A stretch of DNA of 47,793 bases, from assembly GCF_903933125.1 (NCBI RefSeq), contig NZ_CAIZIZ010000408.1, positions 1-47,793 of the forward strand. The letters run 5' to 3'. This document shows, piece by piece, positions 1-47,793 of this stretch; positions within the stretch are counted from its first letter, which is position 1, and the number at the start of each line of letters is the position of its first letter. The notes beneath the pieces were generated by a model. That model saw only the letters and a list, made by a program, of their open reading frames with translations, did no database searches and was not told the origin of the DNA. The stretch comes from an uncultured Lamprocystis sp. (GTDB taxonomy: Bacteria > Pseudomonadota > Gammaproteobacteria > Chromatiales > Chromatiaceae). The translations under genes were made by a program, and so were the position numbers.

Positions 1-255
1 AGTAACAAAAGATGCGCAATCGAATCATTGCAGGTAGTCCAATTCGCTATTCTAGCAGAGTCACGAATCCGTAAAAACGCCTTCGGAAAAAGAATTTATC
101 ATATTGTTTATAAAGGAAAAAAAATTGGCCGGGAATTGCTGCGTCGGAACCATGTTACACAACGACAACGACCGGGATGCCAAAGGCGTTCCCTAATAGA
201 CTTGTTTAGCTTATGAGTAAACGTTTCCTTCGCGTGGATTAGACAGGCATGTGCG

Positions 256-2326
256 ATGGATGTTAAGACGATTCTGTTCTTGCTGGCGATGAGCAATCTC
301 GTGTTCGCGCTGGAACTGCTCCTGTTCCAACTGCGCGAGCAGCAGTCCCAACGCAACCCCTATTGGATTGCGGCCAAGCTGCTGCAGTGCATTGGTTGGC
401 TCGCGCTGTCCGGCCGCGGTGTCATTCCCGATTGGTTCTATATTCCGGTGGGTAACGGCGCCATTCTCTGCGGGCTCACCTATGAATGCTGGGCGATGTT
501 CCGAATCAGCGGACGCACCGTCAGCCGGACCCTTCATGGTGCCATCGCGGCCGGTATCATTCTGGTCTGCCTCCTCATGGCGCCATTGCCGTCTCCCGAC
601 CGGATCGTGATCACCTGTGGCATTGCCGCGGTCATCTTTGCGGTCTCGGGTTGGGCCTTGCTGCACGCTCCCGGCGAGAAGTCGCTGCTGCGCTATTATC
701 TTGGCTGGAATATGTGGCTGATGACCCTGATTCAGTGCGCCCGTATTCTGTGGGTTGTGTATGCGCCGGAGGGAGTCAATTTATTTACGCCGAATCTGGT
801 GCAGACGATCACCTTCTGCGCCTATTTCTACATCGTGCTGACCAATGGCTTTGGTTTGTTGCTGCTGGCCAGGGAGGCGACCGATCGGGCGCTGGAGCGG
901 ACGCTGGGGGAACAGCAGACCATTCTGGATACCTTGCCCAGCGGCCTGTGCATTCTGCGGGATCGGTTCATCGCGCGCTGCAATCCGGCTATGGAGGCCA
1001 TGTTCGGCTTTGCGCCGGGGGAAATGGCGGGCCGCTCGACACGCTGTCTCTATGCAAGCGACGCGGCTTACGTTGCGGCTGGCCGAACGCTCGATGCCGC
1101 GATCGAGCAAACCGGCCGCTTCGAGGGCGAGGTCGCCCTGATGCGCCGGAATGGCGAATGCTTTTGGGCCAAGGTCCAGGGCAAACGCCTGTTCGCGGAG
1201 CGCGCCCACGGCTATGGCGTGTTTTCCATTACCGATCGGCAATGCCATCAAGTTTACCCCGGTCGGGGGGGTGACGCTCCGGGTGGAGGCGGGCGCGGGC
1301 GATCTGATCCGGTTCAGCGTCAAGGATACCGGGCCGGGGATCGGGCCCGCGGAAGAGGTGCGGATCTTTGAACCCTTCGCCCAAACGAACGCCGGCTCGG
1401 GGGGCCAGGGCGGGACCGGACTCGGATTGGCCCTGAGTCGCCAGTTCGTGCAGCTCATGGGAGGCACGCTGAGCTTGGATAGCCGGTCGGGTCAAGGCAG
1501 TCACTTTTTCTTCGCCCTGCCGTTACCCCAGGCAGTGGTCCGGGAACCGGCCGCGGTTCAGCCCGAACGTTTAATCACCGGACTGGAACCGGGTCAGCCG
1601 GTGTGTCGGATATTGATCGTCGACGATCTGGCCGACAACCGGGAACCACTGCGAATGCTGCTGAACTGGCTCAATCCGCACCCGCCGGTGCTGGAATTCC
1701 GGGAGGCGAGCAACGGCCGCGAGGCGGTGGCAGCCTGGGAGGCATGGCAACCGCAGGTGGTCTTCATGGACATGCGGATGCCGGTCATGTCGGGCGAGGA
1801 GGCGACCCGCGAGATCAGGGCGCGCATCCGCGGCCGACCCGATGCGGTGCGATCCGTGGTGGTGGCGCTCACCGCCAGCGTTTTCGAAGAGCAGCGCGAT
1901 CAGGTGCTGGCCGGCGGGTGCGACGCCTTCGTCCGCAAGCCGTTTTATGCCGCGGAGCTGTTCGGCATTCTGGAGCAACTCGTCGGGCTGCGGTTCGTTC
2001 GCTCCGGGGCACCGTCCCCTCCGCGACCTACGTTGTCGCCGGACGCCGTGATCCAGCGCTTGGCCGCGTGTTCCCCGAGGTGGTGTGCCGATCTGAAGGC
2101 GGCGAGCGAACTGGGTGATTTTGACCGCATCACCGTCTTGCTGGAGCAGATCCGCAACCCGGACCCCTCCCTCTACGAGGCACTCGCGCGGTCAGCCTAT
2201 GCGTATGACCTGGACTTCTTTGCGGCCCTGTTTAGCCGCGCTGACGTCTGCGATACCCTTGAACACGGGGCTGCGGTGGCGGTTGACCGCTATGCGGATG
2301 CCGACCACAAGGTCACCGGCCGATGA
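256..2326 (+). pseudogene. hybrid sensor histidine kinase with internal deletion
   Basis: The first frame opens at ATG 256. It encodes about six membrane segments (residues 3-215) and a PAS domain (about 220-327) that ends in the usual 'SITD'. At about 1236-1241 the reading switches to another frame, which begins 'NAIKFTP' (the end of the HATPase N box) and continues with G1/G2 boxes 'DTGPGIG' and 'GGTGLGLA'. A receiver domain follows (acidic 'VDD', phospho-acceptor Asp in 'MDMRMP', Lys in 'RKPF') and then a C-terminal helical tail. The whole dimerisation/phosphoacceptor (HisKA) domain and the start of the ATPase domain are missing, and the join is out of frame, so no functional kinase can be made. 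In life this was a membrane hybrid kinase passing phosphate to its own receiver. The stop overlaps the next start as ATGA. The domain calls are firm; the deletion is inferred from the missing domain. Confidence 0.85.
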
Positions 2327-2460
2327 CCACCGCGGCCCTGGATGATCGCACCATCCTGTTTCTGCTTTTTCTGGGCAATCTGATGGCCGTGGTCATCCTT
2401 CAATTCGCCGGGGCACTGGGGTCGATCCAGACCCACCCATCCGCATCCTGGCAGCGATAG
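2323..2460 (+). pseudogene. 5' remnant of a second membrane signalling gene
   Basis: ATG 2323 overlaps the stop of the preceding kinase (ATGA). It opens a 45-codon frame starting with a hydrophobic helix, 'TILFLLFLGNLMAVVILQF'. This matches in pattern the N-terminus of the upstream kinase ('TILFLLAMSNLVFALELLLF'), so it is the first membrane segment of a paralogous sensor kinase or diguanylate cyclase. After about 30 residues the reading runs into the antisense of the Rieske gene and stops. The rest of the gene is gone, so this is a deletion breakpoint rather than a small gene. Confidence 0.65.
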
Positions 2461-2726
2461 GTGTGGATCGGCGTATCGGCCGGCTCATCCATCGGGGCGC
2501 CGGTCAGCAGGCTGAAGCGGCTGCCGTGCAGCGAGCATTTGATCCGGTCCCCGTCCAGGCAGCCATAGGAGAGCGGATAGTCCTCGTGGCTGCACTTGTC
2601 TTCGCAGGCGTAGTAGCGGCCGTCCAGGTTGGCGATCAGGTAGGCGCGCTCCTCCACGACGACCTTGACGAATTTGCCGGGGGCGATGGCGTCGGTGCGG
2701 GCCGCGGCGATATAAGGCTTGTCCAT
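2400..2726 (-). CDS. Rieske [2Fe-2S] ferredoxin (non-heme oxygenase ferredoxin type)
   Basis: A 108-residue soluble protein with both Rieske cluster motifs: C-S-H at Cys45/His47 and C-S-L-H at Cys64/His67. Its length and lack of a membrane anchor match the small ferredoxin subunits of Rieske dioxygenases and NirD-like proteins rather than the cytochrome bc1 Rieske protein. It would carry one electron at a time in the cytoplasm; the partner is not evident. The gene starts 12 bp after the TrpD-like gene on the same strand, so the two are very likely one operon. No oxygenase large subunit is in the window, so calling it a dioxygenase component would be a guess. Confidence 0.85.
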   Translation of the reverse strand: MDKPYIAAARTDAIAPGKFVKVVVEERAYLIANLDGRYYACEDKCSHEDYPLSYGCLDGDRIKCSLHGSRFSLLTGAPMDEPADTPIHTYRCQDADGWVWIDPSAPAN

Positions 2727-2738
2727 CGTGCACCCTCC

Positions 2739-3857
2739 TCAGCGTACGCGAAGGGCAGCGCGGCCCGAGTCCAAAGCCTCGCGCGCCCGGCCGGCGGCGG
2801 CGGCCAGGGAGGATTCCCGACCCAGGTGCCACAGGATCAGGGCGGCGGAGAACACCAGGCTGTCGTAGGTCGCTCCGCGGGTGCCCGCCAGGGCCGCCAT
2901 CCCGGCCGCGGCCGCGGCACGTGCGGTGGCCGGCACATCGACCGCCACCGCGATGTCGTCCCCCGGCCGGGTGGTCTGGGGCAGGTCGGCCGGCAGCGCC
3001 ACGGCGCGCACGGATTGTTCGATCCCCATGGCGGCCGGGTCGATCTCGAAGGGTTGTTCCTCGCCGCGGCCCTGGTAGTTGAAACAGGTACCGACCTGAC
3101 GCAGGGAGGGGATCACACCGCCCTCCACACCGCGCACCAGGAGCGCCGAATCGTAGCCGGCATGGCGGGCGAGCAGCGCATAGATGCGGGGATAGGGCTT
3201 ATGCACATAGCCGGTGACCAGATGAGTGCGGCGGCGGCCCTGGATGGGCCGCGCCAGCACCTCCACCGTGGTCAGGGCCTGGCGCTTGACGACGGTGGAG
3301 CGCAGGTCGACCAGACTATGCAGAGCGGGGCAGAAGGCGCGCTGATCGAGGTAGGTCCAGCCGATCTGCGGGTCGGCCAGACGGGCGGCGGCGGCCGCCG
3401 TGTCCAGGCCGACCGGAACCCCGGCCGCCTCCAGGCAATGGCGATGCGTGACTCCGAACTTGGGTCCGACCGCGTCCGCCCCGTGGGTGAGGGCCGGCAC
3501 GCCGCACTCGGCCAGCAGGGCCGGCAGGAAGGGCGCGGCCGGCAGACAGCGGTTGTAGCCGTCGTAAGGATCGGCGATGTCGACAACATCGTCGACCGCC
3601 GCGACCACCGGCGTGGTCGCGTCGCGCACAGCGTCGAGTATGCCGCGCAGTTCATCGTCGGACTCGCGTTTCATGCGCAGGGCAATCAGAAAGATACCGG
3701 CCTGAATCGGGTCCACCTGGTGGGCGAGGATGGCGTTCATCCCGGCGCGCGCCTCCTCCGCGGAGATATCCTTGGAGAGTTCCGGGCCGGTCGCGATGCG
3801 CTGGATGATCGAACGCATTTGAAGCCTGGGGTCCGTGGCGGTTTCGGTACTGCTCAT
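2739..3857 (-). CDS. TrpD-like (anthranilate phosphoribosyltransferase family) protein
   Basis: 372 residues. I chose ATG 3857 because AGAGGA lies just upstream and the family N-terminus begins there; upstream in-frame codons are low-complexity. The N-terminal helical domain ('EEARAGMNAILAHQVDPIQ') and the following alpha/beta domain match the glycosyltransferase family 3/TrpD fold. The canonical PRPP-binding motifs are not conserved: where TrpD has GTGGD this protein has 'DPYDGYNR', and where TrpD has KHGN it has 'THGADA'. It is therefore probably one of the TrpD-like paralogues without proven anthranilate activity, not the tryptophan enzyme. It is followed after 12 bp by a Rieske ferredoxin in an apparent operon. 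Family assignment is good; substrate unknown. Confidence 0.8.
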   Translation of the reverse strand: MSSTETATDPRLQMRSIIQRIATGPELSKDISAEEARAGMNAILAHQVDPIQAGIFLIALRMKRESDDELRGILDAVRDATTPVVAAVDDVVDIADPYDGYNRCLPAAPFLPALLAECGVPALTHGADAVGPKFGVTHRHCLEAAGVPVGLDTAAAAARLADPQIGWTYLDQRAFCPALHSLVDLRSTVVKRQALTTVEVLARPIQGRRRTHLVTGYVHKPYPRIYALLARHAGYDSALLVRGVEGGVIPSLRQVGTCFNYQGRGEEQPFEIDPAAMGIEQSVRAVALPADLPQTTRPGDDIAVAVDVPATARAAAAAGMAALAGTRGATYDSLVFSAALILWHLGRESSLAAAAGRAREALDSGRAALRVR

Positions 3858-4350
3858 GGCGTCCTCTTTGTGATTGTGTCGGGTTAGTTGACGGCTGATT
3901 GCGGGCGATCGGCCGCATTCGCCAACCCGTCGAGCCGTGTTTCTGGGGTCGATCGCGCGCTGGTTCAATCGCGGCGGGCCATCTCGGTTGCGGGTGAACC
4001 GCGTGTCGCGGCGGTTGACCAGCGGCGGCGTCGACCATCGTTGACGTGCCGCGCTCGCGCCTATGATCGGAGATTGCGCAACCGGCCGCAATTGATGATC
4101 TGCGCCCGCGGCGTCTTGTACGTGGGATCGCGACTTGACAAGGTGCGTCATCGCGTCTAGAGCGCCCGGCGCGGTTGTGCACAGCCGGTGCCGATCAGGT
4201 CCGGACCTTGTCGATTGGGCGATCGTTGGGGTCAGACCCCTGAGTGATTCCTATAACTTATTGTATTATAGATCTAAGCGTTTGTCTTTCGTGGGTGAGT
4301 CAAGGAGAATACTGGACGAAATGGGTGACCCGAGAATCCTCTGTCGACAC

Positions 4351-4383
4351 TGATCCACAGAGTTATCCACAGGTTTATCCAGG
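4351..4383 (+). promoter_or_regulatory. cluster of DnaA-box-like 9-mers
   Basis: Three 9-mers sit at a 12-bp spacing: TGATCCACA (4351-4359), TTATCCACA (4363-4371, a perfect consensus DnaA box) and TTATCCAGG (4375-4383). An AT-rich stretch lies about 75-100 bp to the left. The regular spacing on one face of the helix suggests a DnaA-binding cluster. No dnaA, gidA or dnaN is nearby, so it is not evidently the chromosomal origin. It could be a DnaA titration or regulatory site, or chance. Confidence 0.35.
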
Positions 4384-4514
4384 CGGCTGGTTCCTCGCGA
4401 TACGGCGATCACTATTGTCCTGGAAGGCACGCTGGTCGCGCCCCCAGCCGGTGTTGCGAATTTGGGCGGCAGCAACCTGCATGGAGCCATCGGCGGGGCT
4501 GATGGTGGATGCGC

Positions 4515-4565
4515 TGCGCTTATCCACCCTACAAGACCGGCACTGCTGTAGGGTGGATAAGGCGC
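4515..4565. repeat. palindromic intergenic repeat (TTATCCACCCTAC family)
   Basis: Inverted arms GCGCTTATCCACCCTAC and GTAGGGTGGATAAGGCGC flank a short spacer, and a further half-copy 'GCATCCACCC' lies at about 4609-4618. This is the arrangement of REP-like dispersed elements. It sits between convergent or unlinked genes and encodes nothing. Confidence 0.7.
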
Positions 4566-4735
4566 GCCGCACTAATGGTCGGGACGCGGCACGTCGGTCG
4601 TGCGCGCCGCATCCACCCAGGGGCCGGAAGATGCCCTCAAATTTGGCGTTGCTGGCCGCCGCACGGCACGCGTGGCAGCCATGCCAATCCCGTGCTTTAA
4701 TGTGATCAATAACCGACCGCCAACCGGAGCAGACG

Positions 4736-5197
4736 ATGCCGCAGACGGTGCTGGATACGCCCATGGGTCCGATCGGATTGCACTGGACCGGGCAGACCTT
4801 GACCGCCGTGGACCTGGCGCCTGATGCCGCCGGCGGCGCCGCGGCGGAGCTGCCGACCGCGCTCGCCGGCCAATTGGCGGCTTATCTCGCGGATGGCTCC
4901 GCGTCCTTCGATCTTGCGCTCGACCTCGGCGGCACGCCCTTCCAGCAGCGGGTGTGGGCCGCCATCCGCGTGATCCCGGCGGGTGCGACGCGGACCTATA
5001 AGGATCTTGCCGAGCAGGTCGGCAGTGCCCCGCGCGCGGTTGGTCAGGCGTGCCGGGCCAATCCCTGTCCGATCGTCGTCCCTTGTCATCGGGTCGTCGC
5101 GGTCAAGGGTCTGGGCGGCTTTGCGGGGGATCGCTCCGGCCGAAAGCTGGCAATCAAGCGCTGGCTGCTGCGGCATGAGGGGGTTGCGGTTGACTGA
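4736..5197 (+). CDS. ogt: methylated-DNA--[protein]-cysteine S-methyltransferase
   Basis: 153 residues, the usual length for Ogt. It removes methyl or alkyl groups from O6-alkylguanine (and O4-alkylthymine) by irreversible transfer to its own cysteine. The active-site motif 'IVVPCHRVV' contains Cys117. It is preceded by the helix-turn-helix 'FQQRVWAAIRVIPAGATRTY' region with the Arg finger, and followed by 'GGFAGDRSGRKLAIKRWLL', all in family order. The N-terminal domain is short and poorly conserved, as is normal. The 3' end overlaps xerD by 23 nt, so the two are probably co-transcribed. Confidence 0.95.
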   Translation: MPQTVLDTPMGPIGLHWTGQTLTAVDLAPDAAGGAAAELPTALAGQLAAYLADGSASFDLALDLGGTPFQQRVWAAIRVIPAGATRTYKDLAEQVGSAPRAVGQACRANPCPIVVPCHRVVAVKGLGGFAGDRSGRKLAIKRWLLRHEGVAVD

Positions 5198-6104
5198 GGG
5201 AGCGGCGCCGGCCGACGACCGGGCGGTCATTGAGGGCTTTGCCGATATCCTCTGGATGGAGCGCGGGCTGAGTCCGAATACACTCTCGGCTTATCAGTCC
5301 GATCTGCGTGCGTTTGCCCTCTGGATCGACCGCGAGCGGGGACGTTGCCTGCTGGCGGCCGAGCGTCTGGATCTGCTCGATTACCTCGCGCTCTTATCCG
5401 TGCAGGGCCGCAAGCCGCGCTCAGCGGCGCGGCTGCTGTCGTGTCTGCGCCAGTTCTACCAGCATCTGGTGCGCCAGGGTCTGATCGAGGAGGACCCGAG
5501 CGCCCGGGTGGATGCGCCAAAGCTTGGCCGTCCCCTGCCGAAGAGCCTCACCGAGGCCGAGGTGGAGTCGCTGTTGGCGGCCCCGGACACGACGGACGCA
5601 CGGGGGTATCGCGACCGCACCATGCTGGAAGTGCTGTACGCCAGCGGGCTGCGGGTGACTGAACTGGTGACGCTGACGCCCGCTCAAGTCAGCCTGACGC
5701 AGGGCGTGGTACGGGTGATGGGGAAGGGCAGCAAGGAGCGGCTGGTGCCCTTGGGGGAGGATGCGGTCACCTGGCTCGCGGACTACCTGCGCGGTGCGCG
5801 CTTCGACCTGCTCGGCGGGCGGCTGAGTGACTTCCTGTTCCCGACGAGTCGCAGCGATTGCATGACCCGTCAGGCGTTCTGGCAGCTCATCAAACGTTAT
5901 GCGATCCTGGCCGGCGTTGTGAAGCCGCTCTCGCCCCATACGTTACGCCATGCCTTCGCGACCCACCTGTTGAACCATGGGGCCGATCTGCGGGTGGTAC
6001 AAATGCTGCTAGGTCACAGCGATCTGTCGACCACCCAGATTTACACCCACGTCGCGCGTGAGCGGTTGAAACAATTGCACCAGCGACACCATCCCCGCGG
6101 CTGA
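5175..6104 (+). CDS. xerD: site-specific tyrosine recombinase XerD
   Basis: 309 residues from ATG 5175; TTG 5184 or 5190 are alternatives that would remove only a few residues. The N-terminal SAM-like core-binding domain (about 20-105) precedes the catalytic domain. Catalytic residues are visible: Arg160 in 'YASGLRVTE', Lys in 'GKGSKERLVP', His255/Arg258 in 'HTLRHAFATH', His281 in 'LLGHSDLSTTQ' and the nucleophile Tyr290 in 'IYTHV'. The C-terminus 'LKQLHQRHHPRG' is typical of XerD rather than XerC. With XerC it resolves chromosome dimers at dif under FtsK control. It overlaps ogt at the 5' side. dsbC lies two genes downstream, recalling the xerD-dsbC linkage in enterobacteria. Confidence 0.95.
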   Translation: MRGLRLTEGAAPADDRAVIEGFADILWMERGLSPNTLSAYQSDLRAFALWIDRERGRCLLAAERLDLLDYLALLSVQGRKPRSAARLLSCLRQFYQHLVRQGLIEEDPSARVDAPKLGRPLPKSLTEAEVESLLAAPDTTDARGYRDRTMLEVLYASGLRVTELVTLTPAQVSLTQGVVRVMGKGSKERLVPLGEDAVTWLADYLRGARFDLLGGRLSDFLFPTSRSDCMTRQAFWQLIKRYAILAGVVKPLSPHTLRHAFATHLLNHGADLRVVQMLLGHSDLSTTQIYTHVARERLKQLHQRHHPRG

Positions 6105-6303
6105 TCGGGACTGCCGACCGGTTCGCACCGGCAGCGGTCGGGATCGGCTGATGATGGTGACACGGGCGTTGCGGCGGGTTTTTCTGGAAGCGCGTCGCGG
6201 CTTGATTTATCGTCACGCGAACGGGCGCCGACAGATGGCGCTGCCGCCACTCTCGCATTCCCGCCGAACGGGTGAATGCCCGCTGATTTATTAGGGTAAT
6301 TGC

Positions 6304-6786
6304 ATGCCTTCTTTCGATATCGTCTCAGAGACCGACCTGCAAGAGGTGCGTAACGCGGTCGATCAGTCCAATCGGGAGACCTCCACGCGGTTCGATTTCA
6401 AGGGCGTCAAGGCGACCTTCGAACTGGCCGAGGACAAGATTCTGATGGCGGCGGAAACGGAGTTCCAACTTCAGCAGATGATGGATATCCTGCGCCAGAA
6501 GTTGGTCAAGCGCTCGGTTGATCTGACGGCCATCGATCCACAAGACCCGGTCACCACCCTCAGTTCCGCCCGTCAGGAGGTTCTGCTCAAACAGGGCGTC
6601 GATGCCGACACGGCCAGGGACATGGTCAAATACATCAAGGCCGCCAAGCTCAAGGTGCAGGCGCAGATCCAGGGCGATCAGGTGCGGGTCACCGGCAAGA
6701 AGCGCGACGATCTGCAAGAAGCGATTACGCTGCTGCGGGGCAAGGACTGGGGTTTGCCGTTGCAGTTCAACAATTTCAGGGATTGA
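6304..6786 (+). CDS. yajQ: YajQ family nucleotide-binding protein
   Basis: 160 residues, full family length, beginning 'MPSFDIVSE' as nearly all YajQ proteins do. The protein has two ferredoxin-like halves: the first includes 'NRETSTRFDFKG', the second 'ARDMVKYIKAAKLKVQAQIQ'. It ends in the conserved 'DWGLPLQFNNFRD'. Members bind nucleotides (cyclic-di-GMP in some species) and RNA; a precise role here cannot be read from sequence. A weak ribosome-binding site precedes the ATG. It stands alone between xerD and dsbC on the same strand. Confidence 0.95.
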   Translation: MPSFDIVSETDLQEVRNAVDQSNRETSTRFDFKGVKATFELAEDKILMAAETEFQLQQMMDILRQKLVKRSVDLTAIDPQDPVTTLSSARQEVLLKQGVDADTARDMVKYIKAAKLKVQAQIQGDQVRVTGKKRDDLQEAITLLRGKDWGLPLQFNNFRD

Positions 6787-6879
6787 TGCGGACCCCGGAC
6801 CCCGGCGTGCGCGCGATTGGCCGCCTACGCTGGCCGCGTCGCCATTTTTTTCGAATCTTTTGCTGAGGAACCACAGGTC

Positions 6880-7623
6880 ATGCCTATCTACCGTTCGATC
6901 GCCGCCGCCGTGCTGATGCTCACCGCGGGCAGTCTGCTGGCCGGTCCGGAGGACAATATCCGTGCGGCGCTGAAAAAAGTCGTGCCCGATGTCAAGATCG
7001 AAAGTATCACTCCGGCACCGGTCAAGGGACTCTACGAGGTTATGGTCGGCACTCAGATCATGTACGTGACCGGTGACGGCCGCTACTTCGTCGACGGGCG
7101 TATCGTCGACCTCAACACGCGCGAGGACGTGACCGAACCACGACTGTCCGGTGCGCGCAAGCGCCTCGTGGATGCTGTCGGCGAGGCGGACATGGTGATC
7201 TTCGAGCCGTCGATCGCGGCGAAGCACACGGTGACCGTATTTACTGATATCGAATGTGGCTATTGTCGCAAGCTCCATAGCCAGATTGCGGATTACGGCA
7301 AGGAAGGCATTCGTGTGCGCTATCTCTTCTACCCGCGTGCCGGCAAGGGAAGTCCAGCCTATAAAGAGGCCGTCTCGGTGTGGTGCGCCGGCGACGCATC
7401 CGCCCGTCGCGGCGCGATGACCGCCGCCAAGTCCGGCCAGTCGATCGAGGAGAAGTCCTGTGACAACCCGGTGGATGCGCATATGACGGTCGGTGAGGAC
7501 CTGGGTCTGCGCGGTACGCCGGCCATCGTCACCGACACCGGTGAACTGATCCCGGGCTATGTCGAGCCGAAGAAACTGGCGGCCCAACTCGCGGGTCCAT
7601 CCGCGGACGAAGCCGTGCGCTGA
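6880..7623 (+). CDS. dsbC: thiol:disulfide interchange protein DsbC
   Basis: 247 residues. I chose ATG 6880 because GAGGA lies 10 nt upstream and the protein then begins with a clean signal peptide ('MPIYRSIAAAVLMLTAGSLLAG'-type, cleaved after about residue 22). An upstream in-frame start at 6817 would bury the signal. The N-terminal dimerisation domain (about 23-85) is followed by a thioredoxin-fold domain with the redox motif C-G-Y-C at Cys126/Cys129 and the cis-Pro in 'GLRGTPAIV'. DsbC is a periplasmic V-shaped homodimer that isomerises wrong disulfides and is kept reduced by DsbD. A second cysteine pair (in 'VWCAGD' and 'EKSCDN') matches the structural disulfide of the family. Confidence 0.95.
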   Translation: MPIYRSIAAAVLMLTAGSLLAGPEDNIRAALKKVVPDVKIESITPAPVKGLYEVMVGTQIMYVTGDGRYFVDGRIVDLNTREDVTEPRLSGARKRLVDAVGEADMVIFEPSIAAKHTVTVFTDIECGYCRKLHSQIADYGKEGIRVRYLFYPRAGKGSPAYKEAVSVWCAGDASARRGAMTAAKSGQSIEEKSCDNPVDAHMTVGEDLGLRGTPAIVTDTGELIPGYVEPKKLAAQLAGPSADEAVR

Positions 7624-7678
7624 GCGCGGTCGGGGCGTCTCTTCATCGTTGTGGGTTGACTGTTGACCAGGAGTTGTC

Positions 7679-8476
7679 ATGCGGGCATACAAATTGGACT
7701 ATGCCTGGCGCACTGACCGGGGGCGTGTGCGATCTCACAACGAGGACGCGGTCACGGTCCACGCCGATCTGGGTCTGGTGGTCGTCGCCGACGGGGTCGG
7801 CGGGGCCAGCGCCGGGGAGGTGGCCAGTGCGCTGGCGGCCGATACGATTCGTGAGTGTTTCAGGCGACAAGCGCTTTCCCGAACCGATAGCGAGCGGGCT
7901 CAGCTGCTCGCCGAGGCGGCTGTCGAAGAGGCTAATCGGGCGGTCTGGCAATTGGCGCAGAGCAAGACCGACTGTGTCGGCATGGGAACCACGGTGGTGC
8001 TGGGTGTGGTCGGTGCGGACTGGCTCGCCTATGCCAACGTCGGCGACTCCCGGCTGTATCGCTTGCGGGACGAGGCACTGGAGCAGTTGTCACACGATCA
8101 TTCCTTCATTCAGGAAGTCGTGGATCAAGGTTTTTTCCGGACCTTGGACGATGCCCGCCGCTACGGCATTGGCGACAATATTCTGACCCGCGCGCTGGGT
8201 TCAAGCGCGGAAGTGCGCGTCGCCGGCGGTCTGACCGAGATCAAGACTGGCGATACCTACCTGTTTTGTACGGACGGCCTGACCGGCATGGTGCCCGCTG
8301 ATTGGCTGCGCCAAATCCTGATCGCCGCCAAGACGAGCGATCTGGGGTTGGCCGCCGAGGCGCTGGTGCGCCTCGCCAACGAGCGCGGCGGGACGGACAA
8401 CATTACCCTTGCACTGCTGCGAGTCGGCGCGCAGTCGGACGGGGAGGGGCCAATCACCCCATCTTCGCCCGTTTAA
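7679..8476 (+). CDS. PP2C-family serine/threonine protein phosphatase
   Basis: 265 residues, preceded by AGGAG at the right distance. The metal-binding and catalytic signatures of bacterial PP2C (Stp1/PrpC type) are all present: 'RSHNEDA' near residue 20, 'VVADGVGGASAGE' near 40, 'NVGDSRLYRL' near 120, 'LTRALGS' and 'CTDGLTGMV' in the middle, and 'GGTDNITLALLRV' at the end. It would remove phosphate from Ser/Thr residues in the cytoplasm using Mn2+ or Mg2+. No partner kinase (PknB-like) is adjacent. Upstream 55 bp separate it from dsbC; downstream lie palindromic repeats. Confidence 0.93.
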   Translation: MRAYKLDYAWRTDRGRVRSHNEDAVTVHADLGLVVVADGVGGASAGEVASALAADTIRECFRRQALSRTDSERAQLLAEAAVEEANRAVWQLAQSKTDCVGMGTTVVLGVVGADWLAYANVGDSRLYRLRDEALEQLSHDHSFIQEVVDQGFFRTLDDARRYGIGDNILTRALGSSAEVRVAGGLTEIKTGDTYLFCTDGLTGMVPADWLRQILIAAKTSDLGLAAEALVRLANERGGTDNITLALLRVGAQSDGEGPITPSSPV

Positions 8477-8512
8477 TAACGCGTCCGGAATAAAGCAAAA
8501 ACGAGTGATCTG

Positions 8513-8618
8513 GCTCCCACGCTCCAGCGTGGGAGCAAGTTGCGACGCTCCGGCGTCGCGTAGCGCCACTGTGGCCGCTGGAGCGGCCGGACGGCATTCC
8601 CACGCTGGAGCGTGGGAA
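8513..8618. repeat. palindromic repeat cluster (CCCACGCTCCAGCGTGGG family)
   Basis: Three palindromes are head to tail: one around CCCACGCTCCAGCGTGGG (8513-8536), GCGACGCTCCGGCGTCGC (8542-8559), and one around CCCACGCTGGAGCGTGGG (8597-8618). The same motif recurs at 16528-16581. This is a dispersed REP/BIME-like family; each unit can form a stable hairpin. It lies between the phosphatase and malZ, so it may also act as a transcript end. Confidence 0.8.
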
Positions 8619-8673
8619 CGAGAAATGATCGAATCGTTCCTTATCGCGTTCGACGCCTCTATCAGGATGAACC

Positions 8674-10542
8674 ATGCTCGAGCCCACCATGATCCATCAT
8701 CAGGTTGCGCCTTTCTTCGAACGGCGGGTCACCGGGCACTATCGGGTACAACTGCGGATGGACGCTGCGGATGCGCCGGTCGCGGTCTTTTTGCGCAGTG
8801 AGCCCGATAACGAGGAGCGTCTGGTTCCCATGGACCTGATCGCGGAACACGGCCGCTATCGGGTCTACACGGCCGAACTCACCCCCAACCCGGCCGCGGC
8901 GGTCACGGTCTATGCCTTCAAAGCGCTGTGGGCGAACCGCCAGTGCTGGCTGGACGCGGCCGGCGTCAGCCCGCGCATGCCCTTGCGCGAGCGCTTTTTT
9001 CGCGTCAACACCGAGGAGTCGCCGCCGGACTGGGTGCCCGATCAGGTGTTCTACCAGATCTTTCCGGAGCGTTTCCGCAATGGCGATCCGGCGCTGAGTC
9101 CCCGGTCGGGCGCCTATGTGCTGCGTGATGACGGTCCGATCCGGGCCAAGGCCTGGGGCGAGCCGATCGACCCACAGCACCCCAACAGCGAGTTCTACGG
9201 CGGTGACCTGATCGGGGTGCGCCAGTCGTTGGACTATCTGCAAGACCTGGGTGTCACCGCCATCTATCTGAACCCGATCTTCACCTCGCCGAGCGTGCAC
9301 AAGTACGACACCGAGGACTTCGCGCACGTGGACCCCTATCTGGGCGGTGATGCGGCCCTGGCGGATCTGCGCGCCGCCACCGTGGGTCGCGGTATCCGCA
9401 TCCTGCTGGATGCGGTCTTCAATCACACCTCGGATACCCATCCCTGGTTCAATCGGTGGGGAACGCATCCGGACAAGGGGGCCTATCAGGACGTGGCGGC
9501 TCCCTTCCGTAGCGCCTACACCTTCCATGATGCGGCCGACCCCGACAGTTACCACTGCTGGCAGGGGTCCAAAGTCCTGCCGGTACTCGACCTCGGCGAT
9601 CCGCAGGTGCGCGCCTATCTGATCGACGGCGAGCACGCCATCGCCCGTCACTGGCTGCGTCCGCCCTATTGTGTGGATGGCTGGCGGATCGATGTCGCCC
9701 ACATGATGGGGGAAGGCACCGGGGCGCGCCATAACGACCGGGTCCTGCGCGCCTTGCGGCTGGCGATCAAGGATGAAAGTCCGCGGGCCTATGTGCTCGG
9801 TGAACACTTCGGCGAGGCGACCCGTTGGCTCCAGGGCGACCAGGAGGACGCGGCCATGAACTATTACGGCTTCTCCCACCCGGTACGCGCCTTTCTGGCC
9901 GGCCAGGACGTCAATTATCACCCGATCACCGTGGACGCCGCCGACTTCGATCAATGGCTCACCGACGCCCGCTCGCGCATCCCCTATGCCAATCAACTCT
10001 GCCAGTTCAACCTGCTCGGTTCCCACGACACCGCGCGCTTTCTGACGCTGATCGGTGAAGACCCTGGTCTGATGCGTCTCGCGCTCCTGCTCCTCTTCAC
10101 CTATCCCGGTGTGCCCTGCATCTATTACGGCGATGAGATCGGCATGACCGGCGGCAACGATCCCTACAACCGGGCCTGCTTCGATTGGGATCCGAAACAC
10201 TGGGATCAGGACCTGCGTACCTGGGTCCAGACCCTGGCCGGCCTCCGCCGTGACCATCCGGCACTGCGTCGGGGCGCCTATCAGACCTTGCTGGCGGTCG
10301 GCGACCTGTTCGCCTGCGCCCGGATCCTGGGGGACGAGGTCATCATGCTGATCCTCAACCGCGCGCTCGATCCGCGGTCCGGCGTGCGTATTCCGCTGGT
10401 GGGATTGCCGGGCAGTGCCGCGCGGCTTGCGGTCTTGGTTGGTGACTGCCCTTGGGGGTTGGGCGGGGATATTTTGAGTGTTGATCTGGGGGGTAAGGAG
10501 GCACTGTTGTTGCGGGGGCAACTGAGTGAGGTGCCGGGTTGA
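8674..10542 (+). CDS. malZ: maltodextrin glucosidase (GH13 alpha-glycosidase)
   Basis: 622 residues, close to E. coli MalZ length. The N-terminal immunoglobulin-like domain (about 1-120) contains 'RSEPDNEERLVPM', which parallels the MalZ N-terminus. It is followed by a GH13 barrel opening with 'DQVFYQIFPERF'. Catalytic residues are the nucleophile Asp340 in 'DGWRIDVAHM', the acid/base Glu377 in 'VLGEHFGE' and Asp452 in 'SHDTARF'. 'PGVPCIYYGDEIGM' is also diagnostic. It hydrolyses short maltodextrins, releasing glucose, in the cytoplasm. No maltose transport genes are nearby, so glycogen or maltodextrin turnover is the likely use. Start ATG 8674 has AGGA about 10 nt upstream. Confidence 0.93.
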   Translation: MLEPTMIHHQVAPFFERRVTGHYRVQLRMDAADAPVAVFLRSEPDNEERLVPMDLIAEHGRYRVYTAELTPNPAAAVTVYAFKALWANRQCWLDAAGVSPRMPLRERFFRVNTEESPPDWVPDQVFYQIFPERFRNGDPALSPRSGAYVLRDDGPIRAKAWGEPIDPQHPNSEFYGGDLIGVRQSLDYLQDLGVTAIYLNPIFTSPSVHKYDTEDFAHVDPYLGGDAALADLRAATVGRGIRILLDAVFNHTSDTHPWFNRWGTHPDKGAYQDVAAPFRSAYTFHDAADPDSYHCWQGSKVLPVLDLGDPQVRAYLIDGEHAIARHWLRPPYCVDGWRIDVAHMMGEGTGARHNDRVLRALRLAIKDESPRAYVLGEHFGEATRWLQGDQEDAAMNYYGFSHPVRAFLAGQDVNYHPITVDAADFDQWLTDARSRIPYANQLCQFNLLGSHDTARFLTLIGEDPGLMRLALLLLFTYPGVPCIYYGDEIGMTGGNDPYNRACFDWDPKHWDQDLRTWVQTLAGLRRDHPALRRGAYQTLLAVGDLFACARILGDEVIMLILNRALDPRSGVRIPLVGLPGSAARLAVLVGDCPWGLGGDILSVDLGGKEALLLRGQLSEVPG

Positions 10543-10554
10543 GCCGCGACCGGG

Positions 10555-10860
10555 TTGGGAGATTTCACGCTCGTGTCCCTGCTGTTGCCGCTCGGCAGTG
10601 TGGCCGGGCCGCTCGATGGCGCAGCCATTTACTCCGGCAAGACCTGCGCCACCTGTCACGGCATCGACGGCGATACCCCGACCCGGACGGACTATCCGCT
10701 CCTGGGCGGCCAGAACGCCGACTATGCTTATGCCCAGATGATCGACATCAAGAGCGAGGAGCGCAACAACCGTCAGAGCGCGGCCATGCGCCAGGTGATG
10801 AACGTGGTCAGTGAAGCGGAGATGCGGGCCATGGCCGACTGGCTCGCGACGCTCAAATAA
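10555..10860 (+). CDS. small c-type cytochrome
   Basis: A class I cytochrome c with one haem site, C-A-T-C-H, about residue 31, followed by 'LLGGQNADYAYAQM' with the likely axial region 'AAMRQVMNVV'. The C-terminal helix is 'AEMRAMADWLATLK'. The pattern is that of small periplasmic cytochromes (c553/c4-like single domains). The only starts available are TTG 10555 and GTG 10573. The resulting leader is hydrophobic ('VSLLLPLGSVAG') but has no basic residue in front, so the 5' end looks trimmed or the start unusual. The frame is the same as malZ, 12 nt after its stop. About 101 residues. Confidence 0.75.
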   Translation: MGDFTLVSLLLPLGSVAGPLDGAAIYSGKTCATCHGIDGDTPTRTDYPLLGGQNADYAYAQMIDIKSEERNNRQSAAMRQVMNVVSEAEMRAMADWLATLK

Positions 10861-10919
10861 CGACAATCGGCGATGCGTTGATCATTATTCCGGCCACCTC
10901 GCCGCGGCCGGGGCCACGC

Positions 10920-11095
10920 CGTAGGAGCGGCCCCCGGCCGCGACGGGTTGCCGCAAGAGCGCGTAGCCGCCGATATGATCAAGGTCGCCGTGGGGCCCTG
11001 ATCGCTTCGCCAGCCCATTTGGCCTATGCTTCAGCATCGGTTCTTTTATAGCTGATAACCGGACGTAGGGGCGGGTTTCAAACCCGCCCCTGCAC
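10920..11095. repeat. intergenic interval with two palindromic repeats
   Basis: The 407-bp gap 10861-11267 has no credible gene. It contains a GTAGGAGCGGCC...GGCCGCGAC element at about 10921-10945. It also contains a near-perfect palindrome at 11065-11095 built on GTAGGGGCGGGTTT and AAACCCGCCCCT. The latter belongs to the same family as the copy at 42354-42422, including the flanking 'GATAACCGGAC' sequence. The function of these dispersed palindromes is unknown. Confidence 0.75.
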
Positions 11096-11267
11096 GAAGG
11101 GTCTGTCTGAGTATCAGGTACCAAGGTTCTATCGCCCGGCGTGGCGACGGCACCGTCTGCGCCGGCAGCGTCGTCGCCGCGGAACTGCGCTGCGGTGCCC
11201 TGAAGCTCGCGGAATCCTGCCGGAATTCGATATTCAATCTCTTGTCGCACTCTGTCGGAGCAACCCT

Positions 11268-11624
11268 ATGACATCGGCCTTAGAACGCTTTCAAGCCCTT
11301 ACCAAGGCGGCGCAGGAGCGGGCGCGAGCCAGCGTCGCGGATGCCGTCGCCCGGCAAGAATCGGCGCTGGGCGTGCCGGACCCGGACGCCCAGGAGGCGT
11401 CGAGCGAGACCGACCTGAAACTCCGCAAAGAAATTGAACAGGCGCGGGCGGACGTGGCGGTGCGCATCGAACAGACCCGCTGCGCGGTCAAAGCCGAGCT
11501 TGAGCAACTGCGCGGCAATGCGAGAACCGAGGTCGAGCACATGCGCGACGAGGCGAAGACCGAGGTCGAGCAATTACGGGGTGAAGTCACGACCGCGAAC
11601 GAACGCGGGCACAGTAACCCCTGA
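11268..11624 (+). CDS. small coiled-coil protein with 11-residue repeats
   Basis: 118 residues, hydrophilic, with no signal peptide or membrane segment. Residues about 45-110 form one long amphipathic helix. It contains three successive 11-residue repeats ('AELEQLRGNAR', 'TEVEHMRDEAK', 'TEVEQLRGEVT'), a hendecad pattern that gives a right-handed coiled coil. I do not recognise a family; apolipoprotein/LEA-like or phasin-like helical proteins share this look. The matching DNA repeat (GAGGTCGAGCA at about 11530 and 11562) shows recent internal duplication. It stands alone between repeats and the convergent ATPase/TPR cluster. Confidence 0.6.
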   Translation: MTSALERFQALTKAAQERARASVADAVARQESALGVPDPDAQEASSETDLKLRKEIEQARADVAVRIEQTRCAVKAELEQLRGNARTEVEHMRDEAKTEVEQLRGEVTTANERGHSNP

Positions 11625-11710
11625 GGTCATGGCTGAAGATGGGTGAAGGACTGCTGCGTTTGGCTCGCTCTTCGCGTGGTCCAGTCGTACACTAAGCGTC
11701 ATGACTAGGG

Positions 11711-12588
11711 CTATCGGTTAGACAGGAGTCCCAGCGGGGTGCAGAAGCGCTCCCGGTCGCGGGGGTCGCCGGCACCGTCGCTCTCGCCCGCGGCGAAGGG
11801 GCGGAAACGGTCCAGCACGGCGGCGGGCTTGGGCTGGTCCTTAAAGCGCTCGGTCAGGGTCGGGGGCATGGTCAACAGGTGCGCGACCAGGGGCCGGCCC
11901 TGTTCCCGAGCCTCGGGGCGCAGGCCGCAGAGGCGGTAGATCGCCTCGATCAGGTCGTAATGGGTGTGGTGGCTGTCCAGGGCCGCCAGGGCGCGCGTGT
12001 GGGCGGGGTCCAGGGGTTCGGCACCGTCGCCGCCTACCTGTGCATCCAAGAGTAAGGCCCAGGCGAATGGCTCGGCCGACTCGCCGCGGTCCAGTCGCGC
12101 CCGCAGGCGTTGGCGTTCCGTCGCCACCGCATCGGGTTGGTCCAGGGATAGGGCCAGCCGCAGCGCGTTGCCGTACTTCTCATCTCCCGCGCTGAAGCCC
12201 GCCAGGGCCTGAGCCAGCAGGGCGCGGGCCTCGTCGGGGCGGCACTGTTGCAGACGTAGATGGCCCAGGTTCATCTTCGGCACAGACGGATCATTTTTAT
12301 CCGTTAGGACAAGACTCCGCTCGTAAGCTGATTCCGCTTCCTCGCAGCGGCCGTCCAACTCCAACAACCTGCCTAAGTTGTTCCAGGGTAAGCGAACTTT
12401 GGATCGAGTTCGGCAGACTTACGGTAGGCCGACTCCGCCTCGTCGTAGCGGCCCAGGTGTTTCGTGAGCAGGTTGCCGAGACTATTCCAATGGTGCGCCT
12501 TGTCGGGCGCCCGCTCACAGGCCCGGCGCAACGCCGCCTCGGCCCTGGCGCCGGCCGCTGGGAGGTGATCCAGAACGAAGGCACCGAG
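11711..12588 (-). pseudogene. TPR region of the KGGVGR ATPase protein, out of frame
   Basis: Read with two frame changes (about 12586-12600 and about 12387), this stretch continues the ATPase above without loss of sequence. The first part reads 'LGAFVLDHLPAAGARAEAAL' and then 'KAHHWNSLGNLLTKHLGRYD'. After the second frame change come 'WNNLGRLLELDGRCEEAESA' and further helices to the stop at 11711. At least three tetratricopeptide repeats are visible, with the W-N-N/S-L-G and A-E-S-A-Y pattern. Each shift is the size of a single-base event, so this is either gene decay or sequencing/assembly error in a C-rich run. TPRs usually hold a partner protein. The intact protein would be about 715 residues. 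Confidence 0.75.
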
Positions 12589-13873
12589 TCTGATCGGGGC
12601 TTAGGGAATTGCTCCAGGCCAGCCGCTCCAGGTACCCAGGCAGGTCGATTTCGATCCCCGCCGCCACCCGAACTCCCGCCAGCCAGGTGTCCCGCGCCGC
12701 TTGCTCCGCGGGCAGGTCGTAGGGCCAATCCCAAGGCGGCAGGTTGATATAGGGGTTCGCGATGGGCACCAGTGCGCCCCCATCAGCAGCGGTCTGATCG
12801 CGCTGGGCGGGTTCTTGCTCGGGCGCCGTCGCCGGCAACAGCCGCAGTGCCCGACCCCGCGCCTCCGCCAGCATCGCGTCCTTGATGTCGTCGTTGTCCT
12901 CACTTCCATCCAGATCATGCGCAATGGCTCTGACCTCCCGGGCATAGAGCGCCTTCGGATAGTCGAGCAGCACCGGCTGGTCGCTGATGGCGAGCAGCGG
13001 GGTGTAGTGCAGGCTGAAGCTCGGCGGTACGGCCTCGCGGCGGCCATAGCTGTCCAGGCGCATGGACTCGCCCAGTTCGCGGTGGGCGCGTTCCAGCGCC
13101 GCGAGCACCGCGGCGTCCTCCCCGGCCGGGACCGGCGAGAGGACCAGGGTCAGGTGCAGCGGGAAGGCGCCGATGGGGATGCGCTCGCGTTGCAGCGCCT
13201 CGATGGTCAGGCGCAGGCCGCGCAGGTTCTGGTCGTTGAGCCCGCTGACCAGCACCATGCGGTCGGCCAGGTAGCCGAGGCTCAAGTCCACCAGCTCGTT
13301 GAAGCCGGTGCGGGCGTCCACCAGCAGCAGGTCGATGGCGCGGCCGGCGCCGGGCTGGCCCGCCGGGATGCGCCACTGTGCCAGATCCTGGCGCAGGTGC
13401 CGGGCCAGGGCACGAAAGGCGGTCCGGCCCGGGTCCTCATCCGGGCGGCCCTGGGGGGCGGGGATGGCCTCCAACACGGACGCGCCGCCCGGCGGGACGG
13501 GTTGCGTGTAGGCGCCGGAGCCGGCGTCGATCACCAGCACGCGCCCGGTCGTCACCTTGCCCTGGGGCAGCGGCACCGAGCGCAGCAGCAGATGCGGCGG
13601 CAGCAGGGCGATCTGCTCCGGTGCGCCGCCCACGGTGCGGACCTGATCGTCGCGGAAGGCGTTGAGCAGGTCGGCCATGCCCAGGCCGCGCCCGCGCGGG
13701 TCCAGATAGTCGGCATCGCGCAGCAGCGGGGAATAGCTGAGGCCCGGGGCGGACAGATCCAGATCCATCAGTGCGACCACCCGCCCCTGGGTCGCCCAAT
13801 GCATCGCCAGGTTGACCAGGAGCGCGGTACGGCCGACGCCGCCGTTGAATGAGAAGAAGCTGATGACCTTCAT
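12515..13873 (-). CDS. KGGVGR-type MinD/ParA-like ATPase, C-terminal TPR half frameshifted
   Basis: The protein starts 'MKVISFFSFNGGVGRTALLV'. This is a deviant Walker A of the ParA/MinD class in which the signature Lys is Asn and the Walker A Lys is Arg (N-G-G-V-G-R-T). A switch-I-like 'LMDLDLSAPGLSY' and a Walker B-like 'IDLLLVDARTGFNELVDL' follow. Proteins of this KGGVGR group, often fused to TPRs, occur in multi-gene conflict or peptide-modification clusters (established for related families; role here inferred). The real coding sense ends near residue 428. The last 30 or so codons ('RCLRSGSPPSGRRQGRGG') are out-of-frame read-through before a stop at 12515. The start overlaps the stop of the upstream gene by 4 nt, so translation is coupled. 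Confidence 0.75.
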   Translation of the reverse strand: MKVISFFSFNGGVGRTALLVNLAMHWATQGRVVALMDLDLSAPGLSYSPLLRDADYLDPRGRGLGMADLLNAFRDDQVRTVGGAPEQIALLPPHLLLRSVPLPQGKVTTGRVLVIDAGSGAYTQPVPPGGASVLEAIPAPQGRPDEDPGRTAFRALARHLRQDLAQWRIPAGQPGAGRAIDLLLVDARTGFNELVDLSLGYLADRMVLVSGLNDQNLRGLRLTIEALQRERIPIGAFPLHLTLVLSPVPAGEDAAVLAALERAHRELGESMRLDSYGRREAVPPSFSLHYTPLLAISDQPVLLDYPKALYAREVRAIAHDLDGSEDNDDIKDAMLAEARGRALRLLPATAPEQEPAQRDQTAADGGALVPIANPYINLPPWDWPYDLPAEQAARDTWLAGVRVAAGIEIDLPGYLERLAWSNSLSPDQTRCLRSGSPPSGRRQGRGGVAPGL

Positions 13874-14826
13874 GCGACGCGTTGCTCCCGGGTGTCACGC
13901 CGCTCGATCAGGTCCTTGACGTTGGGCCGCGCGGTCTCGGGCAGGCGCCACTCGTCAAGGCTGCGCTGGTAAAGCAGGCGCTCCGCGTCCGCGTCGGCCC
14001 GGTTGCCGACGGCGGAGCGTTCGTCCGCCTTGGCGAGAAACCGGGTGAACTCATCCTGCCAGTCGGGGTTCGCGGTCATCGCCATCCCCAACTCCCAACA
14101 CTGCCCGAGCCAGCGCCGCCGCAGCACCGGCAGCACGGCGCCGCAGCGGACCGTGACGCGCACGCCCTCGCGCAGCCCGCGGCGGCCGGCCAGTTCGGGG
14201 TGGACCTTGAGCAGGGCGCGGAAGGCGAGCAGCAAAAAGGCGAAGCGGTCCTCGCAGGCGGGCGCGCCGGTGGTCACGGCAAGGGTCGCGTCCCACAGGT
14301 CCACGACCTTGCCCCGCACGGACTGGTTGAGGTCCCCGCAGCGCGGTGGGGTGACGGCCAGCCACAGGTCGAGCACCCGGGCGGCATGGCGCAGCACCGC
14401 GTCGTCCAACTGGATCAGGCTGGTCAGCGGTTTGGGAAAGAAGTCATCGAGCAGACCCCAGAGCCCCCAACGCAGAAAGCGCGCCTGGTCCGGCCGGTTG
14501 GCGATTTGTGTGTAGCCCATCAGTGGGCCGAGCAGGTCCAGTACGGCGGTGTCGGGCCGCTCCTGGGCCAGTTGTCCCACCAGCAGCCGGGCGACGGCGG
14601 CGCGCAGATAGTCCCGGGCCGGTTCGTCCTCGGCCAACGACTCGTAAAGGTGGTAGATGAGCAGGTTGGCGTCGGGCTCCTCGCGCCCCAGGGGCGGGGA
14701 GACGATGTCCCCCACCGGCTCCGGGTTGCCGCTGACGCGCGCCAGGATCAGGGCCTCCAGGGGGTCGGCGCGGCGCTCCCGGACCACGTCCGACAGGTGG
14801 CGCAGATAGTCGGTCTGGGCGCTCAT
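13870..14826 (-). CDS. uncharacterised protein of the KGGVGR ATPase cluster
   Basis: 318 residues, mostly alpha-helical, acidic at the start and Arg-rich at the end, with no signal peptide, membrane segment or recognisable catalytic motif. I do not recognise the family. It sits in the middle of a three-gene run: its start overlaps the gene upstream by 4 nt and its stop overlaps the ATPase/TPR gene by 4 nt. It is therefore almost certainly made with both and probably forms part of the same complex or pathway. Helical repeat character (several L-L/A-rich helices of about 20 residues) suggests a scaffold or adaptor. Confidence 0.7.
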   Translation of the reverse strand: MSAQTDYLRHLSDVVRERRADPLEALILARVSGNPEPVGDIVSPPLGREEPDANLLIYHLYESLAEDEPARDYLRAAVARLLVGQLAQERPDTAVLDLLGPLMGYTQIANRPDQARFLRWGLWGLLDDFFPKPLTSLIQLDDAVLRHAARVLDLWLAVTPPRCGDLNQSVRGKVVDLWDATLAVTTGAPACEDRFAFLLLAFRALLKVHPELAGRRGLREGVRVTVRCGAVLPVLRRRWLGQCWELGMAMTANPDWQDEFTRFLAKADERSAVGNRADADAERLLYQRSLDEWRLPETARPNVKDLIERRDTREQRVA

Positions 14827-15272
14827 GGCACGGCCTTCAGACGGCGCACCGGCAGGGGATTGATGGTGATTTGCGTGTCCTCGCTGCCGACTGATTCATA
14901 GTCCTGGGAGCGGGCGACGGTCTCCGGGCGCGGGGTCTGGCCGCGGCCGACCGGGACGGTCCGGCCATAGGGGGCACCGGTGAGTTCGGGGCGAAAGCGC
15001 GTCTCCGTGCAGAAACCATCGACCGCCGTCGGCTTGAAGAAAGGGCCGGCGATGGCGTCGCTCGGCAGGATCAGTTCCACCGCGAGCCCGTCGGCCAGCG
15101 CACGGTCGATCTCGTGCTGGGGCAGCGCCAATTCTTCCATGTAGCGCTCGGGGTTGAGGCGGCTCGGCGTATCGGTGTCCGCGAAGGTCCACCAGGTGGT
15201 GGGGACCGGGCCGGTGCTGCCGTTGAGTCGGGTGGGGGCGCGGCTGAATTCTACACCGCGGGTCTTGCCCAA
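14823..15272 (-). CDS. uncharacterised protein, probably 5'-truncated
   Basis: About 149 residues if TTG 15272 is used; ATG at about 15140 ('MEELALPQHEIDRALADGLA') is an alternative that leaves 105. There is no recognised domain. The C-terminus is polar and Pro/Arg-rich. The stop overlaps the next gene by 4 nt (ATGA), so it is the first surviving member of the KGGVGR cluster. Immediately upstream the DNA changes to an out-of-place mfd-like scrap and an inverted-repeat element, and no ribosome-binding site is evident. A larger gene has probably lost its 5' part here. Confidence 0.5.
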   Translation of the reverse strand: MGKTRGVEFSRAPTRLNGSTGPVPTTWWTFADTDTPSRLNPERYMEELALPQHEIDRALADGLAVELILPSDAIAGPFFKPTAVDGFCTETRFRPELTGAPYGRTVPVGRGQTPRPETVARSQDYESVGSEDTQITINPLPVRRLKAVP

Positions 15273-15286
15273 GACACACGTACCTT

Positions 15287-15394
15287 CATGTCGGCCAGCA
15301 CGCCCTCGATGGCGCGCAACTGGTCCGGCGTCTCCTCGAAGGCGAAGACATCGGCGAAAGCGGCGTATTCCTGCCCCGTCGCGGGGAAGGTGAC
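15287..15394 (-). pseudogene. fragment resembling transcription-repair coupling factor Mfd
   Basis: About 36 residues, including 'EYAAFADVFAFEETPDQLRA' and 'IEGVLADM'. They match the helicase N-terminal border of Mfd (E. coli has 'LFCDSFPFETTPDQAQAI' followed by 'NAVLSDM' there). The Walker A region that must follow ('DRLVCGDVGFGKTE') is absent; the frame instead runs into 'KVRVSWARPAV' and a stop. It is an isolated scrap of a core gene, left by recombination. The intact mfd must be elsewhere. Confidence 0.6.
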
Positions 15395-15496
15395 GCTCTC
15401 GCGGGCGGCGCGCCGGGGACAGTGATGCTGATCGCGTCCCGCCCGCTCAGAAAGGACGCCCAGCCGTCGCACTGGCGGATGCTGAAGCCGTGCCGA

Positions 15497-15651
15497 CCTT
15501 GATCATCGTTCCGGCCAGCGACGGCCTGTCCGCAACTGGAGGTCGAGGCTTTAGCCGGTGGAGATTCCCGAGATCTCAAAGAACATCAGTGGTGCCTGCG
15601 CGCCGGACCGGCTAGAGCCTCGACCTCCAGTCGCCGGAACGATGACCAAGG
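15497..15651. repeat. MITE-like inverted-repeat element
   Basis: A left arm (15497-15558) and right arm (15608-15651) are imperfect inverted copies about 44 bp long when aligned. Both contain TCATCGTTCCGGC near the outside and CTGGAGGTCGAGGCT near the inside. The left arm has an 18-nt insertion relative to the right. The 49-bp centre encodes nothing. Total length about 155 bp. This fits a miniature inverted-repeat element or the solo ends of a deleted insertion sequence; no target duplication is obvious. Confidence 0.55.
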
Positions 15652-15705
15652 CCGCCATGCCGTATGATTGCGAAGACCCGACACGAGTCTGGATTGGAGC
15701 CATGA

Positions 15706-16134
15706 GAGCCACCCAACGCCTTCGCCAAGGGGGCCATCGGCGGCCCTTGGGAGGGCGAGTTACCGCGGTACGCCTGGTATAAATCGGGTGGCACCGTTTA
15801 CGAGGCCCGTTTGGTCAACCGCGTGCAGGGTACCTATAAAGGCTATTGTCTGCTGCCGGACGAGTGGCCCAAAGGACATGCGCAAGAACTGGAGGTCCAG
15901 GTCGCGCTTATCGATGATGCCGGAGCACTGCTGCGCCGCTCCCCCGGCCCATTCGACGGTCTCGTCGCGCTGCGTGGGCGCACGGAAAAGATCGATCCGC
16001 ACCGGACTCCCTGGGAGCAGGGCTACCAGGTCGCGCGGACCCTCAGGCACAGGCTCGGCCTCGGTGCCGATCCGCTGAACAGCGATGCGGCCTTGGCGGA
16101 AGCCTTTGCCATTCCCTCGCTTGACTGTGTGTAA
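15706..16134 (+). pseudogene. truncated gene; surviving frame ends near an ImmA/IrrE-like linker
   Basis: The frame is open from 15706 to the stop at 16134, but it has no ATG and no ribosome-binding site. Protein-like reading begins near 'PWEGELPRYAWYKSGGTVYE'. The first usable codon is TTG 15811, giving 107 residues. The end, 'TPWEQGYQVARTLRHRLGLG', resembles the segment that precedes the peptidase domain in some HTH-ImmA/IrrE proteins (weak). No HExxH follows. I read it as the middle of a gene that has lost both ends; a short functional protein is less likely. Confidence 0.4.
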
Positions 16135-16266
16135 TCGTTCAGACGCTTCACGTCACGTCTCGCGCGTTCGCAGGTGTTCTCAGAAACCTAGGGTCTTGGT
16201 GCACTATGTTGCCACGATCGCTCGTCAATGTCTCGCAGATCGATGCGCTGAGGTGGGGGGGGGTCT

Positions 16267-16388
16267 GAACGAGTACATCCAATCGACTATAGCGCAGCGC
16301 TGAGCGCGCCGACAGGGCAGCCGAACGAGTACATCCAATCGACTATAGCGCAGCGCTGAGCGCGCCGACAGGGCAGCCGAACGAGTAT
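16267..16388. repeat. 56-bp tandem repeat, two full copies plus a partial
   Basis: The unit begins GAACGAGTACATCCAATCGA and ends CCGACAGGGCAGCC. Copy 1 is 16267-16322 and copy 2 is 16323-16378, identical to each other. A third start ('GAACGAGTAT') follows at 16379 and decays. Exact identity points to recent slippage or recombination; the unit contains an AGCGCAGCGCTGAGCGC hairpin. Confidence 0.9.
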
Positions 16389-16527
16389 ATGGTCGCGTCG
16401 ATTGATTGTGTTCAGGGGGGTGATGCGAACCCACTGCGTGGAATCATCCTCAGTGGTCTTCGAAAGGACGATACTGAATGAGTGTTCAGTGCTATCCGTC
16501 GTACAAGAACGCTGTCTTGGACCCACG

Positions 16528-16581
16528 GGACGCTGGAGCGTCCGCGCTTGCTCCCACGCTGGAGCGCTGGAGCGTGGGAGC
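16528..16581. repeat. palindromic repeats of the CGCTGGAGCG family
   Basis: GGACGCTGGAGCGTCC (16528-16543) is followed by an inverted repeat with arms GCTCCCACGCT and AGCGTGGGAGC (16550-16581). This is the same family as 8513-8618. Confidence 0.8.
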
Positions 16582-16814
16582 GAGCGAACGTCACGCCCGT
16601 GGCGCCGACCCGCCGCCCGCGCTGTCCAACGCTCCATCAGTCTGCCTGAGGGGACCGGTGAATTCGCCACCAGTGTCAGGCACGAACCGCATCGTTCGCG
16701 ATTCGGCGGTCCGAAGCAGTCGCCGCCCGGATTCATGCGTCGGCCGTCCCAACAAGAACGACGGCCGATGAATCGCACCCGGAACACCCACACAGCACAC
16801 AGGAGATACCCCGC

Positions 16815-17363
16815 ATGACCGACCGTCACCCACCGCGCCCCGCCGCCCTGGCCGCCCGACTGGCCGCACTGCTGTTATTGGTCACAGCGTTCCTCGCCGG
16901 GGCGGTCGCGCCGCTGGACTACCCGCAGGCGGTCGGGATCATGAAACGCGAGCAGACCGCGGGCGAGTCCGGGGCCGGGCTGCTCAAGACCTTCGGCAAG
17001 AGTGATGAGGGCACCTTCGCCCAGGGCATCCAGCTTTATGCCGCGGCCCAGGCGGACTTCAATGCGTTGATCGAGCGCCTGAAGGTGGGGTTGATCGCCG
17101 ATGCGCGGTTGCCGGATTCGCCGGATCTGACGCGGAGTCTGGTTTCGGCCTCCGACAAACGGGTCGCCTTCACGGATTTCGTTGACCAGCGGGTGCTGCC
17201 CAAGGCCGGTCCGCCCGGGACCCGCTCGCTGGCCGCATTCATGGGTGGCGGTGCGCTGGTGGGGAGCGCGGTAGATCTGACCGGCATCCTCAAGGACGCA
17301 ACGCTCGAAGTCTGGAAAGCGTACCGGGCGGCCGACCAGGAGCATCGGACCCAAATCCTGTAG
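16815..17363 (+). CDS. exported protein of unknown function
   Basis: 182 residues. A long signal peptide is clear: basic start, then the hydrophobic run 'AALLLLVTAFLAGAVA' ending about residue 31. The mature part is helical, with 'KREQTAGESGAGLLKTFGKS' and 'AQADFNALIERLKVGLIADA'. It has no cysteine and no known motif. It would act in the periplasm or beyond. The start ATG 16815 follows AGGAGATACCCCGC. It is the last chromosomal gene before the left end of the integrated element; the tRNA-Phe terminator and attL follow within 120 bp. Confidence 0.7.
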   Translation: MTDRHPPRPAALAARLAALLLLVTAFLAGAVAPLDYPQAVGIMKREQTAGESGAGLLKTFGKSDEGTFAQGIQLYAAAQADFNALIERLKVGLIADARLPDSPDLTRSLVSASDKRVAFTDFVDQRVLPKAGPPGTRSLAAFMGGGALVGSAVDLTGILKDATLEVWKAYRAADQEHRTQIL

Positions 17364-17441
17364 CAGCTCGACGGGCTCAAATGGCGGCCGTTCGGGGAGG
17401 TGCCGGCCTTGGGTTGATCCGCACTCAAGACCCCGGAAACG

Positions 17442-17472
17442 AAAAACGCCAACTTCGCGGGTTGGCGTTTTT
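17442..17472 (-). terminator. hairpin terminator, formerly that of tRNA-Phe
   Basis: A perfect 12-bp stem, AAAAACGCCAAC / GTTGGCGTTTTT, with a 7-nt loop, reading on either strand. It lies just beyond the displaced 3' fragment of tRNA-Phe in attL. It was therefore most likely the terminator of that tRNA before integration, and may now end the transcript of the exported protein. Confidence 0.75.
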
Positions 17473-17478
17473 GTTTGC

Positions 17479-17534
17479 TTTTTATGGTGCCCAGGGGCGG
17501 AATCGAACCACCGACACGGGGATTTTCAGTCCCC
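17479..17534 (-). repeat. attL: displaced 3' end of tRNA-Phe
   Basis: 56 bp identical to 33209-33264. It contains the last 50 nt of tRNA-Phe(GAA), from the anticodon stem-loop 'GGGGACTGAAAATCCCC' side to CCA, but diverges into 'AAAAGACCCC' where the 5' half of the tRNA should be. This is the classical product of integration into a tRNA 3' end. Confidence 0.95.
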
Positions 17535-17644
17535 AAAAGACCCCTTTTTTGACGTTTATCCGGGTTCATCCGCGTACTAAGTCGCTGTTTCTTCGTAATC
17601 CGGTGTCCTGGTGAATGTCGGCGAATGTGCTAGTATTCGGATCA

Positions 17645-17665
17645 TTCCGACCCAATTCCGACCCA
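17645..17665 (+). promoter_or_regulatory. candidate integrase arm-binding site, left
   Basis: Two tandem 11-bp units, TTCCGACCCAA and TTCCGACCCA, lie 110 bp inside attL. The same 21 bp occurs at 33137-33157 near the other end. A further single unit lies at 17722-17732 within the integrase start. Placement at both ends is what arm-type sites of tyrosine integrases show. Confidence 0.55.
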
Positions 17666-17678
17666 GCCCGGAGGCCCT

Positions 17679-19013
17679 ATGTCCAAGGCCAGACTCACAG
17701 ATTCCCGAATCGCCGCGTTCATTCCGACCCAAGGCGAGTGGTTGCAGGACACCGAGACCCACCTTGCCGTGCGCGTCCGCCCGTCCGGCTCCAAAACCTT
17801 CGTGTTCCGCTCTGCCCTCAACTATCGGGACATCCGGATCACCATCGGCGAGGTCGGCGCCGTCGCCCTCCCGGACGCACGGACCAAGGCGCAGTTGTGG
17901 CAAGGCTGGATCGAGGACGGGCGGGACCCGCGGGAGGTTCTACGGCAGCAAACCGCGGACCGCATCGCCGCTCAGGTCGCCCTGGTGACCGCCGCTCAGG
18001 TCGCCGACCGGGAAGCGCACCGCCGTGAAGCGCCGGCCCTGGAAGCGTGGGACGCCTATGTTGCGGCCCGGCGCCCGAAGTGGGGGGCGCACATGATCCG
18101 TGACCACGAGCGCGTGAGTCGAGCAGGAGGGGCACCCTACACCCGTGGTCCGCGCCCAACCGGAGACGATACCAAGCAGTTCGGCATCCTGCGTCCGTTG
18201 CTGCTGCTGCCGCTGGCCCAGATCGACGGCGAACGGGTGCGCGCCTGGCTGGCCGAGGAGGCGGTCCGCCGTCCGACTCATGCCGCCCTTGCGTTCCGGC
18301 TGCTGCGGGGCTTCCTCAACTGGTGCGCGTCCCATCCCGAGTTCAGGGACATGATCTGCGCCGACGCTTGCACCGCCCGCTCAGTGCGCGACGAGATCCC
18401 CAAGCGGCGGGTCAAGGACGACTGTCTACAGCGCGAGCAACTGCGCGCCTGGTTCACGAAGGTCCGGGCGATTCCAAATCCGGTCATTTCGGCATTCCTG
18501 CAAACGGCGTTACTGGTGGGCGCTCGCCGTGAGGAAGTGGCGGGGCTGCGCTGGGTCGATGTGCAATTCCAGTGGAACACGATCCACCTAAACGACAAGG
18601 TGGACGGCGAGCGCGTCATTCCCCTGACCCCCTATGTCGCGTCCCTGCTGGCGGCCCTGCCGCATCGCAACGAGTGGGTGTTCAGTAGTCCCGCCGCCGC
18701 GTCTGGACGCCTGCAAGAGCCGAGCATCCAGCACCGCCGCGCCGCCCTGGCCGCGGGGGTTGAAGGTCTGACACTGCACGGCCTGCGCCGCAGCTTCGCC
18801 ACCCTCAGTGAGTGGGTTGAGGTCCCGGTAGGGATCGTCGCGCAGATCATGGGCCACAAGCCGAGCGCGACCGCCGAGAAGCATTACCGCCGCCGCCCCG
18901 TGGACCTGCTGCGCCTGTGGCACACCAAGATTGAAGATTGGATTCTCACCGAGGCCGGTATCGAGCAACCGGCCGTGGGGGGAACCGTCCAAGCCTTGCG
19001 CCGCGTCAGTTGA
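17679..19013 (+). CDS. int: tyrosine integrase of the tRNA-Phe element
   Basis: 444 residues. The N-terminal DUF4102-type arm-binding domain ('LTDSRIAAFIPTQGEWLQDT' ... 'TFVFRSALNYRDIRITIGEV') is typical of island and satellite integrases. A core-binding domain (about 110-235) and the catalytic domain follow. Catalytic residues are Arg283 (or 284) in 'GARREEVAGL', His367/Arg370 in 'HGLRRSFATL', His393 in 'IMGHKP' and nucleophile Tyr403 in 'KHYRRR'. It cuts and joins at the 3' end of tRNA-Phe. It sits 145 bp inside attL reading inward, and the candidate arm sites lie just upstream. Full length with all key residues, so probably active. Confidence 0.95.
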   Translation: MSKARLTDSRIAAFIPTQGEWLQDTETHLAVRVRPSGSKTFVFRSALNYRDIRITIGEVGAVALPDARTKAQLWQGWIEDGRDPREVLRQQTADRIAAQVALVTAAQVADREAHRREAPALEAWDAYVAARRPKWGAHMIRDHERVSRAGGAPYTRGPRPTGDDTKQFGILRPLLLLPLAQIDGERVRAWLAEEAVRRPTHAALAFRLLRGFLNWCASHPEFRDMICADACTARSVRDEIPKRRVKDDCLQREQLRAWFTKVRAIPNPVISAFLQTALLVGARREEVAGLRWVDVQFQWNTIHLNDKVDGERVIPLTPYVASLLAALPHRNEWVFSSPAAASGRLQEPSIQHRRAALAAGVEGLTLHGLRRSFATLSEWVEVPVGIVAQIMGHKPSATAEKHYRRRPVDLLRLWHTKIEDWILTEAGIEQPAVGGTVQALRRVS

Positions 19014-19022
19014 GGTCCGCGG

Positions 19023-19280
19023 ATGATCCTGCATACCACCGACGTCACCCCCTTACCCGGCTACCGGCTGGCCCTGCGCTTCAATACCGGCGAGTCCGGC
19101 ATCGTGGACCTGTCCGGCGAACTGGCCGGCGAGGTCTTCGCACCGCTGCGGGACCCCGCCCGGTTCGCCAGCGCCTACCAGCACCCGGTCATGAACACGG
19201 TCGCTTGGGACAACGGGGCGGACCTGGCGCCTGAATTCCTCATGGACCTGCTGCGCGAACAAGCCACCAAGGCCGCGTAG
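19023..19280 (+). CDS. DUF2442 domain protein
   Basis: 85 residues with the family pattern 'DVTPLPGYRLALRFNTGESG' ... 'VFAPLRDPARFASAY' ... 'VAWDNGADLAPEFL'. DUF2442 proteins are small and often sit beside a DUF4160 partner in toxin-antitoxin-like pairs; no DUF4160 gene is visible here. It starts 9 bp after the integrase stop and may be co-transcribed with it. Function unknown. It is part of the variable segment between the integrase and the replication block. Confidence 0.8.
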   Translation: MILHTTDVTPLPGYRLALRFNTGESGIVDLSGELAGEVFAPLRDPARFASAYQHPVMNTVAWDNGADLAPEFLMDLLREQATKAA

Positions 19281-19385
19281 CGCCTGACCTGTTACGGCCG
19301 CGCCTACCCCGACGGGGGGAACACCGGGCACCTTCACCCGGTTGGCGCGGCCCCTGCTTGAAGGCCCTGCGCTGGAAGGTGCGCT

Positions 19386-20336
19386 ATGAATGTTATCGTC
19401 CTGATTCCGGACCACGGGCGGCTGCGGGAGGCAATCCCGGTGCGAGCCCTGCCTCGCGTAGCACCTGATCGCCTTTACGCTGAGCGGATCGCCCGCGAAC
19501 TGACACAGCTAAACCAATGCTACGGCAGTAGGATATTGCTCCATGTGCAATCCTATCAACTCACCGAAGATGGCAAGATCATCGAGGTCTTGCCCGTTCA
19601 ATGGCTCCGCGTACTAACGGATGTACTGGCGCTGTCGCAGGAGCTAGACGACCCTCAGCACCCGCGTCTCTTTGATAAATCGGGATTGGCTATTCCCGAC
19701 CCGCAGAGGGATAGCAATTACGATGATGCAGTATTGGGTCGATTGCCAAAAGGGGTATTCGTCTGGTGGGATGAGTTCGAGCGGGTTTATCTCGAACGCT
19801 TAAGTCATTGGCCGGAACAGCAACAAAGAGACGGACAACTTGTCCGCTATCCGCTGATTTCTTCTGAACTGCGCAGTGTCATCATGGAAGGCTTTGAGCG
19901 GCTCCTGACAGGCGCCGAGGCATCCGTCGCACCGCCTCTTTGCGCTGAGCCACCTGCACCAAGCGACCAGGAACCGGGTGAGCCGTTGAGTGCTGCGCAA
20001 GCCTCCCCGCTGCCCACCGCTCCAGATCATCAGCCACCCGTAACGTCAAACGATAACCTCCCTCTACCGGGCTCTGGCCCCGAGCCCCGCCGCAGGAAAC
20101 TTCAGCGGATTCTTGCTGCGCTGCAAACGGTTGATTGCGAGCTTGATCTAACGGCGATGCCCGGCGTGAGGAATGACCTACTGCAGATGTGCAAAACGCT
20201 TGACGGCCCGAACTTCGACGTCGAGTTGGGTACGTTCAAGGGCAACATTAAGGGATGGCTCAAGTTCCGCTCAGGCGCGAAGTCGAGCAATTACTATCAG
20301 GATCGCATCGAGCAGGTACGCGAAGAACTAGGGTGA
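19386..20336 (+). CDS. uncharacterised cargo protein of the element
   Basis: 316 residues, not recognised. Residues 1-170 form a mixed, soluble domain ('RIARELTQLNQCYGSRILLH', 'GVFVWWDEFERVYLERLSHW'). Residues about 180-235 are a Pro/Ser-rich linker. The last 80 residues form a compact domain with 'DLTAMPGVRNDLLQMCKTLD' and 'GTFKGNIKGWLKFRSGAKSS'. The gene is visibly less GC-rich than its neighbours and uses AT-ending codons (GATAAA, TATTCC, AATTACGAT), so it is a separate acquisition. It lies between the integrase and the first regulator, where satellites commonly carry anti-phage cargo. That is inference from position only. Confidence 0.7.
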   Translation: MNVIVLIPDHGRLREAIPVRALPRVAPDRLYAERIARELTQLNQCYGSRILLHVQSYQLTEDGKIIEVLPVQWLRVLTDVLALSQELDDPQHPRLFDKSGLAIPDPQRDSNYDDAVLGRLPKGVFVWWDEFERVYLERLSHWPEQQQRDGQLVRYPLISSELRSVIMEGFERLLTGAEASVAPPLCAEPPAPSDQEPGEPLSAAQASPLPTAPDHQPPVTSNDNLPLPGSGPEPRRRKLQRILAALQTVDCELDLTAMPGVRNDLLQMCKTLDGPNFDVELGTFKGNIKGWLKFRSGAKSSNYYQDRIEQVREELG

Positions 20337-20406
20337 AGCTGGGATGTCTTCGTAATTTTTTTAGCGCAGCAAGTTATTGATTCGATTAAGAGCACTCTAG
20401 GGTAAG

Positions 20407-20433
20407 ACTGGGGTGATTACGTGGCACCCCAGT
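20407..20433. promoter_or_regulatory. candidate operator upstream of the replication operon
   Basis: Perfect 9-bp inverted repeat ACTGGGGTG / CACCCCAGT separated by 9 bp, about 95 bp before the first gene of the long operon (ATG 20529). A third related half, TTTCACCCCA, follows at 20433. It is probably bound by a dimeric regulator such as the HTH protein encoded next; the regulator is not identified. Confidence 0.45.
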
Positions 20434-20528
20434 TTCACCCCAATTCCGCCGCCGAATAGACCCGTATACCGTGAGCGTCACCGAGCGATGGCCGTCGCCA
20501 TTGCCGGCCCCGAAAGGAGCCTGACGCC

Positions 20529-20810
20529 ATGCCTACCACGCCCCTCCCCGCCAGCACCCCGCCGCGCGGCTATACCACCGACCAGGCCGCGAGCATCCTG
20601 CTGGCGCGGCCCAATACCCTACGTGTCGCGCTCTGCGAGCGCGGTGAGTATCTGGGCGTCCGCCCGGTCAAACTGCCTAACCGCCGCCTGGTCTGGCCCG
20701 CGGATCAAGTAGACGCCGTTGCGCGCGGCGAGTCGCCCCCGCCCGCACCGCCCACCCGTCCCACCCGCGCCCGCCGCACGGCTCAGCCTGCGGCCGGGGG
20801 TGCGGTATGA
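20529..20810 (+). CDS. helix-turn-helix DNA-binding protein (AlpA/excisionase-like)
   Basis: 93 residues. The core 'GYTTDQAASILLARPNTLRV' then 'ALCERGEYLGVRPVKLPNRR' ending 'LVWPADQVDAVARGE' follows the pattern of winged/MerR-like helix-turn-helix proteins that act as excisionases or early regulators in islands (AlpA/Cox type). The tail is Pro/Arg-rich and disordered. It is the first gene of a run in which every gene overlaps the next by 1-4 nt, and it is a candidate binder of the inverted repeat at 20407-20433. Start ATG 20529 has AGGAG about 13 nt upstream. Confidence 0.7.
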   Translation: MPTTPLPASTPPRGYTTDQAASILLARPNTLRVALCERGEYLGVRPVKLPNRRLVWPADQVDAVARGESPPPAPPTRPTRARRTAQPAAGGAV

Positions 20811-20995
20811 CCGCCCACGCTTGGCCCCGTATCCCCTGGTACCGCCGCACCCTGGTGCGGGTCCGCCGCTGGGTGTGCGCCAGGGTGTGCCGGGGATTCG
20901 ATCCTGTGGCGAGCGCCATCGTGGATGCATTGACGATCGAGGTCGAGGCCCTGCGGGTCGAGGTCGAGGCCCTGCGCCAGGGGGGTAGGTCATGA
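20807..20995 (+). CDS. small basic protein with C-terminal helix
   Basis: 62 residues. It begins with an Arg/Trp-rich segment ('WPRIPWYRRTLVRVRRWVCA') and ends with a heptad-like helix containing a seven-residue duplication ('EVEALRV' 'EVEALRQ'). No known family. It overlaps genes on both sides by 4 nt, which argues that it is translated. The basic N-terminus suggests nucleic acid or membrane contact; no more can be said. Confidence 0.55.
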   Translation: MTAHAWPRIPWYRRTLVRVRRWVCARVCRGFDPVASAIVDALTIEVEALRVEVEALRQGGRS

Positions 20996-21942
20996 CCACC
21001 ATGATCGACATCGCCGCCAGTCATCGCGAGCGCATCGGATGCTCGCAGATCGCCCCGGCACTCGGACTGTCGCAATACGGCACCCGATACCAGCTATGGC
21101 AGCAATACACCGGACGGGCGGAGCGGCCCGACATTAGCGGTTACCTGCGCGTCAAGATCGGGGAGCCGATGGAGCCGGTCCTGATGCCACTCGCGGCCGA
21201 GCGGCTGGGGCGCGCATTGCGCCGCGATCGGCGCGAATACCTGCACCCAGACTTACCGCTGATCGGGCACGTCGATTATCGCGCCGAGCGGCTGCGCGGC
21301 GAGACAGTGCGCCCAATAGTCGATATGAAAACGTCACTCGGATTCGGCGCCCGGCATCGCTTCGGCGAGGACGGCACCGACGAAGTGGACGATGGCGTGT
21401 TGCTGCAAATGCAAGGGTACCTGCTGCTGACCGGCGCGCAGATCGCCTATGTCGTGGCCCTAGTGCCCGGTCCGGAATTGAAGATCTATACGATCCAGGC
21501 CGACCCGGAACTGCACCGCCTGATCGAGACGGGCATCGCGGAGTTTTGGCAGTGCGTTCAATCCGACACCCCGCCCGATCCGCATTCGGAGGTTGAGGCC
21601 CGCCAACGATGGGCACGACATACAGCCGGCAAGATCATTGAGGCCGACTCAGCCCTCTATGACGACGTGCGCGAGTTGCACCAGATCAAGGGCCAACTCA
21701 AGGCGCTTGAGGACGCCGAAAAGGCGATCCGTGACCGCCTCATTCCGGCCATTGGCGACGCGGACGCGATGAGCTACGACGGGCGGCAAATCCTCACCTT
21801 CCGTGCGAACAAGGACAGCCCTAAGACCGATTGGCGCGCGGTTGCGACCAGCCTCAACGCGCCGAATGAACTGATCCAAGCCCACACCACCAGCGCCCCC
21901 GGCCCCCGCGTGCTGCGCCTGACCAAGGAGATCCCTGCATGA
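20992..21942 (+). CDS. YqaJ-type viral recombination exonuclease
   Basis: 316 residues. The lambda-exonuclease/YqaJ fold of the PD-(D/E)XK class is visible. It opens 'ERIGCSQIAPALGLSQYGTR', has the metal-binding Glu in 'GEPMEPVL', Asp in 'LIGHVDYRAE', and the D-x-K core in 'PIVDMKTSLGFG', then Gln in 'LLQMQGYLLLTG'. The enzyme degrades one strand of linear duplex DNA 5' to 3' so that RecT can anneal the exposed strand. The C-terminal third is helical ('LHQIKGQLKALEDAEKAIRD'). The partner recT follows with a 4-nt overlap. Confidence 0.88.
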   Translation: MTTMIDIAASHRERIGCSQIAPALGLSQYGTRYQLWQQYTGRAERPDISGYLRVKIGEPMEPVLMPLAAERLGRALRRDRREYLHPDLPLIGHVDYRAERLRGETVRPIVDMKTSLGFGARHRFGEDGTDEVDDGVLLQMQGYLLLTGAQIAYVVALVPGPELKIYTIQADPELHRLIETGIAEFWQCVQSDTPPDPHSEVEARQRWARHTAGKIIEADSALYDDVRELHQIKGQLKALEDAEKAIRDRLIPAIGDADAMSYDGRQILTFRANKDSPKTDWRAVATSLNAPNELIQAHTTSAPGPRVLRLTKEIPA

Positions 21943-23123
21943 CGACGGACCTACAGACTGAGGTTGTCACCGCCTTGCCCAGCGTCACCACGCAAGGCTT
22001 GATCTTCGATCCGACAACGATCCGGGCCATGCAGTCAATGGCTGAGGCCATGGCCGGTGCGCGGATCGCCATTCCAAAGCACTTGGTCGGGAGTCCTGGA
22101 GATTGCCTCGCCATCGTCATGCAAGCCGCGCAATGGCAGATGAACCCCTTTGCGGTCGCCCAGAAAACCCACGTAGTCAACGGCTCGCTCGGGTATGAAG
22201 CCCAGTTGGTCAACGCCGTGGTCAGTTCATCGCCGCTGCTGGCCTCGCGGATCAGCTACGCATGGGAAGGCGCTTGGGCAGGCATCAGCGGCAAAACCGA
22301 TCGGTCCGAGGATCGCGCCTGCACCGTGTCAGCGACACTGCGCGGGGAGTCCGCGCCGCGCGTCCTGCGGGTGTCTATGGCCCAGGTCGGGGATGTGCGC
22401 AACTCACCCCTCTGGGGAGCGGACCCACGTCAGCAACTGGCCTACCTGGCGACTAAGCGATGGGCGCGGCTGCACGCTCCCGATGCGCTGCTGGGGGTCT
22501 ACTCGGTGGACGAGCTGCACGACGCCGAGGAACGCCACATGGGCGCCGCCGATGTGGTGGAACCGCCCGCCCCATCAGGCAGTCGTGCATCCGCGATCAA
22601 GGCACGGCTGCGCCAACGTACCAGCGCCCCCGCGGCACAGCCCCAGGATGAGCCGGCTACGGACCTGGCCGAGGTCCTGCGCCTCATTGATGAAGCGCAG
22701 GACGCCCACGGACTTCAGTCCGCTGCGGCATTGGCCGCGACGCTGACCGACCCCGGAGCCAAAACCGAGGCCCGCGCCGCCTTTGCTGCCCGCCGCGATG
22801 CGCTCAACGCTGCCGAGAGCGTTTCGCGCGAAACGCCCGCCGACGCTGCCACCCCGCCGCCAGCCTGGCCGCAACCCGACCCCGAGACCGGCGAGTTGCG
22901 CGACGCGCGCGGGTGTCCGTGGATCGAGGGGGCGCACTCAGTGGGCCGGACCTGCACCGATGATGGAGTATGGCGCCGCCGTCGCGGGGCAGACCCGGAG
23001 GTCATCGAGCGGCTGGAGCGCGCCGCCTTGGCCGCCGCTGGCGCCGCGGCCGAGGCGCCGCCGGCGGCGCTCGACGCTGGGCCGGAGCCTGACGCCGACG
23101 CATGGTCGGAGGGGGTCATCTGA
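21939..23123 (+). CDS. recT: RecT-family single-strand annealing protein
   Basis: 394 residues. The annealase domain covers about 10-215, with the conserved 'GDCLAIVMQAAQWQMNPFAV', 'KTHVVNGSLGYEAQLVNAVV' and 'QLAYLATKRWARLHAPDALL'. A Glu/Ala-rich linker follows. A C-terminal segment, 'DARGCPWIEGAHSVGRTCTD' leading to 'GVWRRRRGADP', is a short module found at the end of various phage proteins. It works with the upstream exonuclease in strand annealing recombination, for example circularisation or concatemer processing of the element. It overlaps the exonuclease by 4 nt and the primase by 1 nt. Confidence 0.9.
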   Translation: MTTDLQTEVVTALPSVTTQGLIFDPTTIRAMQSMAEAMAGARIAIPKHLVGSPGDCLAIVMQAAQWQMNPFAVAQKTHVVNGSLGYEAQLVNAVVSSSPLLASRISYAWEGAWAGISGKTDRSEDRACTVSATLRGESAPRVLRVSMAQVGDVRNSPLWGADPRQQLAYLATKRWARLHAPDALLGVYSVDELHDAEERHMGAADVVEPPAPSGSRASAIKARLRQRTSAPAAQPQDEPATDLAEVLRLIDEAQDAHGLQSAAALAATLTDPGAKTEARAAFAARRDALNAAESVSRETPADAATPPPAWPQPDPETGELRDARGCPWIEGAHSVGRTCTDDGVWRRRRGADPEVIERLERAALAAAGAAAEAPPAALDAGPEPDADAWSEGVI

Positions 23124-24160
23124 TGGCCGCCGCCACACATGAAAACGGCCCGTCCGGGAGGGGTCCGGACGAGCCGCGGGGAGGGTCGCACACGACAGAG
23201 CGACAGGCGGATCATACCGCGTCCACGGGGGCTGTGCATCCGTACAGTGCGATGGACCGTTGGCGTGCCCCGGATGACTTCGCCGCCGCCATCGTCGGCG
23301 CTGGCCTTGGGTCACCTGGCGCCATCATCGCCGATGGGCAGGTCCACCGCTTCCAGGTGGAAGGCGATAAGTCAGGCACCCGCAACGGTTGGTTCTCGCT
23401 CCACCTGGATGGTGTTGCGGCTGGGGCGTTCGGATCATGGAAGTCTGGCGAGGTTCATACCTGGTGTTCCGTGGCACGCGACCAGTTGACCGCCGACCAA
23501 CGGGCCGACCTGCGGCGCGTGGTGGAGCGCGCCAAGGCCGAGCGCCAAGCCGCCGATGCGGCCCGGCACGCTGCCGGCGCGGCGGTCGCTACGGCCCTGT
23601 GGACCCGCGCCACGCCCGCTGACCCGGCGCACCCGTACCTGATCGCCAAGGCCATCGGCGCCCATGGCGTTCGGCAGCACGGCCCGCGGCTGGTGATTCC
23701 GGTCACCATCGACGGTGCGCTTTCCAGCCTTCAGACCATCGACCCGGAACGGACCCCGCCCAAGCGGTTCCTGAAGGGCGGGCGGATCGCGGGCGGCTGG
23801 TACCTGATCGAGACCGCCGTCACCCGGCCCGAGGTCCTGCTGTGCGAGGGGTTCGCCACCGGCGCGACGCTCCACGAGCAGACCGGCGCCCGGACCTACT
23901 GCGCCTTTGCGGCGGGCAACCTCCTGGCTGTGGCGCGCGCTGTCCGCACGCGGCACCCGAGCGAGGCCGTTATCGTCTGCGCGGACCATGACGCCTGGAC
24001 CCCAGGCAATCCCGGTGTCACCAAGGGCCGGGAGGCGGCCCTTGCCATCGGCGCCAAGCTCCTGGTACCGGACTTCACCGGCCTGGACCTGTCCGGTAAG
24101 CCGACCGACTACAACGATTGGTATCGGTTGCGCGCCATGGCAGGGAGGGGCGTCGCATGA
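23123..24160 (+). CDS. Toprim-domain DNA primase-like protein
   Basis: 345 residues from ATG 23123 (TGATG overlap with recT). The N-terminal part contains 'WFSLHLDGVAAGAFGSWKSG' and 'HTWCS', the usual lead-in of phage and plasmid Toprim primases. The Toprim core has the catalytic Glu in 'VLLCEGFATGATLHEQTG' and the D-x-D in 'IVCADHDAW'. These resemble the P4-alpha/Toprim_2 group, which makes RNA primers on the element's own origin. It lacks the helicase, which is supplied by the next gene (4-nt overlap), so primase and helicase are split here. Confidence 0.82.
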   Translation: MAAATHENGPSGRGPDEPRGGSHTTERQADHTASTGAVHPYSAMDRWRAPDDFAAAIVGAGLGSPGAIIADGQVHRFQVEGDKSGTRNGWFSLHLDGVAAGAFGSWKSGEVHTWCSVARDQLTADQRADLRRVVERAKAERQAADAARHAAGAAVATALWTRATPADPAHPYLIAKAIGAHGVRQHGPRLVIPVTIDGALSSLQTIDPERTPPKRFLKGGRIAGGWYLIETAVTRPEVLLCEGFATGATLHEQTGARTYCAFAAGNLLAVARAVRTRHPSEAVIVCADHDAWTPGNPGVTKGREAALAIGAKLLVPDFTGLDLSGKPTDYNDWYRLRAMAGRGVA

Positions 24161-26127
24161 ACATGCCAGAAAACCTTCTGGGGTCGCTGTGTGCGTGTGG
24201 GTCCACCGGCCCGGTGACTGATCTACTGAACGCTGCCGCCGACCCCGAACCTGGCGGCCCGCCGCCGCGCGAGGACGGCGACCCTGGACCAGGGGCCGAG
24301 CCTGACACAGGGAGCTCAGAGACCAGCTACTCAAACCACCGTCACGACCGTCACGACCGTCACACCGACGCCCCCAAGGCGGAAGCCATCGCCGCCGCGG
24401 TCGAGTCCTGCCGGGCAGCCATCGCGGGGAGCGCAGAAAACCCCGGTGTCCTGGCGAGCGGCGAGTTCAACGCCGCCGCGCGACTGTTGCGCGACGAAGC
24501 GCCCGATGACTGGTTTAGGCTTCGCGGCCAGATCAAGGATGCCGCCCGCGCCGCTGGCTTGAAGATGGGGGACATTGACCGCGAGACCCGCCCGGACGGC
24601 GGCCCGGCTGACGATTCGACCATTGCCGATGAACTGGTAGCACTGGTCCAAGACTGCGCCGCACTGTTCCATGCTCCGGACGGTGCCTGTTACGCGACCC
24701 TGACCGGGGACGGCCCGCGCCTGACCTTTCGACTCGATACCCAGGCGTTCGCGGACTGGTTGAGCTTTCGGTTCTATGCAGACGCCAAGGCCACCACCGG
24801 GCAAGGACGCGCGGCGAGTGATACGGCCATCCGCACGGCCCGCGTCACCTTGACCGGGATCGCGCGACACGAAGGCGACGAGCAGCCGGTCTACCTGCGC
24901 GCCGCCCAGCACGAGGGCATCTATTACATTGACATCGGAGCGGAACGCTTGGGCGCCATCGCGGTGTCGCCTGCCGGCTGGCGCCTGGTGTCACGTCCGC
25001 CCGTGAATTTCTGGCGCCCGTCCACCATGCGACCGCTGCCGCTGCCGGTCCCAGGCGGAAACCTGTCCCTGCTGTGGCAGTACGCCAATATCCCCGAAGC
25101 CGCCCGCCCGCTGGTTCTGTCATGGATGCTCGACGCCTGGCGCCCGGAAACGCCGTTTGCCGTGCTGGAACTCACCGGCCAACAAGGCACCGCGAAGTCC
25201 TCGACTCAGGCCAAAATCCGCCGCTGCATTGATCCCAACGCGGTAGACCTGCGGGCGGCCCCGAAGTCGATTGAGGACCTGTTTGTATCGGCTGGCTCAA
25301 ACTGGGTTGCGAGCCTCAACAACCTGTCGCACCTGTCGGCGCCGCTTCAAGATGCGCTGTGCAGCCTCGCCACCGGGGGCGGTTTCGCTGGCCGCACCCT
25401 CTACACCAACGCGGACGAAACGCTCATTGAGGCCAAGCGCCCGGTCACACTGAACGGCATCGTGCCCTTGGTGACCGCGCAAGACCTGACCGACCGCGTG
25501 ATCCATATCGACCTTCCCGAACTGGAGACCTACCGCACCGAGACCGCCATCGACGCGGACTTTGAGCGCGACGCGCCGCAGATCGTCGGCGGGTTGCTGG
25601 ATCTTTTCGTTGCGACGCTTGCCGCCCTGCCCGCGGTCAATCTGCCCAAGCCGCCGCGCATGGCGGATTACGCGGCACTCGGAGAGGCCATGCTGATCGC
25701 TCAAGGCAAGCCTGACGGTGACTTCCTCAGGCTCTACCAGGGCAACCGCCGCGAATCGGTCAAGCGCAGTCTGGATTCATCGCCGGTAGCAACCGCCGTG
25801 CGTCAACTGGTCGCGGACCGAGAGTACCCGTGGACAGGCAACTGGAAACAGCTACTCAGCGACCTTTCCGGGTTTCGCGACGGTGCCGAAGCCTGGCCCC
25901 GCTCGCCGCGGGGATTGGGGGACGCCCTGCGCCGCCAACGTCCGGCCCTGGCTCAGGTTGGAATCTCCATAGGAATCAGTCCGCACGGGAGAACCGGGGT
26001 TACGGTCACCGTCAAACGCGGGGAAAACTACGGGCGTGACGGTTGTGATGGTTGTGACGGTAGTTCAGACGGCGTTTCTCTGACGCGCGTGTGTGACCCG
26101 GCCGACGACACCGCGGAGGCGTTCTGA
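24157..26127 (+). CDS. replication ATPase/helicase-like protein carrying iterons at both ends
   Basis: 656 residues from ATG 24157, preceded by GGGAGGGG. An N-terminal disordered stretch contains the His/Asp/Arg repeat 'NHRHDRHDRHTD'. A helical domain follows, then an ATPase core with Walker A G-Q-Q-G-T-A-K-S-S at residues 341-349 and 'WVASLNNLSHLSAPLQDALC' as the Walker B/sensor region, consistent with superfamily 3-type or related primase-helicases. The C-terminus ends 'YGRDGCDGCDGSSDGVSLTR'. Both odd peptide stretches are simply the translation of 9-bp DNA iterons (see 24316-24363 and 26036-26083), so the coding sequence doubles as cis-acting DNA. It overlaps both neighbours. Confidence 0.8.
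   Translation: MNMPENLLGSLCACGSTGPVTDLLNAAADPEPGGPPPREDGDPGPGAEPDTGSSETSYSNHRHDRHDRHTDAPKAEAIAAAVESCRAAIAGSAENPGVLASGEFNAAARLLRDEAPDDWFRLRGQIKDAARAAGLKMGDIDRETRPDGGPADDSTIADELVALVQDCAALFHAPDGACYATLTGDGPRLTFRLDTQAFADWLSFRFYADAKATTGQGRAASDTAIRTARVTLTGIARHEGDEQPVYLRAAQHEGIYYIDIGAERLGAIAVSPAGWRLVSRPPVNFWRPSTMRPLPLPVPGGNLSLLWQYANIPEAARPLVLSWMLDAWRPETPFAVLELTGQQGTAKSSTQAKIRRCIDPNAVDLRAAPKSIEDLFVSAGSNWVASLNNLSHLSAPLQDALCSLATGGGFAGRTLYTNADETLIEAKRPVTLNGIVPLVTAQDLTDRVIHIDLPELETYRTETAIDADFERDAPQIVGGLLDLFVATLAALPAVNLPKPPRMADYAALGEAMLIAQGKPDGDFLRLYQGNRRESVKRSLDSSPVATAVRQLVADREYPWTGNWKQLLSDLSGFRDGAEAWPRSPRGLGDALRRQRPALAQVGISIGISPHGRTGVTVTVKRGENYGRDGCDGCDGSSDGVSLTRVCDPADDTAEAF
24316..24363 (-). repeat. iteron module A (inverted, diverged)
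   Basis: On the minus strand, three tandem 9-mers (two GTGACGGTC and one GTGACGGTG, 24363-24337) are followed by 21 bp beginning GTT and ending TCTCTGA. The tail matches 12 of 21 positions of modules B and C, including the final seven. It lies inside the start of the ATPase gene, so it faces module B across that gene. Confidence 0.7.
26036..26083 (+). repeat. iteron module B
   Basis: Three tandem 9-mers, GTGACGGTT, GTGATGGTT and GTGACGGTA (26036-26062), are followed directly by a 21-bp tail, GTTCAGACGG + CGTTTCTCTGA (26063-26083). The tail is identical in module C. The module lies within the last 31 codons of the ATPase gene. Candidate origin or control region bound by the element's own primase/helicase, as type I iterons are in P4. 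Confidence 0.75.
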
Positions 26128-26462
26128 TGACCGCCGCCGCCGTCCTGACCCACCTGAACGCGGCCGGTATCCGCCTGGAGGTCCGCGCGGGCGCCTTGCT
26201 CGCAACCCCCAAGGAGTCCCTGACCGATGACGCCCGTTCCCTGATCCGCGCCAATAAGCCCGCCCTGCTGGAACTGCTGTCCAGGCCCGCCGCCGACGCT
26301 GCCCACCGCCTGTGGCTCGTCACCCACCCGGACGGCCGGCGCGTGTCGCATTCGTTCACCCCGCCCGCCAGCCGGCGCGAGGTCGAAGCCTGGTATCCCG
26401 GTGCGTTGGTAGAACCCGAGGCCGACCCGCACGAGGGCCAGACCACCGCGGGGGCGCCATGA
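26127..26462 (+). CDS. TubC-like docking domain protein 1
   Basis: 111 residues. The first 50 ('VLTHLNAAGIRLEVRAGALL' ... 'LTDDARSLIRANKPALLELL') follow the TubC N-terminal docking pattern: L-x2-L-x3-G-I-x-L, then a short beta hairpin, then L-T-x(n)-I-R-x-x-K-x-x-L-L-x-L-L. In polyketide/peptide synthases this fold pairs protein ends; free copies also occur in phage-like elements. The rest contains 'RLWLVTHPDGRRVSHSFTPP' and is acidic at the end. It overlaps the ATPase gene by 1 nt. It is a paralogue of the product of 26908-27333, and probably mediates a protein-protein contact. Confidence 0.65.
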   Translation: MTAAAVLTHLNAAGIRLEVRAGALLATPKESLTDDARSLIRANKPALLELLSRPAADAAHRLWLVTHPDGRRVSHSFTPPASRREVEAWYPGALVEPEADPHEGQTTAGAP

Positions 26463-26911
26463 GCGAACCCCCCGCCGTCTACACCACGGACCGCACCCCC
26501 GACTACGCCCGCGCGTGCCTGGTGCGCTGGGGCGCCTGGCTGCGTCACGGCGGCGGGATCGTCCAGGGCTATGCCCATGCCACGACGGAGGGCCAACTGC
26601 GCCGCGACGGGACCCTGATCCACGGGTCGGGCCGGGCGCAACGGCTGGACGATGATCCGCTGGCCGAACAGGTAGATCAGATCGTGGCACGGCTGCGGCT
26701 GGATGATCGGCGCTGGCCGCTGCTGCTGGCGGTTTACTTCGGCGGCGGACCGGACGTGACCTATGGCGTCGTCGCCCAGGTGCTGACCCGTAAGTTCGGT
26801 GAGCCCGTATCGGAGGCGACGGTACGCCAGTGGATGCGCGAGGCCATCGCCACGGTGCGCGGGGAACTGCGCGGCCTGGCCGCCGCCGGCGCCATGGAGG
26901 CCCCCCGATGA
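26459..26911 (+). CDS. antitermination Q-like/sigma-like regulatory protein
   Basis: 150 residues from ATG 26459 (ATGA overlap with the gene before). It reads 'DYARACLVRWGAWLRHGGGI', then 'QVDQIVARLRLDDRRWPLLL' and 'VYFGGGPDVTYGVVAQVLTR', and ends with a helix-turn-helix-like 'SEATVRQWMREAIATVRGEL'. This order is that of small phage late-gene regulators (Q antiterminator/RinA/DUF1133 types): a helical N-terminus then a region 4-like DNA-binding segment. It may control the right-hand transcription unit (30604-32854). Family assignment is moderate. Confidence 0.6.
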   Translation: MSEPPAVYTTDRTPDYARACLVRWGAWLRHGGGIVQGYAHATTEGQLRRDGTLIHGSGRAQRLDDDPLAEQVDQIVARLRLDDRRWPLLLAVYFGGGPDVTYGVVAQVLTRKFGEPVSEATVRQWMREAIATVRGELRGLAAAGAMEAPR

Positions 26912-27333
26912 CCCCGGTTGCACTGATGGGTGCCCTGCGCGCCGCGGGGCTGACGCTGGCGCTGGAGGGCGCCACCCTGAAGGTGCGCGGTCCGACCGTG
27001 GCCGTGGCGCAGTGGACCCCGGTGCTACGCCAGCACAAAGCCGCCCTGCTGGAACTGCTGACCCCGCCGGCGCTGGACGCCGCCGACCGGCAAGCCATCG
27101 CCGAGGCCTTGGAGTTCGACGCCAGGGAGCCGCGCCACGTGGCCGAGGCCCAGGCGCACACCGCGATGCGTTGTTACCGCATCCTGGTAACGATGGACGA
27201 CCCGCAACCACCCCGCTGGGTGACGCTGGTTGCTCCGGGGCTCAGCCTGGCGGACGCCCGCCACGACGCGGAAGGCCGGTTCTGGGGGCGCGTCCTGGAG
27301 ATCCATGAACAGGTCGCGGGAGGCGCCCAATGA
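26908..27333 (+). CDS. TubC-like docking domain protein 2
   Basis: 141 residues from ATG 26908. The first 50 ('MGALRAAGLTLALEGATLKV' ... 'VLRQHKAALLELL') repeat the TubC-like pattern of the protein at 26127. The remainder ('RQAIAEALEFDAREPRHVAE' and 'MRCYRILVTMDDPQPPRWVT') includes the short 'CYRI-x-VTM' motif. It overlaps both neighbours by 4 nt, the next being the DEAD/DEAH helicase. Two docking-domain proteins on either side of a regulator suggest an ordered assembly; partner unknown. Confidence 0.6.
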   Translation: MTPVALMGALRAAGLTLALEGATLKVRGPTVAVAQWTPVLRQHKAALLELLTPPALDAADRQAIAEALEFDAREPRHVAEAQAHTAMRCYRILVTMDDPQPPRWVTLVAPGLSLADARHDAEGRFWGRVLEIHEQVAGGAQ

Positions 27334-28751
27334 CCGCCATCGTGCTGCGCGATTACCAGTCCCTCACCCTCGCGGACACCCGCACCGCCTTTGCCAACGG
27401 CGCCCGTGCGGTGCTGCTGGTGGCTCCGACAGGCAGTGGTAAGACGGTGATGTTCTCCTGCGTCGCATCTGGGGCCATGGCCCGCGGTGGCCGGGTGCTG
27501 ATCCTGACCCATCGGCAAGAGTTGATCCGCCAGACCAGCCAGACCTTGAGCGCCTTCGACGTGCCGCACGGACTGATTGCCCCCGGCCACCCGCCGACCG
27601 CCGACGCGGTTCAGGTCGCCAGTGTGCAAACCATCGTGCGGCGGCTGGCTGGGCTGGACTGGCGCCCGACCTTGATCGTGGTTGATGAGAGCCACCACGC
27701 CACCCGCACCACCGGGCACGGCCGGGTCCTGACGCACTTCGCCGAGGCGCGGGTGCTGGGGGTCACCGCGACCCCGCAACGCCTCGACGGGCAGGGGCTC
27801 GGGCGTGCGGCCGGGGGCTTCTTCGATGCCCTGGTGCTGGGTCCCACCGTGGCGGCCCTGGTGGACGCGGGCTATCTGTCGCGGCCCGTGGTCTACGCCC
27901 CGCCCGGCGCCCCGGACCTGAGCGACCTGCGCACCATTGGCGGGGACTTCGCGCGAGATGAATTGGCCGAAGCGATGGACCGGCCGGTCATCACCGGGTC
28001 GGCGGTCACCCACTACGCTCGGCTGTGTCCCGGACAACCCGCGATTGCCTTCTGTGCGTCGGTGGCCCATGCCGAGCATGTCGCGGGCGCATTCCGGGCG
28101 GCCGGTTACCAGGCCGCGAGCATCGACGGGACCCTTGACGACGCGACGCGGGCACGGCGGATCGCGGACCTTGGCACGGGCGCGCTCCAGGTCCTCACCT
28201 CCTGCGAGATCATCAGCGAGGGGACGGATATCCCCATCGTGGCCGCCGCGCTCCTGCTGCGCCCAACGCAGTCGCTGGGGCTGTACCTGCAACAGGTAGG
28301 CCGAGCCCTGCGGCCGTTCCCCGGCAAGGGGCACGCGACCATCCTGGATCATGTGGGCAACTGCCACCGGCACGGCCTACCCGATGATGATCGGGTTTGG
28401 ACCCTGGAGGGTCGCAAGCGCCGCAAGACGGACCCTGCGCCCGACCTGGCGATCAAGCAGTGTCCCGTCTGCTACACGGTCCACCGGCCCGCGCGTGCCT
28501 GCCCCTCCTGTGGGTTCGTCTACCCGGTGCAACCGCGCGTGCTGGAACAGGTAGACGGGGAGCTCGCACAGGTGCAACGCGCCGCTGAGCGGGAAGCCGC
28601 GCGGGAGGCCGCCAAGCAAGCGCAACGCGACGCCAAGACCCTGGAGGACCTGCGCCGCTTGGGTGCAGCGCGCGGGTATCGCCCCGGTTGGGCCGAGCGC
28701 GTTCACGCCGCCCGCCAAGGCTCCCAGGCGCCCCGGAGGGCCAGCCGATGA
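27330..28751 (+). CDS. DEAD/DEAH-type superfamily 2 helicase
   Basis: 473 residues. SF2 motifs are in order: Q-like 'LRDYQ', motif I 'APTGSGKT' near residue 35, motif Ia 'LTHRQELI', motif II D-E-S-H near 115, motif III 'GVTATP', motifs V/VI 'EGTDIP' and 'QQVGRALRP'. A zinc-ribbon-like 'CPVCYTVHRPARACPSCGF' follows at about 375, then a charged C-terminal helix. This is the phage/plasmid version of a Rad25/UvrB-like DNA helicase with zinc ribbon. Such enzymes commonly sit next to a VRR-NUC nuclease, as here (4-nt overlap). Likely role: remodelling of recombination or replication intermediates. Confidence 0.9.
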   Translation: MTAIVLRDYQSLTLADTRTAFANGARAVLLVAPTGSGKTVMFSCVASGAMARGGRVLILTHRQELIRQTSQTLSAFDVPHGLIAPGHPPTADAVQVASVQTIVRRLAGLDWRPTLIVVDESHHATRTTGHGRVLTHFAEARVLGVTATPQRLDGQGLGRAAGGFFDALVLGPTVAALVDAGYLSRPVVYAPPGAPDLSDLRTIGGDFARDELAEAMDRPVITGSAVTHYARLCPGQPAIAFCASVAHAEHVAGAFRAAGYQAASIDGTLDDATRARRIADLGTGALQVLTSCEIISEGTDIPIVAAALLLRPTQSLGLYLQQVGRALRPFPGKGHATILDHVGNCHRHGLPDDDRVWTLEGRKRRKTDPAPDLAIKQCPVCYTVHRPARACPSCGFVYPVQPRVLEQVDGELAQVQRAAEREAAREAAKQAQRDAKTLEDLRRLGAARGYRPGWAERVHAARQGSQAPRRASR

Positions 28752-29128
28752 CCAACGAGGGACGCATCCAGCGCGACATCATGCTGGCCGCCAGTGCGGC
28801 CGGCTGGACGACCTGGAGGAACAACACCGGGCAAGCCTGGACCGGAGACCCGACGTGGTTGGCTGATGGGTCGCTGCTGATCCGCCACCCGCGGCCGTTG
28901 CACGCTGGGTTATGCAAGGGCTCGTCTGATCTGATCGGCTTGCGCCCGCTGGAGGTCACCCCCGCGATGGTCGGCACCACGCTGGCGCAGTTCATCGGCA
29001 TCGAGGTCAAGGGACCGGGCGGGCGAACCACCCCAGAACAGGCCCGGTTCCTGGCGTTCGTGCGCACCAAGGGCGGTTTGGCGATCCTGGCACGGTCGGC
29101 GGCGGACCTGGATAGAGCGGTAGACTGA
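28748..29128 (+). CDS. VRR-NUC domain nuclease
   Basis: 126 residues from ATG 28748 (4-nt overlap with the helicase). The VRR-NUC form of the PD-(D/E)XK nuclease is visible: start helix 'RIQRDIMLAASAAGWTTWRN', then 'GLCKGSSDLIGLRP' with the metal-binding Asp, 'FIGIEVKGPGGRTTPEQARF' with the E-x-K core, and 'AILARSAADLDRAV' at the end. Members are structure-specific nucleases, often Holliday-junction resolvases in phages. The pair with the helicase implies a branched DNA substrate. Confidence 0.88.
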   Translation: MTNEGRIQRDIMLAASAAGWTTWRNNTGQAWTGDPTWLADGSLLIRHPRPLHAGLCKGSSDLIGLRPLEVTPAMVGTTLAQFIGIEVKGPGGRTTPEQARFLAFVRTKGGLAILARSAADLDRAVD

Positions 29129-29166
29129 TCGGCGCATTGATCGCTGATTGAAGCAAGGGGGGAGCA

Positions 29167-29586
29167 ATGCCGTTCGTCAAAGGGAAGTCCGGGAATCCGG
29201 CCGGTCGCAAGCCTGGCGCGCTGACCAAGCAGGACAAGTTGCGTGCGCAGATCGCCGAGGGGGTTCCCGACATCCTGAAGGCCATGCAACAGAAGGCCGA
29301 GGACGGGGACACGGCGGCGGCAAAGCTGCTGCTGGACCGCGTACTGCCCAGCCTCAAGACCGTAGACGCGCCCGCGCCGCTGGCCCTTGGCACCGGCCCT
29401 GCCAACCTGACCGGCGCAGCGACGGCGGTGCTGGCGGCCCTGGCGAGCGGGAGCGCAACGCCCGATCAAGCCGCGTCGTTCGCCGCGGTCCTGGCGTCAC
29501 TGGCACGGGTCAAGGAAGTCTGCGAACTGACCGAGCGCATTGAGGCCCTGGAGCGGGCGACCACAACCACGCAGAAGGCACCATGA
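29167..29586 (+). CDS. DUF5681 family protein
   Basis: 139 residues, with GGGGGGAGCA as ribosome-binding site. It starts 'MPFVKGKSGNPAGRKPGALT', the signature of DUF5681, often found next to phage terminase genes and suspected of a small-terminase-like role. 'AKLLLDRVLPSLK' is also typical of that family. An Ala-rich middle and a coiled C-terminus ('VCELTERIEALERATT') follow. No large terminase is present. If the packaging link holds, this protein would redirect a helper phage's terminase; that is inference. It overlaps the next gene by 4 nt. Confidence 0.75.
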   Translation: MPFVKGKSGNPAGRKPGALTKQDKLRAQIAEGVPDILKAMQQKAEDGDTAAAKLLLDRVLPSLKTVDAPAPLALGTGPANLTGAATAVLAALASGSATPDQAASFAAVLASLARVKEVCELTERIEALERATTTTQKAP

Positions 29587-29945
29587 GCGCCTCGCTGCGC
29601 CGCCGACTGTGCCAACTGGAGACCGACCACCAAGCGCGCACCATCGCCGTGGCGGCCGACCACCCGGCCCGCCGCTGGGGACTGCTGAACCTCTATGTCC
29701 GCACGGCGGCCGGTGAGGACGTGACCGCCTGGCAGCACACCCTGGCACGCCTGCCGCCGCACCCGACCACGGTGCACCATGAACTGAGCCCCATCGAGCG
29801 CACTCAGCGCGTGCTGGCGTTGCTCTGTCGGGAGGCCCGCACGTCGAGCGCACACCGCGCCTTGCTGGCGGTGGCGGTCACGGCTGGACTTGCCGATCCA
29901 CGGCAAGCCCAATGGATGCGCGAGACCGGGTTACTGACGCCATGA
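29583..29945 (+). CDS. uncharacterised element protein
   Basis: 120 residues, helical and basic, not recognised. It starts 'MSASLRRRLCQLETDHQART', which resembles the start of the next gene ('MSTTLKRRLDSLERTHARWG'), so the two share an N-terminal helix by duplication. The middle contains 'RTQRVLALLCREARTSSAHR'. It overlaps genes on both sides by 4 nt. Confidence 0.55.
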   Translation: MSASLRRRLCQLETDHQARTIAVAADHPARRWGLLNLYVRTAAGEDVTAWQHTLARLPPHPTTVHHELSPIERTQRVLALLCREARTSSAHRALLAVAVTAGLADPRQAQWMRETGLLTP

Positions 29946-30208
29946 GCACGACCCTCAAGCGCCGCCTGGACTCCCTGGAGCGCACGCACGCCAGGTGGGG
30001 CGGGTCCCTGTTCGTCATCGTGCAACCGGGTGAGTCCCACGCCGCTGCCACCGCGCGTGCTGCGGCCGGGTTTGGGCGCCCCGCTGAGACGTTCAGCCTG
30101 GTCTGGGTTATGGATTTCGTCAACGTGTGCCCGGCTGAACCGGCTGCGTTTGAGCGGCGGGGCTGGCCCGGCTTGACGACCGGCGCGGGACAGCCCGATA
30201 CACGCTGA
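29942..30208 (+). CDS. uncharacterised element protein
   Basis: 88 residues from ATG 29942. It shares the short basic N-terminal helix of the preceding protein and continues with a beta-rich part ('GGSLFVIVQPGESHAAATAR'). No family is recognised; the '(L/I)FVIVQPGES' strand is seen in small phage-borne proteins beside terminase-like genes (weak recollection). Last gene of the left transcription unit: a nested hairpin with a T-tract follows its stop. Confidence 0.5.
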   Translation: MSTTLKRRLDSLERTHARWGGSLFVIVQPGESHAAATARAAAGFGRPAETFSLVWVMDFVNVCPAEPAAFERRGWPGLTTGAGQPDTR

Positions 30209-30255
30209 CCGGAGCCCGGTCAGGTCATCGATATACCCTATCGGGCTCAGTTTTT
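30192..30255 (+). terminator. nested-stem terminator of the left operon
   Basis: Outer stem AGCCCGATA (30192-30200) with TATCGGGCT (30239-30247) encloses an inner stem CTGACCGG / CCGGTCAG (30205-30223). The outer stem is followed by CAG and TTTTT. It overlaps the last codons of the preceding gene. Confidence 0.65.
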
Positions 30256-30603
30256 GCGTCTACTTCTAGTCAACAACTTGCAGTAAATAAGCAACGCTTG
30301 TGCCCGATAGCCGCAGCCGATCAACCGGCGCCCGAGGTCCGGGCAACCCCTTGACGCACCCGCACCCGCCGACTGATGATGTTCCTGCCGCTCCACATGG
30401 GCGGCCGGGATTAGTACCCCGGACAGCATGAGGCCCAAAGGCCGCGCGAGCGGTTTTTTCGTGCCTGCCCTTCTATGGCGGGGACGTGTGGGGGAGCCGC
30501 AAGGCTCGCCGGTTCCTTGTGCCCGGTAGTACTAACCCTGCGCGTTCCCGCCGCCACCGATTAGTACCGGGACGGCGGTTCCTTCACAGCACAGGAACCC
30601 ATC
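30209..30603. other. 395-bp control region between the two transcription units of the element
   Basis: There is no gene here. It contains the nested terminator at its left edge. A second weak terminator-like hairpin (CCGC-gcga-GCGG then TTTTTT) lies at 30442-30459. Three copies of a TTAGTAC-centred motif lie at 30408-30422, 30522-30537 (inverted) and 30559-30572. It is lower in GC than the flanking genes near 30256-30300. The right-hand operon starts at 30604, so this is where its promoter must be. Confidence 0.6.
30408..30572. promoter_or_regulatory. three TTAGTAC motifs upstream of the right operon
   Basis: GGATTAGTACCCCGG (30408-30422), CCCGGTAGTACTAACC (30522-30537, opposite orientation) and GATTAGTACCGGGA (30559-30572). 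They share the core R-T-T-A-G-T-A-C followed by C/G-rich bases ending CCGGG. The last lies 32 bp before the ATG at 30604. Likely sites for a repressor or activator of that operon; the protein is unknown. Confidence 0.5.
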
Positions 30604-31095
30604 ATGCCCACGATACCCACCGCCGCCAACGATTCGACCCTGGCCCTTGCCGACGTGGTGAGCGAGACCGCCGCTCAACTGCGCGTTCTGGCCCACCTAC
30701 CCGCTGATGAATTGACCGGCGAGACTGATTCGTTTGGCCTGTCCGCGATCCTAAGCCGCCTGGCGGACGACCTGGCCACCGCGGAGACGGCCGCTCAACC
30801 GGGAGCGGAGGCCGCTGTTCATCAGGGGGTGCCCAAGACGCCCAAGCGTTTACGCTACGAGCTTGAATTTCATCGTCAAGACCTTGAGAACGGCCCGGCA
30901 TCAGTCCATCGGGTGTTGACGCTGGTCTATGACCTGTTGCACGACAGTGCGTTGAGCGTTGCTGATCCCTCGCCGCTCGCCACTCAGGGCAACCTTGCCG
31001 CACTGGTGGACTGTGCGCGGCTGGCGACTGACATGCTGGACTATCGGCTTGATGCTGTCTTTGAGGCACTGGACGAGGCCGAGGGGGCAGCATGA
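30604..31095 (+). CDS. uncharacterised element protein
   Basis: 163 residues, acidic and helical. The first third has 'LAHLPADELTGETDSFGLSA'. The last half reads 'LRYELEFHRQDLENGPASVH' and 'CARLATDMLDYRLDAVFEAL'. No family is recognised. It opens the right transcription unit, is preceded by CAGGAACCCATC, and overlaps the next gene by 4 nt. The sequence around its stop is duplicated at the end of the next gene. Confidence 0.55.
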   Translation: MPTIPTAANDSTLALADVVSETAAQLRVLAHLPADELTGETDSFGLSAILSRLADDLATAETAAQPGAEAAVHQGVPKTPKRLRYELEFHRQDLENGPASVHRVLTLVYDLLHDSALSVADPSPLATQGNLAALVDCARLATDMLDYRLDAVFEALDEAEGAA

Positions 31096-31418
31096 GCGCG
31101 CCCAACGACACCCGCGCCCGGCTGCTGTGTTCAGCCCGCCAACTTGGCGCGGCCCTGGCCGGGATCGAAGCAGTGACCGAGCTACTGACGGCGGCCGCGG
31201 TAGACCGCATTGGGGCCGAGACCTGGCTTGAGCCAATGACCAGCGCCCGCGCTTTGGGGCTCATGGGTGCGGTCGGTGCCCTGGCGCGGTATGCCCGGCA
31301 CGACCTGGAGCAGGTACTTGGCGCGGGCGATCCTGACGGGGAAGAACTGCTGCTGTGGGGCGGGGCGATGCACCTGTACCCGTCCCGCATGGCCGGCACT
31401 GCCGAGGGGGCAGCATGA
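31092..31418 (+). CDS. uncharacterised element protein
   Basis: 108 residues, helical, not recognised ('ARQLGAALAGIEAVTELLTA', 'ALGLMGAVGALARYARHDLE'). Its start region, GCCGAGGGGGCAGC then ATGAGCGCGCCC (31078-31103), is an exact 26-bp copy of the start region of the next gene (31401-31426). Both carry the same ribosome-binding site and first four codons. It overlaps both neighbours by 4 nt and probably belongs functionally with the RepA-like ATPase. Confidence 0.55.
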   Translation: MSAPNDTRARLLCSARQLGAALAGIEAVTELLTAAAVDRIGAETWLEPMTSARALGLMGAVGALARYARHDLEQVLGAGDPDGEELLLWGGAMHLYPSRMAGTAEGAA

Positions 31419-32854
31419 GCGCGCCCCTCACTCTGGTTCCCCCGCTGCGCGCTGGCGCGGCCCCCTTGAGCCTGGCCGACCTGGAGGCCGTTGGTCGGGC
31501 CGAGGTCCGGGCACACCTGGCCGCCGTTGCCACGACCACCACGGCCGGGCGACCCATGGTCGGGGTATCCCTGACCCGCGCCGCGGATATCACCCCGGAG
31601 CCGATTGCTTGGTTGTGGGGCGGCTGGCTGGCGCGCGGCAAGGTGCATCTGATTGCGGGCGCTCCGGGGACCGGCAAGACCACGCTGGGGCTATCCTTCG
31701 CGGCCGTCCTGACCCGTGGTGGACACTGGCCGGACGGGACCGCCGCCCCGCTCGCGGACGTGGCCATGTGGTCAGGCGAGGATACCCCCGCGGATGTGCT
31801 GGTACCGCGCCTGATCGCCGCCGGGGCCAATCCCGCACGGGTGCATCTGGTGTCAGGGTTCACCACAGAGCGCGGGGCACGGGCGTTCGACCCCGCGACG
31901 GACATTGCTGCGCTGGCGGTGCGCTTGGCGCGCATGGACCCGCCGCCCGCGCTGTTGATCGTTGACCCCCTGGTGTCGGCGGTGACAGGCGACAGCCATA
32001 AGAACGCCGAGGTCCGTTCAGCCCTGCAACCGTTGGTGGACCTGGCCGCCGCGCATGGCGTCGCGGTCTTGGGTGTCTCGCACTTCTCCAAGGGAACCCA
32101 GGGAAGGGACCCGACCGAGCGCGTAACGGGTTCGCTGGCCTTCGGGGCATTGGCCCGTGTGGTCCTGGCGACCGCCAAGCTTCCCGAGGAACACGGGGGC
32201 GGCTGCATCCTGGTGCGGGCGAAGTCCAACCTTGGCCCTGACGCGGGCGGGTTCGGCTACCACCTGGACCTTGCCGCGCTTGCCGAGTATCCGGGGATCT
32301 CTGCAACGCGGGTTATCTGGGGCGAGGTTCTGGAGGGGAGCGCGCGGGAGTTGCTGAGTCGAGCGGATACCCGCGCGGACCCGGACACGACGGGCGAAGC
32401 ATCGGACGTTGAAGTGTTCATCCGTTCCTGTCTGGCGGATGGGCCAGTGAGTGCCAAGCAGATGCAAGAGGACGCCAGCGGAGCCGGGTACTCATGGGAC
32501 CGGGTGAAGCGGACGGCGCATCGGCTTGGTGTCGAACGGCGCAAGGATGGCTATCAAGGCAGTTGGGTATGGACGCTTCCGGCTGAGCGCGAGGCCAAAG
32601 GGAGCATTGAACCCGCCAAAGAATGCAAAGGGAGCACTCTCCGGAGAGTGCATTCTTTGCTCCCTTTGGACGATTCGGCACCTTTGAGCGATGAAGCCCC
32701 GCGGTTTCCAGCACCGACCCAGAGCCCCGAAGAAGCCGCCGCGGCATCGCGACGACGCCACCGAGTCAAGACCAAACGCGCCTTGAAGGCGGCCGGATGG
32801 ACCGCGGCCGAGGTCGCGGCCGAGTTGGTCGCCCTGGAGTCCGTCCAGACCTGA
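31415..32854 (+). CDS. RepA-like (AAA_25) hexameric helicase ATPase
   Basis: 479 residues from ATG 31415. A short N-terminal part leads to a RecA-fold ATPase: 'PIAWLWGGWLARGKVHLIAG' then Walker A G-A-P-G-T-G-K-T-T near residue 88, Walker B 'ALLIVDPLVSAV' near 193, and 'GVSHFSKGT' as the RecA-like motif III. This is the RSF1010-RepA-like family of plasmid and phage replicative helicases. A winged-helix-like region ('CLADGPVSAKQMQEDASGAG') follows near 350-390. The linker at about 395-418 is the translation of an unusual 9-mer/palindrome array (32597-32667). The basic end 'SRRRHRVKTKRALKAAGWTA' is probably DNA-binding. A terminator follows. Confidence 0.85.
   Translation: MSAPLTLVPPLRAGAAPLSLADLEAVGRAEVRAHLAAVATTTTAGRPMVGVSLTRAADITPEPIAWLWGGWLARGKVHLIAGAPGTGKTTLGLSFAAVLTRGGHWPDGTAAPLADVAMWSGEDTPADVLVPRLIAAGANPARVHLVSGFTTERGARAFDPATDIAALAVRLARMDPPPALLIVDPLVSAVTGDSHKNAEVRSALQPLVDLAAAHGVAVLGVSHFSKGTQGRDPTERVTGSLAFGALARVVLATAKLPEEHGGGCILVRAKSNLGPDAGGFGYHLDLAALAEYPGISATRVIWGEVLEGSARELLSRADTRADPDTTGEASDVEVFIRSCLADGPVSAKQMQEDASGAGYSWDRVKRTAHRLGVERRKDGYQGSWVWTLPAEREAKGSIEPAKECKGSTLRRVHSLLPLDDSAPLSDEAPRFPAPTQSPEEAAAASRRRHRVKTKRALKAAGWTAAEVAAELVALESVQT
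32597..32667. repeat. 9-mer array around a perfect palindrome inside the RepA-like gene
   Basis: Order on the plus strand: AAAGGGAGC (32597-32605), AAAGAATGC (32618-32626), AAAGGGAGC (32627-32635), palindrome ACTCTCCGGAGAGT (32636-32649), GCATTCTTT (32650-32658), GCTCCCTTT (32659-32667). The last two are inverse copies of the 9-mers. Such a symmetrical array could form a long hairpin or bind a symmetric protein complex. It lies in a non-conserved linker of the coding sequence. Confidence 0.75.
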
Positions 32855-32881
32855 GCGGTACCGCCGCCTGATCCCAACTGA

Positions 32882-32903
32882 GCCCGCCCTGTGCGGGCTT
32901 TTT
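32882..32903 (+). terminator. intrinsic terminator of the right operon
   Basis: Stem GCCCGC / GCGGGC with loop CCTGT and a run of five T, 27 bp after the RepA-like stop. Confidence 0.85.
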
Positions 32904-32932
32904 CATGGGCGGATGGGTGCGATCAGTGACCC

Positions 32933-32980
32933 GTGAACATTGTGAACGTTGTGAACGTCGTTCAGACGGCGTTTCTCTGA
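32933..32980 (+). repeat. iteron module C
   Basis: GTGAACATT, GTGAACGTT and GTGAACGTC (32933-32959) are followed directly by the same 21-bp tail as module B (32960-32980, ending CGTTTCTCTGA). It is intergenic, 228 bp from attR. The DNA up to 33136 carries no gene. Confidence 0.8.
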
Positions 32981-33136
32981 GCGCGAAATTGTCGGCCCGC
33001 TGATCCCGCGGCGAAGGCCGCCCCGAGGACCACGCGAGGCGCCGACCCAGGGCACGCGCCCGGTTCGCCTTGGCGGTCACTGGCCTACCGCTCATCGACC
33101 CGACGAACGGGGCAAGATTCACCCGTATACAGATTG

Positions 33137-33157
33137 TTCCGACCCAATTCCGACCCA
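33137..33157 (+). promoter_or_regulatory. candidate integrase arm-binding site, right
   Basis: An exact 21-bp copy of 17645-17665 (TTCCGACCCAA + TTCCGACCCA), 51 bp inside attR and in the same orientation on the map. Confidence 0.55.
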
Positions 33158-33173
33158 CAATCCCAGAAACACA

Positions 33174-33200
33174 AAACGCCAACCTTTTGGATTGGCGTAT
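33174..33200 (-). terminator. element-supplied terminator of tRNA-Phe
   Basis: On the minus strand, ACGCCAATCC-aaaa-GGTTGGCGT is followed by TTTTGTG, starting 14 nt after the CCA end of tRNA-Phe. It parallels, but is not identical to, the hairpin at 17442-17472 outside attL. The element thus brought its own terminator for the rebuilt tRNA gene. Confidence 0.7.
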
Positions 33201-33208
33201 CTGTTTGT

Positions 33209-33264
33209 TTTTTATGGTGCCCAGGGGCGGAATCGAACCACCGACACGGGGATTTTCAGTCCCC
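33209..33264 (-). repeat. attR: 56-bp direct repeat with attL
   Basis: Identical to 17479-17534. It forms the 3' 50 nt of the intact tRNA-Phe plus 6 nt beyond it. The spacing between the copies, 15,730 bp, is the element length. Confidence 0.95.
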
Positions 33265-33290
33265 TGCTCTACCAACTGAGCTACCTGGGC
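33215..33290 (-). tRNA. tRNA-Phe (anticodon GAA)
   Basis: A complete cloverleaf on the minus strand: acceptor GCCCAGG/CCTGGGC, D-arm AGCTCAGTTGGTAGAGC, anticodon loop CTGAAAA, T-arm GGTTCGATTCC, encoded CCA. 76 nt. Its 3' 50 nt come from the integrated element, its 5' part from the chromosome, and the gene is intact. Confidence 0.98.
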
Positions 33291-33405
33291 AATGCAACTG
33301 GGCGGTCTAGGGCCGCATGTTCTCTCTGACACCTGTCTCGCAGTGAAATGACCTGCGAGCACACCATTACAACTAGATAAGGCTTATCAGTCAAGATCAA
33401 AAAAT

Positions 33406-33481
33406 TGGCTCCCCGGGACGGGCTCGAACCGCCGACCTAATGATTAACAGTCATCCGCTCTACCGACTGAGCTACCGGGGA
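33406..33481 (-). tRNA. tRNA-Asn (anticodon GTT)
   Basis: Minus strand, 76 nt with encoded CCA. Acceptor TCCCCGG, D-arm AGCTCAGTCGGTAGAGC, anticodon stem-loop GATGACTGTTAATCATT, T-arm GGTTCGAGCCC. It precedes tRNA-Phe in the direction of transcription by 115 bp, so the two probably form one transcript. Confidence 0.98.
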
Positions 33482-33566
33482 ATATCGCGAGCCAAAAAAT
33501 ATATTCGATCCAGAGCCCGTAGTCAATCAGTTTCTAAAAAATTCAGAGGTCACATCACCGCGCCTG

Positions 33567-34094
33567 TTACGGACACGTGAAGTCTTGGTCGGATGCGCGG
33601 ACGCGCCCCATCGAACTTATCACGACTTGACGTTTCTTGGTTGGGTCATTCTTGCTGCAGATTCGCAGCGTCGTGTTGACGACACCGCGGACGGTCCCAT
33701 CGCGCTCGAAATAGACAACGTTTCTGCTCGATGTGATCGTGAGTGACGCTAGGTCAGTCTTGCCCACGCGCCGTAAGACTCGCAGGTTGGGAGGGGAGGC
33801 GTTGTCGGCTGCCGCAACCATATAGCCGCCTTCCCAGGAGTCGTCGTTAAGCCAAGCGGTATCGCTCCCGTAGGGTCCCACGCCAACGAGCCCGCGCCCC
33901 CGCTTGACCGCCTCGGCACGCGCGTACTGCAGGTGGCCGATCAGGGTGTTGGTGGCGCTGGTCAGCTTCGTGCTGGCGATGAGCTCGGTAAAGGCCGGAA
34001 CACCGAGGGCCAGCACGATGGAGAGCAGCGCCACCGTGAACATCAGCTCGATCAGGGAAAACCCGGTCTGTCGGGATGCTCGATCCGCTTTCAT
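33567..34094 (-). CDS. FimT/GspH-type pseudopilin
   Basis: 175 residues. The type III signal sequence is clear: basic leader, then the cleavage and methylation site 'TGFSLIELMFTVALLSIVLA' (cut after Gly, N-methyl-Phe, Glu at +5), followed by the pilin helix 'VPAFTELIASTKLTSATNTL'. The globular part ('LQYARAEAVKRGRGLVGVGP' ... 'VYFERDGTVRG') matches GspH/FimT. It is a minor pilin that would help start type IV pilus or type II secretion pseudopilus assembly in the inner membrane. No other pilus gene is adjacent, as is common for fimT. Confidence 0.92.
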   Translation of the reverse strand: MKADRASRQTGFSLIELMFTVALLSIVLALGVPAFTELIASTKLTSATNTLIGHLQYARAEAVKRGRGLVGVGPYGSDTAWLNDDSWEGGYMVAAADNASPPNLRVLRRVGKTDLASLTITSSRNVVYFERDGTVRGVVNTTLRICSKNDPTKKRQVVISSMGRVRASDQDFTCP

Positions 34095-34224
34095 GGAGGC
34101 ACATCTCCCTAAGGTCTTGACGTGAGTTTAGTCCGCCTCCCACCCCCGGCCCAGGGGCCGGAACCACGATCAGTCTTGCGCTTTGCTGCGCACGTGCCGT
34201 TCCCCGGCCGCGCGTCCTGATTGC

Positions 34225-35409
34225 CTACCCGACCGCAGATGCGATGCGATCGACTGCCTGATCCAGGTTGCTCGGACTGGTCGCGATGGAGATGCGCACA
34301 TGGCCGGCGAGCCCGAAGGCCGAGCCGGGCACGAGCGCGACCCCGACCTTCTCCAGCAGGTGCTCGGCAAATTCCAGGTCGTTGTGGACCCCGGACAGCC
34401 GATCGATCGCCTGTTGCACACGCGGAAAGAGGTAGAAGGTTCCGTCGGTGGACAGGCACTCGATTCCCGGGATGGCGTTCAGGCGCTCCAGCACATGGTC
34501 GTGCCGCTCTTTGAAGGCACGAACCATCGTGCCGATGCAGTCCTGGGGGCCTTCCAGTGCCGCCTGGGCCGCCACCTGGGCAATGGAGGTGGGGTTGGAT
34601 GTGCTTTGCGACTGCACCTTGGTCATCGCCTTGATAACCTCAGCGGGGCCGCCGGCGTAGCCGATGCGCCAGCCGGTCATGGAGTAAGCTTTGGACACGC
34701 CGTTCAGGACCAGGGTGCGCGGGGCGAGGTCCGGGCAGCAGTTGACGATGTTGACGAAGGGCGCGCTATCCCAGCGGATGTGCTCATACATGTCGTCGGT
34801 GGCGATCAGGGCGCGCGGGAAGTCCCGCAGGACGGCGCCCAGGGCTTTGAGTTCGGCCGCGCTGTAGGCCATGCCGGTGGGGTTGGACGGGCTGTTGATG
34901 ACGACGAGTTTGGTCTTTTCGTTCAGGGACGCTTTCAGTTGCGCCGGGCTGATCTTGAAGTGTTGCTCGGCCCCGGCGTGGACCAGCACCGGGGCGCCGC
35001 CGGCGAGCAGCACGATGTCTGGGTACGAAACCCAGTACGGCGCCGGAATCACCACCTCGTCGCCCGGATCGATGACCGCAAGCGCCAGATTGAAGAAGCT
35101 CTGCTTGCCGCCGCACGAGACCAGGATCTGGTCGACTGCGAAGTCCAGGTTGTTTTCGCGCTTGAATTTGGCGGCTACGGCAGCCTTCAGGCTGGGCATG
35201 CCGTCGACCGCGGTGTACTTGGTAAATCCTTGGTGGATGGCCTCGATCGCCGCGGCCTTGATATGGTCCGGGGTATCGAAATCGGGTTCACCGGCGCCGA
35301 GACCGATGACGTCCTTACCCGCGGCTTTCAGGGCCTTGGCGCGGGCATCGACAGCGAGGGTGGCGGACGGCTTGACGGCCTGGACGCGGGCGGCGAGCTT
35401 GATGGTCAT
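34225..35409 (-). CDS. aatA: pyridoxal-phosphate aspartate aminotransferase (class I, Ib subgroup)
   Basis: 394 residues from ATG 35409 ('MTIKLAARVQAVKPSATLAV', the usual family start); an ATG six codons upstream is less likely. The fold I aminotransferase motifs are present: 'GLGAGEPDFDTPDHI', 'YTAVDGMPSLKAAVA', 'VINSPSNPTGMAYS', the PLP-lysine in 'LVLNGVSKAYSMTGWRIGYA' and the substrate Arg in 'GHVRISIATS'. It exchanges amino groups between aspartate and 2-oxoglutarate and may also accept prephenate or other acids, as Ib enzymes do. It stands as a single gene. Confidence 0.93.
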   Translation of the reverse strand: MTIKLAARVQAVKPSATLAVDARAKALKAAGKDVIGLGAGEPDFDTPDHIKAAAIEAIHQGFTKYTAVDGMPSLKAAVAAKFKRENNLDFAVDQILVSCGGKQSFFNLALAVIDPGDEVVIPAPYWVSYPDIVLLAGGAPVLVHAGAEQHFKISPAQLKASLNEKTKLVVINSPSNPTGMAYSAAELKALGAVLRDFPRALIATDDMYEHIRWDSAPFVNIVNCCPDLAPRTLVLNGVSKAYSMTGWRIGYAGGPAEVIKAMTKVQSQSTSNPTSIAQVAAQAALEGPQDCIGTMVRAFKERHDHVLERLNAIPGIECLSTDGTFYLFPRVQQAIDRLSGVHNDLEFAEHLLEKVGVALVPGSAFGLAGHVRISIATSPSNLDQAVDRIASAVG

Positions 35410-35505
35410 CGACGGAGGTCTCTGCATGCCTGATAGGGTTGGATTTGGAATCTATCAGCCATGTTACCGTAATTGGTGCCGTGGGAGCATCCCGGCTGGC
35501 GGCGC

Positions 35506-35537
35506 GCGGACGGGCGGGAGAGCGCCCGCCCGTCCGC
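35506..35537 (-). terminator. hairpin downstream of the FG-GAP protein gene
   Basis: A perfect 13-bp stem GCGGACGGGCGGG / CCCGCCCGTCCGC with a 6-nt loop, 8 bp beyond the stop of the large minus-strand gene. There is no T-run, so it may act with Rho or only protect the 3' end. Confidence 0.6.
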
Positions 35538-35544
35538 AGGATCC

Positions 35545-38500
35545 TCAGTGCCGCGTGATGCTGATGTCGTCCAGACCTGCCTCAATGAGAGAGGCAGTGC
35601 TGTTATCAGCCGCTTCGATCAGCAGCGTGATCGTTTGTCCCGCGAAATCGGAGATGTTCGCGGTAAAACTCGTCCAGTTTCCGGCGCGATTGGCGGCGCT
35701 GCCAAGTTGCTGAAGCAGCACGCGACTCCCGCTCGCTCCCTTTAGAGTAATGCGCAAGTAGTCGTAACTCGAAGCATTGTTCAGGTGAGCGAAGAAATAG
35801 CTCAGGTTCAGCGTCAGGGTGCCGGTTGCGGGCAGAACAATGCTCGGTGACCTGATCGAGGTAACTCCGCCATCGACATCGTAGCTGCCTGAGCTACTTC
35901 CGGCGGCCGTGCCGGTCACCAGGGCCTTGACGCCGCCGTGCGCATTGGCGGGCTGTAGCGACACGCCGTTGGAGTTGGTCGCCGCGGGATCGCCGATCTG
36001 CCACTGGCCGCTGGTTGCCCGATCGGTCCGGTTGGGATTGACCACCCAGCCCGACGTGTTCTCAAAGTTTTCCGAGAAGAGGGTGATCACGGTATCGTCA
36101 TCCTGAATGGTTACCGTGGCCGAGCTGGTCTCGATGATGGCGTTGACCGCGTTGCTCAGGCTCAGTCCGAAGCTTTCCTCAGTCTCGGTGACCGCGTCAT
36201 TGACGATCGGCAGGCTGATGGTCTTGCTGGTCTCGCCCGGTGCGAAGCTCAGCGTACCGCTGACCGGGGTGTAGTCCGAACCTGAGGTGGCGTTGCCGTC
36301 GGCGGTGGTGTAATCCACGGTGACCGGGATCCAGGTCGCAACCGACAGGTTGACCACCAGCGTCGCGGCACCACCACTTTCAGTGACCGAGCCATTGCTC
36401 ACCGAGACTGCAGGCACCGGGGCGGGGAGGCATTCACCCAACGTTGCCAGATCAATTGGCGTAGTGACTTGGTTGCGGCCCGCTCCGACATACAACTTTT
36501 TGGTGGTCGGGGCGTCCAGCCGGAAACAAACACCGGCATCGGTAACAACCTTAAAATCAAAGCCGTCCTGACCGGTTCCCGCGACCGCGAGCGTGTAGTT
36601 GATCCGGGCCGGATCGCTGACGTAGTCCAAGACATCTTTGGCCTCGATGCTGACGCCGGCGACGCTGGTGAAAGCGACCCCGGCGCTGAGACTGCCTTGG
36701 TACGTCAGGGTGCTGCCGCCTGGAGACATACGCGCATACCAGGTGCCGGTGGCACAGTCCTTCCACAGGAAAACACCGCGGTCAGTCGCCCGGTCATACG
36801 CGGGCGCTCCGCAAGCCGACAGCTCGTTGTCCAGGATGGTTGCAACGCCGACTCCCCGGTCGATGGTGGCATTGGTTGCGTTCGCGAGGGTTACCTCGAA
36901 CGTCTCATTCCCTTCCTGAAGTGTGTCCTCGGCTACCGGTATGGTAACCGTCTGGGATGTCGTGCCCGCCGGGAACCGCAGGGTGACCGGCGCGACCGTT
37001 GCGGCGTAGTCTGCCCCACTCACCGCGCTGCCGTCCCGCGTGGCATATTGGACCGTGATGTCGGTTGCACTCGATTCCGAAAGACTCAAGGTGAACTGTG
37101 CGCTTCCCGCGGCTTCGTCAACCGTCACATCGGCGATCGAGACGCTGACACTCGAACAGCCCGCGGACGACAGCGTTTTGAGATTAAACGGTAGCGCGGC
37201 AGGCAATGTTTTTCCGCCGACCAACAGCCGAACATTCGCCGGACTGGTGATCGAAAGGCACGTTGCGGTTCCCGTCGCTCCGAACTGAAAACCATCATCG
37301 CCGGTACCGGCTGAACTGAGTGAAAAGCTGATCTTTCCGGAGGTCGAGGTGTCGATCACATCACCGGCCTCCAGCGAATAGGGTGTCACGGCTGTGAAGG
37401 CGCTGGTCGAGACCAGCCGGCCGGTCACTTGGACAGTGGCAGCCGAGCCCCCCGCGCCCGCGCGAAAATACCACTGCTGCGTGGTGCAATCCTTCCAGAG
37501 AAATGCGCCCTGATCCAGTGCTTTGTTATACGCCGGCACTCCACATTCGTCGCCCGCCTGGGGTGCCGGCAGTGGCGGAACGGGTCCCAGGGTAACGCGT
37601 TCAATGGTGCCGCCTTCAATGAGATGGTGCACGCTGTCGGCTTGGACGCCGGGGAAATAGTCGACCTGTCCGCTCGGCCACTCGACGGTCAAATCGACGG
37701 ACGTATTGCTGCCGAGTCCGAAATGCACGCGCATCTGGTCCTGTGAAGAACGGTGGTAGCCGCCGTTTTGCTCACGGACCTGACTGACGCCATTCACAAC
37801 GGCATACACTTTTGCGCCGATTGCGCTGCGGTTCGAGGTGGTACCCTCGAGGTCGAGTTGAATCCAGTGGTTACCGGAACTGGTGTTGCGGAAGAGTTGG
37901 TCCGGACCGCCAACGCGCAGCGGGGTCAGCAGCGGCCCATTCGTAACGAACAAGTCCAGGTAACCATCAACATCGTAGTCTGCCATGACGACGTTGTCGC
38001 TGGCACCGACATTCGCCGCGAGTCCGGCACCTTGCACGCCGGCGGCGCCGCCGCCGGACGCAACCTCGGAAAAGAAGCCGTCGCCGAGATTTTCGAACAG
38101 GCGGTTTGGCAGGTTGGTCAAACTGCCGCCGCAGGCCATATAGAGATCCATGTCCATGTCGTTGTCAAAATCACCGGCAACGACGCTCTTGCACCAGACC
38201 TCGCCGATCCCGAAGTCGTCGCTGGGGACGAACTGGAAGCCGTTGTACATGACAAGGCTTGGCTGTCGCGGGTATTCAAACCTCGTTATATCAATTGTTT
38301 GGGGTTCAGTTAGGGCGTTTCCTTCGATTGCAAAGTACGCATCACTACTGTCTGCGGAGCCCGGACTCATCCGCACGGTCCATTGTTGCGTTGCCGTGTC
38401 ATAGCCGATGTAGACGCCGGGAACGGAACGGTTGGGATCGATGCCCCAATTCGCCGGATCAGTTGGATCGAGAACAAAGGGTACAGTGGTCGGACTCCAG

Positions 38501-39489
38501 CGCTCGGCACCGGTATAAACCACGACATTCTCATTGGTGTTCTCACGCTCGAAGCTGAATGCTTGAATGGTGATCGGGCCGTCGGCGCGAAAAGTAAAAC
38601 CTTTGTGCTCGCTATTTGAGGAAACCGTCAGGTAGGCCTCCAAGTGGCCAGGCGTTACCAGTAACACCTCGCTTGGGCGAACACGCCCATTGAGCTGGAA
38701 GATATCGATCTGCTGATCGTTGTTGAAGTCGGCCAATGCGACGTCAGGCACCAAATGGTTCTGGCCCACCACTGAGGTCAGATCACGAAACACGCTGCTG
38801 GACGTGTCATAAACCTTTTCCGGGTAGGTCGCGACCGCACCGCAAAGCAGCTCTGGGCGACCGTCGTCAGTAATATCCATCAACTGAGCGTACATGTTAT
38901 GGTTGCATTGTTTACTTATGCCAACCGCTGATGTCGTGTTTGAGAATTTGGTCGAGCCTTGACGGTAAATCTGCGAATAGTTGGCCGTCGCCGCGGCAAT
39001 GTCGAGAACGCCGTCGTTGTCATAATCGAACCACGAGCCCATCCGTCCAGCGGTGAAACTGCCAAGGCCCTTGGCGATGCCGATCTCGGTCGTAAAGATC
39101 CCGCCGGAATTGACGAAGAGTTGTCCGCGTCCACCGCTGGAACTGCGTGCGGCCAATAAATCCAGGTCGCCATCGTTATCGAAGTCGCCCCAGGTTCCGG
39201 CATGGGCATCCTGTAGATATTCTCCAGTCAATACGCGCTGTCGATCCACGGTAAGGATGATGTCGGTGAAGGTGCCATCGCCGTTGTTACGCCACAGTGA
39301 ACCACGCATCTGATGATTATTGGCATACAAATCCGGTCGCCCGTCGCCGTTGAGGTCGCCCCAGGCCGCGCCCCAGGAGGAGCCGGTATGAAAGGGTCCG
39401 GCGATATTGGTGACATCGTCAAAGGTGATCTCCGCCAAAGCGACGCTACTGCCAAGTAAAACACTCGCAGAGAGGAGCGATCGGACCAT
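35545..39489 (-). CDS. large secreted FG-GAP/ASPIC-UnbV/Calx-beta protein
   Basis: 1314 residues. I chose ATG 39489 because GAGG stands 7-8 nt before it and a signal peptide ('MVRSLLSASVLLGSSVALA') follows at once. Residues about 25-530 carry at least seven FG-GAP/VCBS repeats with calcium-binding loops of the D-x-N-x-D-G type ('DLNGDGRPDLY', 'DFDNDGDLDLL', 'DYDVDGYLDLF'). An ASPIC/UnbV module lies at about 534-630. A roughly 110-residue module starting C-G-x-P-A-Y occurs twice (about 646 and 891), each followed by a Calx-beta domain (about 780-887 and 1028-1130). The C-terminal 180 residues form a lectin-like beta domain. It is probably a calcium-dependent surface or matrix adhesin-like protein; no anchor or type I signal is obvious. 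Confidence 0.88.
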   Translation of the reverse strand: MVRSLLSASVLLGSSVALAEITFDDVTNIAGPFHTGSSWGAAWGDLNGDGRPDLYANNHQMRGSLWRNNGDGTFTDIILTVDRQRVLTGEYLQDAHAGTWGDFDNDGDLDLLAARSSSGGRGQLFVNSGGIFTTEIGIAKGLGSFTAGRMGSWFDYDNDGVLDIAAATANYSQIYRQGSTKFSNTTSAVGISKQCNHNMYAQLMDITDDGRPELLCGAVATYPEKVYDTSSSVFRDLTSVVGQNHLVPDVALADFNNDQQIDIFQLNGRVRPSEVLLVTPGHLEAYLTVSSNSEHKGFTFRADGPITIQAFSFERENTNENVVVYTGAERWSPTTVPFVLDPTDPANWGIDPNRSVPGVYIGYDTATQQWTVRMSPGSADSSDAYFAIEGNALTEPQTIDITRFEYPRQPSLVMYNGFQFVPSDDFGIGEVWCKSVVAGDFDNDMDMDLYMACGGSLTNLPNRLFENLGDGFFSEVASGGGAAGVQGAGLAANVGASDNVVMADYDVDGYLDLFVTNGPLLTPLRVGGPDQLFRNTSSGNHWIQLDLEGTTSNRSAIGAKVYAVVNGVSQVREQNGGYHRSSQDQMRVHFGLGSNTSVDLTVEWPSGQVDYFPGVQADSVHHLIEGGTIERVTLGPVPPLPAPQAGDECGVPAYNKALDQGAFLWKDCTTQQWYFRAGAGGSAATVQVTGRLVSTSAFTAVTPYSLEAGDVIDTSTSGKISFSLSSAGTGDDGFQFGATGTATCLSITSPANVRLLVGGKTLPAALPFNLKTLSSAGCSSVSVSIADVTVDEAAGSAQFTLSLSESSATDITVQYATRDGSAVSGADYAATVAPVTLRFPAGTTSQTVTIPVAEDTLQEGNETFEVTLANATNATIDRGVGVATILDNELSACGAPAYDRATDRGVFLWKDCATGTWYARMSPGGSTLTYQGSLSAGVAFTSVAGVSIEAKDVLDYVSDPARINYTLAVAGTGQDGFDFKVVTDAGVCFRLDAPTTKKLYVGAGRNQVTTPIDLATLGECLPAPVPAVSVSNGSVTESGGAATLVVNLSVATWIPVTVDYTTADGNATSGSDYTPVSGTLSFAPGETSKTISLPIVNDAVTETEESFGLSLSNAVNAIIETSSATVTIQDDDTVITLFSENFENTSGWVVNPNRTDRATSGQWQIGDPAATNSNGVSLQPANAHGGVKALVTGTAAGSSSGSYDVDGGVTSIRSPSIVLPATGTLTLNLSYFFAHLNNASSYDYLRITLKGASGSRVLLQQLGSAANRAGNWTSFTANISDFAGQTITLLIEAADNSTASLIEAGLDDISITRH

Positions 39490-40238
39490 GGTGAACCTCG
39501 ATAATGTTGAGGGAAGTAGGCGCGTTGCGCGGGTCCAGCAGACGCTGTCTTGCATACCGGCTGCCCTGAGCGAGGAGCCGGTATCAATCGGAGTCGCCGT
39601 CGAGTAAGGATACGGATCGTTGCGATGTCGGCTCGGGACCGCAGAACGCAGGTGCTCTCAGGCCCTGCGAAAGTTCCGTTACCGTTGTGATGGTCGGTGG
39701 TGCGACGCTTGGCTGGGCCGCGTCGCACGGGAATCACGACCCGTTACTCAAGGTGTGAAAGCAAATATCGTACCCGATGCACTCCAGCTGAATCTGCTCA
39801 TGGCGGGTTTTTCCACTTTGTCATATGGCCCGCAAGCATTGGGTTCGTCGCACGCTATTTTTTCTTGGCGCCTTGGTCATGCGCTCATAAACATCAATAG
39901 GTTAAGAAAATATGACATATGACATATGACAAAGTAGAGGAACAGGGCGTCCGTAAGTCGGCACAGTGATCTGTCAATCTGTATGGTTCGCGAGGCAGGT
40001 GGCGCGGCGGCATTTGCGTTTTGCGAAGCATCTTGAGTTTTTTCTTCGGTTAGGGACGTCTCAGGCGCCATCAAGATCGACTCGGACGACGGTGTCGCGC
40101 TTGGTGGGCCGCGCGGCAAGCCGGTCAGCCGCAACACCGCTGTTGCGGTCACGTCCGTGCGTCCTCATTCAATCATTTTGCTGGGGTGGCGTGCGCCCCA
40201 ACCAGCCGAGTGTCCAGCGGCCCTTTAAGGAGACCCCA
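39490..40238. other. 749-bp intergenic region upstream of uvrB
   Basis: Divergent promoter region between the large secreted protein (minus) and uvrB (plus). No credible gene is present. An AT-richer stretch at 39800-39960 contains 'TATGACA' three times in tandem (39911-39930). It also has a 13-bp inverted repeat, ACTTTGTCATATG (39815-39827) and CATATGACAAAGT (39923-39935). The uvrB ribosome-binding site AAGGAG lies at 40227-40232. Confidence 0.6.
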
Positions 40239-42248
40239 TTGATATCCCGACCTTTTGAGTTGGTCGCCAAGTTCGCCCCCGCCGGTGATCAACCGGAGGC
40301 GATCCGCCGGCTGGTCGACGGGCTGAACAACGGCGAGGCGGGCCAGACGCTGCTCGGCGTCACCGGCTCCGGCAAGACCTTCACCATCGCCAACGTGATC
40401 GCCGCGGTGCAGCGCCCGGCGCTGATCCTGGCGCCCAACAAGACCCTGGCCGCTCAGCTTTACGGTGAGATGCGGGAGTTTTTTCCGCACAACGCGGTGG
40501 AATATTTCGTTTCCTACTACGATTACTACCAGCCGGAGGCCTACATCCCGGCCAGCGACACCTACATCGAGAAGGACTCGTCGATCAACGAGCACATCGA
40601 GCAGATGCGCCTGTCCGCAACCAAGTCCCTGCTGGAGCGTCCGGATGTCATCATCGTGGCGAGCGTTTCCAGCATCTACGGCCTGGGTGATCCGGATGCC
40701 TATCTGAAGATGGTCCTGCATCTGAGCCGCGGCGACCTGATCGATCAGCGGGCTATCCTGCGCCGGCTGGCGGACTTGCAATACCGGCGCAACGAGATCG
40801 AACTGGCTCGCGGCACCTACCGGGTGCGCGGCGACGTGATCGACATCCATCCGGCGGAGTCCGACGACGAGGCGGTGCGCATCGAACTGTTCGACGACGA
40901 GATCGAGGCCCTGTCCATTTTCGATCCGCTCACCGGCGAGGTGCTGCGCAAGGTGCCGCGTTACACCGTGTTCCCCAAGACGCACTACGCCACCCCGCTT
41001 GAGACGGTGCTCAATGCCGTGGATGAGATCAAGCTGGAGCTCAAGGATCGGCTGACCTGGCTGCGCGACAATAACAAGCTGGTCGAGGCGCAGCGCCTGG
41101 AGCAGCGGACCCTCTTCGACATGGAAATGATGATGGAGGTCGGCTACTGCTCCGGGATCGAGAACTACAGCCGCTATCTCTCCGGGCGCGGTCCCGGCGA
41201 GCCGCCGCCCACGCTCTACGACTACCTGCCGGGCAATGCCCTGGTGGTGATCGACGAGAGCCATGTCACGGTCCCCCAACTGGGCGGCATGTACCGCGGC
41301 GACCGCTCACGCAAGGAAAATCTGGTCGACTACGGCTTTCGGCTGCCCTCGGCGCTCGACAACCGCCCGATGCGCTTCGAGGAGTTCCAGGCCCGTCAGC
41401 CGCAGACCATCTATGTGTCGGCCACCCCGCGCGCCTATGAATTGGGCTGTTCCGGTGCCATCGTCGAGCAGGTGGTGCGCCCCACCGGCCTGGTCGACCC
41501 GGACCTGGAAGTGCGCCCGGCGCTGAGTCAGGTGGACGACCTGCTGTCCGAGATCAGCCTGCGGGTCGCTGTCGGCGAGCGGGTGCTGGCGACCACCCTG
41601 ACCAAGCGCATGGCCGAGGACCTGACCGAGTACCTGAACGAGCATGGGGTCAAGGTCCGCTATCTGCATTCGGACATCGATACCGTGGAGCGGGTGGAGA
41701 TCATCCGCGATCTGCGGCTGGGTGAGTTCGATGTCCTGGTGGGCATCAACTTGCTGCGCGAGGGGCTGGACATGCCCGAGGTCTCGCTGGTGGCCATCCT
41801 CGATGCGGACAAGGAGGGGTTCCTGCGCTCCGAGGGCTCGCTGATCCAGACCATCGGCCGGGCTGCCCGCAATGCCAACGGCAAGGCCATCCTCTATGCC
41901 GACCGGATCACCGGATCCATGGAACGGGCCATCGGCGAGACCGAGCGGCGCCGGGCCAAGCAAGTCGCCTTCAACGCCGCCCATGGCATCACCCCCCAGA
42001 CCATCCGCAAGGCGGTGGCGGACATCCTGGAGTCGGCCATGCCGGGCGCCCCCATGAAGGCCCGCGCCTATGCCCGGGTGGCGGAGGAAATTGTCGAGTA
42101 CGCCAATCTTACGCCCCAGCAGATGGCGAGAAAGGTCAAGGCGCTGGAGAAGGAGATGTACGCCTTTGCCAAAGACCTGGAGTTCGAGAAGGCGGCGGCG
42201 GTGCGGGACAAGATCAAGGAATTGCAGGGGAAGGGGTTGGCGGCTTGA
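40239..42248 (+). CDS. uvrB: excinuclease ABC subunit B
   Basis: 669 residues. The start is TTG 40239, fixed by AAGGAG six nt upstream and by the family N-terminus '[20 protein letters not shown]'; no ATG fits. Motif I is G-V-T-G-S-G-K-T at 40-47. The damage-probing beta-hairpin '[12 protein letters not shown]' lies at about 93-105, with 'VVIDESHVT', 'YVSATP', '[14 protein letters not shown]' and 'QTIGRAARN' further along. The UvrC-binding UVR motif is '[20 protein letters not shown]' at the end. It verifies damage after UvrA and positions UvrC for incision in nucleotide excision repair. Full length and intact. Confidence 0.97.
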
Positions 42249-42262
42249 GGTCGGGGTCCAAA

Positions 42263-42298
42263 GCGTCAGCCTTGGTCAGGGGGTGCCAAGGCTGACGC
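42263..42298 (+). terminator. hairpin after uvrB
   Basis: A perfect 13-bp inverted repeat GCGTCAGCCTTGG / CCAAGGCTGACGC with a 10-nt loop, 14 bp after the uvrB stop. There is no T-run; a probable transcript end or stabilising hairpin. Confidence 0.6.
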
Positions 42299-42353
42299 CT
42301 TGGATTCCGGGGGACGGATGCGCGTGCCGCTCATCACCAGGCAGACCTTTGGT

Positions 42354-42422
42354 GTAGGGGCGGGTTTTAAACCCGCCCCTACGTCCGGTTATGACGTCCG
42401 ATGGCTATAAACCCGCCCCTAC
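42354..42422. repeat. palindromic repeat (GTAGGGGCGGGTTT family)
   Basis: A perfect 29-bp palindrome at 42354-42382, with arms GTAGGGGCGGGTTT and AAACCCGCCCCTAC, is followed by ACGTCCGGTTATGAC-type flank and a second half-copy at 42409-42422 that overlaps the stop of the next minus-strand gene. Same family as 11065-11095. Confidence 0.85.
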
Positions 42423-42925
42423 AACCGCTTATCACGTTCGACGGCGATACTCAGCAACGCCTTCGGGTCAATCTGACCGGACCAGCGATAGGGCAGCGGC
42501 ACGAGCCCGTTGGCGAGGCTGGCCGTGCCGGAGACGGTCCAGTCGAGCGGACGGTCCTTCAGGGCCAGGGCCGGGAGTTGTTGGGTGATGCCCAGCAGGT
42601 TGCCGACGACCTCCACGTCGGCCAGCGCGGTGCCCAGGGGCGGAATTTGCCGATCGAGTTGGCTCGATCCCTGCGCCAGTTCGTTCCCTTCCAGTTTGAT
42701 TCGGTAGGTCAGGGCTTTGATCGGCAAAGTCCGGTCGTTGGGATTCCTGACCGCCAGGGTCACGATGAACACCTGGCGCAGGAGGGTCAGTTCCTTGATC
42801 CGCAGTCCGGTCAGCGCGACCTCTGGCGCGATCCAGGATTTGGTCAGGCTGGCACAGCCGCTGATCAGAGCGAAGCTCAGGAGGATGCTCAGGGTGGGTG
42901 CGAGGCGGGACATCAGTCGGCGCAT
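42419..42925 (-). CDS. LEA type 2 (WHy-domain) lipoprotein
   Basis: 168 residues from ATG 42925. A lipoprotein signal ends in the lipobox 'LISGC', so the mature protein is fixed to a membrane by its N-terminal Cys. The rest matches the LEA_2/WHy fold: 'APEVALTGLRIKELTLLRQV', 'VTLAVRNPNDRTLPIKALTY', 'LEGNELAQGSSQLDRQIPPL'. Such small outer-membrane-linked lipoproteins occur widely in gammaproteobacteria; a stress or envelope role is assumed. The last codons overlap a half-copy of the palindromic repeat. The upstream 310 bp (42926-43237) has no other gene. Confidence 0.82.
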   Translation of the reverse strand: MRRLMSRLAPTLSILLSFALISGCASLTKSWIAPEVALTGLRIKELTLLRQVFIVTLAVRNPNDRTLPIKALTYRIKLEGNELAQGSSQLDRQIPPLGTALADVEVVGNLLGITQQLPALALKDRPLDWTVSGTASLANGLVPLPYRWSGQIDPKALLSIAVERDKRL

Positions 42926-43207
42926 GTTTGCTTTTCCAGTCGCCGCTTGGCGCGCTGTTGGTTGAGGATAGAGTTCGCGTCCAGGGTCGCCTGGGAGCAT
43001 CCCGGACTGAAGAAGCCGACGCGGTCGGGGTACCCCCGTGCGGTGGATGGTCAACGCTGGCCTCGCGGGGATTAACGGTTGCCGATCCGTGAGTATTCTG
43101 TCTTCAAAGGGACATGAGAGATAGAAAAAAATTAACTTAATCTGTTGCTTCCATCCTATGAAGCACTGGTTTCTAGTGTGCGCGACTCTCGGAAATAGCT
43201 TGAAGTA

Positions 43208-43226
43208 GTTAACGTCTTTCGTTAAC
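43208..43226. promoter_or_regulatory. operator of the HigBA-like pair
   Basis: Perfect inverted repeat GTTAACG / CGTTAAC separated by TCTTT, ending 11 bp before the toxin start. Toxin-antitoxin operons are normally repressed by their own antitoxin binding such a site, here probably through the HTH of the downstream gene. Confidence 0.6.
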
Positions 43227-43237
43227 ATCTTTTGGAA

Positions 43238-43582
43238 ATGGACATCGCCTTTCGCACCACCAAGTTGGGCAAGGAGTTTCGCGAGGCGCGGAGGCTGCAA
43301 GTGGTCCACGGCGAGCGGCGTGCCCGGCTCATCACGCGGCGCATACAGGAACTGCGCGCCGCCAACAATCTGGGCGATCTCTGGCCCCCTTACAGCGGTC
43401 CGGGTCGATGCCACGAGCTGATCGGGGATCGTGCCGGTCAGTTGAGTCTCGATCTGGACCATCCCTACCGACTGATCTTCGAGCCGAACCACGACCCCCG
43501 GCCGCTACGCGCAGAAGGCGGCCTCGACTGGTCGCTGGTGACCTCCGTTCGCATCAATGGCGTGGAGGATACGCATGATTAG
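43238..43582 (+). CDS. higB: HigB-like toxin (RelE/ParE superfamily)
   Basis: 114 residues from ATG 43238 (TTG 43232 is possible). The core follows the HigB/RelE pattern: 'DIAFRTTKLGKEFREARRLQ', 'ARLITRRIQELRAANNLGDL' and 'GRCHELIGDRAGQLSLDLDH' with the basic beta strand 'YRLIFEP'. HigB-type toxins cut mRNA on the ribosome when free of antitoxin. The gene comes before its antitoxin, as is usual for hig systems, and overlaps it by 8 nt. Database relatives are sometimes labelled 'killer suppression protein'. Confidence 0.75.
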   Translation: MDIAFRTTKLGKEFREARRLQVVHGERRARLITRRIQELRAANNLGDLWPPYSGPGRCHELIGDRAGQLSLDLDHPYRLIFEPNHDPRPLRAEGGLDWSLVTSVRINGVEDTHD

Positions 43583-44684
43583 CATAACTGAATTTGAACC
43601 CGACTACGTTGTCCCCCCGGGAGAGATCCTGATGGAATATCTGGACTCACTCGGGATGACCCAGCGCGACTTGGCCGCTCGCACGGGCTTGACCGCGAAG
43701 ACCGTCAACGAGATTGTTCAGGGCAAGGCCCCGATTACCGCCGAGACTGCGCTCAAGCTGGAGCGGGTGCTGGGTCGTCCGGCCCACTTCTGGCAAAATC
43801 TGGAAAGTCTTTACCAGGCGGCGCGGGTGCGCGAGCAAGAGCAGGCCCACCTGGTCAGTGACCTGGACTGGCTCAAGCGTCTACCGGTGGCGGCGATCAC
43901 CAAACTCGGCTGGGTCTCGACGGCCGCGGATCCATGCGCGCAACTTGACCTGATGTTGCGTTTTTTCGGCATCAACTCGGTCACGCAATGGGCCGTGTTG
44001 TGGGATGACCAAGCCGTAGCCTATCGTCGTTCGCTGCACTTCGAGACCCATCCCGAGGCCGTGTCGGCGTGGCTTCGCCGCGGCGAGATCGAAGCGCATG
44101 GCATCGCCTGCGCCCCCTTTGACAGAAGCCGTTTCCGGGCGGTGCTGGACGAGGCCCGTGTCCTCACTCGTGAGCCGCCGGAGGTCTTTCAGCATAAACT
44201 TATCGCTCTATGCGCGTCGGCCGGTGTTGCAGTGGTCTTTGTGCCCGAACTGCCCAAGACCGGTGTTTCCGGTGCCACCCGCTGGCTGACTCCGGACAAG
44301 GCGCTGATTCAGCTTAGTCTGCGCTATCAGTCAGACGACCACCTGTGGTTCACCTTTTTCCACGAGGCCGGCCACGTTCTGCTTCATGGCAAGCGTGCCG
44401 TGTTTATCGAGGGCGACGGTGCCGCGGACGAGAAGGAGCGTGAGGCGAACCGCTTCGCCGCGGATCTGCTGATCCCGCCTGCCGCATGGCGCAGCTTACT
44501 TGCCGCCGGCCGGCCAAATCTGACACAGGTGCAGGCGTTTGCGCGGACAATCGGCATTGCCCCCGGCATCGTGGTCGGGCGACTGCAGAAGGAAGGCGTG
44601 TTCGAGTATAAGATTGGAAACCGCCTCAAGCGCCGTTTGTGCTGGGTAACCCCGTGCCCGGAGTCCGTGGAATCCGCGGGGTAA
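43575..44684 (+). CDS. higA: HigA-like antitoxin fused to an ImmA/IrrE metallopeptidase
   Basis: 369 residues from ATG 43575, preceded by GGAGGATACGC. The N-terminal part is a HigA-type HTH: 'PGEILMEYLDSLGMTQRDLA' followed by 'LTAKTVNEIVQGKAPITAET'. The C-terminal part is an ImmA/IrrE peptidase with zinc motif H-E-A-G-H at 263-267 and the distal Glu in 'EKEREANRFAADLLIPPAAW'. The peptidase could destroy the HTH part or a partner under stress and so free the toxin. The 8-nt overlap with the toxin gene couples them, and the inverted repeat at 43208 is the likely operator. Confidence 0.85.
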   Translation: MISITEFEPDYVVPPGEILMEYLDSLGMTQRDLAARTGLTAKTVNEIVQGKAPITAETALKLERVLGRPAHFWQNLESLYQAARVREQEQAHLVSDLDWLKRLPVAAITKLGWVSTAADPCAQLDLMLRFFGINSVTQWAVLWDDQAVAYRRSLHFETHPEAVSAWLRRGEIEAHGIACAPFDRSRFRAVLDEARVLTREPPEVFQHKLIALCASAGVAVVFVPELPKTGVSGATRWLTPDKALIQLSLRYQSDDHLWFTFFHEAGHVLLHGKRAVFIEGDGAADEKEREANRFAADLLIPPAAWRSLLAAGRPNLTQVQAFARTIGIAPGIVVGRLQKEGVFEYKIGNRLKRRLCWVTPCPESVESAG

Positions 44685-44746
44685 GTTGTTATTGCCGAGT
44701 CGGTCGTTTGTAGCGCCATTTTCAACGGGAGGAAGGAGCAACCGTT

Positions 44747-46269
44747 ATGCCTACCCCAGTCCGCCTGCCGGAGACCCACCGTCTTGACCAGATCCTGCCT
44801 GCCGGTCGCGAGGGCGGCTTGGAGTTCGCGCGCATTGTCGATTTGCTCCTGTTCCACGAGGCGCGCCGCCAAGGCCGTCCCTGTTCAGCGACCGTGCGGG
44901 CGACTATCAGGGGCTCGACAGCTTCGCTGATGGGGGGCTGCGCATCGACGGCCGGGTGGGCTATCAGTATAAGTTTTATCCGTCGCCGCTCAGCAGCGAG
45001 CACCGCGCGGAAATCAAGGCCGCTATTGTCAAAGCCCAAAACGCGCGACAAGGCGAAAAGCAGCGCCGTCGATTAACCAAATGGGTCTTGGTGACTCCGG
45101 ACGACCTGACTGAGTCCGGCCGTCGCGAGGGCGGAGGCGATGTGACTTGGTTCGACAGACTTCAGCATGATCTCCATTGCAAGTTCGCGCTTGAGCACTG
45201 GGGCCACCGAAAGCTTCAGGCACTTTTTCTTGATACCCCCGCCCTTTGTCTCTTTTACTACCCCGGACTGGTCCCGGAGGGCGCAGCCCGGCGCCGCACG
45301 ATCGAGCCGAGAGTCACCGACCCGCGCTGGCATGAGGTCATACGGCTACTTGTGGCGGGAATGCGTTCCGGCGATAGCCAAGCATTGCTCGTTGATCGAT
45401 TGCTTAATCTGCAAGCCGCGGGAAACGGGACCCATGTTGCGTTACTGTTAGGTGGTCTTCTGCTGGATGGGATCGAGGCGGCCGAACTGGAGTCTGTCGC
45501 GGTTGCCGAGCGGTTGATTCGCGTCTGCGTAAGCGAGACGGAACCTGAGTGGGTCAGCCGTCTTGTGAGTCAGATCAGATGCTTGGATAGAAGGGCGCCG
45601 AATCAAGGCGCCTGCCTGAGTGAGGGGTTCCGCAGGGTCTGGCGTAATTCCAATGATACTGAACGCAACGCTTGCCTATTGATCGGATTTGCCGTAGTGA
45701 TCGACACGTCGCGCTTAGCCGACTTGACGGACCATGCGGTTATAAGTGAAGGATTTGGGTGGCAGAGCATGCTCCTTGCCTGCGAACCGGCTGATGAGTG
45801 GCCGGAGGAAGTAACGCGACGCTTTAGGAAATTCTATACGGCGCTTGCTTTCTATGCCGCACGTGGCCCTTGGTCCAATGAGCTTGCTATGCTGGCTGAG
45901 TCAGCCGTGCCGCGCGGGATCTTGGAGAAACGTGCATTCTCGCTCAGGCTATTCTTGATCGCTGAGTGTGCTGATCGTGTCGCGCCGTTTATGCATTTTG
46001 GTCGTTTGTCAATGCCGCTGGTCGCTGTGCGATTGTCGGTTGTTCCACCACTGATGACTTATCATTCATTAGAAACAATTCAAAGTGAGCTTGCTGATTC
46101 ACTTGCATCAGATGAATATCGCGCTATAAAGCGTGGTCGAGGGCTCGGAAAAGCAATTTCCAGTATTTTTTCTTCAAGAGATAACGCACTGGCAAAGACG
46201 GCTAGTTTGAGAAGCCGAAAATGCCTCGCCAGAGGGTTTCCATTTCTTTCAAAAGGCTTAGTGCTTTAG
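44747..46269 (+). pseudogene. NLR-like defence gene: nuclease domain plus helical C-terminus, NACHT lost, frameshifted
   Basis: The frame opening at ATG 44747 (AAGGAG upstream) reads 'RLDQILPAGREGGLEFARIV' and 'DLLLFHEARRQGRP'. It then needs one extra base near 44880 (a C-run) to continue as 'FSDRAGDYQGLDSFADGG' and 'VGYQYKFYPSPLSSEHRAEI', on to the stop at 46269. The Asp and Q-Y-K pattern fits a PD-(D/E)XK endonuclease effector, and 'KWVLVTPDDLTESGRREGGG' and 'LGHRKLQ'-like text are typical of nucleases fused to NACHT ATPases. Where the NACHT should follow ('RRRTIE', about 45304) the reading jumps straight to 'TDPRWHEVIRLLVAGM', the start of the HEAT-like C-terminus. No Walker motifs remain. 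It is therefore doubly disabled. Confidence 0.65.
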
Positions 46270-46439
46270 ATAAAGATTGGTCTCTTTCTATCGAAAAGGA
46301 GCTGATGAAAATTGATCGTCCGCATAGCCTTGTTGAGGATTCAAGTGCGGCTAACGGCGGCCCAGAGGGGGTTCGTGAGGCGCTGTCCAATGCATCGTTC
46401 GCGGATGATCTAATTCAGGATGGCATGTGGATCGACTGA
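46221..46439 (+). other. short frame overlapping the end of the NLR-like gene
   Basis: 72 codons from ATG 46221, overlapping the previous reading by 49 nt in another frame. It is protein-like ('RVSISFKRLSALDKDWSLSI', 'IDRPHSLVEDSSAANGG') and could be the true C-terminus of the NLR-like gene after a further frameshift, or a small separate protein. A weak GAGAAG stands upstream. I cannot decide between the two. Confidence 0.35.
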
Positions 46440-46493
46440 CCCCAATCCGCCGGCAGTTCGTGGGAAAACCGCGATCCAGTCTTGAGTGCGTCG

Positions 46494-47792
46494 TCAATCC
46501 TCCACCGGCTCCGCCCACAAATCATGGTCCCCGGAGTCGGTGACGGTGACTTCGACGAAGTCGCCCGGGTCCAGTTCCCAGGCGCCGGGGATGATGACCA
46601 CGCCGTCGATTTCGGGGGCGTCGCCGGGGCCGCGGGCGATGACCTCGGCATCGTCCACCGTATCCACCAGGACGGTGAGGCGCTGGCCGATCCGCGCGGC
46701 GAGTTTGTCGCGGCTGATCTCGGCCTGGACGTCCATAAACCGGCCCAGGCGCTCCAGTTTGACGTCCTCCGGCACCGGGTCGGGCAAGGCGTTGGCCGCC
46801 GCCCCGGCGACCGCCGAATAGGGGAAGCAGCCGACCCGGTCGAGCCGCGCCGCGCGGATGAAGTCAAGCAGGGTTTCAAATTCGGCCGCGGTCTCGCCGG
46901 GAAAGCCGACGATGAAGGTGCTGCGCAGGACCAGGTCCGGGCACTGGGCGCGCCAGCGGGCGAGGCGTTCCAGCACGCGCTCGGCGGCGGCCGGCCGGCG
47001 CATCGCCTTGAGTACCCGTTCCGACCCATGCTGCAGCGGCATGTCCAGATAGGGCAGGATCACACCGTCCGCCATCAGCGGGATCAGGTCGTCCACATGA
47101 GGGTAGGGGTAGACATAGTGCATCCGCACCCAGGTCGGCAGTTCGCCCAGGGTGCGCGCCAGGGTCACCAGGTCGGTGGTCAGCGGCCGGCCCTTCCAGA
47201 AGTCCGGCCGATAGCGCAGGTCCAGGCCATAGGCGCTGGTGTCCTGGGCGATGACCAGCAGTTCACGCACGCCGGCCTCCACCAGGCGTTCGGCCTCGGT
47301 CAGGATCGCGCCGATGGGACGGCTGGCCAGGTCGCCGCGCAGACTGGGGATGATGCAGAAGGTGCAGCGGTGGTTGCAGCCCTCGGAGATCTTGAGATAG
47401 GCGTAGTGACGCGGGGTGAGCCGTACCCCCTGGGGCGGGACCAGGCTCTGGAAGGGGTCATGCGGGGCCGGCAGTTCGCGATGGACCGCGGCCATGACGG
47501 CGTCCAAATCGTGTGGTCCGGTGATGGCGAGCACCCGCGGGTAGGCGTCGCGGATCAGTTCGGCGCGGGCGCCCAGACAGCCGGTGACGATGACCTGGCC
47601 GTGCTCGCTCACGGCCTCGCCGATCGCTTCCAGTGACTCTTCCACCGCGGCGTCGATGAAGCCGCAGGTGTTGATGATGACCAGATCGGCCCCGTCGTAG
47701 CTCGGCGTGATGCCGAAGCCCTCGGCGCGCAGTTGGGTGAGGCTGTGTTCGGAGTCCGCGGTCGCCTTGGGACATCCCAGGCTCACGAAGCC
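46494..47792 (-). CDS. rimO: ribosomal protein S12 methylthiotransferase RimO, 5' end outside the window
   Basis: 432 visible residues; the start lies beyond the right edge (the frame is open to the last codon, reading '[10 protein letters not shown]'). The N-terminal UPF0004 domain has its three cluster cysteines in 'GCPKA', 'NTCGF' and 'TGCLG'. The radical-SAM motif C-N-H-R-C-T-F-C lies at about residue 138. The C-terminal TRAM domain ends '[14 protein letters not shown]'. '[20 protein letters not shown]' is typical of RimO rather than MiaB. It adds a methylthio group to the conserved Asp of ribosomal protein S12 using two [4Fe-4S] clusters. Confidence 0.96.
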
Positions 47793-47793
47793 G

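Follow-up and report, generated by a model that had tools for sequence, protein, structure and literature searches.

Modules of three 9-bp iterons and a 21-bp tail as likely origin sites of a tRNA-Phe-integrated element from an uncultured Lamprocystis sp.

A 15.7-kb mobile element integrated at tRNA-Phe carries three copies of a module that consists of three tandem 9-mers and a 21-bp tail, and we consider it very likely that these modules are origin sites, at which the initiator would be loaded onto DNA. The window, the whole stretch that was analysed, comprises positions 1-47,793 (forward strand) of contig NZ_CAIZIZ010000408.1 from an uncultured Lamprocystis sp. (GCF_903933125.1), and its features are collected in Table 1. 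None of the window ORFs searched could be identified as a phage structural gene. The modules had originally been predicted as a candidate origin, and this remains the best-supported reading, because relatives of the ATPase have similar arrays at the 3' end of its gene, four of them carry arrays at both gene ends, and the ATPase has the predicted fold of SaPI Rep. Arrays, spacing, position and tail motif are common to relatives, while the fold is taken from a structural model.

Table 1. Coordinates of the element, its genes and the three modules in the window
Feature	Position	Strand	Remark
att repeat	17485-17534	none	50 bp identical to 3' part of tRNA-Phe
Tyrosine integrase of the element	17679-19013	+	PF00589, PF13356
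YqaJ exonuclease	20992-21942	+	PF09588
RecT annealing protein	21939-23123	+	PF03837
Toprim DNA primase	23102-24160	+	PF13362, phrog_2249
Predicted SaPI-Rep/D5-like AAA+ initiator helicase (ATPase)	24118-26127	+	from model and 7ola_C match; TTG start is a guess
Module 2 tail, diverged	24316-24336	-	TCTC at 24322-24319, minus strand
Module 2 iterons, inverted	24337-24363	-	in 5' coding end of ATPase
Module 1 iterons	26036-26062	+	three 9-mers near 3' end of ATPase ORF
Module 1 tail, 21 bp	26063-26083	+	TCTC at 26077-26080
AAA_25 RepA-like helicase	31355-32854	+	PF13481, phrog_10729; start uncertain
Module 3 iterons, GTGAAC type	32933-32959	+	start 79 nt past AAA_25 stop
Module 3 tail	32960-32980	+	identical to module 1 tail
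att repeat	33215-33264	none	within intact tRNA-Phe (33215-33290)

A direct check of the sequence confirmed the coordinates and the build of the modules as they had been predicted. Module 1 (26036-26083) reads GTGACGGTT GTGATGGTT GTGACGGTA and then the 21-bp tail, module 3 (32933-32980) reads GTGAACATT GTGAACGTT GTGAACGTC, followed by the tail of module 1. As claimed before, these two modules share an exact tail and differ in their iterons (21/21 and 19/27 identical positions, respectively), and their flanks are unrelated (6/30 after, 11/30 before). Module 2 is indeed inverted and diverged, matching module 1 at 23/27 iteron and 12/21 tail positions, and both tails finish on the same seven bases, TCTCTGA. 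The start of module 1 lies 88 nt ahead of the final sense base in the ATPase ORF. Two modules do lie in the coding ends of the helicase gene, but they do not face each other as was thought: read from iteron to tail, modules 1 and 2 are divergent and their tails point outward. When up to three mismatches are allowed, the three-iteron pattern matches no sites of the window other than these three and one overlapping, shifted version, and 100 shuffles gave zero matches.

The array is a recurrent feature of the ATPase family. In a survey of 80 non-redundant ATPase loci, window included, an exact test recovered 51 three-unit arrays of period 9 at the 3' end of the gene in 33 loci, against 3.25 expected, and 0-2 arrays for each of the other periods from 6 to 20. 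A relaxed test, which has no background of its own, raises the count to 39/80 loci, again including the window. Relatives do carry such arrays, and the refuting case envisaged originally, relatives that lack the modules, was not borne out overall, but the relaxed test found no period-9 array near the ATPase 3' end in 41/80 loci. The loci without a 3' array include those of Pseudomonas and Legionella and three from Methylobacterium, and some are truncated; four phage loci (L142, L144, L150, L151) have arrays upstream of the ATPase gene instead. Strong arrays have exactly three units in 34/40 cases and four in 6/40, and the letters of the iterons vary. The exact iteron pattern occurs in 1/93 of the relatives' genomes, namely that of the window itself. 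A GTGA pattern was found in 27 loci with the true unit, compared to a mean of 1.6 of 122 loci for letter-permuted controls; since 20 loci were matched by one of the 40 permuted units, the period test is the more trustworthy one. Divergent modules at both ends of the ATPase gene are present in the window, L049, L050, L051 and L092, and in L050 arrays lie past the ATPase stop codon (+25, +319, +448). A nearby inverted partner array is seen in 15/29 loci; the window modules have none, the best candidate being a 16/27 match no further than 350 bp from module 1. A blind search of viral contigs with the iteron pattern led to an ATPase homologue in 7/38 matches, several being near-identical phages, and ATPase homologues occur on 28 plasmid records, pFP11 among them. 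A spacing of three times 9 bp, in other letters, lies near many related helicases of phages, plasmids and chromosomal islands.

The tail contributes a second conserved element. In the clade of the window, [TG]CTC stands 14-16 nt past the last iteron in 10/14 modules, with at most 4 in shuffles (n=5000), and upstream of the iterons no fixed 4-mer was found in these 14 modules. The earlier proposal that tail and iterons are under different constraint fits these data, because iteron letters change in relatives while spacing, number and tail motif stay. A hairpin as a general feature of the tail was rejected: for 32 modules marked as ATPase-linked, the tail z averages -0.39 (p 0.08), tails are no different from upstream flanks (p 0.77), and the window tails have z values of -0.21, +0.82 and +0.07. 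Tails of the single relatives L050, L044 and L007 fold well.

The AT content at the modules of the window did not bear out a clear AT-rich site of melting: it is 25% over the 60 nt after tails 1 and 3 compared to 33% in the element, and at nt 20-45 past the arrays amounts to 24% (module 1), 28% (module 2) and 40% (module 3), with 35% in the window. At the same distance L050, L044 and L048 are AT-richer than their own loci, L092 slightly so, and L057 and L001 are equal to theirs. A turn of the GC skew at the modules was likewise not borne out, the cumulative minimum being at 31003. Modules without clear melting site or skew turn would suit control sites, i.e. operators or incompatibility iterons to which the initiator or another regulator would bind in order to repress the initiator gene or pair DNA copies, with the true origin elsewhere in the element; the position of module 2 inside the ATPase gene, at its 5' coding end, and that of module 3 near the att site, distant from the initiator, point the same way. 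We hold this to be improbable, given that many relatives' arrays occupy the initiator 3' end, which the sections of PMC6092414 drawn on here give as the SaPI/PICI origin position, and that some, as in L050, lie past the stop codon; control could also coexist with an origin.

A role of the modules in partition, packaging or RecT/YqaJ recombination of the element seems quite unlikely. The element does encode RecT and YqaJ, and the exact tail repeat could reflect recombination between modules, but in contigs from bacterial genomes and viruses, and on a few of the plasmids examined, the arrays are found together with the initiator family, and none of the window ORFs searched was recognisable as a partition gene. 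It is hardly credible that the repeats have no function in DNA and arise from repetitive, disordered ends of proteins (HRHDRHDRH, RDGCDGCDG): two of the three modules do lie in coding sequence, and the 5' array keeps the same frame in 4/5 two-ended loci (the window and L044 also agree in this frame), but module 3 lies outside proposed genes, the 5' array of L050 is in a different frame (QRSQRSQRS) and its 3' arrays follow the stop codon, the codon-multiple periods 6, 12, 15 and 18 yield no more than 1-2 arrays apiece around the 3' end, and the tail motif holds its distance from the iterons.

The origin reading is in line with the predicted nature of the ATPase. Pfam, PHROG and NCBIfam give no match for the window member, and a search with the sequence profile revealed no relative of solved structure that was convincing (best E 0.006, to ABC transporters). 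Its model (pLDDT 94), with a predicted C-terminal winged-helix-like domain at about residues 556-634, aligns best with SaPI5 Rep (7ola_C, Z 19.4, 378 residues, rmsd 6.0), with further matches to poxvirus D5/E5 (Z up to 18.2), PriRep1 with dsDNA (13.1) and Cch (12.6); MCM chains reach Z 12-13, nearly the Cch level, and by E-value the first Foldseek match is AsfvPrimPol. The ATPase is thus predicted to share the fold of the iteron-binding initiator SaPI Rep. We infer that it would bind the three iterons as an oligomer, probably via the C-terminal domain, and would then be loaded next to the array, towards the tail, with TCTC at its fixed distance perhaps marking the start of melting or priming and the neighbouring Toprim primase making the primers. 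With one module at either end of the initiator gene and a third close to the right att site, the element would have several start points. Specific reading of the iterons by the C-terminal domain was not borne out: across 29 loci, iteron divergence correlates with this domain (r 0.32, Mantel p 0.0005) and with the AAA+ core (r 0.37), and there is no excess co-divergence beyond the core (domain given core p 0.32; core given domain p 0.0075). More tentatively, the modules might act as a fixed ruler rather than a word, three sites spaced by 9 bp with drifting letters setting, together with the clade's TCTC about 15 nt away, the geometry in which one helicase ring is loaded. If so, divergent two-ended modules would allow an element to load two helicases, one from either end of its initiator gene.

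Satellite P4 has two iteron regions, ori1 and crr, bound by its own primase-helicase, which may be a parallel to the modules, and a difference is that primase and helicase are separate genes in the window. The original prediction knew of no description of the architecture, which is too strong, because the origins of SaPI/PICI and Cch2 and the RepA-iteron origins of Streptomyces provide close precedents. The kind of origin is already known; the 3 x 9-bp rule, the tail motif and the two-ended layout are new. According to the parts of PMC6092414 cited here, iterons of SaPI/PICI (SaPI Rep; EcCICFT073) lie at or just past the initiator 3' end, as does module 1 in the window, and a cloned rep-ori replicates, the work on EcCICFT073 having used a conditional plasmid and a laboratory E. 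coli strain. The PICI origin is described there as two iteron sets around an AT-rich region, an organisation stated to be known from no other bacterial replicon. The window modules, in contrast, are single arrays with a TCTC tail and without a clear AT-rich stretch, one per ATPase gene end plus one distant, and the self-loading AAA+ initiator fold is a predicted likeness. Since inverted partner arrays lie beside the initiator in about half of the loci compared, something like the PICI organisation may be wider.

The excerpted account of SCCmec Cch2 (PMC7581432) places three short iterons downstream of the helicase gene, bound by the helicase C-terminal domain. The likeness to the window is by description, the structure compared being that of its relative Cch. 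In our own reading, a stretch of 23 bp with three iterons of 5 nt would be compatible with a 9-bp period (5+4+5+4+5), whereas the iteron is AAGTG, inverted repeats lie nearby, and that account mentions no TCTC tail. For Streptomyces plasmids, the portion of PMC3583192 used here reports binding of iterons by RepA in pWTY27 and, by citation, in pFP1 and pFP11 as well. In pFP11, gene 25356-27077 is homologous to the window ATPase (tblastn E 9e-49, 32% identity, 69% of the query) and by homology a candidate for the published RepA. It adjoins a primase/polymerase, where the window has a Toprim primase instead. Repeats in both orientations were seen by eye about 550-800 bp downstream, and the array found has 11-bp spacing as opposed to 9.

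An ATPase family whose window member lacks a match in these databases is thus tied to an origin signature of three units, period 9 and gene 3' end, which is found in loci of several phyla and offers a sequence-only route to such candidate origins. It also lends itself to a clean test of what determines where self-loading D5/SaPI-Rep-like helicases are loaded. A general 9-bp rule for all initiators is unsupported by the counts in other families. Counts of exact period-9 arrays across whole genome loci are 2/12 for DUF5906, 0/6 for VapE, 3/13 for AAA_25 RepA-like loci, one being the window itself, and 2/17 for further AAA_25 loci assumed to be a RadA/DnaB-like control. AAA_25 homologues rarely have an array; among 17 retrieved loci, a period-9 array is present in the window's own, L185, L173, L177 and L178. 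The pFP12 locus has no period-9 array, the Zeta1847 locus has one, far upstream in the gene, and in the phage Toprim-AAA_25 family, 10 non-redundant loci show period 10 in seven cases and period 9 in three.

We consider it likely that the iteron arrays of this element are the origin modules of its SaPI-Rep-like initiator; the variant is new, the kind is already known. The original prediction of three modules, each built of three tandem 9-mers (iterons) and a 21-bp tail, was borne out by a sequence check of the window. The tail is identical in modules 1 and 3, the iterons of which differ at 8 of 27 positions, and module 2 keeps 23/27 iteron positions and 12/21 tail positions of module 1, the last seven among them. 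No such iteron array was found in 100 shuffles of the window. Modules 1 and 2, both within the ATPase gene, had been said to face each other; read from iterons to tail, they point away from each other. Three 9-bp iterons with such a tail are not described in the available parts of PMC6092414, PMC7145576, PMC3583192, PMC3212956 and PMC7581432, an absence that is weak evidence because subscription literature was mostly outside the search.

Homologues of the ATPase are encoded in 6 of 210 host-family genomes (source genome included), at 72 loci of genome contigs and 51 of viral contigs, on 28 plasmid records (20 from Streptomyces) and in two phage records, both Zeta1847. After reduction of 123 loci to 80 with ATPases below 85% identity, window included, the region from -450 to +600 of the ORF end was searched for exact 5-mers occurring three times at periods 6 to 20. 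Period 9 gave 51 arrays in 33/80 loci against 3.25 expected from the remainder of the same loci, and every other period 0-2. This exact test misses the 3' array of the window, which is too degenerate for it; a relaxed test accepts that array, and by it 39/80 loci qualify, a figure obtained without a background run. Three units are present in 34 of 40 strong arrays (29 loci) and four in 6. An inverted partner array (at least 22/27 matching, at most 350 bp away) occurs in 15/29 loci and a direct one in 3/29, both counts being without shuffle control. The iteron letters vary widely across relatives (e.g. AACGTCAGT, GAACAGTCC, TTGCGCCCG, GTGACGGAT). Among ten plasmid loci, two (L336, L337) have a triple 9-mer 214 nt past the gene, L328 has a degenerate one within it, and pFP11 and L335 show 11-bp spacing. 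Modules at both gene ends, with a minus-strand array in the 5' coding end and a plus-strand array at or just past the 3' end, were seen in 5 of 18 loci picked for inspection (window, L049, L050, L051, L092); L050 has four modules, three after the stop; the iterons of all four are identical and the tails nearly so.

Within the host family, L044/L049, L045/L052, L046/L075 and L047/L083 are each apparently one locus counted under two handles. Among the five other family genomes, both modules are present in L044, one at the 3' end in the fragment L048, and one pair of ATGA-type arrays in L046/L075; L045/L052 and L047/L083 have no arrays by the tests used. In the source genome, allowing up to two mismatches, one more iteron match lies on contig C152 (locus L001), 752 nt downstream of an ORF with homology to the AAA_25 protein's end, and its tail differs from those in the window. 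Homologues of the AAA_25 protein were seen at two more places of this genome, C152 (L001) and contig C128 (L182, L187); a TAG stands in frame in the C128 copy, where no module turned up.

In 10 of 14 modules of the window's clade, [TG]CTC starts 14-16 nt past the third iteron (at most 4 in 5000 shuffles), a form picked after the tails were seen; the others are L048, L001, L013 and one of L051. Near-identical copies (window module 3, three L050 modules) had been excluded beforehand. When all 4-mers were considered at each fixed tail position, a test not chosen in this way, TCTC came up in 8/14 modules (at most 5 in 500 shuffles), and the best in upstream flanks reached 4/13. As the modules are partly related by descent, the tail shuffles overstate independence. 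Of 14 selected phage tails, 7 show GGAA around position 19, against at most 6 in 500 shuffles.

A search of viral contigs by nothing but the iteron pattern found 38 stretches, 7 of which, several near-identical, encode an ATPase homologue. Of ten other ORFs from such stretches that were run against Pfam, four stand at the module: one for a DUF5906/D5-like protein (L009), two for Toprim-DUF7146 proteins (L034, L039) and one for a Toprim-AAA_25 protein (L042). Three more encode terminases; the L014 match, to HTH, is weak, and L013 and L019 bear no relation to replication initiation.

The window's ATPase has no match in Pfam, NCBIfam or PHROG. Its AlphaFold2 model (residues 150-640, 56-row alignment, mean pLDDT 94) has the SaPI5 primase-helicase as top VIA-align match (Z 19.4, 378 residues, rmsd 6.0, 8% identity), followed by poxvirus D5/E5 (up to 18.2), AsfvPrimPol (14.6), PriRep1 with dsDNA (13.1), NrS-1 (12.7) and Cch (12.6); MCM chains also reach 12-13, and Foldseek ranks AsfvPrimPol first and SaPI5 fifth by E-value. 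From the DSSP string, the C-terminal end is predicted to consist of helices with a beta hairpin after them, in the manner of a winged helix. A fold held in common does not prove function.

The element spans 15.7 kb between att-type repeats, the left one adjoined by an integrase gene. It encodes the recombination proteins YqaJ and RecT, a Toprim primase, the ATPase and two helicases, one RadD-like and the other AAA_25. No structural phage gene was recognised among the element and window ORFs searched, a part of all ORFs.

Features of the element and its surroundings
Feature	Position	Strand	Remark
Tandem repeat	16267-16378		perfect, 56 bp; left of element
Att-type repeats	17485-17534 and 33215-33264		50 bp, identical to 3' part of tRNA-Phe
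ATPase gene	24118-26127 (putative start)	+	
Module 2	24363-24316	-	
Module 1	26036-26083	+	
Small protein	26127-26462		after ATPase; TubC_N docking-domain match (Pfam)
Exact duplication	31078-31103 = 31401-31426		26 bp; purine-rich stretch and ATG
AAA_25 gene	31355-32854 (putative start)	+	
Module 3	32933-32980	+	

The small protein has a homologue at the same place in L044 (182-922, minus strand, E 2e-19), and ORFs in L045 (881-1267, minus) and L046 (3162-3614, plus) resemble it by eye. The name TubC_N may therefore mislead here. Each copy of the 26-bp duplication holds a possible start (ORF 31092; in-frame ATG 31415 for the AAA_25 gene). In a phage Toprim-AAA_25 family (L188-L267), 7 of 10 non-redundant loci have triple arrays with a 10-bp period close to the 3' end of the gene. 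At about 5134-5520, viral contig L022 holds an extended series of GTGACGGTT-like 9-mers, well above three in number.
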